Below, in pieces: positions 1 to 64,000 of a stretch of 64,000 nt of DNA. A program made the position numbers and the translations under genes. Each line of letters starts with the position of its first letter. Within the stretch, counting starts at the first letter, position 1. This DNA is from a virus, in the IMG/VR virus record IMGVR_UViG_3300008110_004617, positions 1 to 64,000 of that record; one strand, given 5' to 3'. The notes beneath the pieces were generated by a model. It was not told the DNA's origin. It was given only the letters and a program-made list of their open reading frames with translations, and searched no databases.

Positions 1-1
1 C

Positions 2-457
2 GACGAAGCAAACAAGTGGATGCACGAGGTCGGCCACGCTCGTGGTATCAAAGTATCGGAACACGCCATTAAAAAGTTCGCAGATAATAAAGGCATCTGG
101 GATAGCTCGACTCATGTATTCGATGAATGCATGAATGCTGTTATCGGCCGTAACCTTGCTGATACGATACATCCAATTCACGACCGTTCCCTTACGGTTC
201 GTGAAGCTCTGCATATGATGGGCTTCCCTCACGACTTCGAACTCGTCGGCGGTCTTGCTAAAATGAACCATATTGCGCAAAACGTTCCTGTACCAACTTC
301 GCGTGATATTCATTCTGAGATCGCAAAGTTCGTTCGTGGCGAGTTGCCTATGTCCGGCACAAACTATCTACGTCAGAACAATCACTACGAAAAGAATGAA
401 TACGATCCTCTCGGAACAGGATCGCAGAAAGCAACTCTAGAGGAATTTTTTGTATGA
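2..457 (+). CDS. DNA (cytosine-5) methyltransferase, C-terminal part (5' truncated by window edge)
   Basis: The frame is open from the first bases of the window, so only the C-terminal 151 codons are present. The end carries the target-recognition and final motifs of C5 cytosine methyltransferases: RSLTVREALHMMGFPHDFEL matches the R.LT.RE..R.QGFP.DF block (motif IX), and NHIAQNVPVPTSRDI matches motif X (usually Q.GNAVPV), here without the usual Gly-Asn pair. The catalytic PC and ENV motifs would lie upstream and cannot be checked. The stop overlaps the next start in ATGA, so the two genes are probably co-translated. Family knowledge suggests self-methylation of phage DNA or evasion of host restriction; target and activity are not visible here. 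Confidence 0.8.
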   Translation, partial: DEANKWMHEVGHARGIKVSEHAIKKFADNKGIWDSSTHVFDECMNAVIGRNLADTIHPIHDRSLTVREALHMMGFPHDFELVGGLAKMNHIAQNVPVPTSRDIHSEIAKFVRGELPMSGTNYLRQNNHYEKNEYDPLGTGSQKATLEEFFV

Positions 458-1080
458 CTAACCATCTTATAATCGACTTTGAGACCATGGGAAAGGATGC
501 GACCAAGTGTGCTGTAATCGACTGCTCAGTGATGGTATTCAATTTCGAAAAGTTTACGAGTAATCCGTACTCTCTAAACAGCATCACTGAGACTAGAAAG
601 TTTAAGCTGTCCGTAGTGGATCAAGTAAAGAACTATAGTTGGGAAATTGACAAGAGCACTCTGCAGTTCTGGGAAGAACAAGATGCAGATGTTCGCGCTA
701 ACATTGCGCCAAAGAAGACGGATCTAACGGTTAAAGAATTTATTCAACAGTTTCACGAGTTCCTAATTAAGTCGCCAAAGATTGACTATTGGTGGAGTCG
801 TTCTAATACTTTCGATCCAATCATTCTATCTCGTTTGTTTGATGCCGAAGGCAAGCGCCTTCATCTTGAAGAGTACCTTAAGTATTGGAAAGTTCGTGAC
901 ACGCGAACCTACATCGATGCAAAGATGAACTTCTCGACTACGAATGGATTTACACCAATGCTCAATGAAGAGAAGTGGAATAAATCATTTAAAAAACACG
1001 ACAGCGCGTGGGATATTCTTGCTGACGTACTTCGTTTTCAACAAATACATCGTGCTGAAAACGATCTTGACCTATTATAA
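454..1080 (+). CDS. dexA: DexA-like 3'-5' exonuclease
   Basis: A 208-aa DEDDh-type nuclease of the T4 DexA / RNase H-like family. The N-terminus shows the first metal-binding motif (IIDFETMG, D8 and E10). A central SNTFDPIILSRLF supplies another acidic residue, and the C-terminus has H182-DSAW-D187, the H-x4-D motif that places it in the DEDDh subgroup. T4 DexA degrades DNA 3' to 5'. Length is close to T4 DexA (about 227 aa). It overlaps the upstream methyltransferase by 4 nt and sits with the replication genes, which agrees with a role in DNA turnover. Confidence 0.88.
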   Translation: MTNHLIIDFETMGKDATKCAVIDCSVMVFNFEKFTSNPYSLNSITETRKFKLSVVDQVKNYSWEIDKSTLQFWEEQDADVRANIAPKKTDLTVKEFIQQFHEFLIKSPKIDYWWSRSNTFDPIILSRLFDAEGKRLHLEEYLKYWKVRDTRTYIDAKMNFSTTNGFTPMLNEEKWNKSFKKHDSAWDILADVLRFQQIHRAENDLDLL

Positions 1081-1090
1081 GGAGTAAATG

Positions 1091-1966
1091 ATGCAACTAC
1101 AAGTCACTGCTGAGCACCTCAGAAAATATTCTATCTTCATTGGAACTCCAATGTATGGTGGACAATGCGCAGGTATGTACTGTAAGTCGACCAACGACCT
1201 AGCCACTCTCTGCGCAAAGTATGACATCAGTCTTAAATTCTACTACCTGTTTAACGAGAGCTTGGTTCAGAGAGCAAGAAACTACGTTGCAGACGAGTTT
1301 CTTCGCTCCGATTGTACTCATCTAATGTTTATTGACTCTGATATTGGCTTCCGTCCTAACGATGTTCTATCCCTTCTAGGAATTCAGACTCTACAGCCGG
1401 ATGAGTATGACATTATGACTGGGCCATATCCTAAGAAGACGATTGCTTGGGAAAAGGTAAAGAAAGCTGTCGAGATGGGTAAGGCTGAGAACCCGCTCGA
1501 TCTTGACTTCTATACTGCTGACTATGTCTTTAATCCAGCAAAAGGGCATACGTCGTTTCGTATCGACCGACCAGTCGAAGTAAGCGAGGGTGGTACCGGT
1601 TTCATGCTTATTCCTCGTGAGGTATTGGAAAAGTATAGGGATGCGTATCCTGAACTTAGATACATTCCAGACCACGTTCGCACGAAAAACTTTGATGGTT
1701 CTCGTGAGATCACTGCATTCTTTGATTGCGAGATAGATCCAGTATCAAAGCGTTATCTATCAGAAGATTACTTCTTCTGTCAGAAAGCTCGAGCTATCGG
1801 AATTAAACTACACATGTGTCCTTGGATGGAACTACAGCACGTCGGTTCTTATATCTTCAAGGGATCCATGGGAGCGATTGCTTCAATTGGAGCAAATCCG
1901 ACAGCCAGTAGAGAATCGAATGAAAAGACTTACAAAGAAAAGAAGAAGAAAGCATTTAGACCTTAA
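1091..1966 (+). CDS. GT-A-type glycosyltransferase
   Basis: A 291-aa protein with a glycosyltransferase-A signature: THLMFIDSDIGF gives a D82-S-D84 (DxD) nucleotide-sugar/metal site after an alpha/beta region, and later DCEIDPVSKRYLSEDYFFCQKA resembles the ED acceptor-side motif of GT2-like enzymes. Two adjacent ATGs exist (1088 and 1091); AAGGAG at 1079-1084 lies 3 nt from the first and 6 nt from the second, so 1091 is preferred. Being beside the replication genes rather than the sugar cassette at 45-56 kb, it may act on modified phage DNA or on the host surface; substrate unknown. Confidence 0.75.
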   Translation: MQLQVTAEHLRKYSIFIGTPMYGGQCAGMYCKSTNDLATLCAKYDISLKFYYLFNESLVQRARNYVADEFLRSDCTHLMFIDSDIGFRPNDVLSLLGIQTLQPDEYDIMTGPYPKKTIAWEKVKKAVEMGKAENPLDLDFYTADYVFNPAKGHTSFRIDRPVEVSEGGTGFMLIPREVLEKYRDAYPELRYIPDHVRTKNFDGSREITAFFDCEIDPVSKRYLSEDYFFCQKARAIGIKLHMCPWMELQHVGSYIFKGSMGAIASIGANPTASRESNEKTYKEKKKKAFRP

Positions 1967-1971
1967 TGTTG

Positions 1972-2000
1972 TTGACAAATGCAAAACCATGTGATATACA
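1972..2000 (+). promoter_or_regulatory. Near-consensus sigma70-type promoter (extended -10) for the clamp operon
   Basis: TTGACA at 1972-1977, a 17-nt spacer and TATACA at 1995-2000, preceded by TG at 1992-1993 (extended -10). It lies in the 69-nt gap before gp45, so gp45 and the genes behind it could be transcribed early by unmodified host RNA polymerase. Confidence 0.75.
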
Positions 2001-2035
2001 TATACTAATGAATAATGATCAAGGAGAGATATACT

Positions 2036-2701
2036 ATGAAATTTTCTGAACGCACTCTTACTATCCTTAAGAGCTTTTCCACCATCAACAAATCAATCGT
2101 CATGAAACCTGGAAAGGTTTTGCGTACGATTACGCCAGAAAAGAATTTGATCGCGATTGCGAACATCGAGGATCAGTTTCCATCCGAAGCTGTTATCTAT
2201 GATCTTTCTCGCTTCCTGTCCATGTTGAGTCTGTATCAAAACCCAGACGTTGAATTCCATGACAAGTACTTCATCATCTCTGAAGGCAAGCTCAAAACGA
2301 AGTATGTCTTCGCTGACATCTCGATGATCGTCGCTGCGCCTGAAAGAGAGATCGGTATCCCAACCGCTGACGTATCTGTGAGCGTGAAATGGGCAGATCT
2401 GCAGTCTGTAATGAAAGCGGCAGGTGTTTTCCAGTTTGGTGAGATTGCATTTATCGGCGAGGATGGTAAGTGCTATCTGCGAGCAATCGACAGCAACAAC
2501 AAATCGTCAGACGCATTCGGTGTAGAGATCGGTGATACTAACGACACCTTCACTCTCATTCTCAAGACCGATAACCTTAAGTTGCTTCCGCAGGATTACG
2601 AAGTAACTCTCTGCGCCAAGGGCGTGTCGATGTTTAAGGGTGCTGACGTATCCTATTACGTCGGTGTTGATACTAGATCTACCTACAAGAAAGGTGAATA
2701 A
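2036..2701 (+). CDS. 45: Sliding clamp (DNA polymerase processivity factor) gp45
   Basis: A 221-aa protein matching the T4 gp45 clamp in length (T4: 228 aa) and in its start MKFSERTLTILKSFSTIN and repeated beta-alpha-beta organisation. It trimerises into a ring that tethers the polymerase; in T4 the same ring also activates late transcription. The start at 2036 is chosen over an in-frame upstream ATG at 2015 because AAGGAG at 2021-2026 lies inside that extension, 9 nt before 2036. It has its own sigma70-type promoter (1972-2000). Its stop overlaps the next ATG by one base. Order gp45, small ORF, gp44, gp62, regA is the conserved T4 replication cluster. Confidence 0.93.
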   Translation: MKFSERTLTILKSFSTINKSIVMKPGKVLRTITPEKNLIAIANIEDQFPSEAVIYDLSRFLSMLSLYQNPDVEFHDKYFIISEGKLKTKYVFADISMIVAAPEREIGIPTADVSVSVKWADLQSVMKAAGVFQFGEIAFIGEDGKCYLRAIDSNNKSSDAFGVEIGDTNDTFTLILKTDNLKLLPQDYEVTLCAKGVSMFKGADVSYYVGVDTRSTYKKGE

Positions 2702-2892
2702 TGTCTGAAAAAGTAAACATTACTCTACAGGATATCGCTACTGCTGTTTCTATTATCGATATCTGCGTTAAAAGAGGCGCAGTTGAAGGATCTGAACTTA
2801 CTGTAGTTGGATCTATTAGAGACAAGTTCGCGACGTTTGTTGAACAAAACAAAGCGCCGGAACCAAAAGAACCAGCTAAAGAAGCTGAATAA
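2701..2892 (+). CDS. Conserved small protein between gp45 and gp44
   Basis: A 63-aa acidic protein whose ATG overlaps the gp45 stop (TAATG), indicating translational coupling. Residues 8-48 look helical (LQDIATAVSIIDICVKRGAVEGSELTVVGSIRDKFATFV), followed by a charged Pro/Glu/Lys tail. Similar short proteins sit at this position in marine T4-like phages; in T4 itself a small RNA-polymerase-binding protein (rpbA) lies next to gp45, but no sequence match to it is claimed. Function unknown. Confidence 0.7.
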   Translation: MSEKVNITLQDIATAVSIIDICVKRGAVEGSELTVVGSIRDKFATFVEQNKAPEPKEPAKEAE

Positions 2893-2903
2893 CTTCTTAT
2901 TCT

Positions 2904-2922
2904 TTACACGACACACAGGAGA
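2904..2922 (+). promoter_or_regulatory. Translation leader motif, copy 1 (before gp44)
   Basis: TTACACGACACACAGGAGA holds the GGAG ribosome-binding site 7 nt before the gp44 ATG. An 18/19 identical copy is at 5426-5444, with the same spacing to another start codon. Confidence 0.6.
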
Positions 2923-2928
2923 TACATA

Positions 2929-3882
2929 ATGGCGCTTGACGCAAAGATTGACGAAGTACTTTGGGTCGAAAAATATCGTCCTCGTTTAATCGAGGATACG
3001 ATCCTACCACAAAAGACTAAGGATACGTTTAAGAAGTTCGTATCCGATAGTTCCATTCCAAACCTACTGCTGACAGGTGGTCCAGGTATGGGAAAGACAA
3101 CCATCGCAAAAGCTATGCTCAATGAGCTCGGCTGCGATTACATCGTTAAGAACGGTTCTCTTAACGTCAATCTTGACACTCTTCGTTATGAAATCTCGAC
3201 GTTTGCTTCGTCAGTCTCGTTTAGCGGTGGCCGTAAATACGTCATCCTTGACGAGGCTGACTATCTCAATGCAGCTAACGTTCAGCCTGCTCTTCGTAAC
3301 TTCATCGAAGAATACTCCAAGAACTGCGGTTTCATCTTTACTTGTAACTTTAAGAACCGTATTATCGAACCTCTGCGTTCTCGACTTTCTGAAGTGGACT
3401 TTACGATTGAAAAGTCGGATCGCCCAAAGATGGCTGCTCAGTTCTATAAACGTGTTCTTGCCATCCTGACAGCCGAAAACATTGATCACGATAAGACTGT
3501 CGTAGCGAAAATCATCGAGCGGTACTTCCCAGATTTTCGTAGAGTTCTCAATGAACTGCAGTCGTATGCTGCATCCGGACGTATTGATGAAGGTATCTTT
3601 ACTGACATCAAGCAAGAGACTGTTGACAAACTTTTTGTTATGCTGAAGGAAAAGAACTTCACCGAGATGCGTAAGTGGTGTCTCGATAACAGTGATCAAG
3701 ACTCGAACGAAATGTTCCGTACTATCTACGATGCTGCTGCTGAAAAGGTTGAGCTTAAGAGTCTTCCTGGCTTTATCGTTACTCTTGCTGACTATATGTA
3801 TAAGTCTCACTTTGTGGCAGACCCAGAGGTTAACTTGGTTGCGTTCCTGACTGAAGTTATGTTCGAGTCAACCTATAAATGA
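2929..3882 (+). CDS. 44: Clamp loader large subunit gp44 (AAA+ ATPase)
   Basis: A 317-aa AAA+ protein with Walker A GGPGMGKTT (about 50-58), Walker B VILDEADYL (DEAD at 108-111) and a sensor-1/arginine-finger region (FTCNFKNRIIEPLRSRLSEVDF). Length matches T4 gp44 (319 aa). Together with gp62 it opens the gp45 ring and loads it at primer-template junctions. Start supported by GGAG 7 nt upstream. It overlaps the following zinc-ribbon ORF by 4 nt. Confidence 0.93.
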   Translation: MALDAKIDEVLWVEKYRPRLIEDTILPQKTKDTFKKFVSDSSIPNLLLTGGPGMGKTTIAKAMLNELGCDYIVKNGSLNVNLDTLRYEISTFASSVSFSGGRKYVILDEADYLNAANVQPALRNFIEEYSKNCGFIFTCNFKNRIIEPLRSRLSEVDFTIEKSDRPKMAAQFYKRVLAILTAENIDHDKTVVAKIIERYFPDFRRVLNELQSYAASGRIDEGIFTDIKQETVDKLFVMLKEKNFTEMRKWCLDNSDQDSNEMFRTIYDAAAEKVELKSLPGFIVTLADYMYKSHFVADPEVNLVAFLTEVMFESTYK

Positions 3883-4076
3883 AGTTCTTTTCAAAGAAAC
3901 CTGAGACGTGTTTCTTTTGTCAAGTTACCTTGAGTGCAGACAACACGTTTACACTTCAATACTCATCCGCAGAAGGAGTGCATACTGCAAAGATGTGCGG
4001 CGTGTGCTCTAAAACATTTGACGAACTTGCAGATATGAAAGAAGAGCTATATGACTCAAGATTTAAAACCATTTGA
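3879..4076 (+). CDS. Small zinc-ribbon protein
   Basis: A 65-aa protein with two CxxC knuckles, C11-FF-C14 and C40-GV-C43, typical of a zinc ribbon. The N-terminus is basic and the C-terminus acidic/helical. It overlaps gp44 by 4 nt and gp62 by 26 nt, so it is translated within the clamp-loader operon. A nucleic-acid-binding or protein-contact role is inferred from the fold only. Confidence 0.65.
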   Translation: MKFFSKKPETCFFCQVTLSADNTFTLQYSSAEGVHTAKMCGVCSKTFDELADMKEELYDSRFKTI

Positions 4077-4446
4077 CTTTGTAAAGTCTGCGTCGCACAG
4101 TAAGAAGGATCTAATTCGTGGTTCTGACTTTCCTGAGCAAACTGAGAAGCAATACATTCCGTTCATTACAAATCGAGCGTTCGCTGCCTTCGAGGATAGC
4201 ATACTTCATGCGAACGAAATGAACATGCGTCACCATCTTTTTAAAGACGCTCAGTATCGCTACTATCTCGGTGTCCTGAGATCAAGGAACAGGTTCTCTC
4301 CTTGGCTAAAGGAACAGAAGAATACAGACCTCGATATGATACAGGAATACTACTCTGTGAACAGAACGGTAGCAAAGATGTATCTTAAGGTACTGACTGA
4401 AGAAGACTTGAAGCGTCTGCGTGACAAATTCCAGAAAGGCGGATAA
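4051..4446 (+). CDS. 62: Clamp loader small subunit gp62
   Basis: A 131-aa protein directly after gp44 and before regA, the T4 position of gene 62. The C-terminal region (YRYYLGVLRSRNRFSPWLK and YYSVNRTVAKMYLKVLTEEDL) fits the short gp62 of marine T4-like phages; T4 gp62 is longer (187 aa). It forms the single-copy subunit of the gp44/62 clamp loader. The assignment rests on position plus general resemblance, since gp62 is poorly conserved. Confidence 0.82.
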   Translation: MTQDLKPFDFVKSASHSKKDLIRGSDFPEQTEKQYIPFITNRAFAAFEDSILHANEMNMRHHLFKDAQYRYYLGVLRSRNRFSPWLKEQKNTDLDMIQEYYSVNRTVAKMYLKVLTEEDLKRLRDKFQKGG

Positions 4447-4447
4447 G

Positions 4448-4455
4448 TATAAATA
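4448..4455 (+). promoter_or_regulatory. T4-type late promoter octamer upstream of regA
   Basis: Exact TATAAATA directly after the gp62 stop and 58 nt before the regA start, matching the sequence read by the gp55 late sigma factor in T4. A long leader would follow. Confidence 0.6.
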
Positions 4456-4513
4456 CTCGGATGGCTTTTATGAGCATCATCGCAATAATAATAACTATAA
4501 AGGTGAACTCATC

Positions 4514-4918
4514 ATGGAGAAAGACTTATTCCGAGGGATCGGCGTAGAAATAACGCTACCAAATCCTGATAACTTTCTTAAGATAAAAGAAACGTTAACA
4601 CGTATTGGTATATCCTCGAAAAAGGAAAAGAAGTTGTATCAATCGTGCCATATTCTACATAAGCAGGGACACTACGCGATTCTTCACTTCAAAGAACTAT
4701 TCATTTTGGATGGTAAAGAAAATACATTCGCGGACGAGGATAGAGCTAGAAGAAACACTGTGATTAATCTTTTAGAAGAGTGGGATCTATTAAAGATTGT
4801 TGATCCTTCAAAGTCTGAAGACCCAGTCGCACCACTCAGTCAGATAAAGATCATATCACACAAAGAAAAGGACGAATGGATCTTAGAACCTAAATACAAT
4901 ATCGGAAAAAAGAAGTAA
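4514..4918 (+). CDS. regA: RegA translational repressor
   Basis: A 134-aa protein strongly resembling T4 RegA (122 aa): VEITLPNPDNFLKIKETLTR, LYQSCHILHKQGHYAILHFK and HKEKDEWILEPKYNIG all align with it. RegA binds mRNAs around initiation codons and represses early T4 genes. The start at 4514 is preferred over an in-frame ATG at 4421 because the family begins just before the VEITL strand and AAAGGTG at 4499-4505 is a suitable ribosome-binding site; the upstream extension would run across a late promoter octamer and has no family match. Confidence 0.93.
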   Translation: MEKDLFRGIGVEITLPNPDNFLKIKETLTRIGISSKKEKKLYQSCHILHKQGHYAILHFKELFILDGKENTFADEDRARRNTVINLLEEWDLLKIVDPSKSEDPVAPLSQIKIISHKEKDEWILEPKYNIGKKK

Positions 4919-4935
4919 TTGAAGGAAATTATACT

Positions 4936-5397
4936 ATGAATGTTTTTCGTCTAAACAAAAGAGCAGAGATACCAACGCCAACTTCTGATAGACCAGGCCA
5001 GTTTGATATTAAAGCGTGTTTCGATCTTGGTTCTAAAGTTTCGTATCACAATAGCGTAAATAAAGAAAACTTTGTTCCTGTACGTGTTATTAGCGGTAAT
5101 GTATGCGTACAGATATACCCAGCTCAGAGATTTGCAATACCAACTGGGTTGATCTTTGACATCCCTGAAGGTCATATACTAAGATTAATGTCGACGGCTA
5201 ACGTTACCTTAAAGAAGGGTCTCGTTATCGTTGACGGAACTGGAATTATTAATCCACACAGCGGAGAAGCTTTTGTGACTCTGCATAATATATCAGATAC
5301 GCCTGCCATTATTAATGACGGCGAAAGTATTGCTCTAGGTATGCTTGAGCAAGCACTGGTCTATGATATTACAGAGACTAGTGAAAGACCGTCGTAA
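4936..5397 (+). CDS. dUTPase-like protein
   Basis: A 153-aa protein with the motif order of trimeric dUTPases in weakened form: FDIKACFDLGS (motif 1 region, normally AGYDL), AIPTGLIFDIPEGH (before motif 2), GLVIVDGTGIINPHSGEAFVTLHN (motif 3 region, normally GVIDSDYRGE..V.L.N) and IINDGESIALGMLEQ (motif 4 region, G..IAQ). dUTPases hydrolyse dUTP to dUMP and limit uracil in DNA. Several usual active-site residues are altered, so it may be a divergent enzyme or a non-catalytic relative. It lies in the same operon as regA. Confidence 0.65.
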   Translation: MNVFRLNKRAEIPTPTSDRPGQFDIKACFDLGSKVSYHNSVNKENFVPVRVISGNVCVQIYPAQRFAIPTGLIFDIPEGHILRLMSTANVTLKKGLVIVDGTGIINPHSGEAFVTLHNISDTPAIINDGESIALGMLEQALVYDITETSERPS

Positions 5398-5410
5398 GAC
5401 GGAAAGAACC

Positions 5411-5422
5411 GGGTTATAACCC
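5411..5422. other. Perfect 12-bp palindrome in the dUTPase-orf73 spacer
   Basis: GGGTTATAACCC is a perfect palindrome between two genes. A second short hairpin (CCGTC-GTAA-GACGG, 5389-5402) with the dUTPase stop codon in its loop lies just upstream. Neither has a T-run, so they may be mRNA-processing or protection structures rather than terminators. Confidence 0.4.
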
Positions 5423-5425
5423 ACA

Positions 5426-5444
5426 TTACACAACACACAGGAGA
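5426..5444 (+). promoter_or_regulatory. Translation leader motif, copy 2 (before the 73-aa protein)
   Basis: TTACACAACACACAGGAGA matches 18 of 19 bases of the leader at 2904-2922 and again places GGAG 7 nt before the start codon. Confidence 0.6.
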
Positions 5445-5450
5445 AAACCA

Positions 5451-5672
5451 ATGACTACTAAGAACCCATTCGAGATCCGTGCCGAAATGCTTCAGCTCGC
5501 AAAAGAGTATATGGATCAGCAGTACCATATGAACGTTCAGTTTGCCGAAAAGATGATGGATCAAGGCAAGAAGACCGCCGAAGAAATGAAAGAGCATTAT
5601 AAGATGTACTCCATGGATGAACTCATGGAAAAAGCAAAAGAAATGTACTCTTTCGTAAGTAAGAAGGACTAA
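5451..5672 (+). CDS. Small helical conserved phage protein
   Basis: A 73-aa, methionine-rich, charged protein that appears wholly helical (NPFEIRAEMLQLAKEYMDQQ, then FAEKMMDQGKKTAEEMKEHYK and DELMEKAKEMYSFVSKKD). Similar short proteins occur in marine T4-like phages, but no function is known. It has a strong ribosome-binding site in the repeated leader motif, so it may be expressed at a high level. Confidence 0.7.
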   Translation: MTTKNPFEIRAEMLQLAKEYMDQQYHMNVQFAEKMMDQGKKTAEEMKEHYKMYSMDELMEKAKEMYSFVSKKD

Positions 5673-5675
5673 CAC

Positions 5676-5738
5676 ATGTTAGATCCGGATCATTCTTACT
5701 TAAGAAGTCTGTCTGAAAAGAAGACAGGCGGCAAGTAA
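5676..5738 (+). CDS. Possible 20-aa peptide
   Basis: ATG to TAA encodes MLDPDHSYLRSLSEKKTGGK. AAGGA at 5664-5668 sits 7 nt upstream of the ATG, and the frame begins 3 nt after the previous stop, so coupled translation is plausible. Too short for composition to help; it could be chance. Confidence 0.35.
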   Translation: MLDPDHSYLRSLSEKKTGGK

Positions 5739-5739
5739 A

Positions 5740-5747
5740 TATAAATA
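5740..5747 (+). promoter_or_regulatory. T4-type late promoter octamer upstream of hsp20
   Basis: Exact TATAAATA, 87 nt before the hsp20 start. It ends 1 nt before the left arm of a terminator hairpin (5749-5780), so a late transcript would begin inside that arm. Confidence 0.5.
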
Positions 5748-5748
5748 G

Positions 5749-5780
5749 AAGTGGAGGCGCCAAATGGGTCTCCACTTTTT
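5749..5780 (+). terminator. Intrinsic terminator closing the clamp/regA operon
   Basis: An 8-bp stem, AAGTGGAG (5749-5756) and CTCCACTT (5770-5777), with a 13-nt loop, followed by T to 5780. Placed after the small genes and before hsp20. Confidence 0.7.
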
Positions 5781-5834
5781 GCAAACCGGTCAGATGACGG
5801 TTAGAATAAAACTCGCTTAATAAAGGAGAAACAA

Positions 5835-6278
5835 ATGAACACACGTAAGTTTAGTACAAACGATCTACTTAGCGATCCATTCTTTATTGGATTCGACTCA
5901 ATCTTAAATAAGATAGATACAATCAATAGATCCAACGCATCAAACTATCCACCATACAATCTAATTAAGACTGGTGAAGACACCTACGTTATTGAACTAG
6001 CTGTAGCAGGATTTAAAGAAGAGGACTTTGATATCGAAGTTCACGACGGAGTCCTTACGATTAGCGCAAACGTAGTCGACACCGGCAGTACTAATACAAC
6101 TTATCTACATAAGGGAATTGCAGCAAGAAGCTTTACTCGTAAGTTTACTCTCGCCGATACGATCGAGGTAAAGGGTGTATCTCTAGAAAAAGGTATGCTA
6201 ACCTTTTTTAATTTGCGCCAGCCGGTCTTGAAAGAGCGTCTAGGTCAGATCTACTCGCACCAAACGAGTTTATTATAG
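5835..6278 (+). CDS. hsp20: Hsp20 / alpha-crystallin family small heat-shock protein
   Basis: A 147-aa IbpA-type chaperone: PPYNLIKTGEDTYVIELAVAGF, DFDIEVHDGVLTISA and YLHKGIAARSFTRKFTLAD match the alpha-crystallin core, and VSLEKGMLTF is its last strand. The family's usual C-terminal tail with an I-x-I motif is absent. Instead the frame continues NLRQPVLKERLGQIYSHQ and overlaps the 3' end of the opposite-strand tape-measure gene by 71 nt, so the original tail has probably been lost. Hsp20 is common in marine T4-like phages. AAAGGAG upstream supports the start. Confidence 0.88.
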   Translation: MNTRKFSTNDLLSDPFFIGFDSILNKIDTINRSNASNYPPYNLIKTGEDTYVIELAVAGFKEEDFDIEVHDGVLTISANVVDTGSTNTTYLHKGIAARSFTRKFTLADTIEVKGVSLEKGMLTFFNLRQPVLKERLGQIYSHQTSLL

Positions 6279-8094
6279 TAGAAGCGGTGCCGCCTCTGGA
6301 ATTAACATTTGTCTGACTGTTATTTGGTGCATTGATAATGATTGGTTTTGTAGCAGCCGCTTGAGTTTCAATAGCTGAAAGTTTTAGTCCCCAACTATCA
6401 TCAAAGTTATTTGCTAAGATTTGTCCAGCATCGGTATTTCTTGGAACGACAGCTTCTAGGCCGTGTAGAGTTGCACGAGTTCCTTCACCAAAGTTAACAA
6501 ACCCTCTCGTCCCAGTTCTCATCTGTGGCCCAGATCCAAAATCTTCTTGGAATTCTGGAGTAACAACATTTCTTCCGCTTCTTCTAGCATTTAACTCTCT
6601 AGGAGTGAGTTCTCTAGAAGTTTCATCTTCATCCCATGAAAATAAACTTCCAAGCCAATCGATTATAGAGTATACCTTTTCCATTATCCAATCTTGTAAC
6701 TTAAACGGCGGGCCTTCCGACTCGTCAAACCCGAATAGTCCTTTAACGAAGTTTATTGCCATATTCACTGGTGCAAATACGAAGTCCTGCAACTTACCGA
6801 GGGCACCAAAGAGAGTCATGTCTTCTTCTGTGAACGTGAAAAGATCCGTGACTACGCTCAATGCAGACGAAACTCCATCAAATATAGATCCTATAACCTG
6901 CTTAAATATATCAGTAAAGCTAAACGAATCTAGAACTTCCGCTGCTTTTTCAAATCCTAGAGCTCCAGCAACCCACGAAACGACGTTCTTTAACAGATCC
7001 AACGGGGCTGCAATTAGCGACGTGAAGAACCCAGAAAGCGCACCCTCAAAGGCACCGAGTATACCACCTTCTGCGTAACCATCTATTGCACCCTTAATCG
7101 TTTCAAACGCTGTCATAATGATTGCGATCGGGGCAAATATCTTTCCCACAACGCCAGCTATCTTTCCAATCTGCGATCCTAGAGATCCAAACCATCCTGT
7201 TATTGACTTAAAAATACCAGCTATTTTTCCAGGCCCACCACGAGGACCGGCCAATTCCTTTAAAGTAGTGAGAGCGGTTCTAAACGGTTCAATAAGAATA
7301 TCTATTGTCTTTCCAACGGATGATATTAAAGCTGCAAATTTTGAACCAGAACCACCGGCCGAACCGGCAGGAAACAAACCCTTTATACTCTTAATGAAAT
7401 TATTAAACGCGTCATCTACTGCAACTCTTACAACCCCGGCCCTAACCTTAAAGTCGTCAACTATTGACTTAAACCCAGCCGCTATCGAAGATATTCTAGA
7501 AGATAAGCTTACTTTAAAATCGTCGAATATCTTTACTAAACCCGGGGCGAATGCTTTAAAGTAAGTTTTTATTGCTGTTAGTTGCCCTTTGATTAGACCG
7601 ATCGTTGCCCCAACACTTAGAGCAAGAGCCGCAGCCCCGACCGCAAGTGCTGCAAATTTACCTAGAATATTTTTACCAAAGAGTGCAGCCAATCCACCTA
7701 ACAAGCCAGCAAGAGTGTTATCAGATTGAGGCTGCGGGGCGGGTGGTGGGGTGGGGGTCGGCTGTTCTGGAGTTTGGTTTTCTCTACTACTTCTATCAGC
7801 AGCGGCAAGTTTGTCTCTCTGTTCTGCTTTTTCAGCTTCGCTTACTTGCAGATTTAACATTGTTTCCAATATTCCGGTCTGTTGTTTTATTTGATCATAC
7901 GTAGACGACAATATCTTAGTCTGTGCTTCAATTTGATCATATACAGATACCATAATAGATTTAAAAATTCCAGCCTCAGATGACGCAGATCTGCTAGCGC
8001 TAGGCTTCAAAATAGATTCTAATATCCCAGTCTGTTCTTTAACATGGTTATCTACAGATTCCATTAATTGAGCTAGGTCGTTTACGTCCGCCAT
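6208..8094 (-). CDS. Tape-measure / baseplate hub protein (gp29-like)
   Basis: A 628-aa protein with an N-terminal region of repeated helical units (KEQTGILESIL, EAQTKILSSTY, KQQTGILETML), a charged Pro/Gln-rich linker (about 105-130), then long Ala/Gly-rich hydrophobic segments (LAALFGKNILGKFAALAVGAA..., AEGGILGAFEGALSGFFTSLIAAPLDLL) typical of tape measures, and a late FVNFGEGTRATLHGLEAVVPRNT motif often found near tape-measure C-termini. In T4 this role is filled by gp29. It directly follows the gp26/chaperone genes, the usual position for a tape measure. It overlaps hsp20 convergently at its 3' end. Confidence 0.75.
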   Translation of the reverse strand: MADVNDLAQLMESVDNHVKEQTGILESILKPSASRSASSEAGIFKSIMVSVYDQIEAQTKILSSTYDQIKQQTGILETMLNLQVSEAEKAEQRDKLAAADRSSRENQTPEQPTPTPPPAPQPQSDNTLAGLLGGLAALFGKNILGKFAALAVGAAALALSVGATIGLIKGQLTAIKTYFKAFAPGLVKIFDDFKVSLSSRISSIAAGFKSIVDDFKVRAGVVRVAVDDAFNNFIKSIKGLFPAGSAGGSGSKFAALISSVGKTIDILIEPFRTALTTLKELAGPRGGPGKIAGIFKSITGWFGSLGSQIGKIAGVVGKIFAPIAIIMTAFETIKGAIDGYAEGGILGAFEGALSGFFTSLIAAPLDLLKNVVSWVAGALGFEKAAEVLDSFSFTDIFKQVIGSIFDGVSSALSVVTDLFTFTEEDMTLFGALGKLQDFVFAPVNMAINFVKGLFGFDESEGPPFKLQDWIMEKVYSIIDWLGSLFSWDEDETSRELTPRELNARRSGRNVVTPEFQEDFGSGPQMRTGTRGFVNFGEGTRATLHGLEAVVPRNTDAGQILANNFDDSWGLKLSAIETQAAATKPIIINAPNNSQTNVNSRGGTASTIINSFGASRSDLDALSRPAGAN

Positions 8095-8096
8095 TT

Positions 8097-8264
8097 TTAG
8101 TTCCTGCTTTCCTCTTGTTTCTTAACAAATTCGACCAGCAAGTCGAAATAAAGATCTCTTTCATAAGGCATCATATTTTCAATTTCTGTTATTGAATACT
8201 TGTGGTGTTGAGCCATTCCGAATATTTTTTGGTAATACATATAGAGATTTGTATGACTCAACAT
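8097..8264 (-). CDS. Small tail-assembly protein, overlapping gp26 in the -1 frame
   Basis: A 55-aa ORF whose ATG overlaps the gp26 stop (TGATG) and which ends 2 nt before the tape-measure ATG. The sequence SITEIENMMPYERDLYFDLLVEFVKKQEE resembles the short second chaperone piece found before tape measures in many tailed phages. It is in the -1 frame relative to gp26, downstream of a T7 run (A7 at 8270-8276 on the + strand), so it may be made both alone and as an extension of gp26. T4 needs gp51 for hub assembly and this ORF might be a reduced counterpart, but no direct similarity is claimed. Confidence 0.7.
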   Translation of the reverse strand: MLSHTNLYMYYQKIFGMAQHHKYSITEIENMMPYERDLYFDLLVEFVKKQEESRN

Positions 8265-8965
8265 CAGATAAAAAAAGATTGAATTCCTTCTACAACAAAT
8301 GTCTTTTTGTCACCGTTGGAATTTACGTATGGTATTTCATGACGAACCTTTGGAATAGTGTCAAAGAATTCTTTCATCTGTTTCACTACGTCACTGTGAA
8401 GGCTCTCAACGAAATCATCAACTTCTTTCTTTGAAAAGTCTTTAAAGTTATACACCGTGTCCTCAGACGCGAGCTTATCCATGCAAGAAATTAGAATCTC
8501 AAATGAAGAGTTTGTGGTTATCTCTTCTTCATTTAACATACCTTTAAACATGCTTATAGAAGGATACTTTAAAAATAATGTATATGTATCATCTATCTTA
8601 ATTCTATTAACGTGTCTTTCATCTTTAATCACTTTAACATTTGAAATTTCCATCGAAAGCTTAATCTTTTCTTTCGTATCAGGATCTTCTATCTCAAATT
8701 TTATTTCGTTATCTACGGACTTTGATCTAAGGTTAATGAGAATATATTCTAAGTCAAAAACTGCAAGATCTTCTGCATCAAAATCAATAAGGCAATTATT
8801 CACGATCTGATTTACCGCATTCATCATTTGTGTACTATCTTTTGCTTCTTGGGCAGTTAACAGTATCTTTTCTTCTTTTACCGTAAATGGTCTAAACTTA
8901 ACTATCTTGTCATTAGAAGGAAGTCTCAACTCATATATCGGTAGATCAATCTTAGGTAGTGCCAT
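8264..8965 (-). CDS. 26: Baseplate hub assembly protein gp26
   Basis: A 233-aa protein of the T4 gp26 family (T4: 208 aa): MALPKIDLPIYELRLPSNDKIVKFRPFTVKEEKILL is the characteristic N-terminus, followed by NCLIDFDAEDLAVFDLEYILINLRSKSV. In T4, gp26 is needed for hub assembly. The last sense codons are TCT TTT TTT ATC before TGA, which forms a T TTT TTT slippery heptamer in frame; a -1 slip would continue into the 55-codon ORF and give a 289-aa fusion. Position just upstream of the tape measure supports a tail-assembly chaperone role. Confidence 0.88.
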   Translation of the reverse strand: MALPKIDLPIYELRLPSNDKIVKFRPFTVKEEKILLTAQEAKDSTQMMNAVNQIVNNCLIDFDAEDLAVFDLEYILINLRSKSVDNEIKFEIEDPDTKEKIKLSMEISNVKVIKDERHVNRIKIDDTYTLFLKYPSISMFKGMLNEEEITTNSSFEILISCMDKLASEDTVYNFKDFSKKEVDDFVESLHSDVVKQMKEFFDTIPKVRHEIPYVNSNGDKKTFVVEGIQSFFI

Positions 8966-8980
8966 TCTATAGTCTCCTTA

Positions 8981-9778
8981 TTATTTAAAAATATTCCCAA
9001 TTGTGTTCAAACCAGTTTTTATTTGAGAGAACCCATTGTTAAAGTTATTCAATCCCGTATTAAATCTTGTGAGAGCGTTAACTGCATCCTGAATTGATGT
9101 TGGTAGTCTTCCTTGGTTGATTAACTGACCAGACGTTCCAATTCTGTTTATTAACTCAAGGTATCCAGTCCCTCTCGTGTCTCTCTGCGTGTATGTTCCT
9201 TTTTTGAATCCTGATACGCTAACTCTTGAGTATGCAAAATTCACAGTAGCAGTTGCGTAACTGTCGTTGTCAGACCAAGAAAGAGTTTCTCCAGATACTT
9301 CAGTAGGAAACGCGTCTTCTAAAACGTATTCATAGTAAATATCTTGAGAATCAGTACTATAGTTCTTAATTGTTATTCTGGTCGATATATCTCTTATATA
9401 CCCAAGTTCGTATGGTAACTGATCGTTAACTGATAAGTATCCGCCCCTAGTCGTATCAAAGTTAACTACGCTTTGCATCCACTGATGAAAGAAACTAATA
9501 ACCTGATGATCTGAATCTAGCATAAAAATTGCGTTTACTGGCGTAGGAACCATTTGAACCGGAATGGACTGTCTAATGCCAAAGCCGTTTGGATAATTAT
9601 CTGTAACGCTAACGTTTATGCCGGGCGCTTGAACCGCCTGACAAAAGAACGTTAGATCACGTAAAGCTATACCTCGTATAACTGGGGCATTCGCGATTTC
9701 AACCACAAATAAGTTCTTACGGGCAGCGCCGCCGTACTTATTCATTGTGCCTTTAAATTCGTTTATGTTAAATGGCAT
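8981..9778 (-). CDS. Tail tube-like baseplate protein (gp54/gp19 family)
   Basis: A 265-aa beta-rich protein: KNLFVVEIANAP, LTFFCQAVQAPGINVSV, GIRQSIPVQMVPTP and YYEYVLEDAFPTEVSGETLSW follow the T4 tube fold pattern shared by gp19 and the tube initiator gp54. The position beside gp26 and the tape measure favours the baseplate paralogue (gp54-like) over the main tube protein, which usually sits beside the sheath gene gp18. The C-terminal 70 residues are Asn/Gly/Thr-rich. Its ATG overlaps the upstream gene's stop. Confidence 0.65.
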   Translation of the reverse strand: MPFNINEFKGTMNKYGGAARKNLFVVEIANAPVIRGIALRDLTFFCQAVQAPGINVSVTDNYPNGFGIRQSIPVQMVPTPVNAIFMLDSDHQVISFFHQWMQSVVNFDTTRGGYLSVNDQLPYELGYIRDISTRITIKNYSTDSQDIYYEYVLEDAFPTEVSGETLSWSDNDSYATATVNFAYSRVSVSGFKKGTYTQRDTRGTGYLELINRIGTSGQLINQGRLPTSIQDAVNALTRFNTGLNNFNNGFSQIKTGLNTIGNIFK

Positions 9779-10395
9779 TATCGCCCGCCTCTTATGATCT
9801 TTCTTGAGTCTTCCCAGACTTTACTCTTACTTGCGCCAACGAAGTTTTCTGTTGGCAAGAAAAGTGCTACGTCCCACTCTGATGGATTTATGTACACAAG
9901 CCTAGTCCTTACTTGTGATGCTAGATAGTGTTTCACGGTTGGTCTAAATTCCTTGTATTGAGATGCACCGTTCAATAGACTATATGACGCCCTTAATTTA
10001 GTAGTTTCATCAAACTTATCATTCGATGCAACATTATATAAAGCATCCATTAATTTTGCTCTTTGTGTGAGTGGCAAGTAGTGAAAGTTAATACCAAGAA
10101 AGCCACCCTTTGCTCTATTTATCGGGAATATAAGAGGAAACCTATCATAGTAAGGAAGCGTATCTTTATGTTTTGGATCGTACACAAACATATACATATG
10201 GCCGATACGAAATCTATTCTCATAACGATCAGTTCCCATTTCACGTATGAACTTGAGTTCCTTGTCTTTAAACTCAGATTTCGCAATACCGTTTGCTTGG
10301 TCTCGGTACCAATCACGCGCGGCCTTTGTTCTCGCTGGCACCTGCCCAGAACGAATTCCCTTTAGGAGAAGATCGTCAAAAACCTTTGCTACCAT
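9778..10395 (-). CDS. Conserved phage protein between gp4 and the tube-like gene
   Basis: A 205-aa protein with a basic N-terminal region (ARTKAARDWYRDQA) and a conserved-looking core HMYMFVYDPKHKDTLPYYDRFPLIFPI and GFLGINFHYLPLTQRAKLM. The core resembles a widespread phage structural/assembly family, but I cannot name it securely. The T4 order suggests comparison with gp2 (DNA end protector), which lies near gp4 there, but sequence evidence is insufficient. It starts 2 nt after the gp4 stop. Confidence 0.6.
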   Translation of the reverse strand: MVAKVFDDLLLKGIRSGQVPARTKAARDWYRDQANGIAKSEFKDKELKFIREMGTDRYENRFRIGHMYMFVYDPKHKDTLPYYDRFPLIFPINRAKGGFLGINFHYLPLTQRAKLMDALYNVASNDKFDETTKLRASYSLLNGASQYKEFRPTVKHYLASQVRTRLVYINPSEWDVALFLPTENFVGASKSKVWEDSRKIIRGGR

Positions 10396-10396
10396 A

Positions 10397-10855
10397 TTAC
10401 TTAATTCCTAGGTGATCTTCGGTTATAACTTGAAACTGCCAACCCTTTTCGGCGCAGAACTTTTTTGCTGCAATCCATTTTGCTTCGTTTACTCCGTAGG
10501 TCTTCACTTCGTTAATATACCTTCTTGAAACTCTACCGGATGGAGTAGCATTCTTCTTTCTTATATCCGGTGGCTTGGTTTGAGCCTTAGGTTTTATCTC
10601 TATCATAATAGTCTCGGTAACACCCTCAGCAGTCTTTTTCTTTAGAACCACGTCTGGAAAGTAACGATGCATTCTTCCATCTATAGGAGATAAGTATGGA
10701 ACTATGTACTCTTCAGAAGCCCACCATAATACATCTGGGTGATCATCTAGATGACGAAAGAACTTAAACTCCCAAAGAGAACGATAGGTGATTTTAGTTG
10801 GATCGCCATTATACTTCTCTGGATGTTTTGGTCTAAATCGGCCTTTGTAAGACAT
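10397..10855 (-). CDS. 4: Head completion protein gp4 (gp50)
   Basis: A 152-aa protein close in length to T4 gp4 (150 aa). TYRSLWEFKFFRHLDDHPDVLWWASEEYIVPY, then HRYFPDVVLK and ETIMIEIKPKAQ show the TnsA/PD-(D/E)xK-like core (E...D-x(n)-E-x-K). gp4 acts in head completion before tail joining. It is the first gene of the leftward late operon, 18 nt downstream of the divergent promoter region. Confidence 0.87.
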   Translation of the reverse strand: MSYKGRFRPKHPEKYNGDPTKITYRSLWEFKFFRHLDDHPDVLWWASEEYIVPYLSPIDGRMHRYFPDVVLKKKTAEGVTETIMIEIKPKAQTKPPDIRKKNATPSGRVSRRYINEVKTYGVNEAKWIAAKKFCAEKGWQFQVITEDHLGIK

Positions 10856-10871
10856 GTCTTTCCGTTTTCAA

Positions 10872-10879
10872 TATAAATA
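10872..10879 (+). promoter_or_regulatory. T4-type late promoter octamer, rightward (baseplate operon)
   Basis: Exact TATAAATA, 39 nt before the gp48 start, in the 62-nt gap between divergent operons. Confidence 0.75.
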
Positions 10880-10896
10880 GAATCAATCTCATATCC

Positions 10897-10904
10897 TATT
10901 TATA
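10897..10904 (-). promoter_or_regulatory. T4-type late promoter octamer, leftward (gp4-tape measure operon)
   Basis: TATTTATA on the + strand, i.e. TATAAATA on the - strand, 42 nt before the gp4 start. It faces the rightward octamer 17 nt away, so the two start points nearly coincide. Confidence 0.75.
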
Positions 10905-10917
10905 AAGGAAACTTGCG

Positions 10918-11862
10918 TTGCCCCCACCAAACTCGCCTCAGGCTGCCGTTAGAGGTAGCAAAGGTTCGAAAATAGTTCAGAGCCTGCGTTTCCCTATTCA
11001 TAACCAGGGCGCGCATAGAATGTTGATGGTGTTCAATTCATATAAGTATGTTTCGCCAGGTCAACGTGGATTAAATAAGATAGATAATTTAGGAAGAGAC
11101 AGTCGTAGAGGACAGATTCCAGACGGAAAGACTGTCATTGAATTACCACTGCCAGCGAATCTAGAGGATGCATACAACGTTCGTGTCCAAGGATACGACG
11201 CTGAACTGTCCGGTGCTCTCATTGCTGGTGCAGCTTCACAATTTGCTGGTGCTGGCGACCTAAGTACTGGAAATATATTAAACGCACTCGGTGGCGCCCT
11301 GAGCGGAACTGGATTAGATCCTGCGTCTATTATGTCTTCGGACATAGGTGACATATCCAGAAACGTTGCGTTTCTAGGAAGAAGAAATCTGCCATCAAAT
11401 GCAGGCAGAGCTGTTGATACTGGTTTAGGAAACGTCATCAATCCGAAGACATCACTCTATTTCGATGGAGTTAACCTAAAGCAGCTTGCATTTAACTGGA
11501 CTCTCGCTCCACAAGACTCACAAGAGTCCGATGTGATAAGAGATATAACAAATGCCATTAAAAGAAATATGCTTCCTTCTTATGGAAACGCTGTTGGGTT
11601 TACACAGGCGCTCTTAAACTATCCTAGCACAGTTGACATATTCTTATTAGGTGTTGATCAGCAATACTATATGTACTTCAAGACTTGTATGGTTCAAGGG
11701 TTCACTGTAAACTACACTCCGAACGGGTTGGCAGTTGTAAAGGGAGGTAAGCCAGCAATTGTCGGCATTGGTATGACACTTGTAGAAGCTGACATTCACA
11801 CATCAGAAGATTACGGTGGATCTAGCACAGTTAACCCTGGCTTAGTCGAGGATAGAAGATAA
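10918..11862 (+). CDS. 48: Baseplate tail tube cap gp48
   Basis: A 314-aa protein at the head of the baseplate operon. TVIELPLPANLEDAYNVRVQGYDAEL, an Ala/Gly-rich middle and NPKTSLYFDGVNLKQLAFNWTLAPQDSQES...LPSYG fit gp48, which caps the hub and starts the tail tube (T4: 364 aa). The start is an unusual TTG at 10918: no in-frame ATG precedes the conserved region and AAGGAA (10905-10910) is 7 nt upstream. It joins gp53 without a gap. Confidence 0.85.
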   Translation: MPPPNSPQAAVRGSKGSKIVQSLRFPIHNQGAHRMLMVFNSYKYVSPGQRGLNKIDNLGRDSRRGQIPDGKTVIELPLPANLEDAYNVRVQGYDAELSGALIAGAASQFAGAGDLSTGNILNALGGALSGTGLDPASIMSSDIGDISRNVAFLGRRNLPSNAGRAVDTGLGNVINPKTSLYFDGVNLKQLAFNWTLAPQDSQESDVIRDITNAIKRNMLPSYGNAVGFTQALLNYPSTVDIFLLGVDQQYYMYFKTCMVQGFTVNYTPNGLAVVKGGKPAIVGIGMTLVEADIHTSEDYGGSSTVNPGLVEDRR

Positions 11863-12246
11863 ATGAGCGGCGAATATTTCGAAAAGCTACCAGAGATAAG
11901 ATATAACAATGTTCTTGTAAGAGATATTACAAGAAGAGTAAACTTTCTTAAACAGTCGATAGAGAATCCATACTCGTTTCTTCCTTATACGATAGAAGAA
12001 GGTGATCGCGCAGAAGATATTGCATATCATTATTACGGCGATCCAAACTATGCATGGCTCGTATATCTTGCAAACAACATCATAGATCCGTATAACGAAT
12101 GGCCCATGGATGAAGACACCTTTCATAGATACCTAATAGATAAGTATCAGGCTCAGTCCGGAGGAAGAAAAGGTTGGGATGTGGTAGACTGGACTAGAGA
12201 TAGTTCTAGAGACGACAATATAATTTACTACTATAAAGAACTATAG
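11863..12246 (+). CDS. 53: Baseplate wedge protein gp53
   Basis: A 127-aa protein matching the N-terminal LysM-like core of gp53: YSFLPYTIEEGDRAEDIAYHYYGDPNYAWLVYLANNIIDPYNEWP is diagnostic. It starts immediately after the gp48 stop. T4 gp53 (196 aa) is longer. It clamps neighbouring wedges around the hub. Confidence 0.9.
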   Translation: MSGEYFEKLPEIRYNNVLVRDITRRVNFLKQSIENPYSFLPYTIEEGDRAEDIAYHYYGDPNYAWLVYLANNIIDPYNEWPMDEDTFHRYLIDKYQAQSGGRKGWDVVDWTRDSSRDDNIIYYYKEL

Positions 12247-12305
12247 CATAAATTCATATATCTTAATCTAACCATAAACAAAACGTACTTCGCTAAAGGA
12301 ATAAC

Positions 12306-12557
12306 ATGGCAACCGATATCATAAAGATAGCACCAAATAGTTTTAAAACTATCTTTCTTCGTAAGGAAGATAGATTAATACTAAGAACCGAAGCTGGGAG
12401 ACGAATTGTACTTCAGCGTATCGTACCAGAACAATGGAAAGCATACCGTATATACGAGTATGAACAAGTTTTAAACGATAACAAAAGAAATATACAACTA
12501 ATAGATCGCACTTATCTATCTCAAATAGAAAAAGAATTGGAAGATAAGCTAAGATGA
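12306..12557 (+). CDS. Small protein upstream of gp27
   Basis: An 83-aa charged protein (ATDIIKIAPNSFKTIFLRKE..., then a helical tail NIQLIDRTYLSQIEKELEDKL). Its stop overlaps the gp27 start (ATGA), so it is translated with the hub genes. Not recognised; a baseplate accessory role is suggested by context only. Confidence 0.6.
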   Translation: MATDIIKIAPNSFKTIFLRKEDRLILRTEAGRRIVLQRIVPEQWKAYRIYEYEQVLNDNKRNIQLIDRTYLSQIEKELEDKLR

Positions 12558-13840
12558 ATGGATTTGTTTTACCTGGATACTATAGGCTTATCTCAGCGGT
12601 GATCACTCCGCTGAATGGAGACGGCATCGAGATACTCGGTTTAATTCCAGAGTTCTCGATCGAAGAGTCTCTAGATAAGGATAGCATTCGCGGTAGCGCA
12701 TTGGTGTATGACAACATTGGTTTACTTGAAGATCTTCCATTAAGAGGTGAAGAACTGCTTACAATTCAAATAGAAGATGCACTAAAGAATAGAGTAACAC
12801 ACGAATTCGCAATATACAAAATCACCGATGTTGAAATCAAGAAGACAAACGACGGATTGACTTATAAGATACACTTTATGTCAAAGTATTCTTTTGAAGC
12901 AATGTTTCGAAGAATTATAGAACCGTTCGACGATACTGTTTCAAACATCGTAGAAAACATTTTTAACAATTACTACCCAGGCTCAAAGCAACTTATTCTG
13001 GAATCTACGATCGGTTTATTTAGATGCGTTATTCCAAACTATACACCTATGCAAGCGATGAACTTTCTTGCAAATCGCGCCTATAGTCGAAAGAGCCCGT
13101 CCTGCTCGTTTCGTTTCTTTGAGACATCTGAAAACTATTACTTTGTTTCTGACGAGTATCTTATCAATCGTTTCCTTGAGAATAAAGAAGAAATCAAAGA
13201 ATTTACATTTAGTGATGCAGTAGATAAGTCTGGAACTGAGTTTCTTGCTCAGATGAAGAACCTTGTCGAGATAAGAAACTCTGATAGAGTCAATAGCGCA
13301 ATGGATTTGATTTCTGGCGCGTATCGTAGTAATGTAATAGAAATTGACTTAATAAAGAGACAAGTAACTCTCCCAGGTAGATCAAACAAATATGAATATG
13401 ATTATCAGAAAGCAAAAAAGAACTACATGTCTTCTTCTGGTAAAGGACAAGGTCAAGATACTCATACTGACGATTTCATAAACGGATATTTTACTCCAGA
13501 AAACGAGAGAAGATACATTGTTATTCGAGACTACGATGATTCTGGAACGAAGCAATTAAGAGGCGATCAGTTTATTCCAGAGATCGTCACTAACCGTTTG
13601 GCCTATCGTAACCACCTAAATCATACAGTCGTTTATGCAAAGGCGCATGGCCGCCTCGATCTTAGGGCTGGTGATATCATTAACATTAAGGTTCCTGAGT
13701 TTAAGATCTCTTCAAACCCCCGGCAGAATAGACAGCTATCCGGTTACTATATGATAAATGATCTGACGCATGTGTTCAATAAAGACATACATCAGACCGA
13801 TATGAAACTTGTTAAGTATGATTGGAGTACAAGAGAATGA
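12554..13840 (+). CDS. 27: Baseplate hub protein gp27
   Basis: A 428-aa protein that fits gp27 (T4: 391 aa): the RGSALVYDNIGLLEDLPLRGEELLTIQIED region is the tube-like domain of hub proteins, and the C-terminal part (LDLRAGDIINIKVPEF...SGYYMINDLTHVF) is the typical late-control/VgrG N-terminal-like end. gp27 forms the trimeric torus joining the tube to the gp5 spike. It overlaps gp5 by 4 nt (ATGA), the same gp27-gp5 partnership as in the particle. Confidence 0.88.
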   Translation: MNGFVLPGYYRLISAVITPLNGDGIEILGLIPEFSIEESLDKDSIRGSALVYDNIGLLEDLPLRGEELLTIQIEDALKNRVTHEFAIYKITDVEIKKTNDGLTYKIHFMSKYSFEAMFRRIIEPFDDTVSNIVENIFNNYYPGSKQLILESTIGLFRCVIPNYTPMQAMNFLANRAYSRKSPSCSFRFFETSENYYFVSDEYLINRFLENKEEIKEFTFSDAVDKSGTEFLAQMKNLVEIRNSDRVNSAMDLISGAYRSNVIEIDLIKRQVTLPGRSNKYEYDYQKAKKNYMSSSGKGQGQDTHTDDFINGYFTPENERRYIVIRDYDDSGTKQLRGDQFIPEIVTNRLAYRNHLNHTVVYAKAHGRLDLRAGDIINIKVPEFKISSNPRQNRQLSGYYMINDLTHVFNKDIHQTDMKLVKYDWSTRE

Positions 13841-15627
13841 GAGAAACTGGTGTAGGTCTATACGAACCTCTCTTCTTTATTGGAGTAGTTGAGAACAACA
13901 TTGACGAGCGGTTAGAAAAGAGAGTCCAGGTCCGTGCATTTGGAGTGCATGGAACCGTGGATCAGGTGCCAACTGAGAAACTGCCGTGGGCTACTCTTAT
14001 ATATGGTAGCTACGATCCAAACTCCCCTCTACCCCCTATAAACTCATTTGTATTCGGATTCTTTGTTGACGGCCGTGATGCACAGCAACCAATGATACTT
14101 GGTCTCATACCTACACAGTTGACCGAAGTGATTAATCCTTCTGTAACTGGATGGGGTGCAGTTCCTGGGCGTGACTCGAATATAATCGCAAAGGGATCTA
14201 CTCCTGACGATTATGGCCAACCATCAAACTCAAGACTCGAAAGAGGCGAAGATATTGATCAGACTTATGTTCTTTTACAAGAGATGAACCGAGTAAAAGA
14301 TGCGCCGACCGCAAAGATGAACAGCGACGATACTACTTCCTCGTTTGAAGAACCAGCTCCGGCATATAACGCACAGTATCCATACAACAGAGTTATTGAA
14401 ACAGCAAGTCACTCGATAGAACTCGACGATACTCCAGGCGCAGAAAGAATTACGATATTCCACAAATCCGGCTCTTATGTATCAATTGACTCGAACGGCA
14501 CTTCAGTTCATAAGTCAATCTCTGATAAGTACGAGATAAATGATATGCATCAACATGTATATGTTGGTGGTAAGAGTCAAGTGACTATCATGGGAGACAG
14601 CCGCGTTCTCGTAAAAGGAAATAAGATAGAAGAAGTTGAGGGCGATTTAATGCAGATCGTTCACGGCAACCATCTTCTATCTGTTGCCGGTCAAATGAAC
14701 CTTAATGCAAGCGAAGAAGTTCAGATGAGAGCTGCTAAACTTCGTCTTGAGGCTAACGTTGAAAGTGTAAACATAAAAGCTGGAAGAGACGTTAAGATAC
14801 AGAGCACGGAATCTACAAACATAAAGTCCAAAGCAACGTTTATTGATTCGGCCGAAACCACGGACATAAAGGCTGGAGACGACATTCATATTCAGTCCGG
14901 CGGAGATGTGCATGTTAAAGCGGCTAATGTTAAAATGGACGATAGAATTAATTTGGCTAACGGCGCTGCTGGCGATGCAACTGGTGCTGCAGGTGCAGAA
15001 GGCGCTGAACTTCCAGAACCAGCTGCAAAGAGTGCAAGCACGACTAACTATAAGAACAGTGCTTCTTTCGGTTCTTCGGGGTATGCATCCCAGGACGAAA
15101 GTGGAAGTGGCTCTTCGTCGGGTTCGTCTGGTGCAGATCCAGCTGTAGAATTCTCGTCTCCGGCAAATGCAAGTATGAATCTTCTATCTCTCGTGAAATC
15201 CTTCGAAGGATTTAGTCAGTATCCATATGAAGACTATGGTCAGTGGTCGATTGGTTACGGCAGTGGAGTTGGTCCTTCAAGCCAGCCACCAAAGATCCCT
15301 GGGCCTATATCTGAACAAGAAGCAACGAGACTTCTTGAAGAAAACCTTCAGAAGTTTGTTGTCAACGTCGAGACAATAAATCAGAAGGGTAACTATAATT
15401 GGTCGCAAGAGTCAAAAGATGCTCTTGCTTGTTTTGCTTATAACATTGGTAGTATAAACGAACTAACTGCTAACGGTACGAGAGATAATGCTACGATTGC
15501 GTCCAAGATGCTTGAGTATTCAAAAGCTGGTGGCGTTACCTTGAGCGCTCTCGTTCAGAGAAGAACTATCGAAAGACAAAAGTTTTTAAACGGTCTTGCT
15601 GGAACTAGCAGCGGTACACTCGTTTAA
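13837..15627 (+). CDS. 5: Baseplate spike gp5 with a C-terminal GH24 lysozyme domain
   Basis: A 596-aa protein. Residues 1-110 are the OB-fold (YEPLFFIGVVENNIDERLEKRVQVRAFGVHG, PWATLIYGSYDPNS, VFGFFVDGRDAQQPMILGLIP). Residues about 190-375 are VgrG-like beta-helix repeats (VNIKAGRDVKIQSTESTNIKSKA...). A Ser/Gly linker (about 390-440) leads to a lysozyme from about 446: E457 and D466 are nine residues apart as in T4 lysozyme E11/D20, with Ser in the Thr26 position (WSIGYGSG). In T4 gp5 the lysozyme lies between OB-fold and helix; here it comes last. Start by ATGA overlap with gp27 and GGAG 9 nt upstream. Confidence 0.88.
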   Translation: MRETGVGLYEPLFFIGVVENNIDERLEKRVQVRAFGVHGTVDQVPTEKLPWATLIYGSYDPNSPLPPINSFVFGFFVDGRDAQQPMILGLIPTQLTEVINPSVTGWGAVPGRDSNIIAKGSTPDDYGQPSNSRLERGEDIDQTYVLLQEMNRVKDAPTAKMNSDDTTSSFEEPAPAYNAQYPYNRVIETASHSIELDDTPGAERITIFHKSGSYVSIDSNGTSVHKSISDKYEINDMHQHVYVGGKSQVTIMGDSRVLVKGNKIEEVEGDLMQIVHGNHLLSVAGQMNLNASEEVQMRAAKLRLEANVESVNIKAGRDVKIQSTESTNIKSKATFIDSAETTDIKAGDDIHIQSGGDVHVKAANVKMDDRINLANGAAGDATGAAGAEGAELPEPAAKSASTTNYKNSASFGSSGYASQDESGSGSSSGSSGADPAVEFSSPANASMNLLSLVKSFEGFSQYPYEDYGQWSIGYGSGVGPSSQPPKIPGPISEQEATRLLEENLQKFVVNVETINQKGNYNWSQESKDALACFAYNIGSINELTANGTRDNATIASKMLEYSKAGGVTLSALVQRRTIERQKFLNGLAGTSSGTLV

Positions 15628-15645
15628 GTATTCGGAGGATAATAC

Positions 15646-17238
15646 ATGGCCACAAGTGGTCTATGCGGTAAAAGAAATTGTGTAACTAGAGTTGGATCTA
15701 CCGGCGAAATTATAGAGCTTGAGATTCCTGAAGCAATTGATATTGGTGAATTCACTTCAAACAGTGTTTCGTCTCTTATCAACACATTTCAGTCCGGAGT
15801 TATTTTTTCTGCCGAGGATACGGATCCAATCACGGAAGTTATTCGTAACTACGGCGCCGAACCATTTTACTCTTCTGTTTCTGCTGTCAACCAGTTTTTC
15901 GTAAGAGACGATGTAAAAGGCTCTGGAATATTTGACATACAAGACCCGCCAAGAAATGGGCCGGATGTAAAGGGTTTAATTGATCCTGCAATACATCCTC
16001 TATTAACGGACAGAATTAACACCGGCATCATCTTTACTCCAGTTGAAATAGCAGAGTTCATAAGAAACTTTGGTTATACTCCAATTACACTATCGACAAC
16101 GTCTTCAATTATATCAATAAAACTAATAAATGAATTTGAAGCATTCTATACTAAAAACTTTACACAGAGTACACTCGGCAGTTTCTGTTCTCTAGTTCCA
16201 GGCATCTTTGGTGCCATCGGCGCTTTCTTCACCGCGCTTCAAGACATAGCAAACCTAGTAAATAAACTAAAGAACTTTGCTCTTAATTTTTCATTATCGT
16301 CTCTTATTGATCAGCTTAAGAATGGTATAACTAAAGTTTTGGACAAAGTGATTGATAAAGTAAAGAGCATAATTGAAAACTTTTCACTTGAAAACATTAT
16401 CTCTGATATTAAAACGTTCTTAGTTGAAAAGATAGGAGGGCAGTTTCAAAAGATAAAGGAAGCTGCGTTGAAGTTCTTTGACCCAGAAAACCTTAAGAAC
16501 TTTAAAGCTAAGATAGAAGCCATCATAGACTACGCGGCGAGTATATTTAAAAACCCTACACTCGAAGACATTCAGTTTCTCATATACAGATTTTGTCAAT
16601 TCGTTTCTCAGATAGAGAACGGTATCAATGCAATTAAGAATCCTCTAGATACATTTATAAACTCTTACAAAGATACGGTTAGAATTCTTAGATCAAATTC
16701 CGCGCCTAACACTACGAGATCGGTAACGGCCGGAGCGATTCGTTACGACTTGCCAGCTAAGGGTAGTGGAATAAATACAAGTAGAGAAATTTATACAGCC
16801 GCTGGAGATATTCCGCCAATGGGCCCGGAAGATTTTCAAGCAGTAACTCCTTGGAACGAAGGTAAGGGTGACTCTAGAGTAACGTTTAACGGTAGGTGGG
16901 TTGCTGCTTTAGGAAGAGATGGTTGGGAAAAAGTTGACATTGGAGTAAGAGCAATGTTAATGAAAGTGCAGAAAGACTTTGGCAGATCTCTGTTTGTAAA
17001 TAGTGGATATAGATCACCTGAATATAATGCTAAGCTGAAAGGCGCCGCTAAGAACTCTTTGCATATGCAAGGAAAGGCTTTAGATATATCTTGGTCTGGC
17101 ATAAACGACGAAACTAAAGAAGAGTTTATAAGATTGGCGAGAATACACGGATTTAGAGGAATAGGAAGATACGGCTCTGGGTCAGGAAACTTTATTCATA
17201 TAGACGTAGGACCGGAAAGAACGTGGTCAAAGGCATGA
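15646..17238 (+). CDS. Baseplate-associated structural protein with C-terminal M15 peptidase domain
   Basis: A 530-aa protein. Residues about 180-370 are helical and amphipathic (SLSSLIDQLKNGITKVLDKVIDKVKSII...). The C-terminus is a D-Ala/LD-carboxypeptidase fold of the M15A/VanY type: VNSGYRSPEYNAKLKG, then SLHMQGKALDISW with zinc ligands H473 and D480, and NFIHIDVG with H518. These enzymes cut peptidoglycan cross-links or peptide stems. Its place between gp5 and gp25 suggests a hub- or tip-mounted second hydrolase. The N-terminal region is not recognised. Confidence 0.8.
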   Translation: MATSGLCGKRNCVTRVGSTGEIIELEIPEAIDIGEFTSNSVSSLINTFQSGVIFSAEDTDPITEVIRNYGAEPFYSSVSAVNQFFVRDDVKGSGIFDIQDPPRNGPDVKGLIDPAIHPLLTDRINTGIIFTPVEIAEFIRNFGYTPITLSTTSSIISIKLINEFEAFYTKNFTQSTLGSFCSLVPGIFGAIGAFFTALQDIANLVNKLKNFALNFSLSSLIDQLKNGITKVLDKVIDKVKSIIENFSLENIISDIKTFLVEKIGGQFQKIKEAALKFFDPENLKNFKAKIEAIIDYAASIFKNPTLEDIQFLIYRFCQFVSQIENGINAIKNPLDTFINSYKDTVRILRSNSAPNTTRSVTAGAIRYDLPAKGSGINTSREIYTAAGDIPPMGPEDFQAVTPWNEGKGDSRVTFNGRWVAALGRDGWEKVDIGVRAMLMKVQKDFGRSLFVNSGYRSPEYNAKLKGAAKNSLHMQGKALDISWSGINDETKEEFIRLARIHGFRGIGRYGSGSGNFIHIDVGPERTWSKA

Positions 17239-17248
17239 GGGATTATAA

Positions 17249-17665
17249 GTGGTAGTACAATTAAACTCTCCAGGTAGAAGTAGGCCTAGTCTGTTCTCAG
17301 ACTTTCATAAAGACATGACTCAAAATCCAATTTCAGAAGACCTTGCTATTAAAAGGGACGAAGAGGCCGTAAAGGAAGCAATAAAAAACCTTATTCTAAC
17401 GGATAGAGGTGAGAGGTTAATGCAGCCTCTAGTCGGCGGTAATATTCGTGCTATGCTTTTTGAAAATAATACGCCGGCCACGATAAAGATTATTCAAGAG
17501 ATGGTAAAAGAAACGGTAAGAATCTATGAACCGAGAGCGACTCTATTAGATGTAATAGTCCAATCTTCGTTAGACGAATCTACTGTTCAAGTCGCAATCT
17601 ATTTTTACATAAATAACGTCGAACAGCCGATCACACTAACGGTGTTCCTAGAGAGGACAAGATAA
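17249..17665 (+). CDS. 25: Baseplate wedge protein gp25
   Basis: A 138-aa protein of the gp25 family (T4: 132 aa), homologous to T6SS TssE: AIKRDEEAVKEAIKNLILTDRGERLMQPLVGGNIRAMLFE and the VRIYEPRATLLDVIV block with the conserved EPR. It starts the sheath and joins wedge to hub. The start is GTG at 17249 with GAGGG 7 nt upstream, overlapping the preceding stop codon. It abuts gp6. Confidence 0.93.
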   Translation: MVVQLNSPGRSRPSLFSDFHKDMTQNPISEDLAIKRDEEAVKEAIKNLILTDRGERLMQPLVGGNIRAMLFENNTPATIKIIQEMVKETVRIYEPRATLLDVIVQSSLDESTVQVAIYFYINNVEQPITLTVFLERTR

Positions 17666-19450
17666 ATGGCTACGAAACCAATCAATGAGCTCGATTTCGC
17701 AGCGGTTAAGGATCAATTTATAGAATTCCTTAAGACTCAGACTCAATTTAAAGATTACAACTTTGCGGGTTCGAATATGAACGTTCTTTTGGATGTTCTA
17801 GCGTATAATACCCATATGAATAACTTTTATACGAACATGGCGATTAACGAGATGTTTTTGGACTCTGCAGTTCTTAAGAACTCAGTCGTATCTCATGCGA
17901 AAGAACTAAACTATCTGCCAAGATCACGATCATCTGCTAAAGCGGTTGTAAATCTGAGCATTATTGATTCTACAACGCAATCTCAAACTATTTCTATTCC
18001 AAGGTTTACGGAATTTGTGACTACGTTGCAAGGAAGTTCATACACGTTCTTAACAAACCAATCATACATCGCAAAAAGAACTACTGGAAATACTTTTGTT
18101 GCAACAAACGTAGAGATATTCGAAGGTGAAATTCTTACGCAGTTTGAAAAAGACGGTTTCTTTCTTGACGAAGAAACTTTTCTGAGATGTAATCTCACGA
18201 ACAACAATATAGACATTAGTTCAATTGAAGTGTTTGTAGATGAAGTAGCTACTGAAGGCCTCAATCAATTCGTGTACACTCCAGACATATTTGGTGTAAC
18301 TCCAACTAGTAAAGTATTTTACTTAGATGCAAATTTTGATGATACCTATTCGATTTATTTTGGAAGAGATGTCTATGGAGAGCAGCCTAAAAAGGATATT
18401 GACGTAAAAGTTCAGTATCGCTCATGTAACGGGACAGAGGCAAACGGCGCAAGCAGATTTTCAACTACGTTTAAGCCAAACGTAACAGTCTCAACTGTTG
18501 CAGTTGCTAGCGGTGGCGCCGAAAGAGAAAATCTTGAAAGCATTAAGTTTTTTGCACCCAAGTCTATTCAAATACAAGATAGGGCCGTGACAGCAAACGA
18601 TTATGCTATCCTATTAAGACAGCGGTTTCCAGAAATACAATCAGTTTCCGTGTACGGCGGAGACGAGTTGGATCCTCCACAATACGGTAGAGTCGCAATC
18701 ACAGTCAATTTACAGGGAGAAGGAATTCTTTCTGATACGAGTAAGAGTGAATACATAAGATATATTTCTGATAAGAGTCCTCTTACGATTGAACCAATTT
18801 TCATTGACCCAGAATTCCTCTATGTTGAAACAATAATCGACATAACATATTCAAAGAAGTTTACGACCAAGTCTACACAGGAACTAGAATCTCTCATAAG
18901 AAATAGAGTACTATCTTATAACTCCACAAACTTAGATGATTTTGGTGAGACTCTTAGATTGTCAAGGCTTGCCGCAATCATTGACGACATTGATGATGGT
19001 ATTTTAAGTAACTCTCTATGTCTAAACCCGATTATCGAGTACGCACCGGTTCTTAATCTTACGCTAAATCCAAAGTTTAGATTTGATACGCCCCTAGTTA
19101 AACCGTACCCTTATCGTGCTGCGACCGGATTCGCAGACTTTAAACCCTCTATAGTTAGTACTTCGTTTACGTATAAGGGAATTAAGTCAAAACTTCAAGA
19201 TAACGGTGATGGTAGCATGCAAGTAGTAAGTGCTAGTTCTATAAACACTGAAATACTAAATCCATCAGTTGGTACTGTTGATTATTCAACTGGCCTCGTT
19301 TCTCTCGTGAACTTTGTCGTAGAAGGTTTTTCTGGAAACGCAATTAAAATATACGCAGCCTCGGTGTCTGCGGATGTAAAGTCCCCTAAGAGTCGTATCC
19401 TTACGATAAGAGATGAAGATATTGTCATCAATTTCATAGAGTCCAAGTAA
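17666..19450 (+). CDS. 6: Baseplate wedge protein gp6
   Basis: A 594-aa protein with the gp6/baseplate J-like pattern: NFAGSNMNVLLDVLAYNTHMNNFYTNMAINEMFLDSAVLKNSVVSHAKELNYLPRSRSSA is highly characteristic, and AVTANDYAILLRQRFPEIQSVSVYGGDELDPPQYGRVAITV is the conserved late domain. T4 gp6 is 660 aa. It forms the wedge ring. Translation is tightly coupled on both sides (start right after the gp25 stop, 1-nt overlap with the next gene). Confidence 0.92.
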   Translation: MATKPINELDFAAVKDQFIEFLKTQTQFKDYNFAGSNMNVLLDVLAYNTHMNNFYTNMAINEMFLDSAVLKNSVVSHAKELNYLPRSRSSAKAVVNLSIIDSTTQSQTISIPRFTEFVTTLQGSSYTFLTNQSYIAKRTTGNTFVATNVEIFEGEILTQFEKDGFFLDEETFLRCNLTNNNIDISSIEVFVDEVATEGLNQFVYTPDIFGVTPTSKVFYLDANFDDTYSIYFGRDVYGEQPKKDIDVKVQYRSCNGTEANGASRFSTTFKPNVTVSTVAVASGGAERENLESIKFFAPKSIQIQDRAVTANDYAILLRQRFPEIQSVSVYGGDELDPPQYGRVAITVNLQGEGILSDTSKSEYIRYISDKSPLTIEPIFIDPEFLYVETIIDITYSKKFTTKSTQELESLIRNRVLSYNSTNLDDFGETLRLSRLAAIIDDIDDGILSNSLCLNPIIEYAPVLNLTLNPKFRFDTPLVKPYPYRAATGFADFKPSIVSTSFTYKGIKSKLQDNGDGSMQVVSASSINTEILNPSVGTVDYSTGLVSLVNFVVEGFSGNAIKIYAASVSADVKSPKSRILTIRDEDIVINFIESK

Positions 19451-21600
19451 TGTCAATAGATAAGCTAATATCCTTTCACATAGAAAGACAGTTTCCGGCG
19501 ATATATCGTGAGGAGGGAGCTGAGCTAATTCAATTTGTAAAAGAATATTATAAATTTTTAGAAACAGAAGATAACCAGTCCATCTACAACAGTAGAAGAA
19601 TATTTGAGTATCGTGATATTGATACAACTTTAGATCGGTTCGTCATATTTTTTAAAAATAAGTATCTTTCCGATCTTCCGTTTAATGATAATACTGTTCG
19701 CATAGTAATTAAGAACATTCTTGGCTTATATCGTAGAAAAGGATCGAAGAACGGATTAGAATTATTCTTTCGACTCTTTTACAATGAAGCTATTAAAGTA
19801 TATAACCCATCAAGAGATGTCTTTAAGCCGTCGGATTCCATATGGAGAAGCGGAAGATATCTACAGATGGTACCAAACGACGGGTTATTCTCTTCTCCGC
19901 GAGCACCAGGAAAGACTTACACTTATATAGATATAATTGGAAAAAAGATTACTGGCGGTGCTTCAAAAACAAAAGCAACCGTAGATAAGATTAACTTCAT
20001 ACTTATCAATAATACGTTCATACCGATCATTTTTATAAATGATAGCACCGCGGACTTTTTGAATCTGGAAAACATATTTTGTGAATTAGATGGCGTGCCA
20101 ATTAGTTTTGGAATTATTAACGGGTCATTAACAGCCGTAGACGTTGATACTAACTTCAGAGGAACGTTAAATAACCAAGTAGGTGATTTAGTTACATTTA
20201 GAACAGTCCCAGATGGAATTGGCGCGTACGGAACCGTCACGGAAGTATCTGAAAATTTCACTGGTATTATAGAGTACAACATTCTTGATGGTGGATGGGG
20301 TTATTCTATTGATTCAACAAAACTACTCGTTTCAAACCAAATACTCTTCTTAGATAATATCGGCGGAAAATTCAATATACTTGAAGCACTGGAAGATACT
20401 GCCGGAAACAGAGGTATAGTCATAGGACAAGACAATATATCTGTTGGTGTAAAAATGGATGCTGGTGACGAATTTTCAAACAACGCCACTATCTCCACGG
20501 TGGATAGAGTTGTAAACGTTAATATATCAGCCCTTTCTCCAGGTACTGAGATTAGAATTGTTGGTAAGAATGATACTTCTCCTGGACAGCTTTACCCGGA
20601 CACAGCAAACACTGCTGACGTAATTTTGGCAGAAATAACAAATGAAGAAACCGTTTCTTTAATCTTTGATATCATAGGTGATTATGTAGGAGTTTCTCTT
20701 AATGCTGCAAACTATAATTCTCCGCCGGCCGCGCAGCCGATGTCGGGTGGGACGAATCCTGTAACTATAAACACCGTGCTATCATCCGCGTTTGACTTAT
20801 TACCAGTTGAATTAGGAACTATTGTTAGATTTGATAACGTAAATCCTGGTGACAGTTATGTGAACGATGTGTTTGCAATTGCGTATGATACTCGAGTCAC
20901 GCTATTTACAAAGAAGAAACAGTTAGTAACTCTAGAAAACATACCAGCTACTTTAAATGTTGGAAGTGAGATAGCCCAAGGTTTAATAAGAGGAAAGGTT
21001 ATTGCTATACAAGATAGCACATTAACCGTAAGACCTTATTCATATACTGGGTTTAACGCGTCTACTTACATAACCTTTGGCGGGGCAAATTGGAACGTTG
21101 TTTCTGTTTCTCAAGATTTTTCTTCAAGCGAAATATCTGGGTTTAACGCAAATATCGATGCGGTAACATCGTTTGGTGTTGGTAGAATACGAAAAGTGTC
21201 TGTTATAGATTCTGGTTATGGTTATGGAGACAATAGAACCGCAGAAATAATTGATAAAAACGGGAATGTTGCTACCGTGGGAACAACTTCTGTTAGTGGG
21301 CAAGGTTCTTCTGGCGGGTTCTGGTCTTCTGTCAATTCGCACCTAAACGGTTATACAAAGACAATAATAGGCGACGGTGTTGATAAATATTACGACTCAG
21401 GAAAGAGAGTCCATGACAATAGATACTATCAAGAATATTCTTATGAAATTCAATCCAAGATTGATATAAGAGAATACGAAGAGCCTCTAAAACAAGTAAC
21501 TCACGTCGCGGGAACAAAAGTATTTGGGCGATTTAATCTTGAAGAGATGGTAGAGTCAAACGTTAATATTAGTAATGCGACTATAGCCCAGCCAGAATAA
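19450..21600 (+). CDS. Baseplate wedge protein in the gp7 position
   Basis: A 716-aa protein between gp6 and gp8. The N-terminus (ISFHIERQFPAIYREEGAELIQFVKEYYKFLETEDN) and VRIVIKNILGLYRRKGSKNGLELFFRLFYNE are conserved among marine T4-like phages; the rest is beta-rich. In T4, gp7 (1032 aa) holds this position and starts wedge assembly. Calling it gp7-like rests on order and partial resemblance; it is about 300 residues shorter. Its ATG overlaps the gp6 stop. Confidence 0.7.
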   Translation: MSIDKLISFHIERQFPAIYREEGAELIQFVKEYYKFLETEDNQSIYNSRRIFEYRDIDTTLDRFVIFFKNKYLSDLPFNDNTVRIVIKNILGLYRRKGSKNGLELFFRLFYNEAIKVYNPSRDVFKPSDSIWRSGRYLQMVPNDGLFSSPRAPGKTYTYIDIIGKKITGGASKTKATVDKINFILINNTFIPIIFINDSTADFLNLENIFCELDGVPISFGIINGSLTAVDVDTNFRGTLNNQVGDLVTFRTVPDGIGAYGTVTEVSENFTGIIEYNILDGGWGYSIDSTKLLVSNQILFLDNIGGKFNILEALEDTAGNRGIVIGQDNISVGVKMDAGDEFSNNATISTVDRVVNVNISALSPGTEIRIVGKNDTSPGQLYPDTANTADVILAEITNEETVSLIFDIIGDYVGVSLNAANYNSPPAAQPMSGGTNPVTINTVLSSAFDLLPVELGTIVRFDNVNPGDSYVNDVFAIAYDTRVTLFTKKKQLVTLENIPATLNVGSEIAQGLIRGKVIAIQDSTLTVRPYSYTGFNASTYITFGGANWNVVSVSQDFSSSEISGFNANIDAVTSFGVGRIRKVSVIDSGYGYGDNRTAEIIDKNGNVATVGTTSVSGQGSSGGFWSSVNSHLNGYTKTIIGDGVDKYYDSGKRVHDNRYYQEYSYEIQSKIDIREYEEPLKQVTHVAGTKVFGRFNLEEMVESNVNISNATIAQPE

Positions 21601-21651
21601 ATAGAATAAATAAAAGCAAAATGCAGGGCGCAAGCCAAGTAGAGGTTATAT

Positions 21652-23322
21652 ATGACACGAACAGTTGCAACGAGCAATTATAGATCTGGCTTGACTCGTC
21701 TATTTGTCGAGGATATAGGATTTAACAGTTACTATCTTTTTGCGTCAAAGACCTCAAACACGTCTGTCATTAATTCAAATACAAGTAAGCTAAACTTTTT
21801 AGAAAATACTCTTTTTGGAAAGAGAATTAATTCTGAAGAAGTTTTTTATATGATAAGAAACTATCCATGGCTTTCTGATACTACATACGACCAATATGAC
21901 GACTCAATTGATATTAGTAAAAAGATGTACTATGCTGTAGTATACCCGGAAAACAATCAAACTGGCGACTATCGTATATACAAGTGCCTGTTTAATAACT
22001 ACGGAGCAAGATCTATAAATCCGCCAAACTACAGTCTTTCTACGGCAGATCAGATCTATATTATGCCAGACGGATATGTATGGAAATTTATGTACAGCTT
22101 AAGTGAAATAGAATTTGAAAAATATAATAACTTAGGATACATTCCTATTATAAATGAAGCGAATTCTAATACAGTCGTGTCTGATACCAGTTCTGTAGAT
22201 CAAATATTTGTTACAAACGCCAATACGAACAAAGGATACGAAAAAGTCCAAGGGAGTATATTCGAGATTAACTCAGTCACCGGCGAAATAGTTATTAGCG
22301 AAACCGTTGTTAATAGCTTAAGTGCAGTTGGAAACTATTATGCTGGATATACATTTTATGTAACAAATAATATCCCGAATTCAAGAGCGTACAGAGTATC
22401 TTCTTATGCATACAATCCTACAACCAAAAGAGCAACGATAAAATTAGATGAAGGTGTTCCAAACGATGGTGTGTTGGTAACAACCTCTTCATATAGTCTA
22501 CTCCCACGAATTGATATAAGAGGCGATGGTTCTGGCGCAGTTGCGATTGCAAATGTTTCAAATCTTGGCGCAATAGAAACAGTCAGGGTTTTAAATAAAG
22601 GTTCTGGTTACACAAATGCAACCGCTACTGTGCCGGATCCGTTTGCATTTGATCCGGTTGCTTTTGGTTCGTTGAACGAAAGAGCAATCTTAAGACAAGT
22701 GCTGTCGCCACCTGGTGGGCATGCTTCAAACTTGGTTGACGAGCTTTCTTGCCGTCATGCTTTAGTTTATGTAGATATAACGGATTTTGATAATACTATC
22801 ATTTCTTCAACTAACAAATTTGCAAGTATTGGGATAGTAAAAAATCCAGAATTTAAGACCATACAACCTAGTATATTTGATAACAGAATCGAACTAGCTC
22901 TAGATTCTCATTTGTTATCTGCAGACGAAATAGTTACCCAGATTGAAACGGCAGATACTACGAGCGAGTTTTATAACGAAGTTCGTTTTCGCGGAAAAGT
23001 TCATAATGTTTCGAATAACTTTATTTACTTGTGTGAATACATGGGTTCATTTCCTAATGACATTGGTACTTATGCAAACACTGACTTTAGTGATATATCT
23101 CTAAAAGTTAATCTTCCTCTGCTATCTCCACAGAACGAAGTTCTAGTGATAAATATCGATAACAATCCAGCGTATCCTATTGATTACGGTGTGAATTACC
23201 CTGGTTTTAGATTATCTCCATATGTACAAAGATCCGGAGAAGTTTACTATATGAGCAGCTTCGAACCAATTACTAGAACAGAAGAGTCAAGTGAACGATT
23301 CAAAATACTTCTTGAGTTTTAA
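21652..23322 (+). CDS. 8: Baseplate wedge protein gp8
   Basis: A 556-aa protein with a gp8 core: FYMIRNYPWLSDTTYDQYDDSIDISKKMYYAVVY, DYRIYKCLFNNYGARSINPPNYSLST and IMPDGYVWKFMYSLSEIEFEKY. T4 gp8 has 334 aa; here the core is followed by extra beta-rich domains. gp8 dimers bind gp7 and gp10 in the wedge. A 51-nt AT-rich gap separates it from the preceding gene. Confidence 0.88.
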   Translation: MTRTVATSNYRSGLTRLFVEDIGFNSYYLFASKTSNTSVINSNTSKLNFLENTLFGKRINSEEVFYMIRNYPWLSDTTYDQYDDSIDISKKMYYAVVYPENNQTGDYRIYKCLFNNYGARSINPPNYSLSTADQIYIMPDGYVWKFMYSLSEIEFEKYNNLGYIPIINEANSNTVVSDTSSVDQIFVTNANTNKGYEKVQGSIFEINSVTGEIVISETVVNSLSAVGNYYAGYTFYVTNNIPNSRAYRVSSYAYNPTTKRATIKLDEGVPNDGVLVTTSSYSLLPRIDIRGDGSGAVAIANVSNLGAIETVRVLNKGSGYTNATATVPDPFAFDPVAFGSLNERAILRQVLSPPGGHASNLVDELSCRHALVYVDITDFDNTIISSTNKFASIGIVKNPEFKTIQPSIFDNRIELALDSHLLSADEIVTQIETADTTSEFYNEVRFRGKVHNVSNNFIYLCEYMGSFPNDIGTYANTDFSDISLKVNLPLLSPQNEVLVINIDNNPAYPIDYGVNYPGFRLSPYVQRSGEVYYMSSFEPITRTEESSERFKILLEF

Positions 23323-23332
23323 GGAAACATAA

Positions 23333-26300
23333 ATGCCGATTAATAAAGACCTTAACGTTGCACCATACTTCGATGATTTTGATCTTACGAAGCAGTTTCA
23401 TAGAATTCTGTTCAAGCCTGCATTTGCTGTGCAAGCAAGAGAACTAACTCAACTACAAACGATTTTTCAGAATCAGATAGAACAGTTCGGTGATAATATC
23501 TTTAAAGAAGGATCTATCATCAAAGGTTGTAACTTTACTGAGCTGAAAGACCTAAACTACGTCAAGGTGACCGATAAAGTTGGTTTTGATCCAACTAATT
23601 ATGTTGGCTTTAATGACACCGTAGAAATTGGAGCGACCGAATACGATCGAGACAATTCATTCGAACTCAGAGGTGCGGTATCTGGAGTCACGGCAAGAGT
23701 CATAGCCGGTTCTCGTGGCTTTGAAACGAGAAACCCAGATTTGAACACGTTCTATATAAACTATACATCAACATCATCCGGAAATAAAGTATTCCAGCCC
23801 GGCGAACTTATTAGAATTTTTAAGATAAGCATTGTCGAGATTGGAACTAGTATTAACAGAACTGAAGAAGAAGTAGCGACAATAAACGTCACAACGTTTT
23901 CCGGCGCAGTTGGTAACTCATTTGGTTTAAGATCAGCCCCAGGCATTCTTTTCCAGAAAGGTCACTTTCTATACGCAGAAGAGCAACTCGTCGTAATATC
24001 AAAGTACACTGGTATCCCAGACAATGTTTCCGTTGGATATACTATTGAAGAACGCATAGTGAACTCGTTCCAAGACTCTTCTCTTTTTGATAACGCAAAT
24101 GGATCGACGAACCAAAACGCGCCTGGAGCAGACAGGCTTAAACTTATACCAGTTCTTACAGTTCTTCCTACAAACGTAGCCGACTCCGACACTGCATTTT
24201 TTACTCTTACTCGCTATACGAACGGTAGTCCTATTCTTCTTAGAGACGTATCTCAGTATAACGCGCTAGGTGAAGAAATGGCACGTCGCACATATGAAGA
24301 ATCTGGCGACTACATAGTAAGAGACTTTAATACGAAAGTTATAAGAAGAGACGGAGCGCTAAAGGCTAGTGTTAGCAGCGGCCTAGCATATATAAAGGGT
24401 TATCGTGTTGAAAGCTTAGGAGAAGTAATTCTTAACATAGATGATATTTCAAATACTGCTATTGACCAAAGAACAAACCAAGCGGTATCATTTGATTATG
24501 GTGGTTACTTAAATCTTCTTAGTACTGCATCTTCTGGAGAAGTAACTCTAGGAGACTTCTCAACAGTATCTTTAAGAAACACGTCAAACGCTGCAGCTGG
24601 AACTGCTAGAGTTCGCAACGTAACTAATGACAAGGTGTTCCTGTTTGATATTCGTCTAACTGGTGGAAATAAAATCACTGACATTGAAAGAATACAGGGA
24701 ACGAGTGGGCAATTACGAGTTTCGAATAATTCTGTAATTCAGCAAGCAAGTCAAACATCTATGATATTTGACACCGGCATGACAAGCTTGAAATCTACAA
24801 GCAATATATCGCTGCCTGTAAGAACATCTAGATCATTAACTGGGCAATCAGGAACTTCTATAATTTTATCTCCTGGTATTGGAGAAGATTTCAATTTAGA
24901 CAATGATGATATACTATATGTAGACGATAATAATCTTAAGATAAATGTGCTTAGCACAATTATTTCCGGCGGTAATCTCGTGTTAACACTTGCTAGCAGC
25001 ACAACGGCGGCCGCTACAGTTTATTTTAATAAGAGAATCGTGAGTGCTACTCCTTTCACAAAAGTTTCTACGGATCTTTTTGTAAAATGTACTTTCGCAA
25101 ACACCGATATAAATGATTCTTCAAAGTTTAATCTTGGGTTCCCAGATGTTTACGAGATATCGTCGATTGTAGATTCGTTAAATAATAACGTGACTGACAG
25201 CTTTAGATTAAGAACAAACCAAAAAGATAACTATTACGATCACTCTTACATAGAATTTATACCAGGAAGACCCGCTCCTTCTTCTGGCCTAATGACTGTT
25301 AGCATGAAAGCATTTAAATTAAATGATACTGGAGGACAATACTTCTTCACCGTAAATAGCTACGTTGGATCAGGAGTTCCTAATAATAAGGTTCAGATAT
25401 TTAAAACGAGTGGCGGCAAAACTTTCAATCCGCGTGATTGTATAGATTTTAGACCATATGTTGATCCAAAGAGTGGCGCAAACTACACAAATGCGGCGTT
25501 AATAGGAACGGCACCAACCGTTAGTAGCTCTACAACCGGTGTAAATCTTGCACCAGTATTTACTCTGCCAGGCGGTCGTGAAATACTTACTCCAGCATTT
25601 AGGCAGTTTGCTGAAATTGATTACGAATACTATCTAAATAGAATCGACGCAGTGACTGTAGATTCTTACGGTAAGATAGAAGTAGTAAAGGGAACCGAAG
25701 CCGAAATTGCGGTAGTGCCAAATATAACCGGCGATCATATAAAGATATCGGAAATATACATTCCAGGTATACCTGCTTTAACGCCAGACGAGGCGGCAGC
25801 TCAAAATCAACTCAAGTATTCAGTTAAGTTGACCCCTAAGGGAACTCACAGATATAAGATGAAAGATATTGAGAATATCGAAAAGAAACTTGATAATCTA
25901 GGATATTATGTTCTTTTATCAGCTCTTGAGGCCGATACTCAAAACTTAAATATAACAGACGAGAACGGGCTGTCCAGATTTAAAAATGGTATCGTAGTAG
26001 ATCCATTTAATGACCTTAGTATCGCAAATCTTGAGAACACCGAGTTTAATGCTGCTTTAGACTTTACAGAAAAGTCTCTTATGCCAGCCGTTAAGACATA
26101 TCCGTTGAACCTTAGGTACAATTCATCTTCGTCTGCTTCTTTATTCCCGTCAACATCAGACGCAAAAGTAGCAACACTTCAGAGAAATACAGACGTTGCA
26201 GTTCTTTCGCAACCGTACGCAACGGAATTTAGAAACTGCGTCAGTAATTTTTATAGTTATCTTGGTCAAGGCATACTCAAACCGGAATACGATTCTGCAT

Positions 26301-28771
26301 ATGATACAGTTACAAATCCAGTCAATATAGATATTGATCTAGTAACTCCGTTCCAACAGTTCACAGACGCACTTCAAGAATTTATACCTCTTACGTCAAC
26401 AAACAGCACTATCATTGGCAGCACCCTGATAGATCCAGGAAGACGAAGTGTTATAGGTAGAAGAGGAACTGGGGCTACTTGGGAAGATAGGTGGGAAGAC
26501 ACGACTAGAACCGTCAGTCCTACTGGTGTGCAGGTAATCGAACAGTCAGTTGGTGATTTTGTTACAAACTTTAGCTTTAATCCTTACATGCGTTCCAGAG
26601 CAGTTAGAGTGTATATGGCCGGGCTTCGTCCAAATACCATTCATTACTTCTTCTTTGATAAAGTTGATGTAAATCAATATATCATTCCTGGGAATAGGGT
26701 CGATAATGTAGATACAATACGTAGATTCGGTTCTGCTGGAGATACAGTAACTTCTGATGAAAACGGTGTGGTTCGCGCAATATTCTTACTGCCACCAAAG
26801 ACATTCTTTGTAGGGGATAGAAAGTTAGAAGTAGTTGATGTAGATCAATACGAGTCAATCGAAAGTAGCTCTACATCATATGGTGAAGTAACATACAGAG
26901 CATATAACTTCTCTGTTGAAAAATCTTCGCTTACAGTCTCAACTAGAACTCCTCAATCATTTATAAGTGAAACTACCACTGATAGAACATCTATAAGAAG
27001 AGCTCTACCTCCACCTCCTATTCCTGATCCACCATCGCCAACACCTCCAACTAGACCACCTGCGGTGAGAGGCCGAGGAAAAGATCCTATTGCACAGACA
27101 TTCTTCGTAAAAAGCGGCATGGGTCTTGGATCAAACTCGATATTTGTTTCAAAACTAGATCTTTTCTTTAAGAGAAAGAGCGTCATAAACGGCGTGAATG
27201 TTGAAATACGAGAAGTCATAAACGGTTACCCATCATATACTGTGCTTCCGTTCTCAAGGGTGCATTTAACACCGTCGCAAGTTCTAACTTCAGACGATGC
27301 GTCTGTTGTTACTACCGTAACATTCGAGACTCCTGTAAGACTTGACGTTGAAAAGGAATACGCGTTTGTAGTGTTACCAGATGCTTCAGATCCAGACTAT
27401 CTTATATTCACATCTAAAGTTGGCGGTGTTAACCTAACACCTGGCTCAAACCAAGGACTACCGGTTGTTCAAGACTGGGGTGACGGGGTTCTGTTTACCT
27501 CTACAAACGGAACTGCTTGGTATTCATATCAAGATGAAGATATTAAGTTTGCCCTATATCGTCATAACTTTAATGCTAGTACAGGATCGGTCACTCTTGT
27601 TAATGACGATCACGAGTTCATTAGCTTAAGTTCTACATCGGGTGTCTTTAATACTGGCGAACAAGTATACACCATAGAGTCAAGAGACGGTTCTACTTCA
27701 AACACGGTAGGTGTAACTAGCGGAAATAACTTTATCACTGGTACAAATCTATCAGCCACGTACTCAAGTGGGGATTATATACTCTTAAACGACGGCGTTT
27801 CAAATAAACAGATCTTCAGAGTTAACAGTTCAAACTCTACAGTTATCGTTGCCGATAGTCCGGCATCATTCACAGATAGCCTTGACGCGGTTCCAATTAC
27901 TCTTGGAACTCTAGTTCATTACAATTCCAAGTATCCGGACTTCATAATTCTTGAGGGATCCACCGCAACATCTACAAGAAAGTTTACGTCAAGTGATACG
28001 ATCTATGGATTTGATAGTGAAGCTGAAGCTACTGTGTTAAGTATAGATGACGTTAACTTTAGTTACTTGCAACCTTCTATTACAAGAACAAACAATAGTG
28101 TGACTAGAACAACTCTCAGTGGAACTTTCGTAGACCCAGCGGTTACTACAAATACATATACTAAAGATACGCCATTCAATGATAAGACTGTATTTACTGA
28201 AAAAGGAATGGTCGTATTTAGTAAATCAAATGATATAACAAGAGCAAAGGGTCTTTATTTCACCGTAAACATGTCTAATGGTGAAAATGTAACTTCTACA
28301 CCGTTTATAGACGTAGAGATGGCATCTGTCCTCGCATATCAATACAAGATTACAAATGATCCTGCGACAACTTCAAAATATATATCCAAAACGGTAGAAT
28401 TAGTTGAAAGTCTTGACGCGGAAGATATGCAGATATATGTTACCGCCTATCGTCCAAACGGAACCGATGTTCGAGTGTATATAAAACCACAGGCAGCAGA
28501 AGATCCTAGCGTATTTGAAACTAACAGTTGGATAGAACTAGAATTGACTCAAGGAGTGAATCAGTTCTCATCCGTTAGTAATATAAGAGACTTTAGGGAG
28601 TTTGTGTTTACGGTTCCTAATACTGCAAAAACAAGCGGAGTGCTAACATATACAAACAGCATCTCAACGTTTGAAGGTTACCGCCGTTTTGCGATAAAAA
28701 TAGAACTTCTTTCTGAAGATATTTTTAAAGCGCCTAGGTTGTTGGATTACAGAGGAATAGCACTAACATGA
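23333..28771 (+). CDS. Giant baseplate/fibre-connector structural protein (DUF4815-type N-terminus)
   Basis: A 1812-aa protein. Its start (DLNVAPYFDDFDLTKQFHRILFKPAFAVQARELTQLQTIFQNQIEQFG) is the DUF4815-type N-terminus of large structural proteins in marine T4-like phages. A proline-rich linker at about 1225-1245 (ALPPPPIPDPPSPTPPTRPP) separates the N-terminal mass from C-terminal beta domains with jelly-roll-like repeats. It occupies the place of T4 gp9-gp12 after gp8, so it probably links the baseplate to the fibres. It is the longest gene in the window and overlaps the next by 4 nt. Confidence 0.8.
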   Translation: MPINKDLNVAPYFDDFDLTKQFHRILFKPAFAVQARELTQLQTIFQNQIEQFGDNIFKEGSIIKGCNFTELKDLNYVKVTDKVGFDPTNYVGFNDTVEIGATEYDRDNSFELRGAVSGVTARVIAGSRGFETRNPDLNTFYINYTSTSSGNKVFQPGELIRIFKISIVEIGTSINRTEEEVATINVTTFSGAVGNSFGLRSAPGILFQKGHFLYAEEQLVVISKYTGIPDNVSVGYTIEERIVNSFQDSSLFDNANGSTNQNAPGADRLKLIPVLTVLPTNVADSDTAFFTLTRYTNGSPILLRDVSQYNALGEEMARRTYEESGDYIVRDFNTKVIRRDGALKASVSSGLAYIKGYRVESLGEVILNIDDISNTAIDQRTNQAVSFDYGGYLNLLSTASSGEVTLGDFSTVSLRNTSNAAAGTARVRNVTNDKVFLFDIRLTGGNKITDIERIQGTSGQLRVSNNSVIQQASQTSMIFDTGMTSLKSTSNISLPVRTSRSLTGQSGTSIILSPGIGEDFNLDNDDILYVDDNNLKINVLSTIISGGNLVLTLASSTTAAATVYFNKRIVSATPFTKVSTDLFVKCTFANTDINDSSKFNLGFPDVYEISSIVDSLNNNVTDSFRLRTNQKDNYYDHSYIEFIPGRPAPSSGLMTVSMKAFKLNDTGGQYFFTVNSYVGSGVPNNKVQIFKTSGGKTFNPRDCIDFRPYVDPKSGANYTNAALIGTAPTVSSSTTGVNLAPVFTLPGGREILTPAFRQFAEIDYEYYLNRIDAVTVDSYGKIEVVKGTEAEIAVVPNITGDHIKISEIYIPGIPALTPDEAAAQNQLKYSVKLTPKGTHRYKMKDIENIEKKLDNLGYYVLLSALEADTQNLNITDENGLSRFKNGIVVDPFNDLSIANLENTEFNAALDFTEKSLMPAVKTYPLNLRYNSSSSASLFPSTSDAKVATLQRNTDVAVLSQPYATEFRNCVSNFYSYLGQGILKPEYDSAYDTVTNPVNIDIDLVTPFQQFTDALQEFIPLTSTNSTIIGSTLIDPGRRSVIGRRGTGATWEDRWEDTTRTVSPTGVQVIEQSVGDFVTNFSFNPYMRSRAVRVYMAGLRPNTIHYFFFDKVDVNQYIIPGNRVDNVDTIRRFGSAGDTVTSDENGVVRAIFLLPPKTFFVGDRKLEVVDVDQYESIESSSTSYGEVTYRAYNFSVEKSSLTVSTRTPQSFISETTTDRTSIRRALPPPPIPDPPSPTPPTRPPAVRGRGKDPIAQTFFVKSGMGLGSNSIFVSKLDLFFKRKSVINGVNVEIREVINGYPSYTVLPFSRVHLTPSQVLTSDDASVVTTVTFETPVRLDVEKEYAFVVLPDASDPDYLIFTSKVGGVNLTPGSNQGLPVVQDWGDGVLFTSTNGTAWYSYQDEDIKFALYRHNFNASTGSVTLVNDDHEFISLSSTSGVFNTGEQVYTIESRDGSTSNTVGVTSGNNFITGTNLSATYSSGDYILLNDGVSNKQIFRVNSSNSTVIVADSPASFTDSLDAVPITLGTLVHYNSKYPDFIILEGSTATSTRKFTSSDTIYGFDSEAEATVLSIDDVNFSYLQPSITRTNNSVTRTTLSGTFVDPAVTTNTYTKDTPFNDKTVFTEKGMVVFSKSNDITRAKGLYFTVNMSNGENVTSTPFIDVEMASVLAYQYKITNDPATTSKYISKTVELVESLDAEDMQIYVTAYRPNGTDVRVYIKPQAAEDPSVFETNSWIELELTQGVNQFSSVSNIRDFREFVFTVPNTAKTSGVLTYTNSISTFEGYRRFAIKIELLSEDIFKAPRLLDYRGIALT

Positions 28772-28944
28772 TTAGAGACAATTCATCAAAAGCGTTAGTC
28801 AATAACGACGTGTCAGCTCTTAATAAATACAAGATAGAAAGAGATAAGCTAAGACAGTACGATCGTCTTTGCCAGGATGTAGTAGCAATAAAAAAGACTC
28901 TCTCTCTTCTCTGTGAGAGACTAGACATAAAAGATGGTATTTAA
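28768..28944 (+). CDS. Small helical protein between baseplate and fibre genes
   Basis: A 58-aa ORF with an ATGA overlap with the giant structural gene and a stop 3 nt before the next ATG. The sequence MIRDNSSKALVNNDVSAL continues with the helical NKYKIERDKLRQYDRL and an end at KDGI; it looks coiled-coil. Similar short proteins follow large structural genes in related phages. Function unknown; coupling suggests an assembly or accessory role. Confidence 0.7.
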   Translation: MIRDNSSKALVNNDVSALNKYKIERDKLRQYDRLCQDVVAIKKTLSLLCERLDIKDGI

Positions 28945-28947
28945 GAA

Positions 28948-30231
28948 ATGGCAAAACCAGGTTTAACACAGGTCACTACCGCGCAAACTTTCCAAGCGTG
29001 GTTAGATAAGACGAATGATATTGTGGATATTTTTAAGACCGATGCGGTAACAGCTTCTGCTCTAGGTGACACTACTACAGGTAACGCAACTCTTGTAGGT
29101 TCATTCACCGCCAATACGGTAATAGCGTTTAATACATTAAGAACTGATGCTATTTCCCCAAAGGCTGGGTCAACTTCAATATCTGCTTCGGCTCCGATAA
29201 ACATAACAGATTCGACTCAAGTTCTTCAAACTCTTACGAGTACAGCCGGACCTAGAGTAAACTTTTCTTCATCTTCTAATATATGGCAAACAGGATTTGA
29301 AGACACCGCAACCAACAACTTTATCATTGATATTGGCGGCGGGGCTGCAAAGTTAAGACTAACAACGGCAGGTGATCTCAGTGTTGCCGGTAGTATAACT
29401 TCTGGAAACGGCGGCTTTGTTGGAAATCTTACTGGTAATGCTGACACTGTAACAAATGGCGTGTACACGGTTGGAAATCAGACAATAGCCGGTGTGAAAA
29501 CATTTAGTAGCAACATTGTAGGAAATCTTACTGGTAACGCATCCACTGCAACTACCGCTGGGGCATGGACAACCGCGAGAACTCTTACGCTTGGTGGCGA
29601 TTTAACTGGTAACGTTAGTATCAAAGGTGATCAGAACGTTACATTGACCGCAACGATAAGTGGAGGCGCCGCTAGCACCGCCGATTCGTGGACAACCGCA
29701 AGAACTCTTACACTTGGTGGCGATTTATCTGGTAGTGTTAGTATCAAAGGTGATCAGAACGTTACATTAACCGCAACCGTAGCACCGAACAGTGTTGCTC
29801 TTGGAACGGATACAACTGGTAACTACGTTGCAGGATTAACACAGGGTAACGGTATTTCTATAGGAGGTACTGCCGGTGAAGGTTGGTCGCCGACTGTTAG
29901 CATGTCTGGGTCATACACCGGAACATTTACTGCTTCTGGTGACATTACGGCCTTTTCTGATATAAGAACAAAGAAAAACGTTTTAACTATAGAAAACGCT
30001 CTTGAAAAAACTCTAGCTTTAAGAGGAGTCACGTTTTCTAGAATAGATGACGAAGAAGAAACGCGAAAAATTGGTTTAATCGCGCAAGAAGTTGAATTGG
30101 TGTTACCAGAAGCAGTTGTTACAAATGAAGACGGGTTTAAAACTCTTGCTTACGGTAATATAGTCGGTCTTCTTATTGAGGCAGTCAAAGAACTCCAAGC
30201 AGAGATAAAGGCAATTAAAAACGTTAGTTAA
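28948..30231 (+). CDS. Tail fibre protein with intact C-terminal S74 intramolecular chaperone
   Basis: A 427-aa fibre. The shaft contains repeats (TTARTLTLGGDLTGNVSIKG recurs almost exactly about 45 residues later, and GNLTGNA occurs twice). The C-terminus is a peptidase S74 / endosialidase chaperone: the self-cleavage site should lie before S337 (F-S337-D-IRTKKNV), followed by GVTFSRIDDEEETRKIGLIAQEVELVLPEAV and GNIVGLLIEAVKELQAEIKA. S74 domains trimerise the fibre and then cut themselves off. This is the only one of three S74 copies in the window that is in frame with its shaft. Confidence 0.87.
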   Translation: MAKPGLTQVTTAQTFQAWLDKTNDIVDIFKTDAVTASALGDTTTGNATLVGSFTANTVIAFNTLRTDAISPKAGSTSISASAPINITDSTQVLQTLTSTAGPRVNFSSSSNIWQTGFEDTATNNFIIDIGGGAAKLRLTTAGDLSVAGSITSGNGGFVGNLTGNADTVTNGVYTVGNQTIAGVKTFSSNIVGNLTGNASTATTAGAWTTARTLTLGGDLTGNVSIKGDQNVTLTATISGGAASTADSWTTARTLTLGGDLSGSVSIKGDQNVTLTATVAPNSVALGTDTTGNYVAGLTQGNGISIGGTAGEGWSPTVSMSGSYTGTFTASGDITAFSDIRTKKNVLTIENALEKTLALRGVTFSRIDDEEETRKIGLIAQEVELVLPEAVVTNEDGFKTLAYGNIVGLLIEAVKELQAEIKAIKNVS

Positions 30232-30330
30232 AACTGTTTGGCGATGTGTTATAATTAGAGAGTAGGTGTATCTATATAATGCTTACCATATAACAACCGC
30301 AAGACAAACATAATGTTTTTATGTCTTCGA

Positions 30331-30338
30331 TATAAATA
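30331..30338 (+). promoter_or_regulatory. T4-type late promoter octamer for fibre module 1
   Basis: Exact TATAAATA 22 nt before the ATG at 30361. The 129-nt gap also holds an imperfect hairpin (about 30301-30327) just upstream. Confidence 0.75.
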
Positions 30339-30360
30339 AAAGAAAAAGAGGTTTCTTTCT

Positions 30361-33300
30361 ATGTCTAAAATATCAGAACTTGGTAGGATTACTGGCAGTC
30401 TCACAAAATCCAAAGATTTGTTTGTTACTGTTAGTCTAGATCAAGGCGACGATGGAACAAAGACTCTTACTCGCGCCGAGTTAGTAAATGCGGTTCAGCA
30501 AGAAATTTTCGATACGATCAAGATCGATGGCGGCGATTACATTCAAAATATTCCGTTGAATAATGTAACTATCGACGATTCTGCGGTGCAAGATTCTACA
30601 ATACAAGATTCTATAATCGATGATTCCGTTATTAACAATCCAAACATAAATGTAGACACAGAATTCACACCTAGCATCTCCGGCGACGACTATTTTTATC
30701 TAAAGGATATATCTTTAGGTGAAACCGTCGCGATGTCGTATTCGCAATTATATGACGAAATTTCAAAATCTGTAAAAAAAGCAAAAAAGATATATGTTAG
30801 CGTTGATGGGAACGATAACAATCCCGGAAGCTATATGCAGCCTGTTGCCACGCTAGAAAAAGCGGTACAGATGGCTAACGCCGCGTCCTTAACAGTACCA
30901 ACTGATATACTAGGAAGAAAATTAGTACACATTTCAGTAAATCCTGGATCGTACTATACAAACGGAGAGCTGTCTCTTCCTGATTGGTGTTCCGTAACTT
31001 CATCTTCTGGTCAGTATACAACAAACATAGTTATGAACAATGGATACGAATCAAAGAATTGCTTTCTTCTTGGTTCTGGTTGCTATGTGCAAGGTTTTTC
31101 TTTCTTTAACTTTAAAGTAGATAACTTCGACGATCCTACTGGCGGTTTTGCCTTTGCATTTAGACCAGGCGTAAAAATTACAAGATCTCCTTACCTCAGA
31201 GACTGTAGCCAAATATCAAATTATTTCGAAAGAGATATACCCCCTCTCTTAAATCCTTTCAATAGTAGAGGAACTATCGACGATCTTGGGTACGAATTAA
31301 CTATTTCGAATGTTTCGCCGAGTGCGAGCAAGTTTGAAGTTGGTGATAGAATAGAGACTAGTAACGGTGTTGCTGGTGTCATATCCAGAATAGCAGAAAT
31401 CGGCAGTGGTACCATCTATGTTAGAAATAACACAGGTCTTTTTGAATCAAACACTTCTATAACAACATCATCTGGCGGAACTGCGACGATTACAGATGTT
31501 GGGGAAGAAGATTATCCAAATAAAGACGTTGGGCGTGGCGGTGGTATGATACTCGCGGATCGCGCTCACGTCGATCAAGATTCGTTATTCCCATACATAC
31601 TTGCGTTCGGCGCAACACCAAGAACTCAAAACGGTATTGGATATGTTGCGAAGAACGGCGCAGGCATTAACGGTATCAGCTCTCTATCGATCTTTTCAAG
31701 ATGCTCTTTCTACGCCCTAAACGGTGGACAGATTACTCTAAACAACTCTGGAACACAGTTTGGCGATATATCTATGAGAGCAAAGGGTTCTACACCGGTT
31801 TTCAATCCTTATCAGACTTCAGTTTTACTATCTTCAAATACGGTTTTAGCTGACACTCTTACAAACAGCGCAAATACAATCATAGATGACTTAATAGATA
31901 ACTACATTACCGCCAATACATCAGTTGGTGGTTTAGGTCTTCAAACTTATAACTCAACAAAATGCGAAAGAGACGTTGGGTATATTCTAGAAGGAGTCGG
32001 ATACGATCTTGCTCTCGGAACGAACTATTGGTCCATCGTAAACGGCATCGCGTACAGAAGAGCAGAATCAGAAATCGTTGTGGATGAACAACTCGTCGAA
32101 ACATCCGGCGCAATTGAATATCTTAAGACCACCGTCGCCGAGCTGTTAGAAGAAAGCCCAGAGAGCGTAACTCGAACAGACGATTCTTTCGATGAAATTA
32201 TAGACATTCTAGAAAACGGCATAGCTTCTGCAGATGCGCTCGTATTCTCAAGCACAGGAAACACAAACTTTAATAAAGCAAGACTCTTGCTAATTGCAAA
32301 TAGAACACTTATCAGAAACAGAGTAATAAGCTATATTAACACCACGTATCCGGCATTAGTATACGACGAAACATTATGCAGCAGGGATACAGGGTTTATC
32401 GTTGACGCGTTAACACACGATCTTAACTATAACAGTAACATAGCTACGATAGTAAATGCTGACGCGTATTTCACAAACGCAGTTAGCACGCTGCCAGTTG
32501 ACCAAAGAGCTCCTACTGCAGACGCAATTAGATTCTTAGGTACGATTTGTTCTTCAATTATGTTGGGCACTCTTAGCGGTCAATCAACCGCTTCGGGCAT
32601 CGCGACACAGGCTGAAGCAAACAGATGTATAGAACTAACAGGCATAATAGAAAGAGTGATATCTAAGAACAGTCTTCAAGAACTTCCTGGTGCTCAAGAG
32701 CCAGATCTTTCATGGGTTAGCACAGTTTATAAAAATAGCAAGGAACTAATTGAAAAGAACGTAAAGAAGTTAAAGAAGCTAACGGTTGCGTTTGTTAACT
32801 CTGAATACAACTTCATAGATGACAATTTAACTCGAAGAGATGCGCGAAATCTCATAACATCAATAGCGAACGATTTTAAACTTGGAAGACAAACAGGAAC
32901 TAGAATATTTACAGCCGGATTGTTTAACTTCCAAGGTAAGCACGTGTTTTCAGTATTCAACCCAAACACGGTTGGATTAAATTACATCGGAAGTTATGCT
33001 TCTACTTCTGCGGTTAGTGCGACCACCGTCAATGTTAATGATGCCATCATAGTATACTCGTCACCATCTAACTTGTATGCAGGTACGGTTTACTATTCAA
33101 ACGGTTCTGCCTGGGTTTCAGATGGAGCGAATGACGTCGATCTATTAAATGCCTTCACTGGATCGTTTAATCACATAAGAACGTATATTAAAAACAACAT
33201 CACAACATCGGTAGCAAACGAAACTATGCTAGACGGATTGATAGACGACGTATTGATTGCCAGTGTAAGAAATCCTAGCGTTATTAATTTTGGAAGTCTC

Positions 33301-33585
33301 GTTGAAAGTCTTTCGCATCAATTCAACCTTGCATCAGCCGGTGTTAACATAAATGCGCTTCCACTAAACTTTAGAAGACTAGGTGCGCCGATTTCAGCAT
33401 CTGCTTCTGTATCTCAAGAAGATGGTGGACGAGTAAGATGGTCCGGTGCAGACGAATTAAATAACCAATACTTCGCAAGAGGTCTTAAAATCAATGGTAG
33501 AACCGGTCGCCTTGAAGGAAGACCGTTTACATCTTCAGTTAGAAAACTAGCTCGTAGGGCTTCAAATAGTAGGGCAATCTTATGA
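30361..33585 (+). CDS. Large beta-helix tail fibre/structural protein, module 1
   Basis: A 1074-aa protein. Residues about 75-100 hold pentapeptide-like strands (DDSAVQDSTIQDSIIDDSVINNPNI). From about 140 it starts a right-handed beta-helix of the pectate-lyase-like type (IYVSVDGNDNNPGSYMQPVATLEKAVQMA), with FLLGSGCYVQGFSFFNFKVDN, GGFAFAFRPGVKITRSPYLRDC, GIGYVAKNGAGINGIS and ALNGGQITLNNSGTQFGD. The same blocks recur in the 540-aa protein at 56566, and both end alike (ARGLKINGRTGRLEGRPF; IGGMKIDADTGELTGPPF). Between them this copy has about 500 extra residues. Glycan recognition is possible; no catalytic residues are claimed. Confidence 0.78.
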   Translation: MSKISELGRITGSLTKSKDLFVTVSLDQGDDGTKTLTRAELVNAVQQEIFDTIKIDGGDYIQNIPLNNVTIDDSAVQDSTIQDSIIDDSVINNPNINVDTEFTPSISGDDYFYLKDISLGETVAMSYSQLYDEISKSVKKAKKIYVSVDGNDNNPGSYMQPVATLEKAVQMANAASLTVPTDILGRKLVHISVNPGSYYTNGELSLPDWCSVTSSSGQYTTNIVMNNGYESKNCFLLGSGCYVQGFSFFNFKVDNFDDPTGGFAFAFRPGVKITRSPYLRDCSQISNYFERDIPPLLNPFNSRGTIDDLGYELTISNVSPSASKFEVGDRIETSNGVAGVISRIAEIGSGTIYVRNNTGLFESNTSITTSSGGTATITDVGEEDYPNKDVGRGGGMILADRAHVDQDSLFPYILAFGATPRTQNGIGYVAKNGAGINGISSLSIFSRCSFYALNGGQITLNNSGTQFGDISMRAKGSTPVFNPYQTSVLLSSNTVLADTLTNSANTIIDDLIDNYITANTSVGGLGLQTYNSTKCERDVGYILEGVGYDLALGTNYWSIVNGIAYRRAESEIVVDEQLVETSGAIEYLKTTVAELLEESPESVTRTDDSFDEIIDILENGIASADALVFSSTGNTNFNKARLLLIANRTLIRNRVISYINTTYPALVYDETLCSRDTGFIVDALTHDLNYNSNIATIVNADAYFTNAVSTLPVDQRAPTADAIRFLGTICSSIMLGTLSGQSTASGIATQAEANRCIELTGIIERVISKNSLQELPGAQEPDLSWVSTVYKNSKELIEKNVKKLKKLTVAFVNSEYNFIDDNLTRRDARNLITSIANDFKLGRQTGTRIFTAGLFNFQGKHVFSVFNPNTVGLNYIGSYASTSAVSATTVNVNDAIIVYSSPSNLYAGTVYYSNGSAWVSDGANDVDLLNAFTGSFNHIRTYIKNNITTSVANETMLDGLIDDVLIASVRNPSVINFGSLVESLSHQFNLASAGVNINALPLNFRRLGAPISASASVSQEDGGRVRWSGADELNNQYFARGLKINGRTGRLEGRPFTSSVRKLARRASNSRAIL

Positions 33586-34046
33586 CAGCAAACACTGTAA
33601 TCACGACAGTTAGAACATCGCAGTCTCCGGACGCAAAACCAGTAGCAGTAAATAAAACGCTAACAACAAATTTTGTTGAAATTATTTCAGTGCCTGATTT
33701 TGAAGTACCAGAACTTGTGTTTGGTGGTAGCTTTATAACCGCGCCTGGTGTAGCAGAAGTTATATCTCCACTTATGATTTCAAATAAAACACCAAATACC
33801 GTGTATGTAGATCTTCAGATATATCGTCTATATGATTACTCTACAGATCCAGTCACATCCGTCACTGGCACATTTTCTCTAGCAACAAACATACCAATTC
33901 CAGGATACGACGTGCTTCCGTTTCCACTCAATGGACAGTTCTTCTATAATGGAGATCTTCTTGAGGCGAAGGCGAGTACAAACGATGCTATAGACATTAC
34001 ATTATCGTTTACACTTGGGCAAGCAGAAGAATACTTGGAGGATTGA
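33582..34046 (+). CDS. 154-aa structural protein, module 1
   Basis: A 154-aa beta-rich protein starting in an ATGA overlap with the beta-helix gene. It occupies the same place and has the same length as the protein at 58191. The similarity is weak but shares an order of features (an early PDF..P segment, a middle PL/PI..N...V segment, then a GD/NGD.L segment). Probably a fibre-associated or joint protein; function not known. Confidence 0.65.
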   Translation: MTANTVITTVRTSQSPDAKPVAVNKTLTTNFVEIISVPDFEVPELVFGGSFITAPGVAEVISPLMISNKTPNTVYVDLQIYRLYDYSTDPVTSVTGTFSLATNIPIPGYDVLPFPLNGQFFYNGDLLEAKASTNDAIDITLSFTLGQAEEYLED

Positions 34047-34049
34047 TAT

Positions 34050-35585
34050 ATGACTCTTAAGACACTAAGAGGTAAAATTCCAATAATAGGGCCTGCTATT
34101 AAGCAGGCACTACCTATTCAATTAGATCCTACTGCATATGAAGGTTCTATTTTATACGCAGAAGATGGTGCATTAAGAATATCTGATGGAGCTAATTGGA
34201 ACGTTGTAAGTCCAGGATCACAGGGTATTCAAGGCGTACAGGGTATTCAAGGCATACAAGGCATTGGCTCCCAAGGCATACAGGGCCCGCAGGGCGTACA
34301 AGGTATCCAAGGTTTTCAGGGCGTACAAGGGAATTTAGGGCCTGGTATTAATATCATTGGTTCCGTACCAGATGTAAATGTGGCTCCTCCAAATAACCCT
34401 CAAACTACTTTAAATGCCGCCTTTCCAGCAGCTTTAGCTGGCGACGCAGTAATTGACGAAGCACTAGGTGATGTCTGGGCATATAACGGCACAACTTGGA
34501 TTAACGGTGGAGAAATAAGAGGCCCACAGGGTATACAAGGTACTCAAGGTATACAAGGTCTTCAGGGTAGCAATGGAAACACTGGCGGTCAAGGTACTCA
34601 AGGTTTTCAAGGTACTCAAGGTTTTCAAGGTACTCAGGGTATAAGAGGCGACGAGGGAATTCAAGGTACGCGAGGCTTTGTGGGAGAGCAAGGCACTCAA
34701 GGCATTCAGGGATCGCAAGGTGTTCAGGGTGATTTAGGAAACCAAGGTACTCAAGGTATTCAGGGCCCACAGAGTGTGCAGGGACCTCAGGGTGTACAAG
34801 GTAATTTAGGAAACCAAGGTACTCAAGGACTTGAGGGCGCAGCAGCATTCCAGGGCATCCAGGGTACACAGGGTCCTACTGGTATTCAAGGTGCGACTGG
34901 CGTTCAAGGTACAACTGGTTCGCAAGGCATTCAGGGTACAACTGGAACTCAGGGAACGATCGGTACTCAGGGAGCAACCGGTGTACAAGGAACGACAGGC
35001 ACACAAGGTCTTACTGGAACACAGGGCCTTGGTGGTACTGGAACACAAGGTTTTCAAGGTACAACAGGCGAACAAGGAACGACGGGTACACAAGGTACAA
35101 CTGGAACACAAGGAACTATTGGATCTCAAGGTGTCAGTGGAACAGTCGGCGGAACCGGTGTACAGGGAACTCAAGGACTCCAAGGCAATCAAGGTGAACA
35201 AGGACTTCAGGGAACTCAGGGTGAACAAGGAACTACTGGCTCGCAAGGTGTTGATGGTACTATCGGAGGCACCGGTGTACAGGGAACTCAAGGGACGACA
35301 GGCGAACAAGGAACTACTGGCTCGCAAGGCGTTGATGGTACTATCGGAGGCACCGGTGTACAGGGAACTCAAGGGACGACAGGCGAACAGGGAACGACCG
35401 GAACCCAGGGTGCTGGCGGTGGTACAGGAAGTACTGGTGTACAGGGTACACAGGGAACGACCGGTGCGCAAGGTACTACTGGAACGCAGGGAATAACCGG
35501 ATCTCAAGGTACTACAGGCTCGCAAGGAATTTCTGGAGCAGCCACTACAGTAAGCGATGATACCCGGAACTTTAAACGCGACTGA
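34050..35585 (+). CDS. Collagen-like tail fibre, module 1 (S74 domain out of frame)
   Basis: A 511-aa protein. A 60-residue N-terminal domain (TLKTLRGKIPIIGPAIKQALPIQLDPTAYEGSILYAEDG) is followed by Gly-X-Y triplets (GTQGIQG, GTTGTQG) interrupted at about residues 95-160 by a small domain (INIIGSVPDVNVAPPNNPQ...DVWAYNGTTWINGG). It ends shortly after the collagen rod at ATTVSDDTRNFKRD. Compared with module 2, the fibre should continue through a linker into an S74 chaperone; here that domain is encoded from 35557 in another frame. Collagen-like triplets form trimeric rods in phage fibres. Confidence 0.8.
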   Translation: MTLKTLRGKIPIIGPAIKQALPIQLDPTAYEGSILYAEDGALRISDGANWNVVSPGSQGIQGVQGIQGIQGIGSQGIQGPQGVQGIQGFQGVQGNLGPGINIIGSVPDVNVAPPNNPQTTLNAAFPAALAGDAVIDEALGDVWAYNGTTWINGGEIRGPQGIQGTQGIQGLQGSNGNTGGQGTQGFQGTQGFQGTQGIRGDEGIQGTRGFVGEQGTQGIQGSQGVQGDLGNQGTQGIQGPQSVQGPQGVQGNLGNQGTQGLEGAAAFQGIQGTQGPTGIQGATGVQGTTGSQGIQGTTGTQGTIGTQGATGVQGTTGTQGLTGTQGLGGTGTQGFQGTTGEQGTTGTQGTTGTQGTIGSQGVSGTVGGTGVQGTQGLQGNQGEQGLQGTQGEQGTTGSQGVDGTIGGTGVQGTQGTTGEQGTTGSQGVDGTIGGTGVQGTQGTTGEQGTTGTQGAGGGTGSTGVQGTQGTTGAQGTTGTQGITGSQGTTGSQGISGAATTVSDDTRNFKRD

Positions 35586-35862
35586 GTTTAACTCCCTTTC
35601 CGATGTTGCATACAAAGAAGATTTCCAAACGATAGATAGTGCTACAGACATACTCGATAAAATAAAGGCATATCAGTTTACGTGGAAAAACACCGGTGTT
35701 AAAAGCTACGGTGTAATTGCGCAAGAACTTGAAAAGTTACTACCAGAACTAATAAACAATACGCATGGTTCTAAGTATGTCAACTACATTCCTCTAATTG
35801 CTATCTTGTTAGAAGGATATAAAGATCTTTCTAGTCGTATAAAGAGTTTAGAAAAAGAATAA
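35557..35862 (+). CDS. Detached S74 chaperone domain, module 1 (frame-shifted)
   Basis: A 101-aa ORF overlapping the collagen gene end in a different frame. It encodes FNSLSDVAYKEDFQTIDSATDIL, KSYGVIAQELEKLLPELI and IPLIAILLEGYKDLSSRIKSLEKE, a complete S74-type chaperone with the S-D cleavage site. The ATG lacks a good ribosome-binding site. Relative to module 2, the linker between VSDDDT and STGDLSATNFNSLSD has lost about 30 codons and the frame has shifted. It may be translated separately, made by frameshifting, or be a recent mutation or assembly error. Confidence 0.65.
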   Translation: MIPGTLNATEFNSLSDVAYKEDFQTIDSATDILDKIKAYQFTWKNTGVKSYGVIAQELEKLLPELINNTHGSKYVNYIPLIAILLEGYKDLSSRIKSLEKE

Positions 35863-35916
35863 ATATACACGACAGCCGAGTATCCTACGTGGACGCGAAG
35901 ATGGCTTGATGATTGA

Positions 35917-36105
35917 ATCAGTGATCGCCGCTTTGTCTCCAAGTATATATTCACCCTTTTACAAAGACCGACGGGTGTAACTGGCCAATTAAGATATAAC
36001 ACAACGGACGCAACATTCGAAGGTTTTAACGGGACTGCGTGGGGCCCGCTAGGGGGTGGTGCTGACGAACTTGCAAGAACTCTGGCAACGTTGGCGCTAC
36101 CATAA
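35917..36105 (+). pseudogene. Tail-fibre tip remnant without a start codon
   Basis: An open frame after a TGA at 35914, with no start codon, encoding LQRPTGVTGQLRYN, ATFEGFNGTAWGPLGGGADEL and ATLALP before TAA. The GQLRYN...FEGFNGTAWG pattern is typical of phage fibre C-terminal tips. Its stop overlaps the ATG of the first propeller gene (TAATG). Most likely the end of a fibre gene whose front part was deleted. The rest of 35863-35916 holds no gene. Confidence 0.55.
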
Positions 36106-37454
36106 TGACTGTAGGAATACAACCACTCGTAGATGAAGTAAATACAAATGTAGCAGGGGCGTTAACAACCCTAGAGCAGTTGCAACTCGCGAGTGTAATG
36201 CAAGATTTTGATCAAGGATTTACAAAGTGCGTAGCTAACTGCGCAGCGCTTCCAGCTGCGGCTGATAACAAAGGTCGTTGGATCTTTCTTCAAGACGTTT
36301 GCAGTTATCGTTGGAGCGACGGGACAGCTTGGTCAAGAGATTTTGCTAGTATTGAACAAAATATTGCTTTTTCATTTGGATGCAATGCTGATAACCAGCT
36401 GGGTGACAGAACCACAACCAACAGATCTTCTCCAGTGTCAGTCTTAGGTGATGTCTTATACTGGTGTCAGGTGAGCGCTGGTAATGGATTTAATATTGGA
36501 GTTCGCAGTGATATGACTGCTTGGGGTTGGGGCTGTAACGCAGGGGGCGAACTAGGTGACTGTACTAGCGTTAATAGAATCATACCTAGGCCAGTCGTTG
36601 GTGGCTTTGGTGACTGGTGTCAGGTTAGTGCCGGAGCAAATCATAGTATAGGTGTTCGTCAGAATGGAACTGCTTGGGCCTGGGGGTTGGGATCATGTGG
36701 TCAGCTGGGTGATGGAACTTCAGTAAGCAAGTCTTCTCCAGTATTAGTCGTCGGCGGTTTTACGGACTGGTGTCAAGTAAGCGCCGGTCAACACTTCATA
36801 CTTGGTGTTCGTCAAAATGGAACGGCCTGGGGTTGGGGTTGTGGTAGTGGAGGTCGTCTCGGTAACGAAACAACAGTCAATAAATGTTCTCCAGTATCAG
36901 TTGTTGGCGGTTTTAGTGACTGGTGTCAGGTTAGCGCTGGGACCGCTCACAGTCTAGGTGTTCGACAGAACGGGACCGCTTGGGCCTGGGGATGTAATAC
37001 TTGTGGCCCACTGGGCGACGGCACTACAGTTGCTAAATCTTCTCCTGTGTCAGTCGTAGGTGGCTTTACCGACTGGTGTCAGGTTAGTGCCGGAGCAAAT
37101 CATAGTCTAGGTGTTCGACAGAATGGAACTGCTTGGGGTTGGGGTGCTGGCGCTGACGGACGCATTGGTAACGGAACTATAGTTAGTGTATCTTCTCCAG
37201 TGTCAGTCGTCGGCGGGTTCACGGACTGGTGTCAAGTAAGTGCCGGGCTTGGGCACAGTCTAGGCGTTCGCCAAAATGGCACCGCTTGGGCTTGGGGACA
37301 GGGTTCAACTGGTCGTCTTGGTGATGGCACGGTCGTAAACAAATCTTCTCCAGTGTCAATCGCTGGCGGACTAACCGGTTGGAGATGCGTAAGTATATAT
37401 ACAAATGGTAATCATAGCTTAGCTGTTAGATCTGATAGTACGAAGGGTTTTTAA
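36105..37454 (+). CDS. RCC1-type seven-bladed beta-propeller protein A
   Basis: A 449-aa protein. An N-terminal domain of about 85 residues (CAALPAAADNKGRWIFLQDVCSYRWSDGTAW) shared in outline with its five paralogues is followed by seven RCC1-like blades of about 52 residues: W-G-x4/5-G-x-L-G-D-x-T, then SSPVSVVGGFTDWCQVSAG, then HSLGVRQNGTAW. Seven blades make a closed propeller. Variable residues cluster after WG (CNAD, CNAG, LGSC, CGSG, CNTC, AGAD, QGST) and before HSLGV, the loop positions. Probably a virion receptor-binding head; RCC1 itself is a eukaryotic chromatin factor and no such function is implied. Its ATG overlaps the stop of the fibre-tip remnant. Confidence 0.82.
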   Translation: MTVGIQPLVDEVNTNVAGALTTLEQLQLASVMQDFDQGFTKCVANCAALPAAADNKGRWIFLQDVCSYRWSDGTAWSRDFASIEQNIAFSFGCNADNQLGDRTTTNRSSPVSVLGDVLYWCQVSAGNGFNIGVRSDMTAWGWGCNAGGELGDCTSVNRIIPRPVVGGFGDWCQVSAGANHSIGVRQNGTAWAWGLGSCGQLGDGTSVSKSSPVLVVGGFTDWCQVSAGQHFILGVRQNGTAWGWGCGSGGRLGNETTVNKCSPVSVVGGFSDWCQVSAGTAHSLGVRQNGTAWAWGCNTCGPLGDGTTVAKSSPVSVVGGFTDWCQVSAGANHSLGVRQNGTAWGWGAGADGRIGNGTIVSVSSPVSVVGGFTDWCQVSAGLGHSLGVRQNGTAWAWGQGSTGRLGDGTVVNKSSPVSIAGGLTGWRCVSIYTNGNHSLAVRSDSTKGF

Positions 37455-37455
37455 T

Positions 37456-38769
37456 ATGAACGTAACGAATCTAATACTCAATCTTAAATCAAAAATCGGC
37501 GATGCTACGATTGATCAGCAGATGCTTTCAAAAGCAATAAAATTGTTAGAACTTGGTACTATTGAATCAGTTTCATCATTTTCAAGTCTTCCGAACGCTG
37601 CTACAACAGGCAGAGATAAATTATACTTGGTTGAGTTTGACGGCCTATACAAAACTAACGGAACTTATTGGGCGCCTTTTGCTCAGGATTTTTCACCAGC
37701 TTTTTCCTGGGGATGTAATACTTGTGGCCCACTGGGCGACGGCACTACAGTTGATAAGTCTTCTCCAGTGTCAGTCGTTGGTGGCTTTACCGACTGGTGT
37801 CAGGTAGATGCAGGTCACAACCATAGTCTAGGAGTTCGTACTAACGGAACTGCTTGGGCTTGGGGTCAAGGCACAAATGGTCGCCTTGGTGACAACACAA
37901 ACGTTTCAAAATCTTCGCCTGTGTTAGTCTCTGGAGGATTTAGTGACTGGTGTCAGGTAAGCGTTGGATATATGCATAGTATAGGAGTTCGACAGAACGG
38001 GACCGCTTGGGCTTGGGGTGCTGGTATTGGCGGACAACTTGGTGATAATACAATAGTTGATAAGTCTTCTCCTGTGTCAGTCGTTGGTGGATTTACAGAC
38101 TGGTGTCAAGTAAGTGCTGGGGAATGCTACAATTTAGGAGTGCGCCAAGGTGGGGGCGCTTGGGCGTGGGGATCGGCAATCAACGGGAAACTAGGCGACG
38201 GAACAACAGTCGGTAAATCTTCGCCAGTATTAGTAGCAGGCGGTTTTAGTGACTGGTGTCAGGTAGATGCAGGTAACTACCATAGTCTAGGAGTTCGACA
38301 GAACGGGACTGCTTGGGCTTGGGGCACTGGTTGCCGTGGGCAGGTTGGTGACGGAACAACAGTTAATAAATCTTCTCCTGTGTTAGTCGTAGGTGGCTTT
38401 ACCGACTGGTGTCAGGTTAGTGCCGGATTTGTTCACAGCATAGGAGTTCGTCAGAATGGAACCCTGTGGGCATGGGGGCAAGGGGTAGGAGGTCTACTAG
38501 GTGATAACACTGTAGTTGCTAAATCTTCTCCAGTGTCAGTCGTTGGAGGTTTTACAGATTGGTGCCAAGTGAGTGCTGGAGGTGTTCACAGTTTGGGTAT
38601 TCGCACAAATGGAACAGCTTGGGCTTGGGGTTGCGGCACAAATGGTCGCCTTGGTGATAATACAACAGTTAATAAATCTTCGCCTGTGTTAGTCTCTGGA
38701 GGATTTAGTGACTGGTGTCAGGTAAGTACTTTTGTCACTAGCGCAGCAATTAGGAGAACGAATGTATGA
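37456..38769 (+). CDS. RCC1-type seven-bladed beta-propeller protein B
   Basis: A 437-aa paralogue with N-terminal domain FSSLPNAATTGRDKLYLVEFDGLYKTNGTYW and seven blades. Loop motifs after WG are CNTC, QGTN, AGIG, SAIN, TGCR, QGVG and CGTN. Blade 1 shares 48 identical bases with blade 5 of protein A (37706-37753 and 36985-37032), including the variable loop. It starts 1 nt after the previous stop and overlaps the next gene by 4 nt. Confidence 0.82.
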   Translation: MNVTNLILNLKSKIGDATIDQQMLSKAIKLLELGTIESVSSFSSLPNAATTGRDKLYLVEFDGLYKTNGTYWAPFAQDFSPAFSWGCNTCGPLGDGTTVDKSSPVSVVGGFTDWCQVDAGHNHSLGVRTNGTAWAWGQGTNGRLGDNTNVSKSSPVLVSGGFSDWCQVSVGYMHSIGVRQNGTAWAWGAGIGGQLGDNTIVDKSSPVSVVGGFTDWCQVSAGECYNLGVRQGGGAWAWGSAINGKLGDGTTVGKSSPVLVAGGFSDWCQVDAGNYHSLGVRQNGTAWAWGTGCRGQVGDGTTVNKSSPVLVVGGFTDWCQVSAGFVHSIGVRQNGTLWAWGQGVGGLLGDNTVVAKSSPVSVVGGFTDWCQVSAGGVHSLGIRTNGTAWAWGCGTNGRLGDNTTVNKSSPVLVSGGFSDWCQVSTFVTSAAIRRTNV

Positions 38770-40136
38770 ACTTAGCACAATTTCAAATATTACTCCAAAA
38801 AGCAATCGACAGTTCAAGTAATACACTCGATTACCTATTTCTATCAAGAGCAGTCCAAACTCTAGCCGTAGGACAGGTAAGAGAAGTTGCCACATACGCA
38901 AACTTACCTTCAGCTGCATCTAACGAAGGACTGTTAGTATTCGTAACGGCGGATGAAAGGATTTATTGGAGTACTGGAACTGGCTGGTATAATCTTATCG
39001 ATGAAAATAAAGGAATTGCGTATGCATGGGGTGGTGGGGGCAGAGGTAAACTAGGTGATAATACAGAAGTCAATAAATCTTCTCCAGTTTCAGTCATTGG
39101 TAGCTTTACAGACTGGTGTCAAGTAAGCGCCGGTGGTAGTCACAGTATTGGCCTTCGCTCTAACGGAACTGTCTGGGCATGGGGGTGTAGTGCATATGGC
39201 CGCCTCGGTGATAACTGCACTGTTCTACCAAGTTCTTCTGGTAGATCTTCACCAGTATCAGTAGTCGGCGGTTTTACAGACTGGTGTTATGTAAGTGCCG
39301 GGGATGACCACAACTTAGGTGTTCGTACTAATGGAACTGCATGGGGTTGGGGAAACCCGTGCCATGGGGTACTAGGTAACAACTTCAACGGTTCCATTAA
39401 TGTTATTGATGGAACCGGTGGTTTCTCTTCTCCAGTGTCAGTCGTTGGTGGCTTTACAGACTGGTGCCAAGTGAGCGCTGGGGGCAGTCACAGTCTAGGT
39501 GTTCGACGGAACGGGACCGCTTGGGCTTGGGGATGCGGTAGTTACGGTCTTCTTGGCGATGGCACTACAGTATGCAAGTCTTCTCCAGTATTAGTCGTCG
39601 GCGGTTTTACGGACTGGTGTCAGGTAGATGCAGGTGGCGGTCGCAACTTAGGTGTTCGCCAAAATGGAACTGCATGGGGTTGGGGTTGCGGCTCCAATGG
39701 TCGCCTTGGTGACGGAACAACAGTTAATAAATCTTCTCCAGTGTCAGTAGTTGGAGGCTTTACCGACTGGTGTCAGGTTAGCGCTGGGTCCGCTCACAGT
39801 CTAGGTGTTCGTACTAACGGAACCGCTTGGGCGTGGGGAGCGGCTTTCTGCGGGAAACTAGGCGACGGAACAACAGTCAATAAATCTTCGCCAGTATCAG
39901 TCGTCGGTGGGTTCTTTGACTGGTGTCAGGTTAGTGCCGGAGCAAATCATAGTCTAGGTGTTCGCCAGAATGGAACCGCTTGGGCATGGGGAATTGCTGC
40001 TTGCGGCGTTTTAGGATCTGGTGCGCCTGCCAATGCATCTTCTCCAGTATCAGTCGTCGGTGGCTTTACAGACTGGTGTCAAGTAAGCGCTAGCAATTAT
40101 CACAGCTTAGCTCTAAGAAGAACAAATTTCGTATAA
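38766..40136 (+). CDS. RCC1-type seven-bladed beta-propeller protein C
   Basis: A 456-aa paralogue (N-terminal ATYANLPSAASNEGLLVFVTADERIYWSTGTGW). Seven blades; blades 2 and 3 have lengthened loops (NCTVLPSSSGRSSP and NNFNGSINVIDGTGGFSSP) where the others have about nine residues, and blade 7 has GSGAPANASSP. This is the most loop-varied member. ATGA overlap with gene B. Confidence 0.82.
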   Translation: MNLAQFQILLQKAIDSSSNTLDYLFLSRAVQTLAVGQVREVATYANLPSAASNEGLLVFVTADERIYWSTGTGWYNLIDENKGIAYAWGGGGRGKLGDNTEVNKSSPVSVIGSFTDWCQVSAGGSHSIGLRSNGTVWAWGCSAYGRLGDNCTVLPSSSGRSSPVSVVGGFTDWCYVSAGDDHNLGVRTNGTAWGWGNPCHGVLGNNFNGSINVIDGTGGFSSPVSVVGGFTDWCQVSAGGSHSLGVRRNGTAWAWGCGSYGLLGDGTTVCKSSPVLVVGGFTDWCQVDAGGGRNLGVRQNGTAWGWGCGSNGRLGDGTTVNKSSPVSVVGGFTDWCQVSAGSAHSLGVRTNGTAWAWGAAFCGKLGDGTTVNKSSPVSVVGGFFDWCQVSAGANHSLGVRQNGTAWAWGIAACGVLGSGAPANASSPVSVVGGFTDWCQVSASNYHSLALRRTNFV

Positions 40137-40160
40137 TGATAATTACAAAGGAGAAAATAA

Positions 40161-40802
40161 ATGTATGCAGTAGTTTATAACGATAGAGTAATTGTCGGAC
40201 CAATGGATTGGAACCGCGCAATTTTTCAAGGATCTCTAGAAAAAGAAAATGTCACGGCTGGCATTCCTAGAGTAGCGCCAGAAACTCTTCCATATATTAT
40301 TAATGAAGACACAAGAATTGCACTAGTAGAAGAACAGAGACCAGAAATCAATCCTATGGTAGAATACTACTATGGACCACAGTGGGATCTTTCCGGTGAC
40401 AAGGCGGTCGCAGTATATGAAGTAGTAGATACACTAGTTGATTTCGCTCGCGATAATTTTAAAACTAAAGCGGCCGAAGCAAGATGGAAAAAAGAAACAG
40501 CTGGAACGAAAATAAATATACAAGGTACCGAAGTTAGTCTAGATACTAGCCGTGACGGAAGAAATATTTTCATACAGAAGTATTCTATTATGACGGAAGA
40601 AGAAGTTGCAAATTGGAAATTCCCAGAAGGTTGGCTCACTCTTACAAAGAGCGATCTTGGTTCTATTGTTTCTGCCGGTTCGAGTTATATTCAAAGTTGC
40701 TTTGACTGGGAGAAAACAATTAATGATGAAATTAATGCAGCGACATCAAAAGAAGAATTGGTATCTATTGGTGAACAAATAGCGGAACAGATGGTAGAAT
40801 AA
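40161..40802 (+). CDS. DUF4376-like fibre-associated protein inside the propeller array
   Basis: A 213-aa protein without RCC1 repeats that divides the array into two sets of three. The stretch FKTKAAEARWKKETAGTKINIQGTEVSLDTSRDG recalls the DUF4376 region of phage fibre-assembly proteins, and an acidic helical tail follows. GGAG upstream gives its own initiation site. A role in attaching or chaperoning the propeller proteins is inferred from position. Confidence 0.6.
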   Translation: MYAVVYNDRVIVGPMDWNRAIFQGSLEKENVTAGIPRVAPETLPYIINEDTRIALVEEQRPEINPMVEYYYGPQWDLSGDKAVAVYEVVDTLVDFARDNFKTKAAEARWKKETAGTKINIQGTEVSLDTSRDGRNIFIQKYSIMTEEEVANWKFPEGWLTLTKSDLGSIVSAGSSYIQSCFDWEKTINDEINAATSKEELVSIGEQIAEQMVE

Positions 40803-40803
40803 T

Positions 40804-42168
40804 ATGCCCCCAATCGATAAACCAGGTTTGGTATCAAAACTAACGACCGTAGTTAATACTGCGTATGAAACCGGGTCATATCTTGTTGAAGACGTATTAG
40901 CAACATCTTTATCTATGACTGCACTGAGTGAGATTAATATTGTCACTGTATCTGACGTACTTTCATTGCCGAATCTTAAATATTACGATTCGCCAAACGC
41001 AATGATCTATTACGTTAACGATATAGACGTATTTGCGGTAAGTTCTAATTTTAAGTGGCTAACACTTGACGGCAGGCTTCTAAGGCAGGATACCACATAC
41101 GGAAAAATTTGGTCTTGGGGAAATAACAATCTTGGCCAACTAGGTGATAGTACAGCAGTTTCTAAATCGTCTCCGGTATCAACTGCACCATCTGGTTGGT
41201 GTCAGTTAAGCGCTGGCGAATGTCATAGTTTGGCCGTCTGTACAAATGGTACAGCATGGGCTTGGGGTTCAAACTTTTTAGGTAAACTTGGTGACAATAC
41301 TGCTGTCACCAAGTCTTCTCCAGTGTCAGTAGTTGGCGGCTTCACAGACTGGTGCCAAGTTAGTGCTGGGAACTATCATAGTCTAGGTGTTCGCACTAAT
41401 GGAACGGCTTGGGCTTGGGGGGCAAACACTTTTGGGCAGCTAGGTGACTGCACTACAGTCGCAAAGTCTTCACCAGTATCAGTAATTAGCGGTATTACAG
41501 GGTGGTGTCGTGTAAGCGCAGGCACACTGTTTAGTATCGGAATTAGAGCAAACGGTGAAGCGTTTGGTTGGGGCAATGCCGGGTCTGGCCGTCTTGGGGA
41601 TGGTACCACAGTTTCTAAATCTTCGCCTGCTCTAATTTCTGGAGGATTTAATAACTGGTGTCAGGTTAGTGCTGGCGGAGGTCATGCACTAGGAGTGCGT
41701 ACCAATTCATCCGTTTGGGCTTGGGGAGGAAACTCTTTCGGTCAACTCGGTGATAACACGGTAGTTTCTAAATCTTCTCCAGTACAAGTAGTCGGTGGTT
41801 TTAATAACTGGCGCGAGGTAAGCGCTGGTGGGTGTCACAGCCTTGGCCGCAGATCTGATGGAACTTTATATGCCTGGGGGAATGGTTGCTGCGGCAACCT
41901 CGGAGACAACTGCACAGTTTCCAGATCATCTCCAGTGTCAGTCTCTGGAGGATTTACAGACTGGTGCCAAGTAAGCGCAGGATGCTGCCATAATATAGGT
42001 GTTAGAACTAATGGCACAGTCTGGGCTTGGGGTGTCGGGACATGTGGTCGTCTAGGAGACAATGCTGTCGCTAATAGATCTTCGCCAGTATCAGTCGTTG
42101 GTGGCTTTACAAGCTGGTGCGCGGTTAGTGCAGGTAACGACCATAGTCTAGGGATAATAAGCTTATGA
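40804..42168 (+). CDS. RCC1-type seven-bladed beta-propeller protein D
   Basis: A 454-aa paralogue with seven blades. Its N-terminal domain is the longest (residues 1-95; VLSLPNLKYYDSPNAMIYYVNDIDVFAVSSNFKW). Loop motifs after WG: NNNL, SNFL, ANTF, NAGS, GNSF, NGCC, VGTC. Several blades depart from the DWCQVSAG consensus (GWCQLSAG, NWREVSAG, SWCAVSAG), so this gene is less homogenised than E and F. ATGA overlap with gene E. Confidence 0.82.
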   Translation: MPPIDKPGLVSKLTTVVNTAYETGSYLVEDVLATSLSMTALSEINIVTVSDVLSLPNLKYYDSPNAMIYYVNDIDVFAVSSNFKWLTLDGRLLRQDTTYGKIWSWGNNNLGQLGDSTAVSKSSPVSTAPSGWCQLSAGECHSLAVCTNGTAWAWGSNFLGKLGDNTAVTKSSPVSVVGGFTDWCQVSAGNYHSLGVRTNGTAWAWGANTFGQLGDCTTVAKSSPVSVISGITGWCRVSAGTLFSIGIRANGEAFGWGNAGSGRLGDGTTVSKSSPALISGGFNNWCQVSAGGGHALGVRTNSSVWAWGGNSFGQLGDNTVVSKSSPVQVVGGFNNWREVSAGGCHSLGRRSDGTLYAWGNGCCGNLGDNCTVSRSSPVSVSGGFTDWCQVSAGCCHNIGVRTNGTVWAWGVGTCGRLGDNAVANRSSPVSVVGGFTSWCAVSAGNDHSLGIISL

Positions 42169-43523
42169 TAAATTCACAAAATCTCGTAAATAAAATTTGT
42201 GCTTGCATAAGCGGGGGCGGGCTTACAGCGTTACAAACTTGCCAAACAAACGGTGCCCTAACTATTCTAAGTAATCCTGTATCTAGCGTAGCAAGTTTTG
42301 CTAACTTGCCAAACGCAGTAACATACGCAGGAAGACTGATATATGTTAATGATGAAAACCGCTATTATCACGCGGTAGACGGATATTGGTTTAATAATCT
42401 CACTAGTGAAGTTTTTAACTATCGCCCAGACATTTATGCTTGGGGATATAATGCCACAGGTGGGCTTGGCGACGGAACCGTAGTCAACAGATCTTCTCCA
42501 GTATCAGTCGTTGGCGGCTTTACAGATTGGTGTAATGTAAGTGCCGGATACCTCCACGGTTTAGGTGTTCGTACTAATGGAACCGCTTGGGCATGGGGTG
42601 GTGGGTCATGCGGGCGTCTCGGTGATAACACATCGGTGAATAAATCTTCTCCAGTATCAGTTGTTGGCGGCTTTACAGACTGGTGTCAAGTGAGCGCTGG
42701 GAACGCTCATAGTCTAGGTGTTCGTACTAATGGAACTGCTTGGGCATGGGGTCCTGGGACATACGGTCGCCTCGGTGACAACAGCACAGTTTCCAGATCA
42801 TCTCCAGTATCAGTTGTTGGCGGCTTTACAGACTGGAGTCAAGTAAGCGCTGGGGGCAGTCACAGTCTAGGTATTCGACGAAATGGAACGACTTGGGCAT
42901 GGGGGAATGGGTCATGCGGGCGTCTCGGTGACGGAACAACAGTTGCTAAATCTTCTCCTGTGTCAGTCGTTGGTGGATTTACAGACTGGTGCCAAGTAAG
43001 CGCTGGGCGCGGCATATTGGGCACTCACAGTCTAGGTGTTCGTACTAATGGAACTGCATGGGCTTGGGGGGATGGAACATGCGGTCGCCTTGGTAATAAT
43101 ACAATAGTCAACAGATCTTCCCCAGTATCAGTCGTTGGCGGCTTTACCGACTGGTGTCAGGTTAGTGCCGGAGCAAATCATAGTCTAGGTGTTCGACAGA
43201 ACGGGACCGCTTGGGCTTGGGGAACTGCATTCTGCGGCGTTCTTGGCGACAACACGATAGTTTCAAAATCTTCTCCAGTGTCAGTCGTCGGCGGGTTCAC
43301 GGACTGGTGTCAAGTAAGCGCAGGCGAAACTCATAATCTAGGATTAAGAACTAATGGAACACTGTGGGCGTGGGGTTCTAACACCCAAGGTCGTCTAGGG
43401 GATAATACTATTACAGCTAAGTCTTCGCCAGTGTCAATCGTAGGTGGACTAACTGGCTGGTGTCAAATAAGCGCTAACCTTTGCTCTAGCATGGCTATTC
43501 GCCAATCACGGAAAGGATTTTAA
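42165..43523 (+). CDS. RCC1-type seven-bladed beta-propeller protein E
   Basis: A 452-aa paralogue, N-terminal ASFANLPNAVTYAGRLIYVNDENRYYHAVDGYW and seven blades. Four loops share a GxxG pattern with Cys (GGSC, NGSC, DGTC) or Tyr (PGTY). One blade has a three-residue insertion before HSLGV (SAGRGILGTHSLGV). It is joined directly to the following gene (stop then ATG without a gap). Confidence 0.82.
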   Translation: MINSQNLVNKICACISGGGLTALQTCQTNGALTILSNPVSSVASFANLPNAVTYAGRLIYVNDENRYYHAVDGYWFNNLTSEVFNYRPDIYAWGYNATGGLGDGTVVNRSSPVSVVGGFTDWCNVSAGYLHGLGVRTNGTAWAWGGGSCGRLGDNTSVNKSSPVSVVGGFTDWCQVSAGNAHSLGVRTNGTAWAWGPGTYGRLGDNSTVSRSSPVSVVGGFTDWSQVSAGGSHSLGIRRNGTTWAWGNGSCGRLGDGTTVAKSSPVSVVGGFTDWCQVSAGRGILGTHSLGVRTNGTAWAWGDGTCGRLGNNTIVNRSSPVSVVGGFTDWCQVSAGANHSLGVRQNGTAWAWGTAFCGVLGDNTIVSKSSPVSVVGGFTDWCQVSAGETHNLGLRTNGTLWAWGSNTQGRLGDNTITAKSSPVSIVGGLTGWCQISANLCSSMAIRQSRKGF

Positions 43524-44858
43524 ATGGCTACGCAAGATGACATAAACAACTTTACTTCTAGTAATTCTGTCGGATGCTTTTTAAAGCTAGCAGCACAAAC
43601 ATACGTTGATACTACGAATAGAAGTATTTCTGTTGCGACCGTAGACGATCTTCCGGACTTAAGCGGTAATACTATTATACCAGGAACTATATTTTACGTT
43701 GAAAGTTTGGGTGTTCCAGTAATTGCGCAAGTCGGGTGCTGGAGCGGATTGGATAACCGTCAGTTAAGAAGCGATTTTAATACGAATTTAATTTACGCGT
43801 GGGGGTTTCCTACTTCAGGACGCCTAGGTGATAATACTACTGTGTCTAAATCTTCTCCAGTGTTAGTCGCTGGAGGGTTTAATGACTGGCAAGCAGTAAG
43901 CGGCACTGGCTCGCATGCCTTAGGCATACGTTCTAATGGAATCGCTTGGGCTTGGGGTGCTGGTACTTCTGGAGAACTTGGTGATAATACAACAGTTGAT
44001 AAATCTTCTCCAGTGTCAGTCGTTGGTGGCTTTACAGACTGGTGTCAAGTAAGCGGTGGTGGTGTTCACAGTTTGGGTATTCGTACTAATGGAACTGCAT
44101 GGGGTTGGGGCGCAAACACTTTTGGCAATATTGGTGATAACACCGGTGGTGGTAAATCTTCTCCTGTGTCAGTCGTAGGTGGCTTTACAGACTGGTGTCA
44201 AGTGAGCGCTGGGAACGCTCACAGTCTAGGTGTTCGTACTAATGGAACTGCATGGGGTTGGGGATGTAATACTGGCGGTGGACAACTTGGCGACAACACG
44301 ACAGCGACTAAATCATCACCAGTATCGGTTGTTGGCGGCTTTACAGACTGGTGCCAAGTAAGTGCGTCGGTGCACAGTCTAGGTGTTCGCCAAAATGGCA
44401 CCGCCTGGGCTTGGGGGGATGGAGCATGCGGGCGTCTTGGTGATTACACTACAGTTGCTAAATCTTCTCCAGTGTTAGTCGTCGGCGGGTTCACGGACTG
44501 GTGTCAAGTAAGCGCAGCAAGATGCCATAGTCTAGGTGTTCGACAGAACGGGACCGCTTGGGCTTGGGGTCTTGGAACTGACGGCCGTCTCGGTGACAAC
44601 ACTGTAGCTGCCAAATCTTCTCCAGTGTCAGTCGTCGGTGGCTTTACGAACTGGTGTCAGGTGGCTACAGGCTGCACCCACAGCATAGGTGTCCGACAGA
44701 ACGGAACTGTCTGGTCTTGGGGTGACAACACCTTTGGACAACTAGGTCACGGCACTTTGGTTGCTAGATCTTCTCCAGTGTCAGTTGCTGGTGGGTTAAC
44801 CGGCTGGAGTCAAGTTAGCGCAGGCATAGTGTTCAGCACAGCCGTAAGAGCAGTATAG
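43524..44858 (+). CDS. RCC1-type seven-bladed beta-propeller protein F
   Basis: A 444-aa paralogue closing the array; N-terminal TVDDLPDLSGNTIIPGTIFYVESLGVPVIAQVGCW, seven blades. Loop motifs: FPTS, AGTS, ANTF, CNTGG, DGAC, LGTD, DNTF. One loop is one residue longer (CNTGGGQLG), and one blade is shortened before HSLGV (SASVHSLGV). After it there are 131 nt without a gene, containing a late promoter octamer. Confidence 0.82.
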   Translation: MATQDDINNFTSSNSVGCFLKLAAQTYVDTTNRSISVATVDDLPDLSGNTIIPGTIFYVESLGVPVIAQVGCWSGLDNRQLRSDFNTNLIYAWGFPTSGRLGDNTTVSKSSPVLVAGGFNDWQAVSGTGSHALGIRSNGIAWAWGAGTSGELGDNTTVDKSSPVSVVGGFTDWCQVSGGGVHSLGIRTNGTAWGWGANTFGNIGDNTGGGKSSPVSVVGGFTDWCQVSAGNAHSLGVRTNGTAWGWGCNTGGGQLGDNTTATKSSPVSVVGGFTDWCQVSASVHSLGVRQNGTAWAWGDGACGRLGDYTTVAKSSPVLVVGGFTDWCQVSAARCHSLGVRQNGTAWAWGLGTDGRLGDNTVAAKSSPVSVVGGFTNWCQVATGCTHSIGVRQNGTVWSWGDNTFGQLGHGTLVARSSPVSVAGGLTGWSQVSAGIVFSTAVRAV

Positions 44859-44874
44859 CATCATAGTTTTTTTG

Positions 44875-44882
44875 TATAAATA
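44875..44882 (+). promoter_or_regulatory. T4-type late promoter octamer for the sugar cassette
   Basis: Exact TATAAATA 107 nt before the first gene of the cassette, in an AT-rich 131-nt gap. No intrinsic terminator was seen in this gap, although a T7 run (44868-44873 region) precedes the octamer. Confidence 0.65.
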
Positions 44883-44989
44883 GAGTAGAAGCTATTAAAC
44901 TCATAGCGTCGCAAAAAGATCTTATATAAAATTTTAGACTTTTTGAGTAATTTTAATATTACAAACTTTTAATATGAAAGGTGATTTAA

Positions 44990-45550
44990 ATGAAGATTAA
45001 TCTTGGCGCTGGTGGAACGAAGCTCGATGGTTTTGTAACTCTAGATTACGACCCGCTTGAAAATCCAGACTATATCGTAGATCTGGAAAAAGACACACTG
45101 CCATTCGAAGATAGCACAGTTGAAGTTGTTATCGCTCATCACATACTCGAACATCTTGGGCCTGGTTATTTCCATTGCCTTAAAGAAATCTATCGAGTCT
45201 GTAAGCATGGAGCGACGATAGACATTCGTGTTCCGCATCATCGGCACGACTACTTCTACGACGACCCAACACATCGTAGACCAATTACTGTTGGTGGTCT
45301 TCTTCTTTTTAGTAAGAAACATAATAAACTATGCAGGGAACAAGGCGCTGCGTCAAGCAGACTCGGTGATTACTTTAAAGTTGACTTTGAGATCCTAGAT
45401 TACAACTATATGCCATCTCAGCAATACCGAGATCAGTTTGTTGGTGAACCGAGAGATGTTGTTGAAAAGTATCTTCGCGAACACAATAACATTATTGAAG
45501 AACTCTGGGTGAATTTAGTGGTGATCAAAGATGAACACGGCGGAAAATAA
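44990..45550 (+). CDS. SAM-dependent methyltransferase (type 11-like)
   Basis: A 186-aa class I methyltransferase: INLGAGGTKLDGFVTLDYDP (SAM-binding motif I and the acidic ribose contact), LPFEDSTVEVVIAHHILEHL (motif II region) and CLKEIYRVCKHGATIDIRVPH. Family members modify sugars, lipids or small molecules. It opens the surface-modification cassette and overlaps the next gene by 20 nt. AAAGGTG upstream supports the start. Confidence 0.8.
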   Translation: MKINLGAGGTKLDGFVTLDYDPLENPDYIVDLEKDTLPFEDSTVEVVIAHHILEHLGPGYFHCLKEIYRVCKHGATIDIRVPHHRHDYFYDDPTHRRPITVGGLLLFSKKHNKLCREQGAASSRLGDYFKVDFEILDYNYMPSQQYRDQFVGEPRDVVEKYLREHNNIIEELWVNLVVIKDEHGGK

Positions 45551-46880
45551 ATTTAAGATAGAAGATCTAAAACCCGTTGTAATGGATCTTCTATCTCACG
45601 AAAAACGCGAAATCGTATTTGATATTCTTAACATGTATTTTCAAAGAGCAGAGGGTATAGGGGACTTTGATGCTCTTGGATATCTGGCACTAAAAGCAGA
45701 ACACCGCGATTTGTATCTGAAATGTGCAGAAGCTGCATATACGAAGGCCGAAAGTCCTCAACAACTATACATCGCCAGATCAAACCTCTATAAAGCATAT
45801 AACGCAATGAATATGCCGGATGATGCTCTATTCTATATTAATCTAAATCTGATGATCACGCCGGATGACTTTGAGACTCAGACTCAAAAAGCGTTTAATA
45901 TCGCACTCAAGGGAGATAGAACGGCGTCAGAAAAGATACTGTTAGACTTACTTGAAAAACATCCAGAGAAGCGAGAGGACATGAGAAGTGCTCTGTCGGG
46001 TAAAACGCTTCGTGAAGGAAAACTTGCAGAGGGAGTCTTGTCGTTCCTTGGGACGTTTAAGCCAAAGAGTGGCAAGTTTGATGATGCTCTTAAGATGAAG
46101 CGGTGGACCGGAGCAATTCAACCAGGTAAGACTGTCTATATAGAGGGAGAGGGAGGTATAGGTGACGAGATCATCAACATTCGCTTTTTCAAATATCTTA
46201 AAGACTTAGGAATGAGACCAATACTCTACTCGTCGTGGTCTAAGTATCGCGAAGACACCGTGAATATGTTTCGTAGAAATGGGTTTGAAGTAATAACTGA
46301 GTACTATTCAATTGATCGGACACAACTATGGGCACCGATGATGAGTCTTCCAGGGTATCTCAATCTCGACGAATCTAAATTGTGGTATGGTTCGTATCTT
46401 AAACCTTTGAATGATCCAAAGAATAAAATCAATAGCACTAAGTTTAAAATTGGTATCAAGTGTTCAGGAAATCCATACTTTTCGCAAGATGAGTATCGTA
46501 AGATACCAATCGAAAAGATGTTAGAATACTTACCAGAGAACGCAGAGATCTATTACATCGACAAGCAGCCAATAAATAATCCTAGAGTAATAGATCTATC
46601 GTCAAGAATAGAAACTTGGGAAGATACACTCGACTTTATTGAACAGATGGACTGTATCGTAAGTTCGTGCACGAGCTTGGTTCATGCCGCTGGCGCTATC
46701 GGAAAAACATCTTTTGTTGTAGTTCCAATTGCGGAGTATTACATTTGGTCTACTTCCAGTAAGACGTCAAAGTCTCCTTGGTATGGAGATAACTTTCAAG
46801 TACACAAACAGACTAAAGTTCGAAGCTGGGACGAACCTCTGCAATGCGTAAATGAACAACTTTTGAAATTGATTGGATAA
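45531..46880 (+). CDS. TPR protein with GT9-like glycosyltransferase domain
   Basis: A 449-aa protein. Residues about 1-190 are helical repeats of TPR type (YIARSNLYKAYNAMNMPDDALFYINLNLMITPDDFE). The C-terminal half looks like a GT-B glycosyltransferase of the heptosyltransferase group: VYIEGEGGIGDEIINIRFFKYL, FKIGIKCSGNP, and SSCTSLVHAAGAIGKTSFVVVP, the family's nucleotide-sugar site. A protein-anchored or LPS glycosyltransferase is likely; substrate unknown. Confidence 0.7.
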   Translation: MNTAENKFKIEDLKPVVMDLLSHEKREIVFDILNMYFQRAEGIGDFDALGYLALKAEHRDLYLKCAEAAYTKAESPQQLYIARSNLYKAYNAMNMPDDALFYINLNLMITPDDFETQTQKAFNIALKGDRTASEKILLDLLEKHPEKREDMRSALSGKTLREGKLAEGVLSFLGTFKPKSGKFDDALKMKRWTGAIQPGKTVYIEGEGGIGDEIINIRFFKYLKDLGMRPILYSSWSKYREDTVNMFRRNGFEVITEYYSIDRTQLWAPMMSLPGYLNLDESKLWYGSYLKPLNDPKNKINSTKFKIGIKCSGNPYFSQDEYRKIPIEKMLEYLPENAEIYYIDKQPINNPRVIDLSSRIETWEDTLDFIEQMDCIVSSCTSLVHAAGAIGKTSFVVVPIAEYYIWSTSSKTSKSPWYGDNFQVHKQTKVRSWDEPLQCVNEQLLKLIG

Positions 46881-46882
46881 TT

Positions 46883-47659
46883 ATGAACAAAACATATCAC
46901 TTCATAACAGGTCTGCCTCGGTCGGGTTCAACTCTGTTATCATCTATACTTCGTCAGAACCCAAGGTTTCACGCTTCAATTACTGACCCACTGGCAAGTC
47001 TAGTTAAGGGAGTTATTGAACATAGTCAAGACGCTCCTGGAATGAAATCTGAAGTTCCTGTTGAACGCAGAAAGAACCTTGTGCGGCATTTATTCGAAGG
47101 TTACTACGAAGACGTCGATAGGCCAGTAGTATTCAATACAAATAGAGCATGGACATACCTAACAAATGTTACTCGTGATCTCTATCCAAAATCAAAATAC
47201 ATAGTTTGTGTAAGGGATTTGAATTGGGTAATAGACAGCTTTGAGTCTGCCCATCGCAGAAATCCATTCTCCACAAACACGGTGACTGGTGGCGTAGGAA
47301 GTTCAGTGTATCAACGAGTAGATAGTCTTATGAAGGAAGACGGGGTTGTAGGTTTTCCATACGTTGGAATTAAGCAGGCTCTTACTGGTCATGATCAGCC
47401 ACTTCTGTTCTTATTAGAATACGACTTGTTGTGCAAGCAGCCAAAAGAAATGATGAAAGCTCTTTACAACTTCATAGAAGAACCTTATTTTGAACATGAT
47501 TTTAATAATGTAGAAGCTTCTTGGGATGAGTACGACGCAGAGATTGGTATTAAACTTCACGACGTTCGTAAGAAAGTTGAATTCCGCGAAAGAAAGTTTA
47601 TACTTCCACCAGATATCCTTAATAAGCACGCAAATATGGAATTTTGGCGACAACTATGA
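46883..47659 (+). CDS. Sulfotransferase
   Basis: A 258-aa protein with the PAPS 5'-phosphosulfate loop GLPRSGSTLLSSIL at residues 10-23 and the 3'-phosphate region KYIVCVRDLNWVIDSFESAHRRNP. Enzymes of this family move sulfate from PAPS to sugar or other hydroxyl groups. Sulfotransferases occur in other marine T4-like phages. It ends in an ATGA overlap with the next methyltransferase. Confidence 0.82.
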   Translation: MNKTYHFITGLPRSGSTLLSSILRQNPRFHASITDPLASLVKGVIEHSQDAPGMKSEVPVERRKNLVRHLFEGYYEDVDRPVVFNTNRAWTYLTNVTRDLYPKSKYIVCVRDLNWVIDSFESAHRRNPFSTNTVTGGVGSSVYQRVDSLMKEDGVVGFPYVGIKQALTGHDQPLLFLLEYDLLCKQPKEMMKALYNFIEEPYFEHDFNNVEASWDEYDAEIGIKLHDVRKKVEFRERKFILPPDILNKHANMEFWRQL

Positions 47660-48282
47660 CTATAATAAAAAGAGAAGATGGTTTATATTGGCCAGAAATC
47701 GATGTCGATTCTTGCTATACATGGACTAATGTTGAATTATACACCGTAGATTCAATAGTAGGATCTCTTAAGAATAAGCGCACAATAATTCACGCGGGTG
47801 GAAACGTTGGAGCATACACTTTAAAATTTGCCGAAGCATTCGAGACAGTTTATGTGTTTGAACCGGATGTTACAAACTTCAAGTGTCTATGCATGAATAC
47901 TGCAGATCATGAAAACGTATTTCAGTTTAGAGCAGCACTAGGTAGTAAGGCATCGCAAGTTTCTATCACTAATGACACTCCAGAAAATTGCGGTACGTTT
48001 CGTGTAAAGGAAGATGGAAACATTCCTGTAATAACGATAGACAGTCTTGGATTGACAGACATAGATTGTATACATTTAGATGTTGAAGGTTACGAAATGA
48101 ATGCATTACTCGGAGCAGAGAACACTATAAAACTGCATCGTCCATTAATTGTAGTAGAATGGCTGGATCACGGTAAAAATTATGGTTGGGATAAAAAAGA
48201 TATTATGAACTTTCTGCTTGATATGGGATATAATCAAATGAAACAAATCGGTTCTGATATGATGTTTAAAAATGAAAATTGA
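47656..48282 (+). CDS. FkbM-family methyltransferase
   Basis: A 208-aa class I methyltransferase: TIIHAGGNVGAYTLKFAEAFETVYVFEPDVTNFKCL and the C-terminal CIHLDVEGYEMNALLGAENTI are typical of FkbM O-methyltransferases of sugars. The start at 47656 is chosen by the ATGA overlap with the sulfotransferase; an upstream in-frame TTG (47644) is less likely. Confidence 0.85.
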   Translation: MTIIKREDGLYWPEIDVDSCYTWTNVELYTVDSIVGSLKNKRTIIHAGGNVGAYTLKFAEAFETVYVFEPDVTNFKCLCMNTADHENVFQFRAALGSKASQVSITNDTPENCGTFRVKEDGNIPVITIDSLGLTDIDCIHLDVEGYEMNALLGAENTIKLHRPLIVVEWLDHGKNYGWDKKDIMNFLLDMGYNQMKQIGSDMMFKNEN

Positions 48283-49054
48283 TATATTTTTACGAACTTG
48301 CGACGTCACAAACGTTCATACTGATTGGCGAGTTAGATACCACGGAATTGAAAAATCAGATCTTATTGTAGGATGTGTATCATCTTTAGTAAACGCAATA
48401 AATAATACTAAAGGAATGGATATTAATCTGACGGTTCTCGACGATCATTCTTCAGAAGATACGGTTCAAAGAATCAAAGAGATCATTCAGAAAGTAGAAA
48501 ATTCTAAACTAATACAACTCGATCAAAGTGGATACAATCATTCTGCTCATCAGCAGTGGATCCTTTGTAGGGATAGCAATTCGGACTTAGTGTATTCTGT
48601 TGAAGACGACTATCTTCACTGCCCCTCGGCAATACAGGAAATGGTTGACTCGTTTTATATGTTTTGCGATAGATTGAAACGAGAAGACATAGTGATATAT
48701 CCATTCGACGAGCCGTCTGAATACGATCCTCCTGCTAGAACAGACTTCATAGTCCATGGCTCTGCTCGTCACTGGAGAACTGGAATATTTACAACAAACG
48801 TCATGATGACTACTCCAAAAATGTTTCGTGACAACTGGGAACTTTTCGAGGTTCTTGCTCTTAAGTATAACGGTGACTATCTTAATCCGAGAACGGAACA
48901 CTACGAAGAGTCAAATACGATCTGGAAGATATGGCAGAGCAACAAAGCGATTAGATTCAATCCGATCCCAAGTCTTGCATTACATATGCAATTTGAGCAA
49001 CAGAAAGATCCTTTTATAGAATGGCAACAATGGTGGAAAGATTACGCAAAATGA
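48272..49054 (+). CDS. GT-A glycosyltransferase, copy 1
   Basis: A 260-aa GT2-like protein. NLTVLDDHSSEDTVQRIKEII is the nucleotide-binding start and DLVYSVEDDYLHCPSAIQEM carries the acidic DD site. FNPIPSLALHMQFEQQKDPFIEWQQWW at the end recurs in its paralogue at 51466 (CPFESIALHMQGEYERDPYVDWKLLW). Overlaps both neighbours. Donor and acceptor unknown. Confidence 0.75.
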   Translation: MKIDIFLRTCDVTNVHTDWRVRYHGIEKSDLIVGCVSSLVNAINNTKGMDINLTVLDDHSSEDTVQRIKEIIQKVENSKLIQLDQSGYNHSAHQQWILCRDSNSDLVYSVEDDYLHCPSAIQEMVDSFYMFCDRLKREDIVIYPFDEPSEYDPPARTDFIVHGSARHWRTGIFTTNVMMTTPKMFRDNWELFEVLALKYNGDYLNPRTEHYEESNTIWKIWQSNKAIRFNPIPSLALHMQFEQQKDPFIEWQQWWKDYAK

Positions 49055-49845
49055 ACACTACATTTATTATTAACGGCGGTGCAGGAAGAGTAATTGCAGC
49101 GATACCTGCATTAGAAAAATTTCATAGACTAAATCCAAAGAATGATTTTAGAGTAATCGTTCACGGGTGGCAAGACTTATATTGGAGCCATCCTATTCTT
49201 CAACCAAGAACGATAGGAATTCATCAAAAGAATATCTTTGAAGAGTACGTAAAGAATTATGAGCGTACATCTGTTCAGAGAATTGTTGAAGAGTTTAAGC
49301 AGATACATAAGAAGAATAAAGTAGTGGTATTTCAGCCTTATGGAAGTACTATGACGATTTCAAACAATAGACCATACGATATTTCAAACAGAAGTTTAGA
49401 TGTCGATGACTACTTAAAGATCGGAAAGTTTTTAAACGATAAAGACTGTCTAATCTTCTTCTTTGGTAACAGAGAACTCAAACATCCTGGAGATAACTTT
49501 AGCGCGGATCTAACTAACTTTAATCCTGAACTAAGAATGTACATGGCTCTAATAAGCGAGTGTGATTATTTCGTAGGATGCGATAGCGTAGGTCAACATA
49601 TGGCTAGAGCTTTTGATAAACCCGGATCTGTGTTTATGGGTAGTACGTTTGAAAAGAACGTAAGTTATCCTGACCATTTTAAATTCTTTAGAAAACAGGG
49701 ACAAGATCCAGTTTACAGTCCGATTCGCCTTGGTGGAGTAGAATCGGACTTCACGGACAGATTGAATGACGGAATCATGAATTTTTCTGCGAACGAAATT
49801 AACGAGTCCTGCCAAGTAATACTTAAAGACATATATGACGAATAA
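49051..49845 (+). CDS. GT9-like (heptosyltransferase-type) glycosyltransferase
   Basis: A 264-aa GT-B protein: FIINGGAGRVIAAIPALEKFHRLNPKNDFRVIVHG is the N-terminal Rossmann start of GT9 enzymes and MYMALISECDYFVGCDSVGQHMARAFDKPGSVFMGST the C-terminal donor site. GT9 includes ADP-heptose:LPS heptosyltransferases, notable because heptose-activation genes lie downstream. Start set by the ATGA overlap. Shorter than bacterial WaaC/WaaF (about 320-350 aa). Confidence 0.7.
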   Translation: MNTTFIINGGAGRVIAAIPALEKFHRLNPKNDFRVIVHGWQDLYWSHPILQPRTIGIHQKNIFEEYVKNYERTSVQRIVEEFKQIHKKNKVVVFQPYGSTMTISNNRPYDISNRSLDVDDYLKIGKFLNDKDCLIFFFGNRELKHPGDNFSADLTNFNPELRMYMALISECDYFVGCDSVGQHMARAFDKPGSVFMGSTFEKNVSYPDHFKFFRKQGQDPVYSPIRLGGVESDFTDRLNDGIMNFSANEINESCQVILKDIYDE

Positions 49846-49856
49846 TTGGAGAATCT

Positions 49857-50402
49857 ATGAGTAACACAAATTTTTCTGTAAATCGTTCTGTAATTAATTA
49901 TATCCACGCAAGAGACTACTTTCCGAAAGATGAAGTAGAACAACTTCGGCCTCTTGTGCAAGATGTGCATTGGGTAGATAAAAAGTTTGGTAAAGAGATG
50001 GAGCATTTCAATCTCATCTTCAACGACATCGATCTTGTAATCGGTAAGATGGTTGGCGACATAGTTGAGATAGATAGAGCAGCGTCAGGAACCCTTCGTA
50101 GAACAATACACGAAGTAATACACTTCGAAGATTTTGCAGACTTAAACGACTGGAGATTCGTCGTTTCACTCGAAGAAAATGAATTTAAGACATATATACA
50201 CAAAGATGGATATAAGAGTGTTCTTGATTTTATTAAAGATGAAGAGAGTCAAGATAAAGAACTCGACTATCTTAATAATGACGAATGGGAAGTAGAGACA
50301 TCAATAAAAATGAAACCAAACGATGTCTTATTCTATCGCCCATGGATCTTTCATTCATTTCAAGACGGCATACTTCACTACTACAAATTAAAAGTATTGT
50401 AA
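49857..50402 (+). CDS. Uncharacterised protein, possibly a 2OG-Fe(II) oxygenase-like fold
   Basis: A 181-aa protein. EVETSIKMKPNDVLFYRPWIFHSFQDGILHYYKLKVL looks like the last strands of a double-stranded beta-helix with the distal His, as in 2OG-Fe(II) oxygenases or cupins. The expected HxD motif is not clear. AATTGGAG upstream supports the start. Confidence 0.5.
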   Translation: MSNTNFSVNRSVINYIHARDYFPKDEVEQLRPLVQDVHWVDKKFGKEMEHFNLIFNDIDLVIGKMVGDIVEIDRAASGTLRRTIHEVIHFEDFADLNDWRFVVSLEENEFKTYIHKDGYKSVLDFIKDEESQDKELDYLNNDEWEVETSIKMKPNDVLFYRPWIFHSFQDGILHYYKLKVL

Positions 50403-50409
50403 GTGCATA

Positions 50410-51081
50410 ATGTCTATTAACGTTTATGTGGTTACTTCAACTATAGTTACAGGAATTGGCCACATAGATCCGCAGACTAGATTTTATGAAACTATCGAAA
50501 CAATTAAGAGTATAAGAAAACAAGACAAAGATTCATATGTTATATTAATAGATAACTCTTTGTCTAAGTTGCCGGATGCTGAAGAGAATTTAATATCGAG
50601 TATGGCTGACTATTACCTATACGTCGGAGATAGAAAGCAATGTATAGAATTCAACAAGAACGGAGTTCGTTCTGCCGGCGAAGCGTTTATTCTTTTAGTA
50701 TCCTTTGATGTTATTCGTAACGAAATTAGAAACGAAGTAAATAGAATATTCAAGGTGTCCGGAAGATACAGACTTACAGAAAGTTTTGATCCGTTAGAGT
50801 ACGACTCATTCAAAGGAAAATACTGTTTTAAGTCAAGAGAAGAAAACATGAGACACGATGAAACCGCGTGTTTCTTACATACACGCCTTTGGTCCTTTTG
50901 TTACACTTTATTAGATGACGCTAATGACTTATTAAGAAAGTCTCTTAAGACGATTTTTGAAAAAAATGTTAACATAGAAGAAGCCATGTTCGTTAACATA
51001 AATAAAAACTTGATAGCAGAAAAAGATATATTGCATTGTGAAGGTATGCTTGCTATGTGGAATGAAAAGGTATCAGAATGA
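50410..51081 (+). CDS. Glycosyltransferase-like protein
   Basis: A 223-aa protein. FYETIETIKSIRKQDKDSYVILIDNS resembles the start of GT-A/GT2 enzymes and VNRIFKVSGRYRLTESFDPLEYDSF a later conserved block of galactosyl/WavE-like transferases. No clean DxD motif. ATGA overlap with the adenylyltransferase gene. Confidence 0.55.
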   Translation: MSINVYVVTSTIVTGIGHIDPQTRFYETIETIKSIRKQDKDSYVILIDNSLSKLPDAEENLISSMADYYLYVGDRKQCIEFNKNGVRSAGEAFILLVSFDVIRNEIRNEVNRIFKVSGRYRLTESFDPLEYDSFKGKYCFKSREENMRHDETACFLHTRLWSFCYTLLDDANDLLRKSLKTIFEKNVNIEEAMFVNINKNLIAEKDILHCEGMLAMWNEKVSE

Positions 51082-51497
51082 AAGTATTCATAAACGGAAC
51101 TTTTGATATACTGCATCCTGGTCACATGCGGCTTATCACTTTTGCCTCAAACTACGGAGACTATCTAAAGATCGGCATAGACTCAGATAGTAGAGTTAAA
51201 AAACTAAAGGGCGCATCTCGACCAATCAATAACCAAGATACGAGAGCAACTATGCTTTTTCATGTGAAAGGCGTTGACGAAATTTCTATCTTTGACAGTG
51301 AAGAAGAACTGATAAATATTATCAGAGAGTATGAACCGGACTATATGGTTGTCGGTTCTGACTACAGAAATAAAAAAGTGATAGGCAGCGAGTATGCAAA
51401 GAAACTGATATTCTTTGATAGAATAGAAGAATACTCTTCGACTCGAGTGATAGAAAAGATAAGAGATGAACGTACACTATGCGCTGCAAACTTGTGA
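51078..51497 (+). CDS. D-glycero-beta-D-manno-heptose-1-phosphate adenylyltransferase-like (HldE C-terminal domain, stand-alone)
   Basis: A 139-aa nucleotidyltransferase closely following the second domain of bacterial HldE: NGTFDILHPGHMRLITFA holds the HxGH motif, DSDSRVKKLKGASRPIN and VVGSDYRNKKVIGSEYAKKLIFFDRIEEYSSTRVIEKI match its later motifs. HldE-C joins AMP to heptose-1-phosphate. In E. coli the two HldE activities are fused; here the kinase is separate at 52247. Other cytidylyltransferases share the fold, but the RVKKLKG.SRP.N block favours HldE. Confidence 0.75.
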   Translation: MKVFINGTFDILHPGHMRLITFASNYGDYLKIGIDSDSRVKKLKGASRPINNQDTRATMLFHVKGVDEISIFDSEEELINIIREYEPDYMVVGSDYRNKKVIGSEYAKKLIFFDRIEEYSSTRVIEKIRDERTLCAANL

Positions 51498-52269
51498 TAT
51501 CGCGTCAAACCAGGTAACCAAGAGATACTGCTGTGACACGAAACACGAGCTTATTCGAAAGTGCGTGTCTTCTTTCTTTCAATCAGTTCACGAAGCAGCC
51601 AAAAGAGATAGATCTATTAATCATCGCATAGCAATATTCGACGATCATTCTACGCAAGAAACAGTTTACTTTATTCAAGAATGTGTTAAAATATATTCAA
51701 AAGAAAACGTTCAGGTTGAGCTGTATCATCTAGAAAACTTAGGCATAATGAATTCGATCCGCTCTTGCTACGAATGGCTATTGAGTAATGGAACGGATTT
51801 AGTATACCAAGTTCAAGACGATTATCTTTTTGAAAAATCTGCGATAACCGAGGTCATTGATACATACTTTAGGATGCTGATTGAGACAAACACGCAACCA
51901 ATCGTAACACCCTATAATGCGCCGTATCTTTGGTCTGCCGTATATCGAAACAGTACTACTCCGAGAACGATCTTTATGGGAGAGAAGAGATACTGGATTC
52001 AGATATACGACGTGTCTTGTTCGTTTTTAACGAGTCATCAAAATTTCATAAATAATAGTGATATACTCGAGAAGTTCTTAAATCTGGATCCTCGAGATCC
52101 TGAACTTGAAAAGATCTCTCTCAATAAGATAATGGTAGAAAGAGGTTGTCTCGCAGTATGTCCGTTTGAAAGCATTGCTCTGCATATGCAAGGTGAATAC
52201 GAGCGTGATCCGTATGTTGATTGGAAATTATTATGGGACTCTATAGATGAAGATATTATTACTAGGTGA
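51466..52269 (+). CDS. GT-A glycosyltransferase, copy 2
   Basis: A 267-aa paralogue of the gene at 48272: RIAIFDDHSTQETVYFIQECV, DLVYQVQDDYLFEKSAITEVIDTYF, and SIALHMQGEYERDPYVDWKLLWDS. It lies between the two separated HldE activities and overlaps both genes (32 and 23 nt). It could transfer the sugar made by its neighbours; not demonstrable from sequence. Confidence 0.75.
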   Translation: MNVHYALQTCDIASNQVTKRYCCDTKHELIRKCVSSFFQSVHEAAKRDRSINHRIAIFDDHSTQETVYFIQECVKIYSKENVQVELYHLENLGIMNSIRSCYEWLLSNGTDLVYQVQDDYLFEKSAITEVIDTYFRMLIETNTQPIVTPYNAPYLWSAVYRNSTTPRTIFMGEKRYWIQIYDVSCSFLTSHQNFINNSDILEKFLNLDPRDPELEKISLNKIMVERGCLAVCPFESIALHMQGEYERDPYVDWKLLWDSIDEDIITR

Positions 52270-52990
52270 CAGCTGTTATGATTACTATCACTACGGTGAA
52301 GTAAACCGTATTAGTCCAGAAGCTCCTATTCCGATCTTTGATCACGTATACACCAAGAAGAAACTTGGCATGATGTCAAACGTTCTTGAGAACTTTCGTT
52401 CTCTTGGAGTAAATCCTGACTATCAGACGTATTTCTTTGAGAATAAGAATCGTTATATAGATGTAAAATCAAAACAACAGTTGCTTCGTGTAGATCAAAG
52501 GATTGAAGAAGAGGGTATTGATACTATCATATATGATGGCGTTCAGTTTAATGAATACGATGCAATCGTTATCTCTGACTATGATAAGGGATTCGTTAGT
52601 TATGACGACATTAAGCGGATACGTCAAGAGTTCAAAGGTCCTGTCTTTATAGATACCAAAAAGAAGTACCTCGCAGATATAGGCAACTGCTTTGTTAAGA
52701 TTAACCAATACGAACACAAGAACTTAATTTCAGAGCCAAAACCAGAAAACCTTATCGTCACTCGCGGCGATGATGGCGCGGTATGGAATAATGTATTATA
52801 CTTCTCACCAAGAGTAGAAGCACATGATGTATGCGGCGCCGGAGACACATTCCTTGCAGCCCTCGTGTTTGAATACCTTCGTAAGGACTGCGATATGGAA
52901 TCGGCAATATTATTCGCAATGAAAGCAGCGGCAGTTACTGTTCAGAAGATCGGTGTATATGCGCCAACTTTAAAAGAGATAGAAGGATAA
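52247..52990 (+). CDS. Heptose-7-phosphate kinase-like protein (HldE N-terminal / PfkB family)
   Basis: A 247-aa ribokinase-family protein: LLLGDSCYDYYHYGEVNRISPEAPIPIF is nearly the HldE signature GDxxxDxYxYGxxxRISPEAPxP, and EAHDVCGAGDTFLAALVFEYL is the PfkB GAGD site with the catalytic Asp. HldE-N makes heptose-1,7-bisphosphate. It is shorter than the E. coli domain (about 320 aa) and the usual GGAANVA segment reads GMMSNVL, so the sugar pocket may differ. Confidence 0.77.
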   Translation: MKILLLGDSCYDYYHYGEVNRISPEAPIPIFDHVYTKKKLGMMSNVLENFRSLGVNPDYQTYFFENKNRYIDVKSKQQLLRVDQRIEEEGIDTIIYDGVQFNEYDAIVISDYDKGFVSYDDIKRIRQEFKGPVFIDTKKKYLADIGNCFVKINQYEHKNLISEPKPENLIVTRGDDGAVWNNVLYFSPRVEAHDVCGAGDTFLAALVFEYLRKDCDMESAILFAMKAAAVTVQKIGVYAPTLKEIEG

Positions 52991-52996
52991 CATATA

Positions 52997-53635
52997 ATGC
53001 GTTATAATGTGATTAATCATTTAGCCGCGGCTTACTATGACAATAATTGTTCATATCTTGAGATTGGAGTAGAGCACCCCGAAAATTGTTTTAATCTCAT
53101 AAACGCATCGAAAAAATGTTCTGTCGATCCGCAAAAGACAAGACCAGAAGTTCATATTGACTATCAAATGACTTCTGACGAATTCTTTGAGAAGTTGCGT
53201 AATAAGAAGACTGAGTTTGAACCCGATCACAAGTGGGACATCATCTTTATAGACGGCCTTCACTTAGCAGATCAAGTATATCGTGACATACAAAATGCGA
53301 TTAATCACTGTAAAGGATTTGTAGTTTTACACGACTGTGGTCCAGAAAATTTTTATAATGCGCATTCTGACTATAAATTTTTCAAAGAAAACGGCGGAGC
53401 GTGGTGTGGAACCACATGGAAAGCTTTCTATAAGTTTAGGACTGAAACATACCTAAAGACTTATACCGTCGACATAGATTATGGAATTGGAGTCATAGAG
53501 ATGAACTCTGAGGGAACACCAATAAAGCTAGATAATCCGTGGTTTGAATATGGAAAGTTTAAAAACAACATGACTCTAGACTTAGGCTTAATTACACCTA
53601 TTCAATTTATAAATGATCATCCTATTAAGGAGTAG
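52997..53635 (+). CDS. Class I methyltransferase (type 24-like)
   Basis: A 212-aa protein with CSYLEIGVEHPENCFNLI, WDIIFIDGLHLADQVYRDIQNAI and KGFVVLHDCGPEN, the pattern of the methyltransf_24 group. The region GGAWCGTTWKAFYKFR is shared by relatives in polysaccharide clusters. Substrate unknown. Confidence 0.72.
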   Translation: MRYNVINHLAAAYYDNNCSYLEIGVEHPENCFNLINASKKCSVDPQKTRPEVHIDYQMTSDEFFEKLRNKKTEFEPDHKWDIIFIDGLHLADQVYRDIQNAINHCKGFVVLHDCGPENFYNAHSDYKFFKENGGAWCGTTWKAFYKFRTETYLKTYTVDIDYGIGVIEMNSEGTPIKLDNPWFEYGKFKNNMTLDLGLITPIQFINDHPIKE

Positions 53636-53639
53636 TGAA

Positions 53640-54011
53640 ATGACAAGACTTAACGGATTTGTAGAAAAGGGTTGGGGCCACGAACTTATTTGGGCCACTA
53701 ACGATAAGTATTGTGGAAAGCTTCTAAACTTTAATGCTGGCGCAAAGTTTTCAATGCATTTTCACAGAGAAAAAGACGAGACTTGGTATGTGCTATCTGG
53801 AGAATTTATAGTTCATTGGATAGATACAGAAAACGCTAAGAGACATTCTTTAGTACTTACTACCGGATCAACTTGGAGAAATACACCGCTTCAACCCCAT
53901 CAGATAGAATGTCTCCAAGAAGGTACTATTATTGAAGTTTCAACGCCGGATTCTGTAGAGGATAATTACAGAATAATGCCGGGCGACAGTCAAAAGGAAG
54001 TTACATTATGA
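53640..54011 (+). CDS. Cupin protein (sugar isomerase/epimerase-like)
   Basis: A 123-aa single cupin: KFSMHFHREKDETWYVLSGEFIVHW gives the HxHx4-6E metal site, and LQPHQIECLQEGTIIEVSTPD the second motif with the distal His. It resembles the C-terminal domain of mannose-6-phosphate isomerase/GDP-mannose pyrophosphorylase proteins. Start by AAGGAG (53627-53632). Overlaps the next gene by 4 nt. Confidence 0.75.
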   Translation: MTRLNGFVEKGWGHELIWATNDKYCGKLLNFNAGAKFSMHFHREKDETWYVLSGEFIVHWIDTENAKRHSLVLTTGSTWRNTPLQPHQIECLQEGTIIEVSTPDSVEDNYRIMPGDSQKEVTL

Positions 54012-55033
54012 AAAGAATATTGATTACTGGCGGAGCCGGATTTATTGCTCACCACCTAGTATGTAAAGTGCTCAGAGAGACAGACTGGGAGATCGTTACT
54101 CTCGATAGATTGGACTACAGCGGCAATCTTAATCGCCTCCACGACTCACTACAAGAGTTCGACAGTGAAACGCGCAAGAGAGTAAGCGTGGTGTTTCACG
54201 ACCTTAAAGCTGATATGAACCCGCTCGTTCGTTCAGAAGTAGGAACTGTAAACTACATCGCTCACCTCGCGGCAGGATCGCACGTGGATCGTTCAATCGA
54301 CTATCCGATGGAGTTCGTTCTCGATAACGTAGTTGGAACGTGTAATATACTCGAGTTTGCAAGATCGCAGAAGAGTAACCTTGAGAGATTTATATACTTC
54401 AGTACGGATGAAGTCTTTGGTCCTGCGCCTGATGGAATTAAGTATGGTGAAAACGATCGCTATAACTCTACTAATCCTTATAGTGCGTCAAAAGCAGGCG
54501 GAGAAGAACTTGCCGTTGCGTATGAGAACACATACGGTCTTCCGATCTATATCACTCATACCATGAATGTCTTCGGTCAGAGACAACATCCAGAGAAGTA
54601 CATACCAATGTGCATTAAGCGAGCTCGTGATGGTGAGAAGATTACAATCCACAGCGATAGAACAAAAACGATCCCAGGATCCCGTCACTATATTCATGCA
54701 GAAGACGTTGCTGACGCTGTTCTATTCCTTCTTAAGAACCAATTCGATTTAAAGACAGAATGGGGTGGAGCTAAGTGTCCTAAATTTAACATCGTCGGCG
54801 CAGAAGAGATCAATAACTATGAACTCGCAAAGATCATTGCCGATGCACAGGGTAAGGAACTCAACTACGAGTTTGTTGACTTCCACTCGAGCCGCCCAGG
54901 TCACGACCTTCGTTATGCTCTAGATGGAAGCAAGATGAAGAATCTTGGATGGGAACCTGCTACATCAGTTCGTGAGAGAATTGCAGAAGTAGTGAAGTGG
55001 ACTCTAGAAAATGAGAGATGGCTAAAGACATGA
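54008..55033 (+). CDS. dTDP-glucose 4,6-dehydratase-like NAD-dependent sugar epimerase/dehydratase (RmlB-like)
   Basis: A 341-aa extended SDR: NAD site ITGGAGFIAHHLV, catalytic FSTDEVFG (the Asp-Glu pair of dehydratases) and YSASK, plus THTMNVFGQRQHPEKYIPMCI and GSRHYIHAEDVADAV. RmlB makes the 4-keto-6-deoxy sugar used for many deoxysugars. Whether the sugar is dTDP- or otherwise linked cannot be read here. ATGA overlap with the HldD-like gene. Confidence 0.8.
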   Translation: MKRILITGGAGFIAHHLVCKVLRETDWEIVTLDRLDYSGNLNRLHDSLQEFDSETRKRVSVVFHDLKADMNPLVRSEVGTVNYIAHLAAGSHVDRSIDYPMEFVLDNVVGTCNILEFARSQKSNLERFIYFSTDEVFGPAPDGIKYGENDRYNSTNPYSASKAGGEELAVAYENTYGLPIYITHTMNVFGQRQHPEKYIPMCIKRARDGEKITIHSDRTKTIPGSRHYIHAEDVADAVLFLLKNQFDLKTEWGGAKCPKFNIVGAEEINNYELAKIIADAQGKELNYEFVDFHSSRPGHDLRYALDGSKMKNLGWEPATSVRERIAEVVKWTLENERWLKT

Positions 55034-55818
55034 AAGTACTCGTTACAGGAACAAACGGATTTATAGGTCAGAACCTAATCAAAAAATTACCATCTGATTG
55101 GGAGTTGGTTAAGTTTGATATTAAGGACTATCCAGACACGCGTCCAAAGTATCTAGATTTTAGCAATCTTGACTGGGTAATCCACCTCGGAGCTCTAAGC
55201 TCAACCACTGAGAAGGATGCTAGAAGAGTGATGGACCTAAACCTTGCGTGGTCCATCGAACTCGCAGAAGAATGCGAGAAACATAATGTGAATTTGCAAT
55301 GGTCTTCGTCCGCATCTGTCTACGGAAACAAGTATAAGTGTCCGGTTGACGAGAGCAAAACTGTGTATCCTCTCAATCTATACGCAATGAGTAAGTATTT
55401 CTTCGAAGAGTATATGAGATCAAAAGCTCATAAATTTATATGGCAAGGATTTCGTTACTTCAATGTATACGGCCCGTGCGAAGATCATAAAGGATCTCAG
55501 GCCAGTCCGTATAATCAATTCGCGAGACAAGCTCGCGAGACTGGCGTCATTCGAGTGTTTGAAGGTTCTGAAAACTATAAGAGAGACTTCATACACGTTG
55601 ATCGTGTAGTAGACGTACATCTTAAAATGATTGAGAAGAAAGAGAGTGGTATCTTTAACCTAGGCTCAGGATCTACTCGCAGCTTTCTTGACGTTGCGAG
55701 AGACGTCGCTCTTATGTACAATGCTAGTATAGAGACAATACCATTTCCTGATCATCTGAGATCTCACTATCAGGAGTATACTCATGCGGACATGTACAAA
55801 TTAAATATGCTTCTCTAA
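55030..55818 (+). CDS. hldD: ADP-L-glycero-D-manno-heptose 6-epimerase-like (HldD)
   Basis: A 262-aa SDR that follows E. coli HldD block by block: VLVTGTNGFIGQNL, LGALSSTTEKD (HldD: GACSSTTE), YAMSKYFFEEY, GFRYFNVYGPCEDHKGSQASP, FEGSENYKRDFIHV, SGIFNLGSGSTRSFLDVA and IPFPDHLRSHYQEYTHADM. HldD converts ADP-D-glycero- to ADP-L-glycero-D-manno-heptose, the last step before inner-core LPS heptosyl transfer. Shorter than E. coli HldD (310 aa), mainly in the N-terminal half. The start follows the ATGA overlap. Confidence 0.82.
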   Translation: MKVLVTGTNGFIGQNLIKKLPSDWELVKFDIKDYPDTRPKYLDFSNLDWVIHLGALSSTTEKDARRVMDLNLAWSIELAEECEKHNVNLQWSSSASVYGNKYKCPVDESKTVYPLNLYAMSKYFFEEYMRSKAHKFIWQGFRYFNVYGPCEDHKGSQASPYNQFARQARETGVIRVFEGSENYKRDFIHVDRVVDVHLKMIEKKESGIFNLGSGSTRSFLDVARDVALMYNASIETIPFPDHLRSHYQEYTHADMYKLNMLL

Positions 55819-55884
55819 TTCTATTATCCTTATCCGATAAATCTCATTATATCTGAATTATTGAAAATGTCAACTAAAATAATA

Positions 55885-55928
55885 GGCATACACTCTTTTA
55901 TAAATAGAAACAAAAAAGAGTGTATGCC
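55885..55928 (+). promoter_or_regulatory. Perfect 15-bp inverted repeat abutting a start codon
   Basis: GGCATACACTCTTTT (55885-55899) and its exact reverse complement (55914-55928) with a 14-nt loop. The right arm contains the only ribosome-binding-site candidate (AAGAG, 55916-55920) for the gene starting at 55931. There is no T-run, so it is not a typical terminator. The 66 nt before it (55819-55884) are AT-rich with no gene. Confidence 0.75.
55899..55906 (+). promoter_or_regulatory. T4-type late promoter octamer in the hairpin loop
   Basis: Exact TATAAATA at the junction of left arm and loop. Transcripts from it should start near 55911-55914, without the left arm. Confidence 0.75.
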
Positions 55929-55930
55929 AA

Positions 55931-56269
55931 ATGACGACTATAGCAAACCTATACGTAGACCAAGGCGTCGATTATTCGATTGACCTATTTCTCACCACAA
56001 CCGCCGGTGAAGAGTATGACGCTTCGAATAAATCATTTTACTGTAACATAAAGAAATTATATTCTTCTTCAATTTCCGCAAACGCTGAGATCGCTAGTTT
56101 TCTTAGCGCGAATACTGGTATGATAGAATTATACATTTCACCAGAAACATCCGAAGCTCTCGATCCTGGTAAGTATACATATGATATAATCATGATGAGT
56201 CAAGGCGGAACTCGAGTTAAAGTTTTAGAAGGTCTTATGTTTATCTTGCCAACGGTCACAAGGGTATAA
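55931..56269 (+). CDS. Small virion-associated protein of fibre module 2
   Basis: A 112-aa beta-rich protein (NLYVDQGVDYSIDLFLTTTAGEEYDASNKSFYCNIKKLY, then LDPGKYTYDIIMMSQGGTRVKVLEGLMFILP). The VDQG..fs..l pattern occurs in small proteins ahead of fibre genes in marine T4-like phages. Its ribosome-binding site is inside the 55885-55928 hairpin. Confidence 0.65.
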   Translation: MTTIANLYVDQGVDYSIDLFLTTTAGEEYDASNKSFYCNIKKLYSSSISANAEIASFLSANTGMIELYISPETSEALDPGKYTYDIIMMSQGGTRVKVLEGLMFILPTVTRV

Positions 56270-56272
56270 GAC

Positions 56273-56518
56273 ATGTCGGAAACGGTAAGAGTTACGGTTG
56301 GAAGTGAAAGACTAAGAGTTAATGCCGTTGTTGGCAACGAAAAACCTAGAGTTTTTACAAACCAGACAAACTTAATAGTAAGAAGACTTAGAGATCTGGC
56401 AGATGTAGATATGAATACAAATGCTGACGGTTCTATTTTGGTTTACGACTCTGCTTTACAGAAATTTATCGCAACAACAACACTCAGCGAGCAGGTCATA
56501 GATGGCGGCACCTACTGA
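56273..56518 (+). CDS. Small fibre-associated protein
   Basis: An 81-aa protein; LIVRRLRDLADVDMNTNADGSILVYDSALQKFIATTTL is a motif frequent in phage fibre/baseplate accessory proteins (LsDVD...nG.vLvYd...kF). Function unknown; 3 nt after the previous stop. Confidence 0.65.
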   Translation: MSETVRVTVGSERLRVNAVVGNEKPRVFTNQTNLIVRRLRDLADVDMNTNADGSILVYDSALQKFIATTTLSEQVIDGGTY

Positions 56519-56565
56519 GTAAATAAATAAAGAAAACGACCACATAAAAAGAGTCGAAGAACAAC

Positions 56566-58188
56566 ATGGCCGCTATAATAAAGCATAAAAGAAGCTCTAT
56601 TTCAGATAGAGTCCCAACAGTATCGGATCTTGAACTAGGTGAACTCGCCATCAACACCTATGATGGCAACATTTTCTTAAAGAGAAACCAGGATGGTGAT
56701 GAAGCCATCATAACGTTTCTTGCTAGCAATCCTGTAAGAAATGTTGTTTACGTTCAAAAGAACGGTGATGATACGAACAGCGGAACATCTTGGGACGGCG
56801 CGTATGCCACAATAGAGAAGGCGCTCGAAGACGCGGCAGACAGAGAAGAAGAAGAAGTCACTCTTATTGAAATAGGCCCAGGCAGGTATACGACACAGGG
56901 TCATTTAGATGTGCCAGACAATGTTGTTATTCGAGCAGCTCATAGAAGCGCATTCATAAGCCCTGTCACCGGGTATGAAGAAAGAAACGTGTTCCGCCTA
57001 GGTTCTGGTTGCTTTGTTGAAGGTTTAGTATTCGACAATTGGCGTCTTGATAGTTTGGATAATCCAACAGAAGGTTTTGCGTTCTGTTTTAGACCAGGTG
57101 CAGTAATTCGTAGAGCGCCATACGTTCATAAGGTTGTAGTTAGAACAACTCCATTCTGGGATACTGTTGCGCCACCTTTGGACAGAGATAATGCAAATCC
57201 ACTTATTGGTAGGGGTGCCGGTGTTATTATAGCCGATGGGTCCGTATGTTCAGCATATAGTATCTACCCAAACATTATGGCTTGGGGCGCTACACCAGTC
57301 TCTCATAATGGTATTGGGTATGTCGCAAGGAACGGTGGACTCATTAATGCTGTTAATGCAGTTAGTATGTGGGCACACAAACATTTTCTTGCTCTTGATG
57401 GCGGGCAAATTATTTTATCTTCTTGCTCTACTCAATTCGGCGACTATACTATGGTCGCGGACGGATCAAGAAACATCGTTGTTCCTACAGAAGTAGCAGA
57501 GGGATCATTATCAATACAGACAGCTGCATCAAATGCCGTCTCTGCGGCTAGAACAACAATTATAAATGCTACTTGGAATAATCTCGTGTCTGGTGGATAC
57601 ACTAACGGGTGGACTGCACAGGACGAAGAATTTATCAGAAGAGAAGCTGCCGCATTTCTTCAGTCAATTGTGTGGGTTCTGCAGACTGCGAATGAAAAAC
57701 CAATGCTAGATTTTGCAAAAGGTCTGTTTGATACTATCGGCGAAAAGGTGTATGCAGAGTCAAAAGAAAACGCAATTATACACTCGTTCGAGTTTATGAG
57801 AAACACTATTATTGCATTAGCAAACGTTAATTCTGCTTCAGACACGATAGTAACTAACCTGGTCTCTGCATTAATAGACACGATCGAAGATACGAATAGA
57901 GTTTCCGAGCCTTCTACGATCACGGCGATAGGCCACACATGGACAGCACTCATGGCCGGTGTCGCGCTAACAAAAATACCACCTGCTAGAAATTTTGCGA
58001 CCATCGAAGAAAGTATACTCGAGTTAAATAATGGCATAGTCATTGCGTCTGGCCAAGACGATCAAGGATCGGCTCTCTTCATTGGTGGCATGAAGATCGA
58101 TGCAGATACTGGCGAACTTACGGGTCCTCCATTTGAACAATCAGTTAATAGAATTGCAACTAGAGCAGCAATCGCAAGGAGTTTTTAA
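56566..58188 (+). CDS. Beta-helix tail fibre/structural protein, module 2
   Basis: A 540-aa protein. The N-terminus (IKHKRSSISDRVPTVSDLELGELAINTYDGNIFLKR) is a phage fibre attachment domain, and YVQKNGDDTNSGTSWDGAYATIEKAL starts a pectate-lyase-like helix with FRLGSGCFVEGLVFDNWRLDS, EGFAFCFRPGAVIRRAPYVH, GIGYVARNGGLINAVNAVS and ALDGGQIILSSCSTQFGDYTM. The same order occurs in the 1074-aa protein at 30361, so they are paralogues; this copy lacks about 500 residues after the helix. Confidence 0.8.
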   Translation: MAAIIKHKRSSISDRVPTVSDLELGELAINTYDGNIFLKRNQDGDEAIITFLASNPVRNVVYVQKNGDDTNSGTSWDGAYATIEKALEDAADREEEEVTLIEIGPGRYTTQGHLDVPDNVVIRAAHRSAFISPVTGYEERNVFRLGSGCFVEGLVFDNWRLDSLDNPTEGFAFCFRPGAVIRRAPYVHKVVVRTTPFWDTVAPPLDRDNANPLIGRGAGVIIADGSVCSAYSIYPNIMAWGATPVSHNGIGYVARNGGLINAVNAVSMWAHKHFLALDGGQIILSSCSTQFGDYTMVADGSRNIVVPTEVAEGSLSIQTAASNAVSAARTTIINATWNNLVSGGYTNGWTAQDEEFIRREAAAFLQSIVWVLQTANEKPMLDFAKGLFDTIGEKVYAESKENAIIHSFEFMRNTIIALANVNSASDTIVTNLVSALIDTIEDTNRVSEPSTITAIGHTWTALMAGVALTKIPPARNFATIEESILELNNGIVIASGQDDQGSALFIGGMKIDADTGELTGPPFEQSVNRIATRAAIARSF

Positions 58189-58190
58189 TC

Positions 58191-58655
58191 ATGGCACGTA
58201 TTACATGTAGAACGCCATCAACCGGAAAACCTTTAAGAATAGCGCAGAATAGTGTAGCTAACACATTTCAAGTAATTGCAGAAGCACCTGACTTCTCTCT
58301 TCCAGACGCATCAAACAAATATTCTGAAAGAGATCCGGCCGACGCTTCACGAGCTATACGCCCTGGAGAGATCTTTTTGCTTACGCCAATCTCTGCTAGA
58401 AATAAAGATTCTGTTGATAGGTGGATTGAAGTCGTTTTTGTAACTGAAGGTGGTACAACTATTGAAATAGGAAAGATAGAAGTTCCGGCTGGTGACACTG
58501 CGTTTATTCCTATTCAGGGCAGAAGTTTGTTTAAGAGAACGGCATCTAATGCAAATGGCGATAGACTTCAAGTTAGAGCAGAAGTGTCCGGCGTATTTGA
58601 TGTTATGGTGGCCGCAGAAGAAAGACTGTCAAGCGAACATAGCGGAGTGGTGTAA
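58191..58655 (+). CDS. 154-aa structural protein, module 2
   Basis: A 154-aa beta-rich protein 2 nt after the beta-helix gene, positional counterpart of the protein at 33582 (same length, same neighbours, faint shared pattern). AEAPDFSLPDASNKY..., GEIFLLTPISARNKDSVDRWIEVVFV and GKIEVPAGDTAFIPIQG suggest an Ig-like or capping domain. Function unknown. Confidence 0.65.
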   Translation: MARITCRTPSTGKPLRIAQNSVANTFQVIAEAPDFSLPDASNKYSERDPADASRAIRPGEIFLLTPISARNKDSVDRWIEVVFVTEGGTTIEIGKIEVPAGDTAFIPIQGRSLFKRTASNANGDRLQVRAEVSGVFDVMVAAEERLSSEHSGVV

Positions 58656-58660
58656 GTTAG

Positions 58661-61600
58661 ATGACAGAATTTTTATCAGGAATGAATTTATCAGGTAAAG
58701 TAAAAAAGACACCTCCTACAGAAGTGTCTCCGGATAGATACAAGTATATTAAACTTTCTGAAACAGAACCAGATCTCGGTGTTCCAGAAGCAAATAACTA
58801 TGTTCTTGCGTCTGATACAGAAGGAAATCGCTTTTGGTTAGAGACGAGTGGAGTTCAAGGAACAACTGGCCTTCAAGGTGAGCAAGGTACGCAAGGAGTT
58901 GAAGGATCTCAGGGTACACAGGGTACTCTTGGTATACAAGGCGAACAAGGTACACAGGGATCTCAAGGCACGCAAGGTCTACGGGGAGACCAAGGTCTTC
59001 AGGGTACTCTTGGTATACAAGGTGAGCAAGGTACACAAGGATCTCAGGGTGCACAGGGTACTTTTGGTATACAAGGTACGGATGGCAACTTTGGCGGGGC
59101 ATCGTTTGATTACACCTATAGCACTTCCATTATTCAATCTGACCCAGGCACCGGAAGATTAAAGTTCAATGATGCAGACATAACGACTGCAATTAGAATG
59201 TTCATCGATGACACAGATGACAACGGTATTGATATTCAATCATTTTTAAGAACAATCGATGATTCTACTTCAACGATTAAAGGACACTTTAGAGTATCTA
59301 ACAGAACTGCGTCTCAACGATTCGCTCTCTATACAATTTCATCTATATCAGAAGAAGCAGGGTTTTTCTTAGTTAACTGTGGGTATGTATCTGGGTCAGT
59401 TAATAACTTTAATGATAACGAAGATATTATCATTACATTTGCTAGAACTGGAGATATTGGAGATATTGGACCACAGGGCGTGCAAGGTGCGCAAGGTGTT
59501 CAGGGAACTCGGGGTCTTCAAGGCGAACAAGGTCTTCAAGGAACGCAGGGCACTCAAGGTTTCCAAGGTACTACTGGGCCACAAGGCGTTCAAGGCACAA
59601 CCGGAACTCAAGGAACGACTGGAACCCAAGGTACTATTGGAACACAAGGTCTTCAGGGAACACAAGGTACCCAGGGTACTACTGGTACACAAGGTACAAC
59701 TGGGACGCAGGGAAATAATGGATCGCAAGGTCTACAAGGAACACAGGGTGAACAGGGAACCCAAGGCGAACAAGGTATTCAAGGTACTCAGGGAACCCAA
59801 GGCGAACAAGGTATTCAAGGTATTACCGGGACGCAGGGTTTTCAAGGAACATCTGGATTTCAGGGAATTCAGGGAACCGCGGCCATAGACGGAGCAGAAG
59901 GTTCTCAGGGTACGCAAGGTCTCCAGGGTACACAAGGAACTGTCGGATCTCAGGGTCTCCAAGGCGAACAGGGCACTACTGGAACACAGGGTTTTCAAGG
60001 CACGCAAGGTCTTCAAGGAGAACAGGGAACACAAGGACTCCAAGGCAATCAAGGTGAACAAGGACTTCAGGGAACTCAGGGTGAACAAGGACTCCAAGGC
60101 AATCAAGGTGAACAAGGACTTCAGGGAACTCAAGGTACCCAAGGTATCCAAGGCGAACAAGGTACTCAAGGTACTCAAGGTCTTCAAGGCGAGCAGGGTA
60201 CTCAAGGTCTTCAAGGCGAACAAGGTACTCAAGGTCTTCAAGGCGAGCAGGGAACTCAGGGAACACAAGGTCTTCAAGGTACTCAAGGTGAGCAGGGCAC
60301 TCAAGGAACACAAGGTCTTCAGGGAACGCAGGGAACTCAAGGCACGCAAGGTACTCAAGGTCTTCAAGGCGAACAAGGTATTCAAGGTCTCCAAGGCATC
60401 GAGCTCGTATTAAATTATATTGGATCATGGGTGCAGGCTAGCTATGTAAAAGATACTGTTGCTGTAAGCACGGTTGATGGTAACACTTATGTATCAAAGC
60501 AAGTCATCACGTCTGTTTATCAGGACCCTGCGGTTAATACTACTGAATGGGAACTATTTGTTCTACAAGGAACTCAGGGTCTTCAAGGTGAGCAGGGAAC
60601 TCAGGGTCTTCAAGGTGAGCAGGGAACTCAGGGTCTTCAAGGTGAGCAGGGAACTCAGGGTCTTCAGGGTGAGCAGGGAACTCAGGGTCTTCAGGGTGAG
60701 CAAGGTACACAAGGACTTCAGGGTGAGCAGGGAACTCAGGGTCTGCAGGGTGAGCAAGGTACACAAGGACTTCAGGGTGAGCAAGGTACACAAGGACTTC
60801 AGGGTGAGCAGGGAACTCAGGGTCTGCAGGGAGATCAAGGTCTTCAAGGTAATTTTGGTATACAAGGTATACAAGGATCTACCGCAGGAGATGCTGCAAC
60901 TCTAGACGGATTGGATAGTCTTCAATTCGTAAGATCCGATGTTAGCACCACGATGACCGGTGGTTTCTTAACTCTTGCACAAGATCCATCTGGTAATCTA
61001 CAAGCCGTCACAAAACAGTATGTAGATACACTAGTATCTGCGGCTATACATTATCACGACCCAGTTAGAGTAGAGTCACCAATCTCTCTTAATGCTATTT
61101 ATGATAACGGAATATCAGGAGTTGGCGCTACATTAACGAATGGCGGAACTCAGCTAGGTCTTATTATAGATGGAATTACGCTAAGTACTGACAACCGTGT
61201 TCTTTTATATCAACAAGCTAACACGGCTCATAACGGCGTGTATACAGTCACAGATACTGGTTCTGCAAATACTGATTGGGTTCTTACTCGTTCAACCGAT
61301 ACAGATTCTTACAGCCCAAGCGATTCTGGAAGTATAGGTAGAGGCGACGCGTTTTACGTCCTAGAAGGTAACACCGGAGCCGGCGAACTCTATGTACTGA
61401 CCACAGAAGGAGTCATTACATTTGGAAGCACTGGCATAAACTTCTCACAGATAAGCTCTTCACAGATTTACAAAGCAGGCGCTGGATTAGAACTCAATGG
61501 TGTTGAGTTTTCTATTAATCCAGATGCGAATATTATAGTAAGTGGAGTTACAATACAAAGTATAGGACCTGTAATAAACTCAAGCGGTACGTGGGTTGGA

Positions 61601-61867
61601 GATCCAACTAATTTACAGGGAGCTCAGGGTACAACCGGATCGCAAGGTCTTCAAGGATCTCAAGGTACGGCTGCTGTAGACGGATTAGACGGTGCTCAAG
61701 GTCTTCAGGGAACTCAAGGCACGACTGGATCACAAGGAACAACAGGAACTCAGGGAGTTCAAGGAACTACTGGATCTCAAGGTCTTCAGGGATCACAAGG
61801 AACTCAGGGTGAACAAGGTATTCAAGGAACTCAAGGTACTACTGGATCTCAAGGTACTACTGGATAA
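58661..61867 (+). CDS. Collagen-like tail fibre, module 2, N-terminal part
   Basis: A 1068-aa protein. After a 65-residue N-terminus (SPDRYKYIKLSETEPDLGVPEANNYVLASDTEGNRFWLE) it alternates Gly-X-Y rods with globular inserts: about 145-270 (ASFDYTYSTSIIQSDPGTGRLKFND...), about 583-630 (LNYIGSWVQASYVKDTVAVSTVDGNTYVS..., like a small carbohydrate-binding module) and about 745-985 (LTLAQDPSGNLQAVTKQYVDTL..., a fibre domain). It stops in the middle of a rod at GSQGTTG-TAA. The same rod resumes at once in another frame (61867-63576), so this gene is broken or frameshifted. Confidence 0.8.
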   Translation: MTEFLSGMNLSGKVKKTPPTEVSPDRYKYIKLSETEPDLGVPEANNYVLASDTEGNRFWLETSGVQGTTGLQGEQGTQGVEGSQGTQGTLGIQGEQGTQGSQGTQGLRGDQGLQGTLGIQGEQGTQGSQGAQGTFGIQGTDGNFGGASFDYTYSTSIIQSDPGTGRLKFNDADITTAIRMFIDDTDDNGIDIQSFLRTIDDSTSTIKGHFRVSNRTASQRFALYTISSISEEAGFFLVNCGYVSGSVNNFNDNEDIIITFARTGDIGDIGPQGVQGAQGVQGTRGLQGEQGLQGTQGTQGFQGTTGPQGVQGTTGTQGTTGTQGTIGTQGLQGTQGTQGTTGTQGTTGTQGNNGSQGLQGTQGEQGTQGEQGIQGTQGTQGEQGIQGITGTQGFQGTSGFQGIQGTAAIDGAEGSQGTQGLQGTQGTVGSQGLQGEQGTTGTQGFQGTQGLQGEQGTQGLQGNQGEQGLQGTQGEQGLQGNQGEQGLQGTQGTQGIQGEQGTQGTQGLQGEQGTQGLQGEQGTQGLQGEQGTQGTQGLQGTQGEQGTQGTQGLQGTQGTQGTQGTQGLQGEQGIQGLQGIELVLNYIGSWVQASYVKDTVAVSTVDGNTYVSKQVITSVYQDPAVNTTEWELFVLQGTQGLQGEQGTQGLQGEQGTQGLQGEQGTQGLQGEQGTQGLQGEQGTQGLQGEQGTQGLQGEQGTQGLQGEQGTQGLQGEQGTQGLQGDQGLQGNFGIQGIQGSTAGDAATLDGLDSLQFVRSDVSTTMTGGFLTLAQDPSGNLQAVTKQYVDTLVSAAIHYHDPVRVESPISLNAIYDNGISGVGATLTNGGTQLGLIIDGITLSTDNRVLLYQQANTAHNGVYTVTDTGSANTDWVLTRSTDTDSYSPSDSGSIGRGDAFYVLEGNTGAGELYVLTTEGVITFGSTGINFSQISSSQIYKAGAGLELNGVEFSINPDANIIVSGVTIQSIGPVINSSGTWVGDPTNLQGAQGTTGSQGLQGSQGTAAVDGLDGAQGLQGTQGTTGSQGTTGTQGVQGTTGSQGLQGSQGTQGEQGIQGTQGTTGSQGTTG
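60570..60842 (+). repeat. 27-nt tandem repeats inside the collagen-like rod
   Basis: About nine near-identical 27-nt units coding for GTQGLQGEQ (for example GGTCTTCAGGGTGAGCAGGG within each), ending at the imperfect LQGDQGLQG. Nearly identical units recur at 62160-62400. Such tracts allow slippage and change rod length. Confidence 0.8.
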
Positions 61868-63576
61868 CTCAGGGAACTACAGGATCTCAAGGTATTCAGG
61901 GAACGCAAGGTACAACTGGATCTCAAGGTACGACTGGATCTCAAGGAACTCAAGGACTTCAGGGTGAGCAGGGAACACAAGGTACAACTGGTATTCAAGG
62001 TACTACCGGTGCGCAAGGTACAACTGGATCTCAAGGTCTTCAGGGAACACAGGGAACTACAGGATCTCAAGGTCTTCAGGGAACACAGGGAACTACAGGA
62101 ACACAAGGTACGACTGGAACTCAGGGAACTACAGGAACTCAGGGAACTACAGGATCTCAAGGTCTTCAGGGAACACAGGGAACTCAGGGTCTTCAAGGTG
62201 AGCAGGGAACTCAGGGTCTTCAGGGTGAGCAGGGAACTCAGGGTCTTCAGGGAACACAGGGAACTCAGGGTCTTCAAGGTACACAAGGAACTCAGGGTCT
62301 TCAAGGTACACAAGGAACTCAGGGTCTTCAGGGTGAGCAGGGAACTCAGGGTCTTCAGGGTGAGCAGGGAACTCAGGGTCTTCAAGGTGAGCAGGGAACT
62401 CAGGGGGCAACTGGTACACAAGGTACAACTGGTACACAAGGTACAACTGGTACACAAGGAACAACCGGTACCCAAGGAACTACTGGATCGCAAGGTATTC
62501 AAGGAACTACCGGAACTCAAGGAACAATCGGTACACAAGGAACAACCGGTACCCAAGGAACTACTGGATCGCAAGGTATTCAAGGAATTACTGGAACTCA
62601 GGGTACTACCGGTACACAAGGCACGACTGGAACTCAGGGAACTACAGGAACGCAAGGAACAACCGGTACCCAAGGAACAACAGGAACGCAAGGTGCTACT
62701 GGATCGCAAGGTCTTCAAGGTACGACTGGATCGCAAGGTATTCAAGGAACTACCGGAACTCAAGGAACGTCTGGGACTGGTGCACAAGGTATTTCAGGTG
62801 GATCTACTAGTTGGATCTTAAGAACTACCAATTACACTGCGGTTTCTGGTGATAGAATACTCACGAACACGGCCGGCGGAACATTTACAATTACACTCCC
62901 AGCTACACCCGCCACAGGAGCGTTCGTTGTAATCGCTGACGCTAACGATTGGTCAGCTATAAATCTAACGGTCGCAAGAAACGGAAGCACTATCGAAGGC
63001 ATAGCTGATGATATTACAATGGACGTTAAAGGCTTTTCTGTAGAGTTTGCTTATGACGGTACAACTTGGGAAATATTTACTGCGATTGGTCTTCAAGGAG
63101 CGCAAGGTACAACCGGCTCACAGGGTATACAAGGTCCTACCGGCCCATCTACTACGATCAACGCGGTTGACGTATCAGATGACGATACAGTTTTCCCGGT
63201 GTTTGTAACAGCCGCTGGTTCAAATCAACTCGCAGAAGTTTCTACGACTAGACTATATTTCAATCCTTCGACCGGAGATCTGTCGGCAACTAACTTTAAC
63301 TCACTTTCAGACGTAACATTTAAAGAAAACTTTAAGTCTATCGATAACAGCTTTGATATTCTAGAACAAATAAATACGTATAGTTTCGATTGGAAAGATA
63401 ACAAGACAAAGAGCTACGGTGTGATTGCGCAAGAACTAGAAAAGATCATGCCAGAGCTTGTAAAAACAAACGGAAGTGGTTTAAAGACAGTTACATATAC
63501 TCCACTTATTGCAATCTTGATTGAAGCAGTTAAGAAACTAAAAGCTGACGTAGAAAACATAAAGAGAGATAACTAA
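61867..63576 (+). CDS. Collagen-like fibre, module 2, C-terminal part with S74 chaperone (out of frame with its N-terminal part)
   Basis: An open frame of 569 residues without a start codon before 63019, continuing the Gly-X-Y rod directly after the TAA at 61865-61867. The rod runs to about 62790, then a tip domain (WILRTTNYTAVSGDRILTN...GSTIEGIADDITMDV...YDGTTWEIF), a short rod and the S74 chaperone: FNSLSDVTFKENFKSIDNSFDIL, KSYGVIAQELEKIMPELV and PLIAILIEAVKKLKADVENI. The join reads GGA-TA-ACTCAG, an apparent 2-nt insertion relative to the repeat. Full fibre synthesis would need a frameshift, unless this is a sequencing or assembly error in the repeat. Confidence 0.7.
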   Translation, partial: TQGTTGSQGIQGTQGTTGSQGTTGSQGTQGLQGEQGTQGTTGIQGTTGAQGTTGSQGLQGTQGTTGSQGLQGTQGTTGTQGTTGTQGTTGTQGTTGSQGLQGTQGTQGLQGEQGTQGLQGEQGTQGLQGTQGTQGLQGTQGTQGLQGTQGTQGLQGEQGTQGLQGEQGTQGLQGEQGTQGATGTQGTTGTQGTTGTQGTTGTQGTTGSQGIQGTTGTQGTIGTQGTTGTQGTTGSQGIQGITGTQGTTGTQGTTGTQGTTGTQGTTGTQGTTGTQGATGSQGLQGTTGSQGIQGTTGTQGTSGTGAQGISGGSTSWILRTTNYTAVSGDRILTNTAGGTFTITLPATPATGAFVVIADANDWSAINLTVARNGSTIEGIADDITMDVKGFSVEFAYDGTTWEIFTAIGLQGAQGTTGSQGIQGPTGPSTTINAVDVSDDDTVFPVFVTAAGSNQLAEVSTTRLYFNPSTGDLSATNFNSLSDVTFKENFKSIDNSFDILEQINTYSFDWKDNKTKSYGVIAQELEKIMPELVKTNGSGLKTVTYTPLIAILIEAVKKLKADVENIKRDN

Positions 63577-63962
63577 TGCCAATATCACTAAAAAATGCTA
63601 TTTCTCCTAACGTTGGTGTTGTTAAATCCTGGGTAAAAATAACAAGTAACTACACGGCGCTGAATGGTGATAAACTCATTGCTGATACGTCGGCCGGGTC
63701 CTTTACGGTGACTATGCCATTTTCACCTTCTCCTGGGCATGCCGTGCAGATTACCGACGGTGGAAGTTGGCTAATAAATAACTTGCTAGTTAACTTTAAC
63801 GGCGCGACTATCGAAGGCATAAATGATACACTGTCTGTTAACATACCACAAACAACCGTAGAGTTTGTTTATGACGGCACTACATGGCAATTTATTTCAA
63901 ATATTGGTGCGAGAGGCTCTAGCGATGAAGCTGCAGCTTTCGCTATAGCATTAGGATTCTAA
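63576..63962 (+). CDS. Small fibre-tip domain protein
   Basis: A 128-aa protein that is essentially one copy of the tip domain found in the preceding fibre: ITSNYTALNGDKLIADTSAGSFTVTMPFSPSPGHAVQITDG, GATIEGINDTLSVNI and VEFVYDGTTWQF, ending in GARGSSDEAAAFAIALGF. Its ATG overlaps the preceding stop (TAATG). Possibly a separately encoded fibre tip or spare adhesin. Confidence 0.72.
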   Translation: MPISLKNAISPNVGVVKSWVKITSNYTALNGDKLIADTSAGSFTVTMPFSPSPGHAVQITDGGSWLINNLLVNFNGATIEGINDTLSVNIPQTTVEFVYDGTTWQFISNIGARGSSDEAAAFAIALGF

Positions 63963-63972
63963 AGGAAAAATT

Positions 63973-64000
63973 ATGGGTAAGAAGATTATAAGAGATTACG
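63973..64000 (+). CDS. Start of a further gene (truncated by window edge)
   Basis: ATG with AAAGGA upstream (63961-63966) begins MGKKIIRDY before the window ends. Too short to identify. Confidence 0.5.

Follow-up and report, generated by a model that had tools for sequence, protein, structure and literature searches.

Six genes of a T4-like phage, each encoding a seven-bladed propeller of the RCC1 type, form an array in which gene conversion, as read from the alleles of near-identical contigs, exchanges loops between blades. The array lies in a 64,000-nucleotide stretch (positions 1 to 64,000 of IMG/VR record IMGVR_UViG_3300008110_004617; hereafter the window) and probably encodes virion-borne binding heads that are diversified on one face by in-register, blade-to-blade gene conversion, with the N-terminal slots remaining fixed.

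Layout, neighbourhood and fold

An earlier note on this DNA had described six consecutive propeller genes with seven RCC1 blades each (42 in total), placed between fibre genes. The six genes and, upon splitting at the WG motif, all 42 blades were recovered, with a blade length of 51 residues in 32 of the 42 and N-terminal parts of 84-104 residues ahead of blade 1 (previously given as about 85). Strict adjacency did not hold, however, as the third propeller gene is separated from the fourth by a DUF4376 gene, and fibre genes border the array upstream but not downstream, where a sugar/methyltransferase cluster comes first and the next collagen-like gene is found only at 58661. The features of the region are as follows:

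30331..30338, + strand: TATAAATA, which we take to be the core of the T4 late promoter, 22 bases ahead of the fibre gene at 30361
34050..35862, + strand: collagen-like fibre and S74 chaperone domain, directly upstream of the array
36105..37454, + strand: RCC1 propeller gene 1, N-terminal class A, 7 blades
37456..38769, + strand: RCC1 propeller gene 2, N-terminal class B, 7 blades
38766..40136, + strand: RCC1 propeller gene 3, class B, 7 blades, two of them with longer loops
40161..40802, + strand: DUF4376 gene, 213 aa, matching phrog_10508 'tail fiber protein'
40804..42168, + strand: RCC1 propeller gene 4, N-terminal class C, 7 blades
42165..43523, + strand: RCC1 propeller gene 5, class A, 7 blades (AlphaFold pLDDT 90.2)
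43524..44858, + strand: RCC1 propeller gene 6, class C, 7 blades (AlphaFold pLDDT 85.9)

Baseplate wedge and fibre genes upstream place the RCC1 genes in the tail-fibre region, and the downstream cluster comprises methyltransferase, sulfotransferase and nucleotide-sugar genes. The DUF4376 gene is present within most related arrays, and its product may serve in fibre assembly or as an adaptor. The junction between the collagen-like and S74 parts is a single open frame in one relative (L004) and two frames in the window. After 30338, no further TATAAATA occurs on the + strand until 44875; the count of this motif in the window is not above chance (7 found, 4.36 expected). Sigma-70-like matches in the array lie on both strands at a number near chance (20 found, 14.8 expected, sd 4.4) and terminator-like sites are below it (3 found, 8.2 expected), so nothing follows from either.

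A switchable repertoire, which the earlier note had entertained, finds no support here. All RCC1 matches of the 76-kb record fall in the six genes, so that no silent copy was seen in it. Each RCC1 gene lies on the + strand with its own ATG start and open frame, the six being tightly packed with the DUF4376 gene (gaps of -4 to +24 bases), and reverse transcriptase was found in none of 14 records (most of them fragments, as is the window's own 76-kb record, and two longer than 200 kb). The 76-kb record holds no RecA-type protein. The gene psbA was detected in one of the 14 records only (S-SRM01) and in none of the 11 from IMG/VR, which does not establish a host. Of 13 stretches in bacterial genomes that fit a pattern for relatives, none was confirmed.

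Profile searches placed all six proteins in the RCC1 family, with the RCC1-like domain PF25390 scoring 194-253 bits (cut-off 150), PF00415 likewise above its curated cut-off, and phrog_4219 matching at E values of 2e-14 to 7e-27. The expected closed seven-bladed propeller was seen in both AlphaFold models, those of the gene 5 and gene 6 proteins, with four strands in each blade. By target length, the gene 5 model superposes on UVR8, HERC2 and RPGR with TM scores of 0.83-0.90, and on human RCC1 with 0.75-0.84. No known fibre-attachment domain was detected in the six proteins (Pfam and PHROG, E 0.001); the sole similarity of an N-terminal part, with a 'baseplate wedge tail fiber connector' from a cyanophage, was not significant (E 0.04-0.07), and a search with the gene 5 N-terminus gave no matches.

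Constant scaffold and variable face

Aligned blades display a constant framework interrupted by variable loops, as the earlier note had proposed: entropy is under 1.5 bits at 39 of the 51 positions, whereas positions 2, 4, 5, 7, 36 and 37 carry 9-16 residue types. The variability is confined mainly to loops, with nine of the ten most variable positions in loops of a single face; the order of the strands puts the two variable loops, S4-S1 and S2-S3, on this same face. Mean entropy reaches 1.79 bits in the loops of this face versus 0.94 bits in those opposite, and the bias has the same direction in all 11 other loci (p from <0.001 to 0.036).

Using 31 of the 42 blades, we obtained a framework pN/pS of 0.20 at a pS of 0.62, indicating that the framework is held constant by selection and not merely by recent copying. 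In the loops, pN is 0.64 and pS 0.76; the resulting pN/pS of 0.84 is saturated and not above 1, and positive selection in the loops is thus not demonstrated. This last value would also suit an adhesive or protective coat that binds nothing specific and whose loops drift neutrally, binding being itself something that we infer. We nevertheless regard such a surface decoration as distinctly unlikely, since the loops of one face are replaced while those of the other stay fixed, and since loop composition is biased (13% Cys).

Exchange of tracts between blades

Loop replacement was observed between near-identical contigs, in agreement with the evolving repertoire envisaged in the earlier note. The 11 contigs compared are metagenomic assemblies, and the window is without stretches of about 100-140 bases that others carry. 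The flank, 4.5 kb beside the array and mostly downstream of it, showed no substitution in 29,459 aligned bases, as against 109 in 63,911 for the array; contig c8107 shows no difference within the array. At variable positions, 18 changed codons were nonsynonymous and none synonymous, in the framework 3 were nonsynonymous and 14 synonymous, and in the N-terminal parts the numbers were 1 and 6. Eight tracts hold at least three substitutions, and for five of these another blade contains one of the two alleles as an exact in-register copy of 26-80 bases; five of the seven tracts located in blades are present in two assemblies. Those with a donor, and one without, are:

43376..43388, + strand: putative conversion tract in the post-WG loop of blade 7, gene 5; two other contigs carry 26 bases here that are identical to gene 1 blade 7 (37293)
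39434..39487, + strand: putative conversion tract in blade 3 of gene 3; over 80 bases, contig 3300008113_004172 is identical here to blade 3 of gene 6 (44157)
42599..42601, + strand: putative conversion tract in blade 2 of gene 5; 40 bases of two contigs are identical here to blade 4 of the same gene (42892)
39812..39821, + strand: putative conversion tract in blade 5 of gene 3; two contigs match, exactly and over 68 bases, a third contig's allele of gene 1 blade 4
38073..38092, + strand: 5-substitution tract in blade 3 of gene 2; over 41 bases the window allele is identical to blade 4 of gene 5 (42951)
37873..37908, + strand: 12-substitution tract, gene 2 blade 2, common to two contigs; donor not found

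A second contig set (L020-L022) was too uniform for a repeat of this population test.

Variability in these contigs is not unique to the array: the S74 stretch at 35572-35952 has 15 substitutions in one contig (c8113) and differs by 3.9% in another (c31951).

Because the loop codons are the ones that vary, we considered a diversity-generating retroelement, in which an error-prone reverse transcriptase rewrites loops from a template repeat; such elements diversify phage receptor-binding proteins, according to excerpts of one paper (PMC10743442). This reading was rejected and appears extremely improbable, as no reverse transcriptase was found in the 14 records, mostly fragments but with two exceeding 200 kb among them, and as the substitutions are not adenine-specific, all base types being altered in both directions. 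Moreover, the synonymous framework changes travel together with the loop changes and match other blades.

The tracts could instead have been imported from diverged alleles of co-infecting phages, without any copying between paralogous blades. Three of the eight tracts have no donor in the arrays compared, nor does the non-window allele of a fourth (38073..38092, in two contigs); several tracts are common to two contigs, and both the N-terminal part of gene 5 (at 42182-42258) and the S74 stretch of c8113 show changes that resemble imported alleles. The orphan alleles include the 42212 tract; pattern scans of viral contigs for the three at 37873, 38073 and 39039 found each in its own carriers only. 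Import alone is still unlikely, given that five tracts equal another blade exactly and in register, and that the closest blades lie in the same phage, which calls for exchange between paralogues at some stage. Indeed, the nearest blade belongs to the same phage in 82% of cases, versus 21% after shuffling, and is usually not the orthologue; orthologous slots have their N-termini in common but not their propellers. Homogenisation of the blades is partial, because mean blade identity is higher within than between phages in only three of five arrays, the exceptions being L013 and L021, with within-phage identities of 0.66 and 0.55 against up to 0.69 and 0.62 to L012.

Gene conversion between blades is our preferred account. 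Each protein would consist of a closed seven-bladed RCC1 propeller and a short N-terminal attachment domain. Selection would keep the scaffold and one face constant, and the other face, with two loops per blade and 14 per protein, would form the binding surface. Short tracts copied from blade to blade, in register, within and between the six genes, would diversify this face and supply fresh loop combinations without breaking the fold, the scaffold staying similar enough for recombination to continue. The N-terminal domains would stand outside the exchange, as fixed slots of kinds A, B and C. The analysis shows the predicted fold, the variability of one face, tract copying in register between close relatives, nearest blades within one phage, fixed N-terminal slots and the balance of A, B and C. 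We infer that the proteins sit on the tail fibre, bind receptors and are selected by changes in host surfaces, and loop turnover would most likely keep pace with the changing surfaces of the infected bacteria. If correct, a phage could diversify a binding surface without reverse transcriptase, using paralogous blades as mutual templates while its fold is protected. Direct testing is feasible, since isolates with related genes exist (S-SRM01 and BUCT-ZZ01, on Synechococcus).

N-terminal classes and known systems

The N-terminal domains stay in their orthologous slots and fall into three classes of equal number (2:2:2 or 3:3:3), each forming one group in the tree, with support of 91/93 for A, 82/83 for B and 100/98 for C (bootstrap values of A and B are below 95). 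Left-out classification gave the slot order ABBCAC in four arrays, presumably through common descent, as well as ABCABC and ABCABCABC. Judged from sequence, the equal numbers suggest an A-B-C complex, the simplest reason being joint assembly of the three kinds of protein; on this reading they predict a mixed complex, precisely enough to be tested. The balance is weaker evidence than it appears, as duplication of an ABC unit also yields it, and only ABBCAC departs from the order of that unit. The number of genes is a multiple of three in nine arrays seemingly complete within their records (the window, L011, L012, L013, L021, L050, L051, S-SRM01 and AG-345-E08, the last a 35-kb record); the array of L049 may be incomplete, with another RCC1 fragment at the far end of its contig. 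A general rule of 3n genes was dropped, as BUCT-ZZ01 has one gene with 14 blades and L042 one ORF with 19 blade hits. We tentatively raise the possibility, somewhat less than even in our view, of obligate heterotrimeric binding heads, to which a single protein from each of the classes A, B and C would contribute a different propeller. These would amount to a combinatorial receptor-binding machine with fixed sockets, interchangeable propellers and conversion-shuffled loops, working without reverse transcriptase, and to a phage counterpart of fungal HNWD allorecognition.

Phage RCC1 arrays are already known, and are labelled DNA condensation. Rak2-like and Vequintavirinae phages (121Q, PBECO4, phAPEC6, W70; phrog_4219) are myophages whose genomes each also contain several RCC1-like genes close to one another, and excerpts of two papers report related proteins in virions by mass spectrometry, for GAP32 (PMC5259590) and W70 (PMC11370258). 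Together with a tail-fibre/RCC1 fusion (below), these findings indirectly favour a virion location and receptor binding for the present array. PHROGs places the matching families under DNA metabolism, and the phAPEC6 and W70 papers, in the passages seen, suggest rather than test a role with packaged DNA. A DNA-ordering role in the head, with the RCC1 proteins binding and condensing the phage DNA, is very unlikely for the present array, since a DNA-packing protein would not be expected to have one face of hypervariable loops or to turn over by conversion, the genes neighbour fibre genes, and one relative is joined to a tail-fibre-like N-terminus. Under the binding-head account, multi-copy phage RCC1 proteins would gain a role different from their present label. 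The 121Q array was discarded as a second example of the same design, its paralogues being, by eye, too diverged: in an alignment of 7 of the 13 copies listed in the portion of PMC5259590 consulted, all full-length, six share 20-29% identity with the first of the seven, and what they have in common instead is a 15-residue N-terminus.

In Synechococcus phage S-SRM01, the RCC1 genes gp335, gp337 and gp344 likewise have a fibre gene and a cluster of sugar and sulfotransferase genes as neighbours, with a DUF4376-like gene between two of them (gp336; 27.5% identity to the DUF4376 protein, E 2e-16). The short N-terminal parts of its RCC1 proteins differ in fitting none of the classes A, B and C, and its genome paper (PMC8557907) uses neither of the terms RCC1 and chromosome condensation in the main text. 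In Pseudomonas phage Ppr_SeaP2, a tail-fibre-like N-terminus and an RCC1 propeller are combined in one protein (SeaP2_12), and PollyC is placed with such fusions by name; Ppr_SeaP2 differs in having a single gene, a T7-type fibre N-terminus (Pfam match below cut-off) and diverged blades.

Seven-bladed propellers are also formed by BLIP-II, UVR8, HERC2 and RCC1. To our knowledge, neither BLIP-II nor RCC1-like domains occur as hypervariable multi-copy arrays. BLIP-II binds a beta-lactamase with a picomolar Ki and differs in its three strands per blade, according to parts of one paper (PMC6121496). Judged by title, literature searches found no paper on gene conversion among phage receptor genes. 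A parallel in process comes from the HNWD genes of Podospora anserina (het-d, het-e), where excerpts of two papers (PMC1805685, PMC2873952) describe WD40 repeats that are likewise exchanged within and between paralogues, that group by genome and not by orthologue, and whose variable residues lie on the interaction surface. In the phage arrays, nearest neighbours group the blades by genome in the same manner, whereas mean identities do not in two of five arrays. HNWD repeats differ in being WD40 and not RCC1, in belonging to fungal NACHT allorecognition proteins and, on the same partial sources, in that positive selection has been shown for them and not for the phage array.

Layout, predicted fold and variable face of the propeller array

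The window belongs to a 76,389-base IMG/VR virus record with T4-type genes, among them, in the window, a gp44-like clamp loader and baseplate wedge genes. The baseplate wedge genes are followed by fibre genes and then by the RCC1 array (36105-44858, + strand), which has a DUF4376 gene between its genes 3 and 4. The six RCC1 ORFs are all open and closely packed, with intergenic gaps (DUF4376 gene included) of 1, -4, 24, 1, -4 and 0 bases. They hold 42 blades, seven per gene, as the earlier note had observed, and all RCC1-like-domain matches of the whole 76-kb record lie within them.

The core motif of the T4 late promoter occurs 22 bases 5' of the fibre gene at 30361 and next at 44875 on the same strand, with none between. 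Since the window holds 7 such cores versus 4.36 expected, which is not above chance, one late transcript spanning 30331-44858 is only a guess; sigma-70-like matches within the region occur near chance frequency. Genes 3' of the array (44990-55818) include a methyltransferase, a sulfotransferase, a weak glycosyltransferase match, a cytidylyltransferase-like gene and a nucleotide-sugar epimerase; a comparable cluster in the Synechococcus phage S-SRM01 encloses the third of that phage's RCC1 genes.

Models were made for two of the six array proteins. The gene 5 product, modelled with AlphaFold2 from 35 aligned window and locus proteins, is predicted to be a propeller (pLDDT 90.2, pTM 0.79), as is that of gene 6 (18 sequences; pLDDT 85.9, pTM 0.76), whose N-terminal helix region is poorly predicted; the expected fold is supported by these two models. 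Among solved folds, UVR8, HERC2, RPGR and RCC1 come closest to the gene 5 model, and a sequence profile search concurs. Blades consist of strands S1 (SPVSVV), S2 (CQVSAG), S3 (HSLGV) and S4 (TAWAW), and the last blade seems to be completed by the strand that precedes the first. Adjacent strands are antiparallel, and therefore loops S4-S1 and S2-S3 share one face (A) and loops S1-S2 and S3-S4 the other (B), an assignment made from strand order, not measured coordinates.

Mean entropy over the 42 blades was 1.79 bits for face-A loops versus 0.94 for face-B loops (one-sided Mann-Whitney p 0.034). Variability had been placed in propeller loops, and nine of the ten most variable positions indeed lie on face A, the tenth being a Q/T position on face B. 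When the same test was applied to 11 other loci, with the strand borders used for the window, face A exceeded face B in all 11 (p <0.001 to 0.036), and five to eight of the eight most variable positions were on face A. Between blades, pN and pS were 0.12 and 0.62 in the framework and 0.64 and 0.76 in the loops. Selection therefore holds the scaffold, whose synonymous sites have diverged widely; because saturation affects synonymous and nonsynonymous loop sites alike, no loop pN/pS above 1 can be claimed.

Cysteine makes up 13.1% of hypervariable loop positions in the window array versus 0.4% of the framework (one conserved Cys position excluded), and 0.53% of eight other window proteins. Loop cysteine amounts to 11-13% in L011, L012, L013 and L050 (related loci) and 5.6% in L021, and the loops of L051 and S-SRM01 are Tyr- or Gln-rich instead.

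Substitutions among near-identical contigs

Eleven contigs, from ten IMG/VR assemblies that possibly include the window's own, are nearly identical to the window. Ungapped stretches were compared within at most 35953-49257, so that the flanks comprise 152 bases upstream and 4,399 downstream. We found 0 substitutions in 29,459 flank bases versus 109 in 63,911 array bases, a variant common to several contigs being counted once per contig; 62 array substitutions are distinct, and they form 19 clusters. Three contigs (c8107, c8448b, c8450) show zero differences from the window; c8448b, c8450 and c31787 cover just the end of gene 5 and gene 6. Contig c8113, taken up to its rearranged gene 5, has 13 substitution clusters in 6,494 array bases; upstream, its 31,704 aligned bases show no substitution, one 18-base insertion and the absence of a 127-base stretch (4508-4634). 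At L010 14710-15940 (contig 3300008113_004172), gene 5 has two internal deletions and a broken frame, through real decay or misassembly. The following local differences lie beyond the array and are not in the substitution count.

Local differences outside the array
35572-35952: S74 end of a fibre gene beside the array, a second variable spot with two alleles ~4% different (versus the window, 15 substitutions in c8113, 96.06% identity in c31951, 100% in L004)
35563-35564, 35952-35953 and 49257-49260: ~101, ~108 and ~138 bases, respectively, present in other near-identical contigs and absent from the window; at the first, the S74 domain is cut off from its collagen-like fibre gene
47378-47468: further local difference
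~60761-61865: local stretch inside a collagen-like gene (1068 aa) that differs or does not align between otherwise identical contigs

The three absences may be assembly errors in the window. Because local differences occur also at S74, 47378-47468, 49257 and 60761-61865, the array is the main, not the sole, variable place.

Eight clusters contain at least three substitutions, seven in blades and one in the gene 5 N-terminus. In five of the eight, one of the two alleles copies another blade of the arrays searched exactly, at the same within-blade position every time; these matches show sharing and would fit copying in either direction.

Substitution tracts with an exact blade match
Gene 5 blade 7 and gene 1 blade 7: 26 bases, with 12 substitutions in 13 bases
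Gene 3 blade 3 and gene 6 blade 3: 80 bases
Gene 5 blade 2 and gene 5 blade 4: 40 bases
Gene 3 blade 5 and a gene 1 blade 4 allele: 68 bases
Gene 2 blade 3 (the window's own allele) and gene 5 blade 4: 41 bases

Among the array sequences compared, no donor was found for tracts 37873-37908, 39039-39041 and 42212-42224. When the viral collection was scanned by pattern for the non-window alleles at 37873, 38073 and 39039, each turned up in its carriers alone. Five of the seven blade tracts are each present in two assemblies, a recurrence that speaks against random errors in assembly. Changed codons (nonsynonymous/synonymous) numbered 18/0 at variable positions, 3/14 in the framework and 1/6 in N-terminal parts (variable positions versus framework p 3e-7, codons within one tract not being independent). 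The comparison of near-identical contigs thus supports the evolving repertoire proposed in the earlier note; a switchable one is not supported.

Blade relationships were analyzed with 224 blade cores from five arrays, extracted with a pattern that missed a few degenerate blades (41 of the window's 42 were taken). For 82% of blades the most similar one came from the same phage, versus 21% with shuffled labels; within the phage, 20% of best matches came from the same gene (13% expected). Of the best matches in other phages, 15-25% fell in the orthologous slot (17% expected) and 12-19% shared the blade number (14% expected), and orthologous loops (identity 0.05-0.21) were no more similar than paralogous ones. 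Mean blade identity was higher within than between phages for the window, L011 and L012. The exceptions, L013 (0.660 within versus 0.691 to L012) and L021 (0.550 within versus up to 0.615 to other phages), count against full homogenisation. N-terminal domains pair slot by slot, in order, across the window, L011, L013 and L021, the diagonal of the identity matrix being highest in 17 of 18 rows, with one tie.

N-terminal classes and possible site in the particle

Clustering separates the N-termini into three classes, A, B and C. Arrays were classified with profiles made without the array under test, a test that is not fully blind, since the class labels derive from clustering all arrays jointly.

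Order of N-terminal classes
ABBCAC: window, L011, L013, L021
ABCABC: L050
ABCABCABC: L012
ABC: L049, and the contig-end fragment L024
AABBCC plus two unassigned: L019 and L023 (one contig, with its ends inside the array)

In a maximum-likelihood tree built from the 51 N-termini, out of 62, that fit the classes (the other 11 being omitted), A, B and C each form one group of 17 rows, with support of 91/93, 82/83 and 100/98. The three RCC1 genes present in each of S-SRM01, AG-345-E08 and L051 bear N-termini of other kinds. In all nine classified arrays a DUF4376-like gene separates a B from a C gene, and in S-SRM01 and L051 such a gene likewise has RCC1 genes on both sides; none was found close to those of AG-345-E08 and of the Synechococcus phage BUCT-ZZ01. 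The equal class numbers, together with the tight packing, suggest joint production and use of A, B and C. Fibres of cyanophage A-1(L) are reported to be trimers of a single protein (PMC10966104), so that an A-B-C trimer would be a mixed version of a common fibre plan.

Other gene forms were also seen. Locus L042 (7727-13690, contig 3300008113_004802) is one giant gene, not an array, its 1988-aa ORF having 19 RCC1 blade hits, and L019 (contig 3300046318_000439) and L001 include, besides ORFs with the usual 7 blade hits, RCC1 ORFs with 14 and 19. These longer ORFs of L019 and L001 look as if propellers had been fused in units of seven.

A putative site in virion fibres finds indirect support in the fibre and S74-chaperone genes upstream of the array and in the match of the DUF4376 gene to a 'tail fiber protein' PHROG. 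Protein SeaP2_12 of Ppr_SeaP2 carries an RCC1 propeller behind a fibre-like N-terminus: its first 334 residues match tail-fibre PHROGs (phrog_33642, 'tail fiber assembly'), its Phage_T7_tail match (E 6e-5) is under that family's cut-off, and phrog_4219 ('regulator of chromosome condensation') matches over its length. Virions of W70 are reported to contain three phrog_4219 proteins (PMC11370258), and GAP32 gp1 to have been detected as a virion protein (PMC5259590). Against a fibre site, no known attachment domain was found in the six array proteins.

Comparison with known systems

Literature on RCC1 in cyanophages or tail fibres, propeller receptor-binding proteins, heterotrimeric fibres and gene conversion in phage receptor genes yielded no account of this system, many journals being outside coverage. 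A virophage reported to have three tail proteins that bind Synechococcus LPS appears to be another system (PMC12724248). The photosystem II D1 match in S-SRM01 (L002, NC_070963.1 207459-209450) is split into three segments with a homing endonuclease gene among them, which would fit interruption by an intron-like element.

RCC1 gene arrays in phages are already known in print: 11 genes are reported in phAPEC6, with a suggested DNA-ordering role (PMC7247149), and 13 in 121Q (PMC5259590). The seven aligned RCC1 copies of 121Q have diverged. All seven of these paralogues (L079, Escherichia phage 121Q, 1984-11256) start with nearly identical 15 residues, possibly a common attachment peptide. In its way of working, the array resembles the fungal HNWD propellers, in which paralogues are reported to swap repeats and each repeat to diversify at four surface residues (PMC1805685; PMC2873952).
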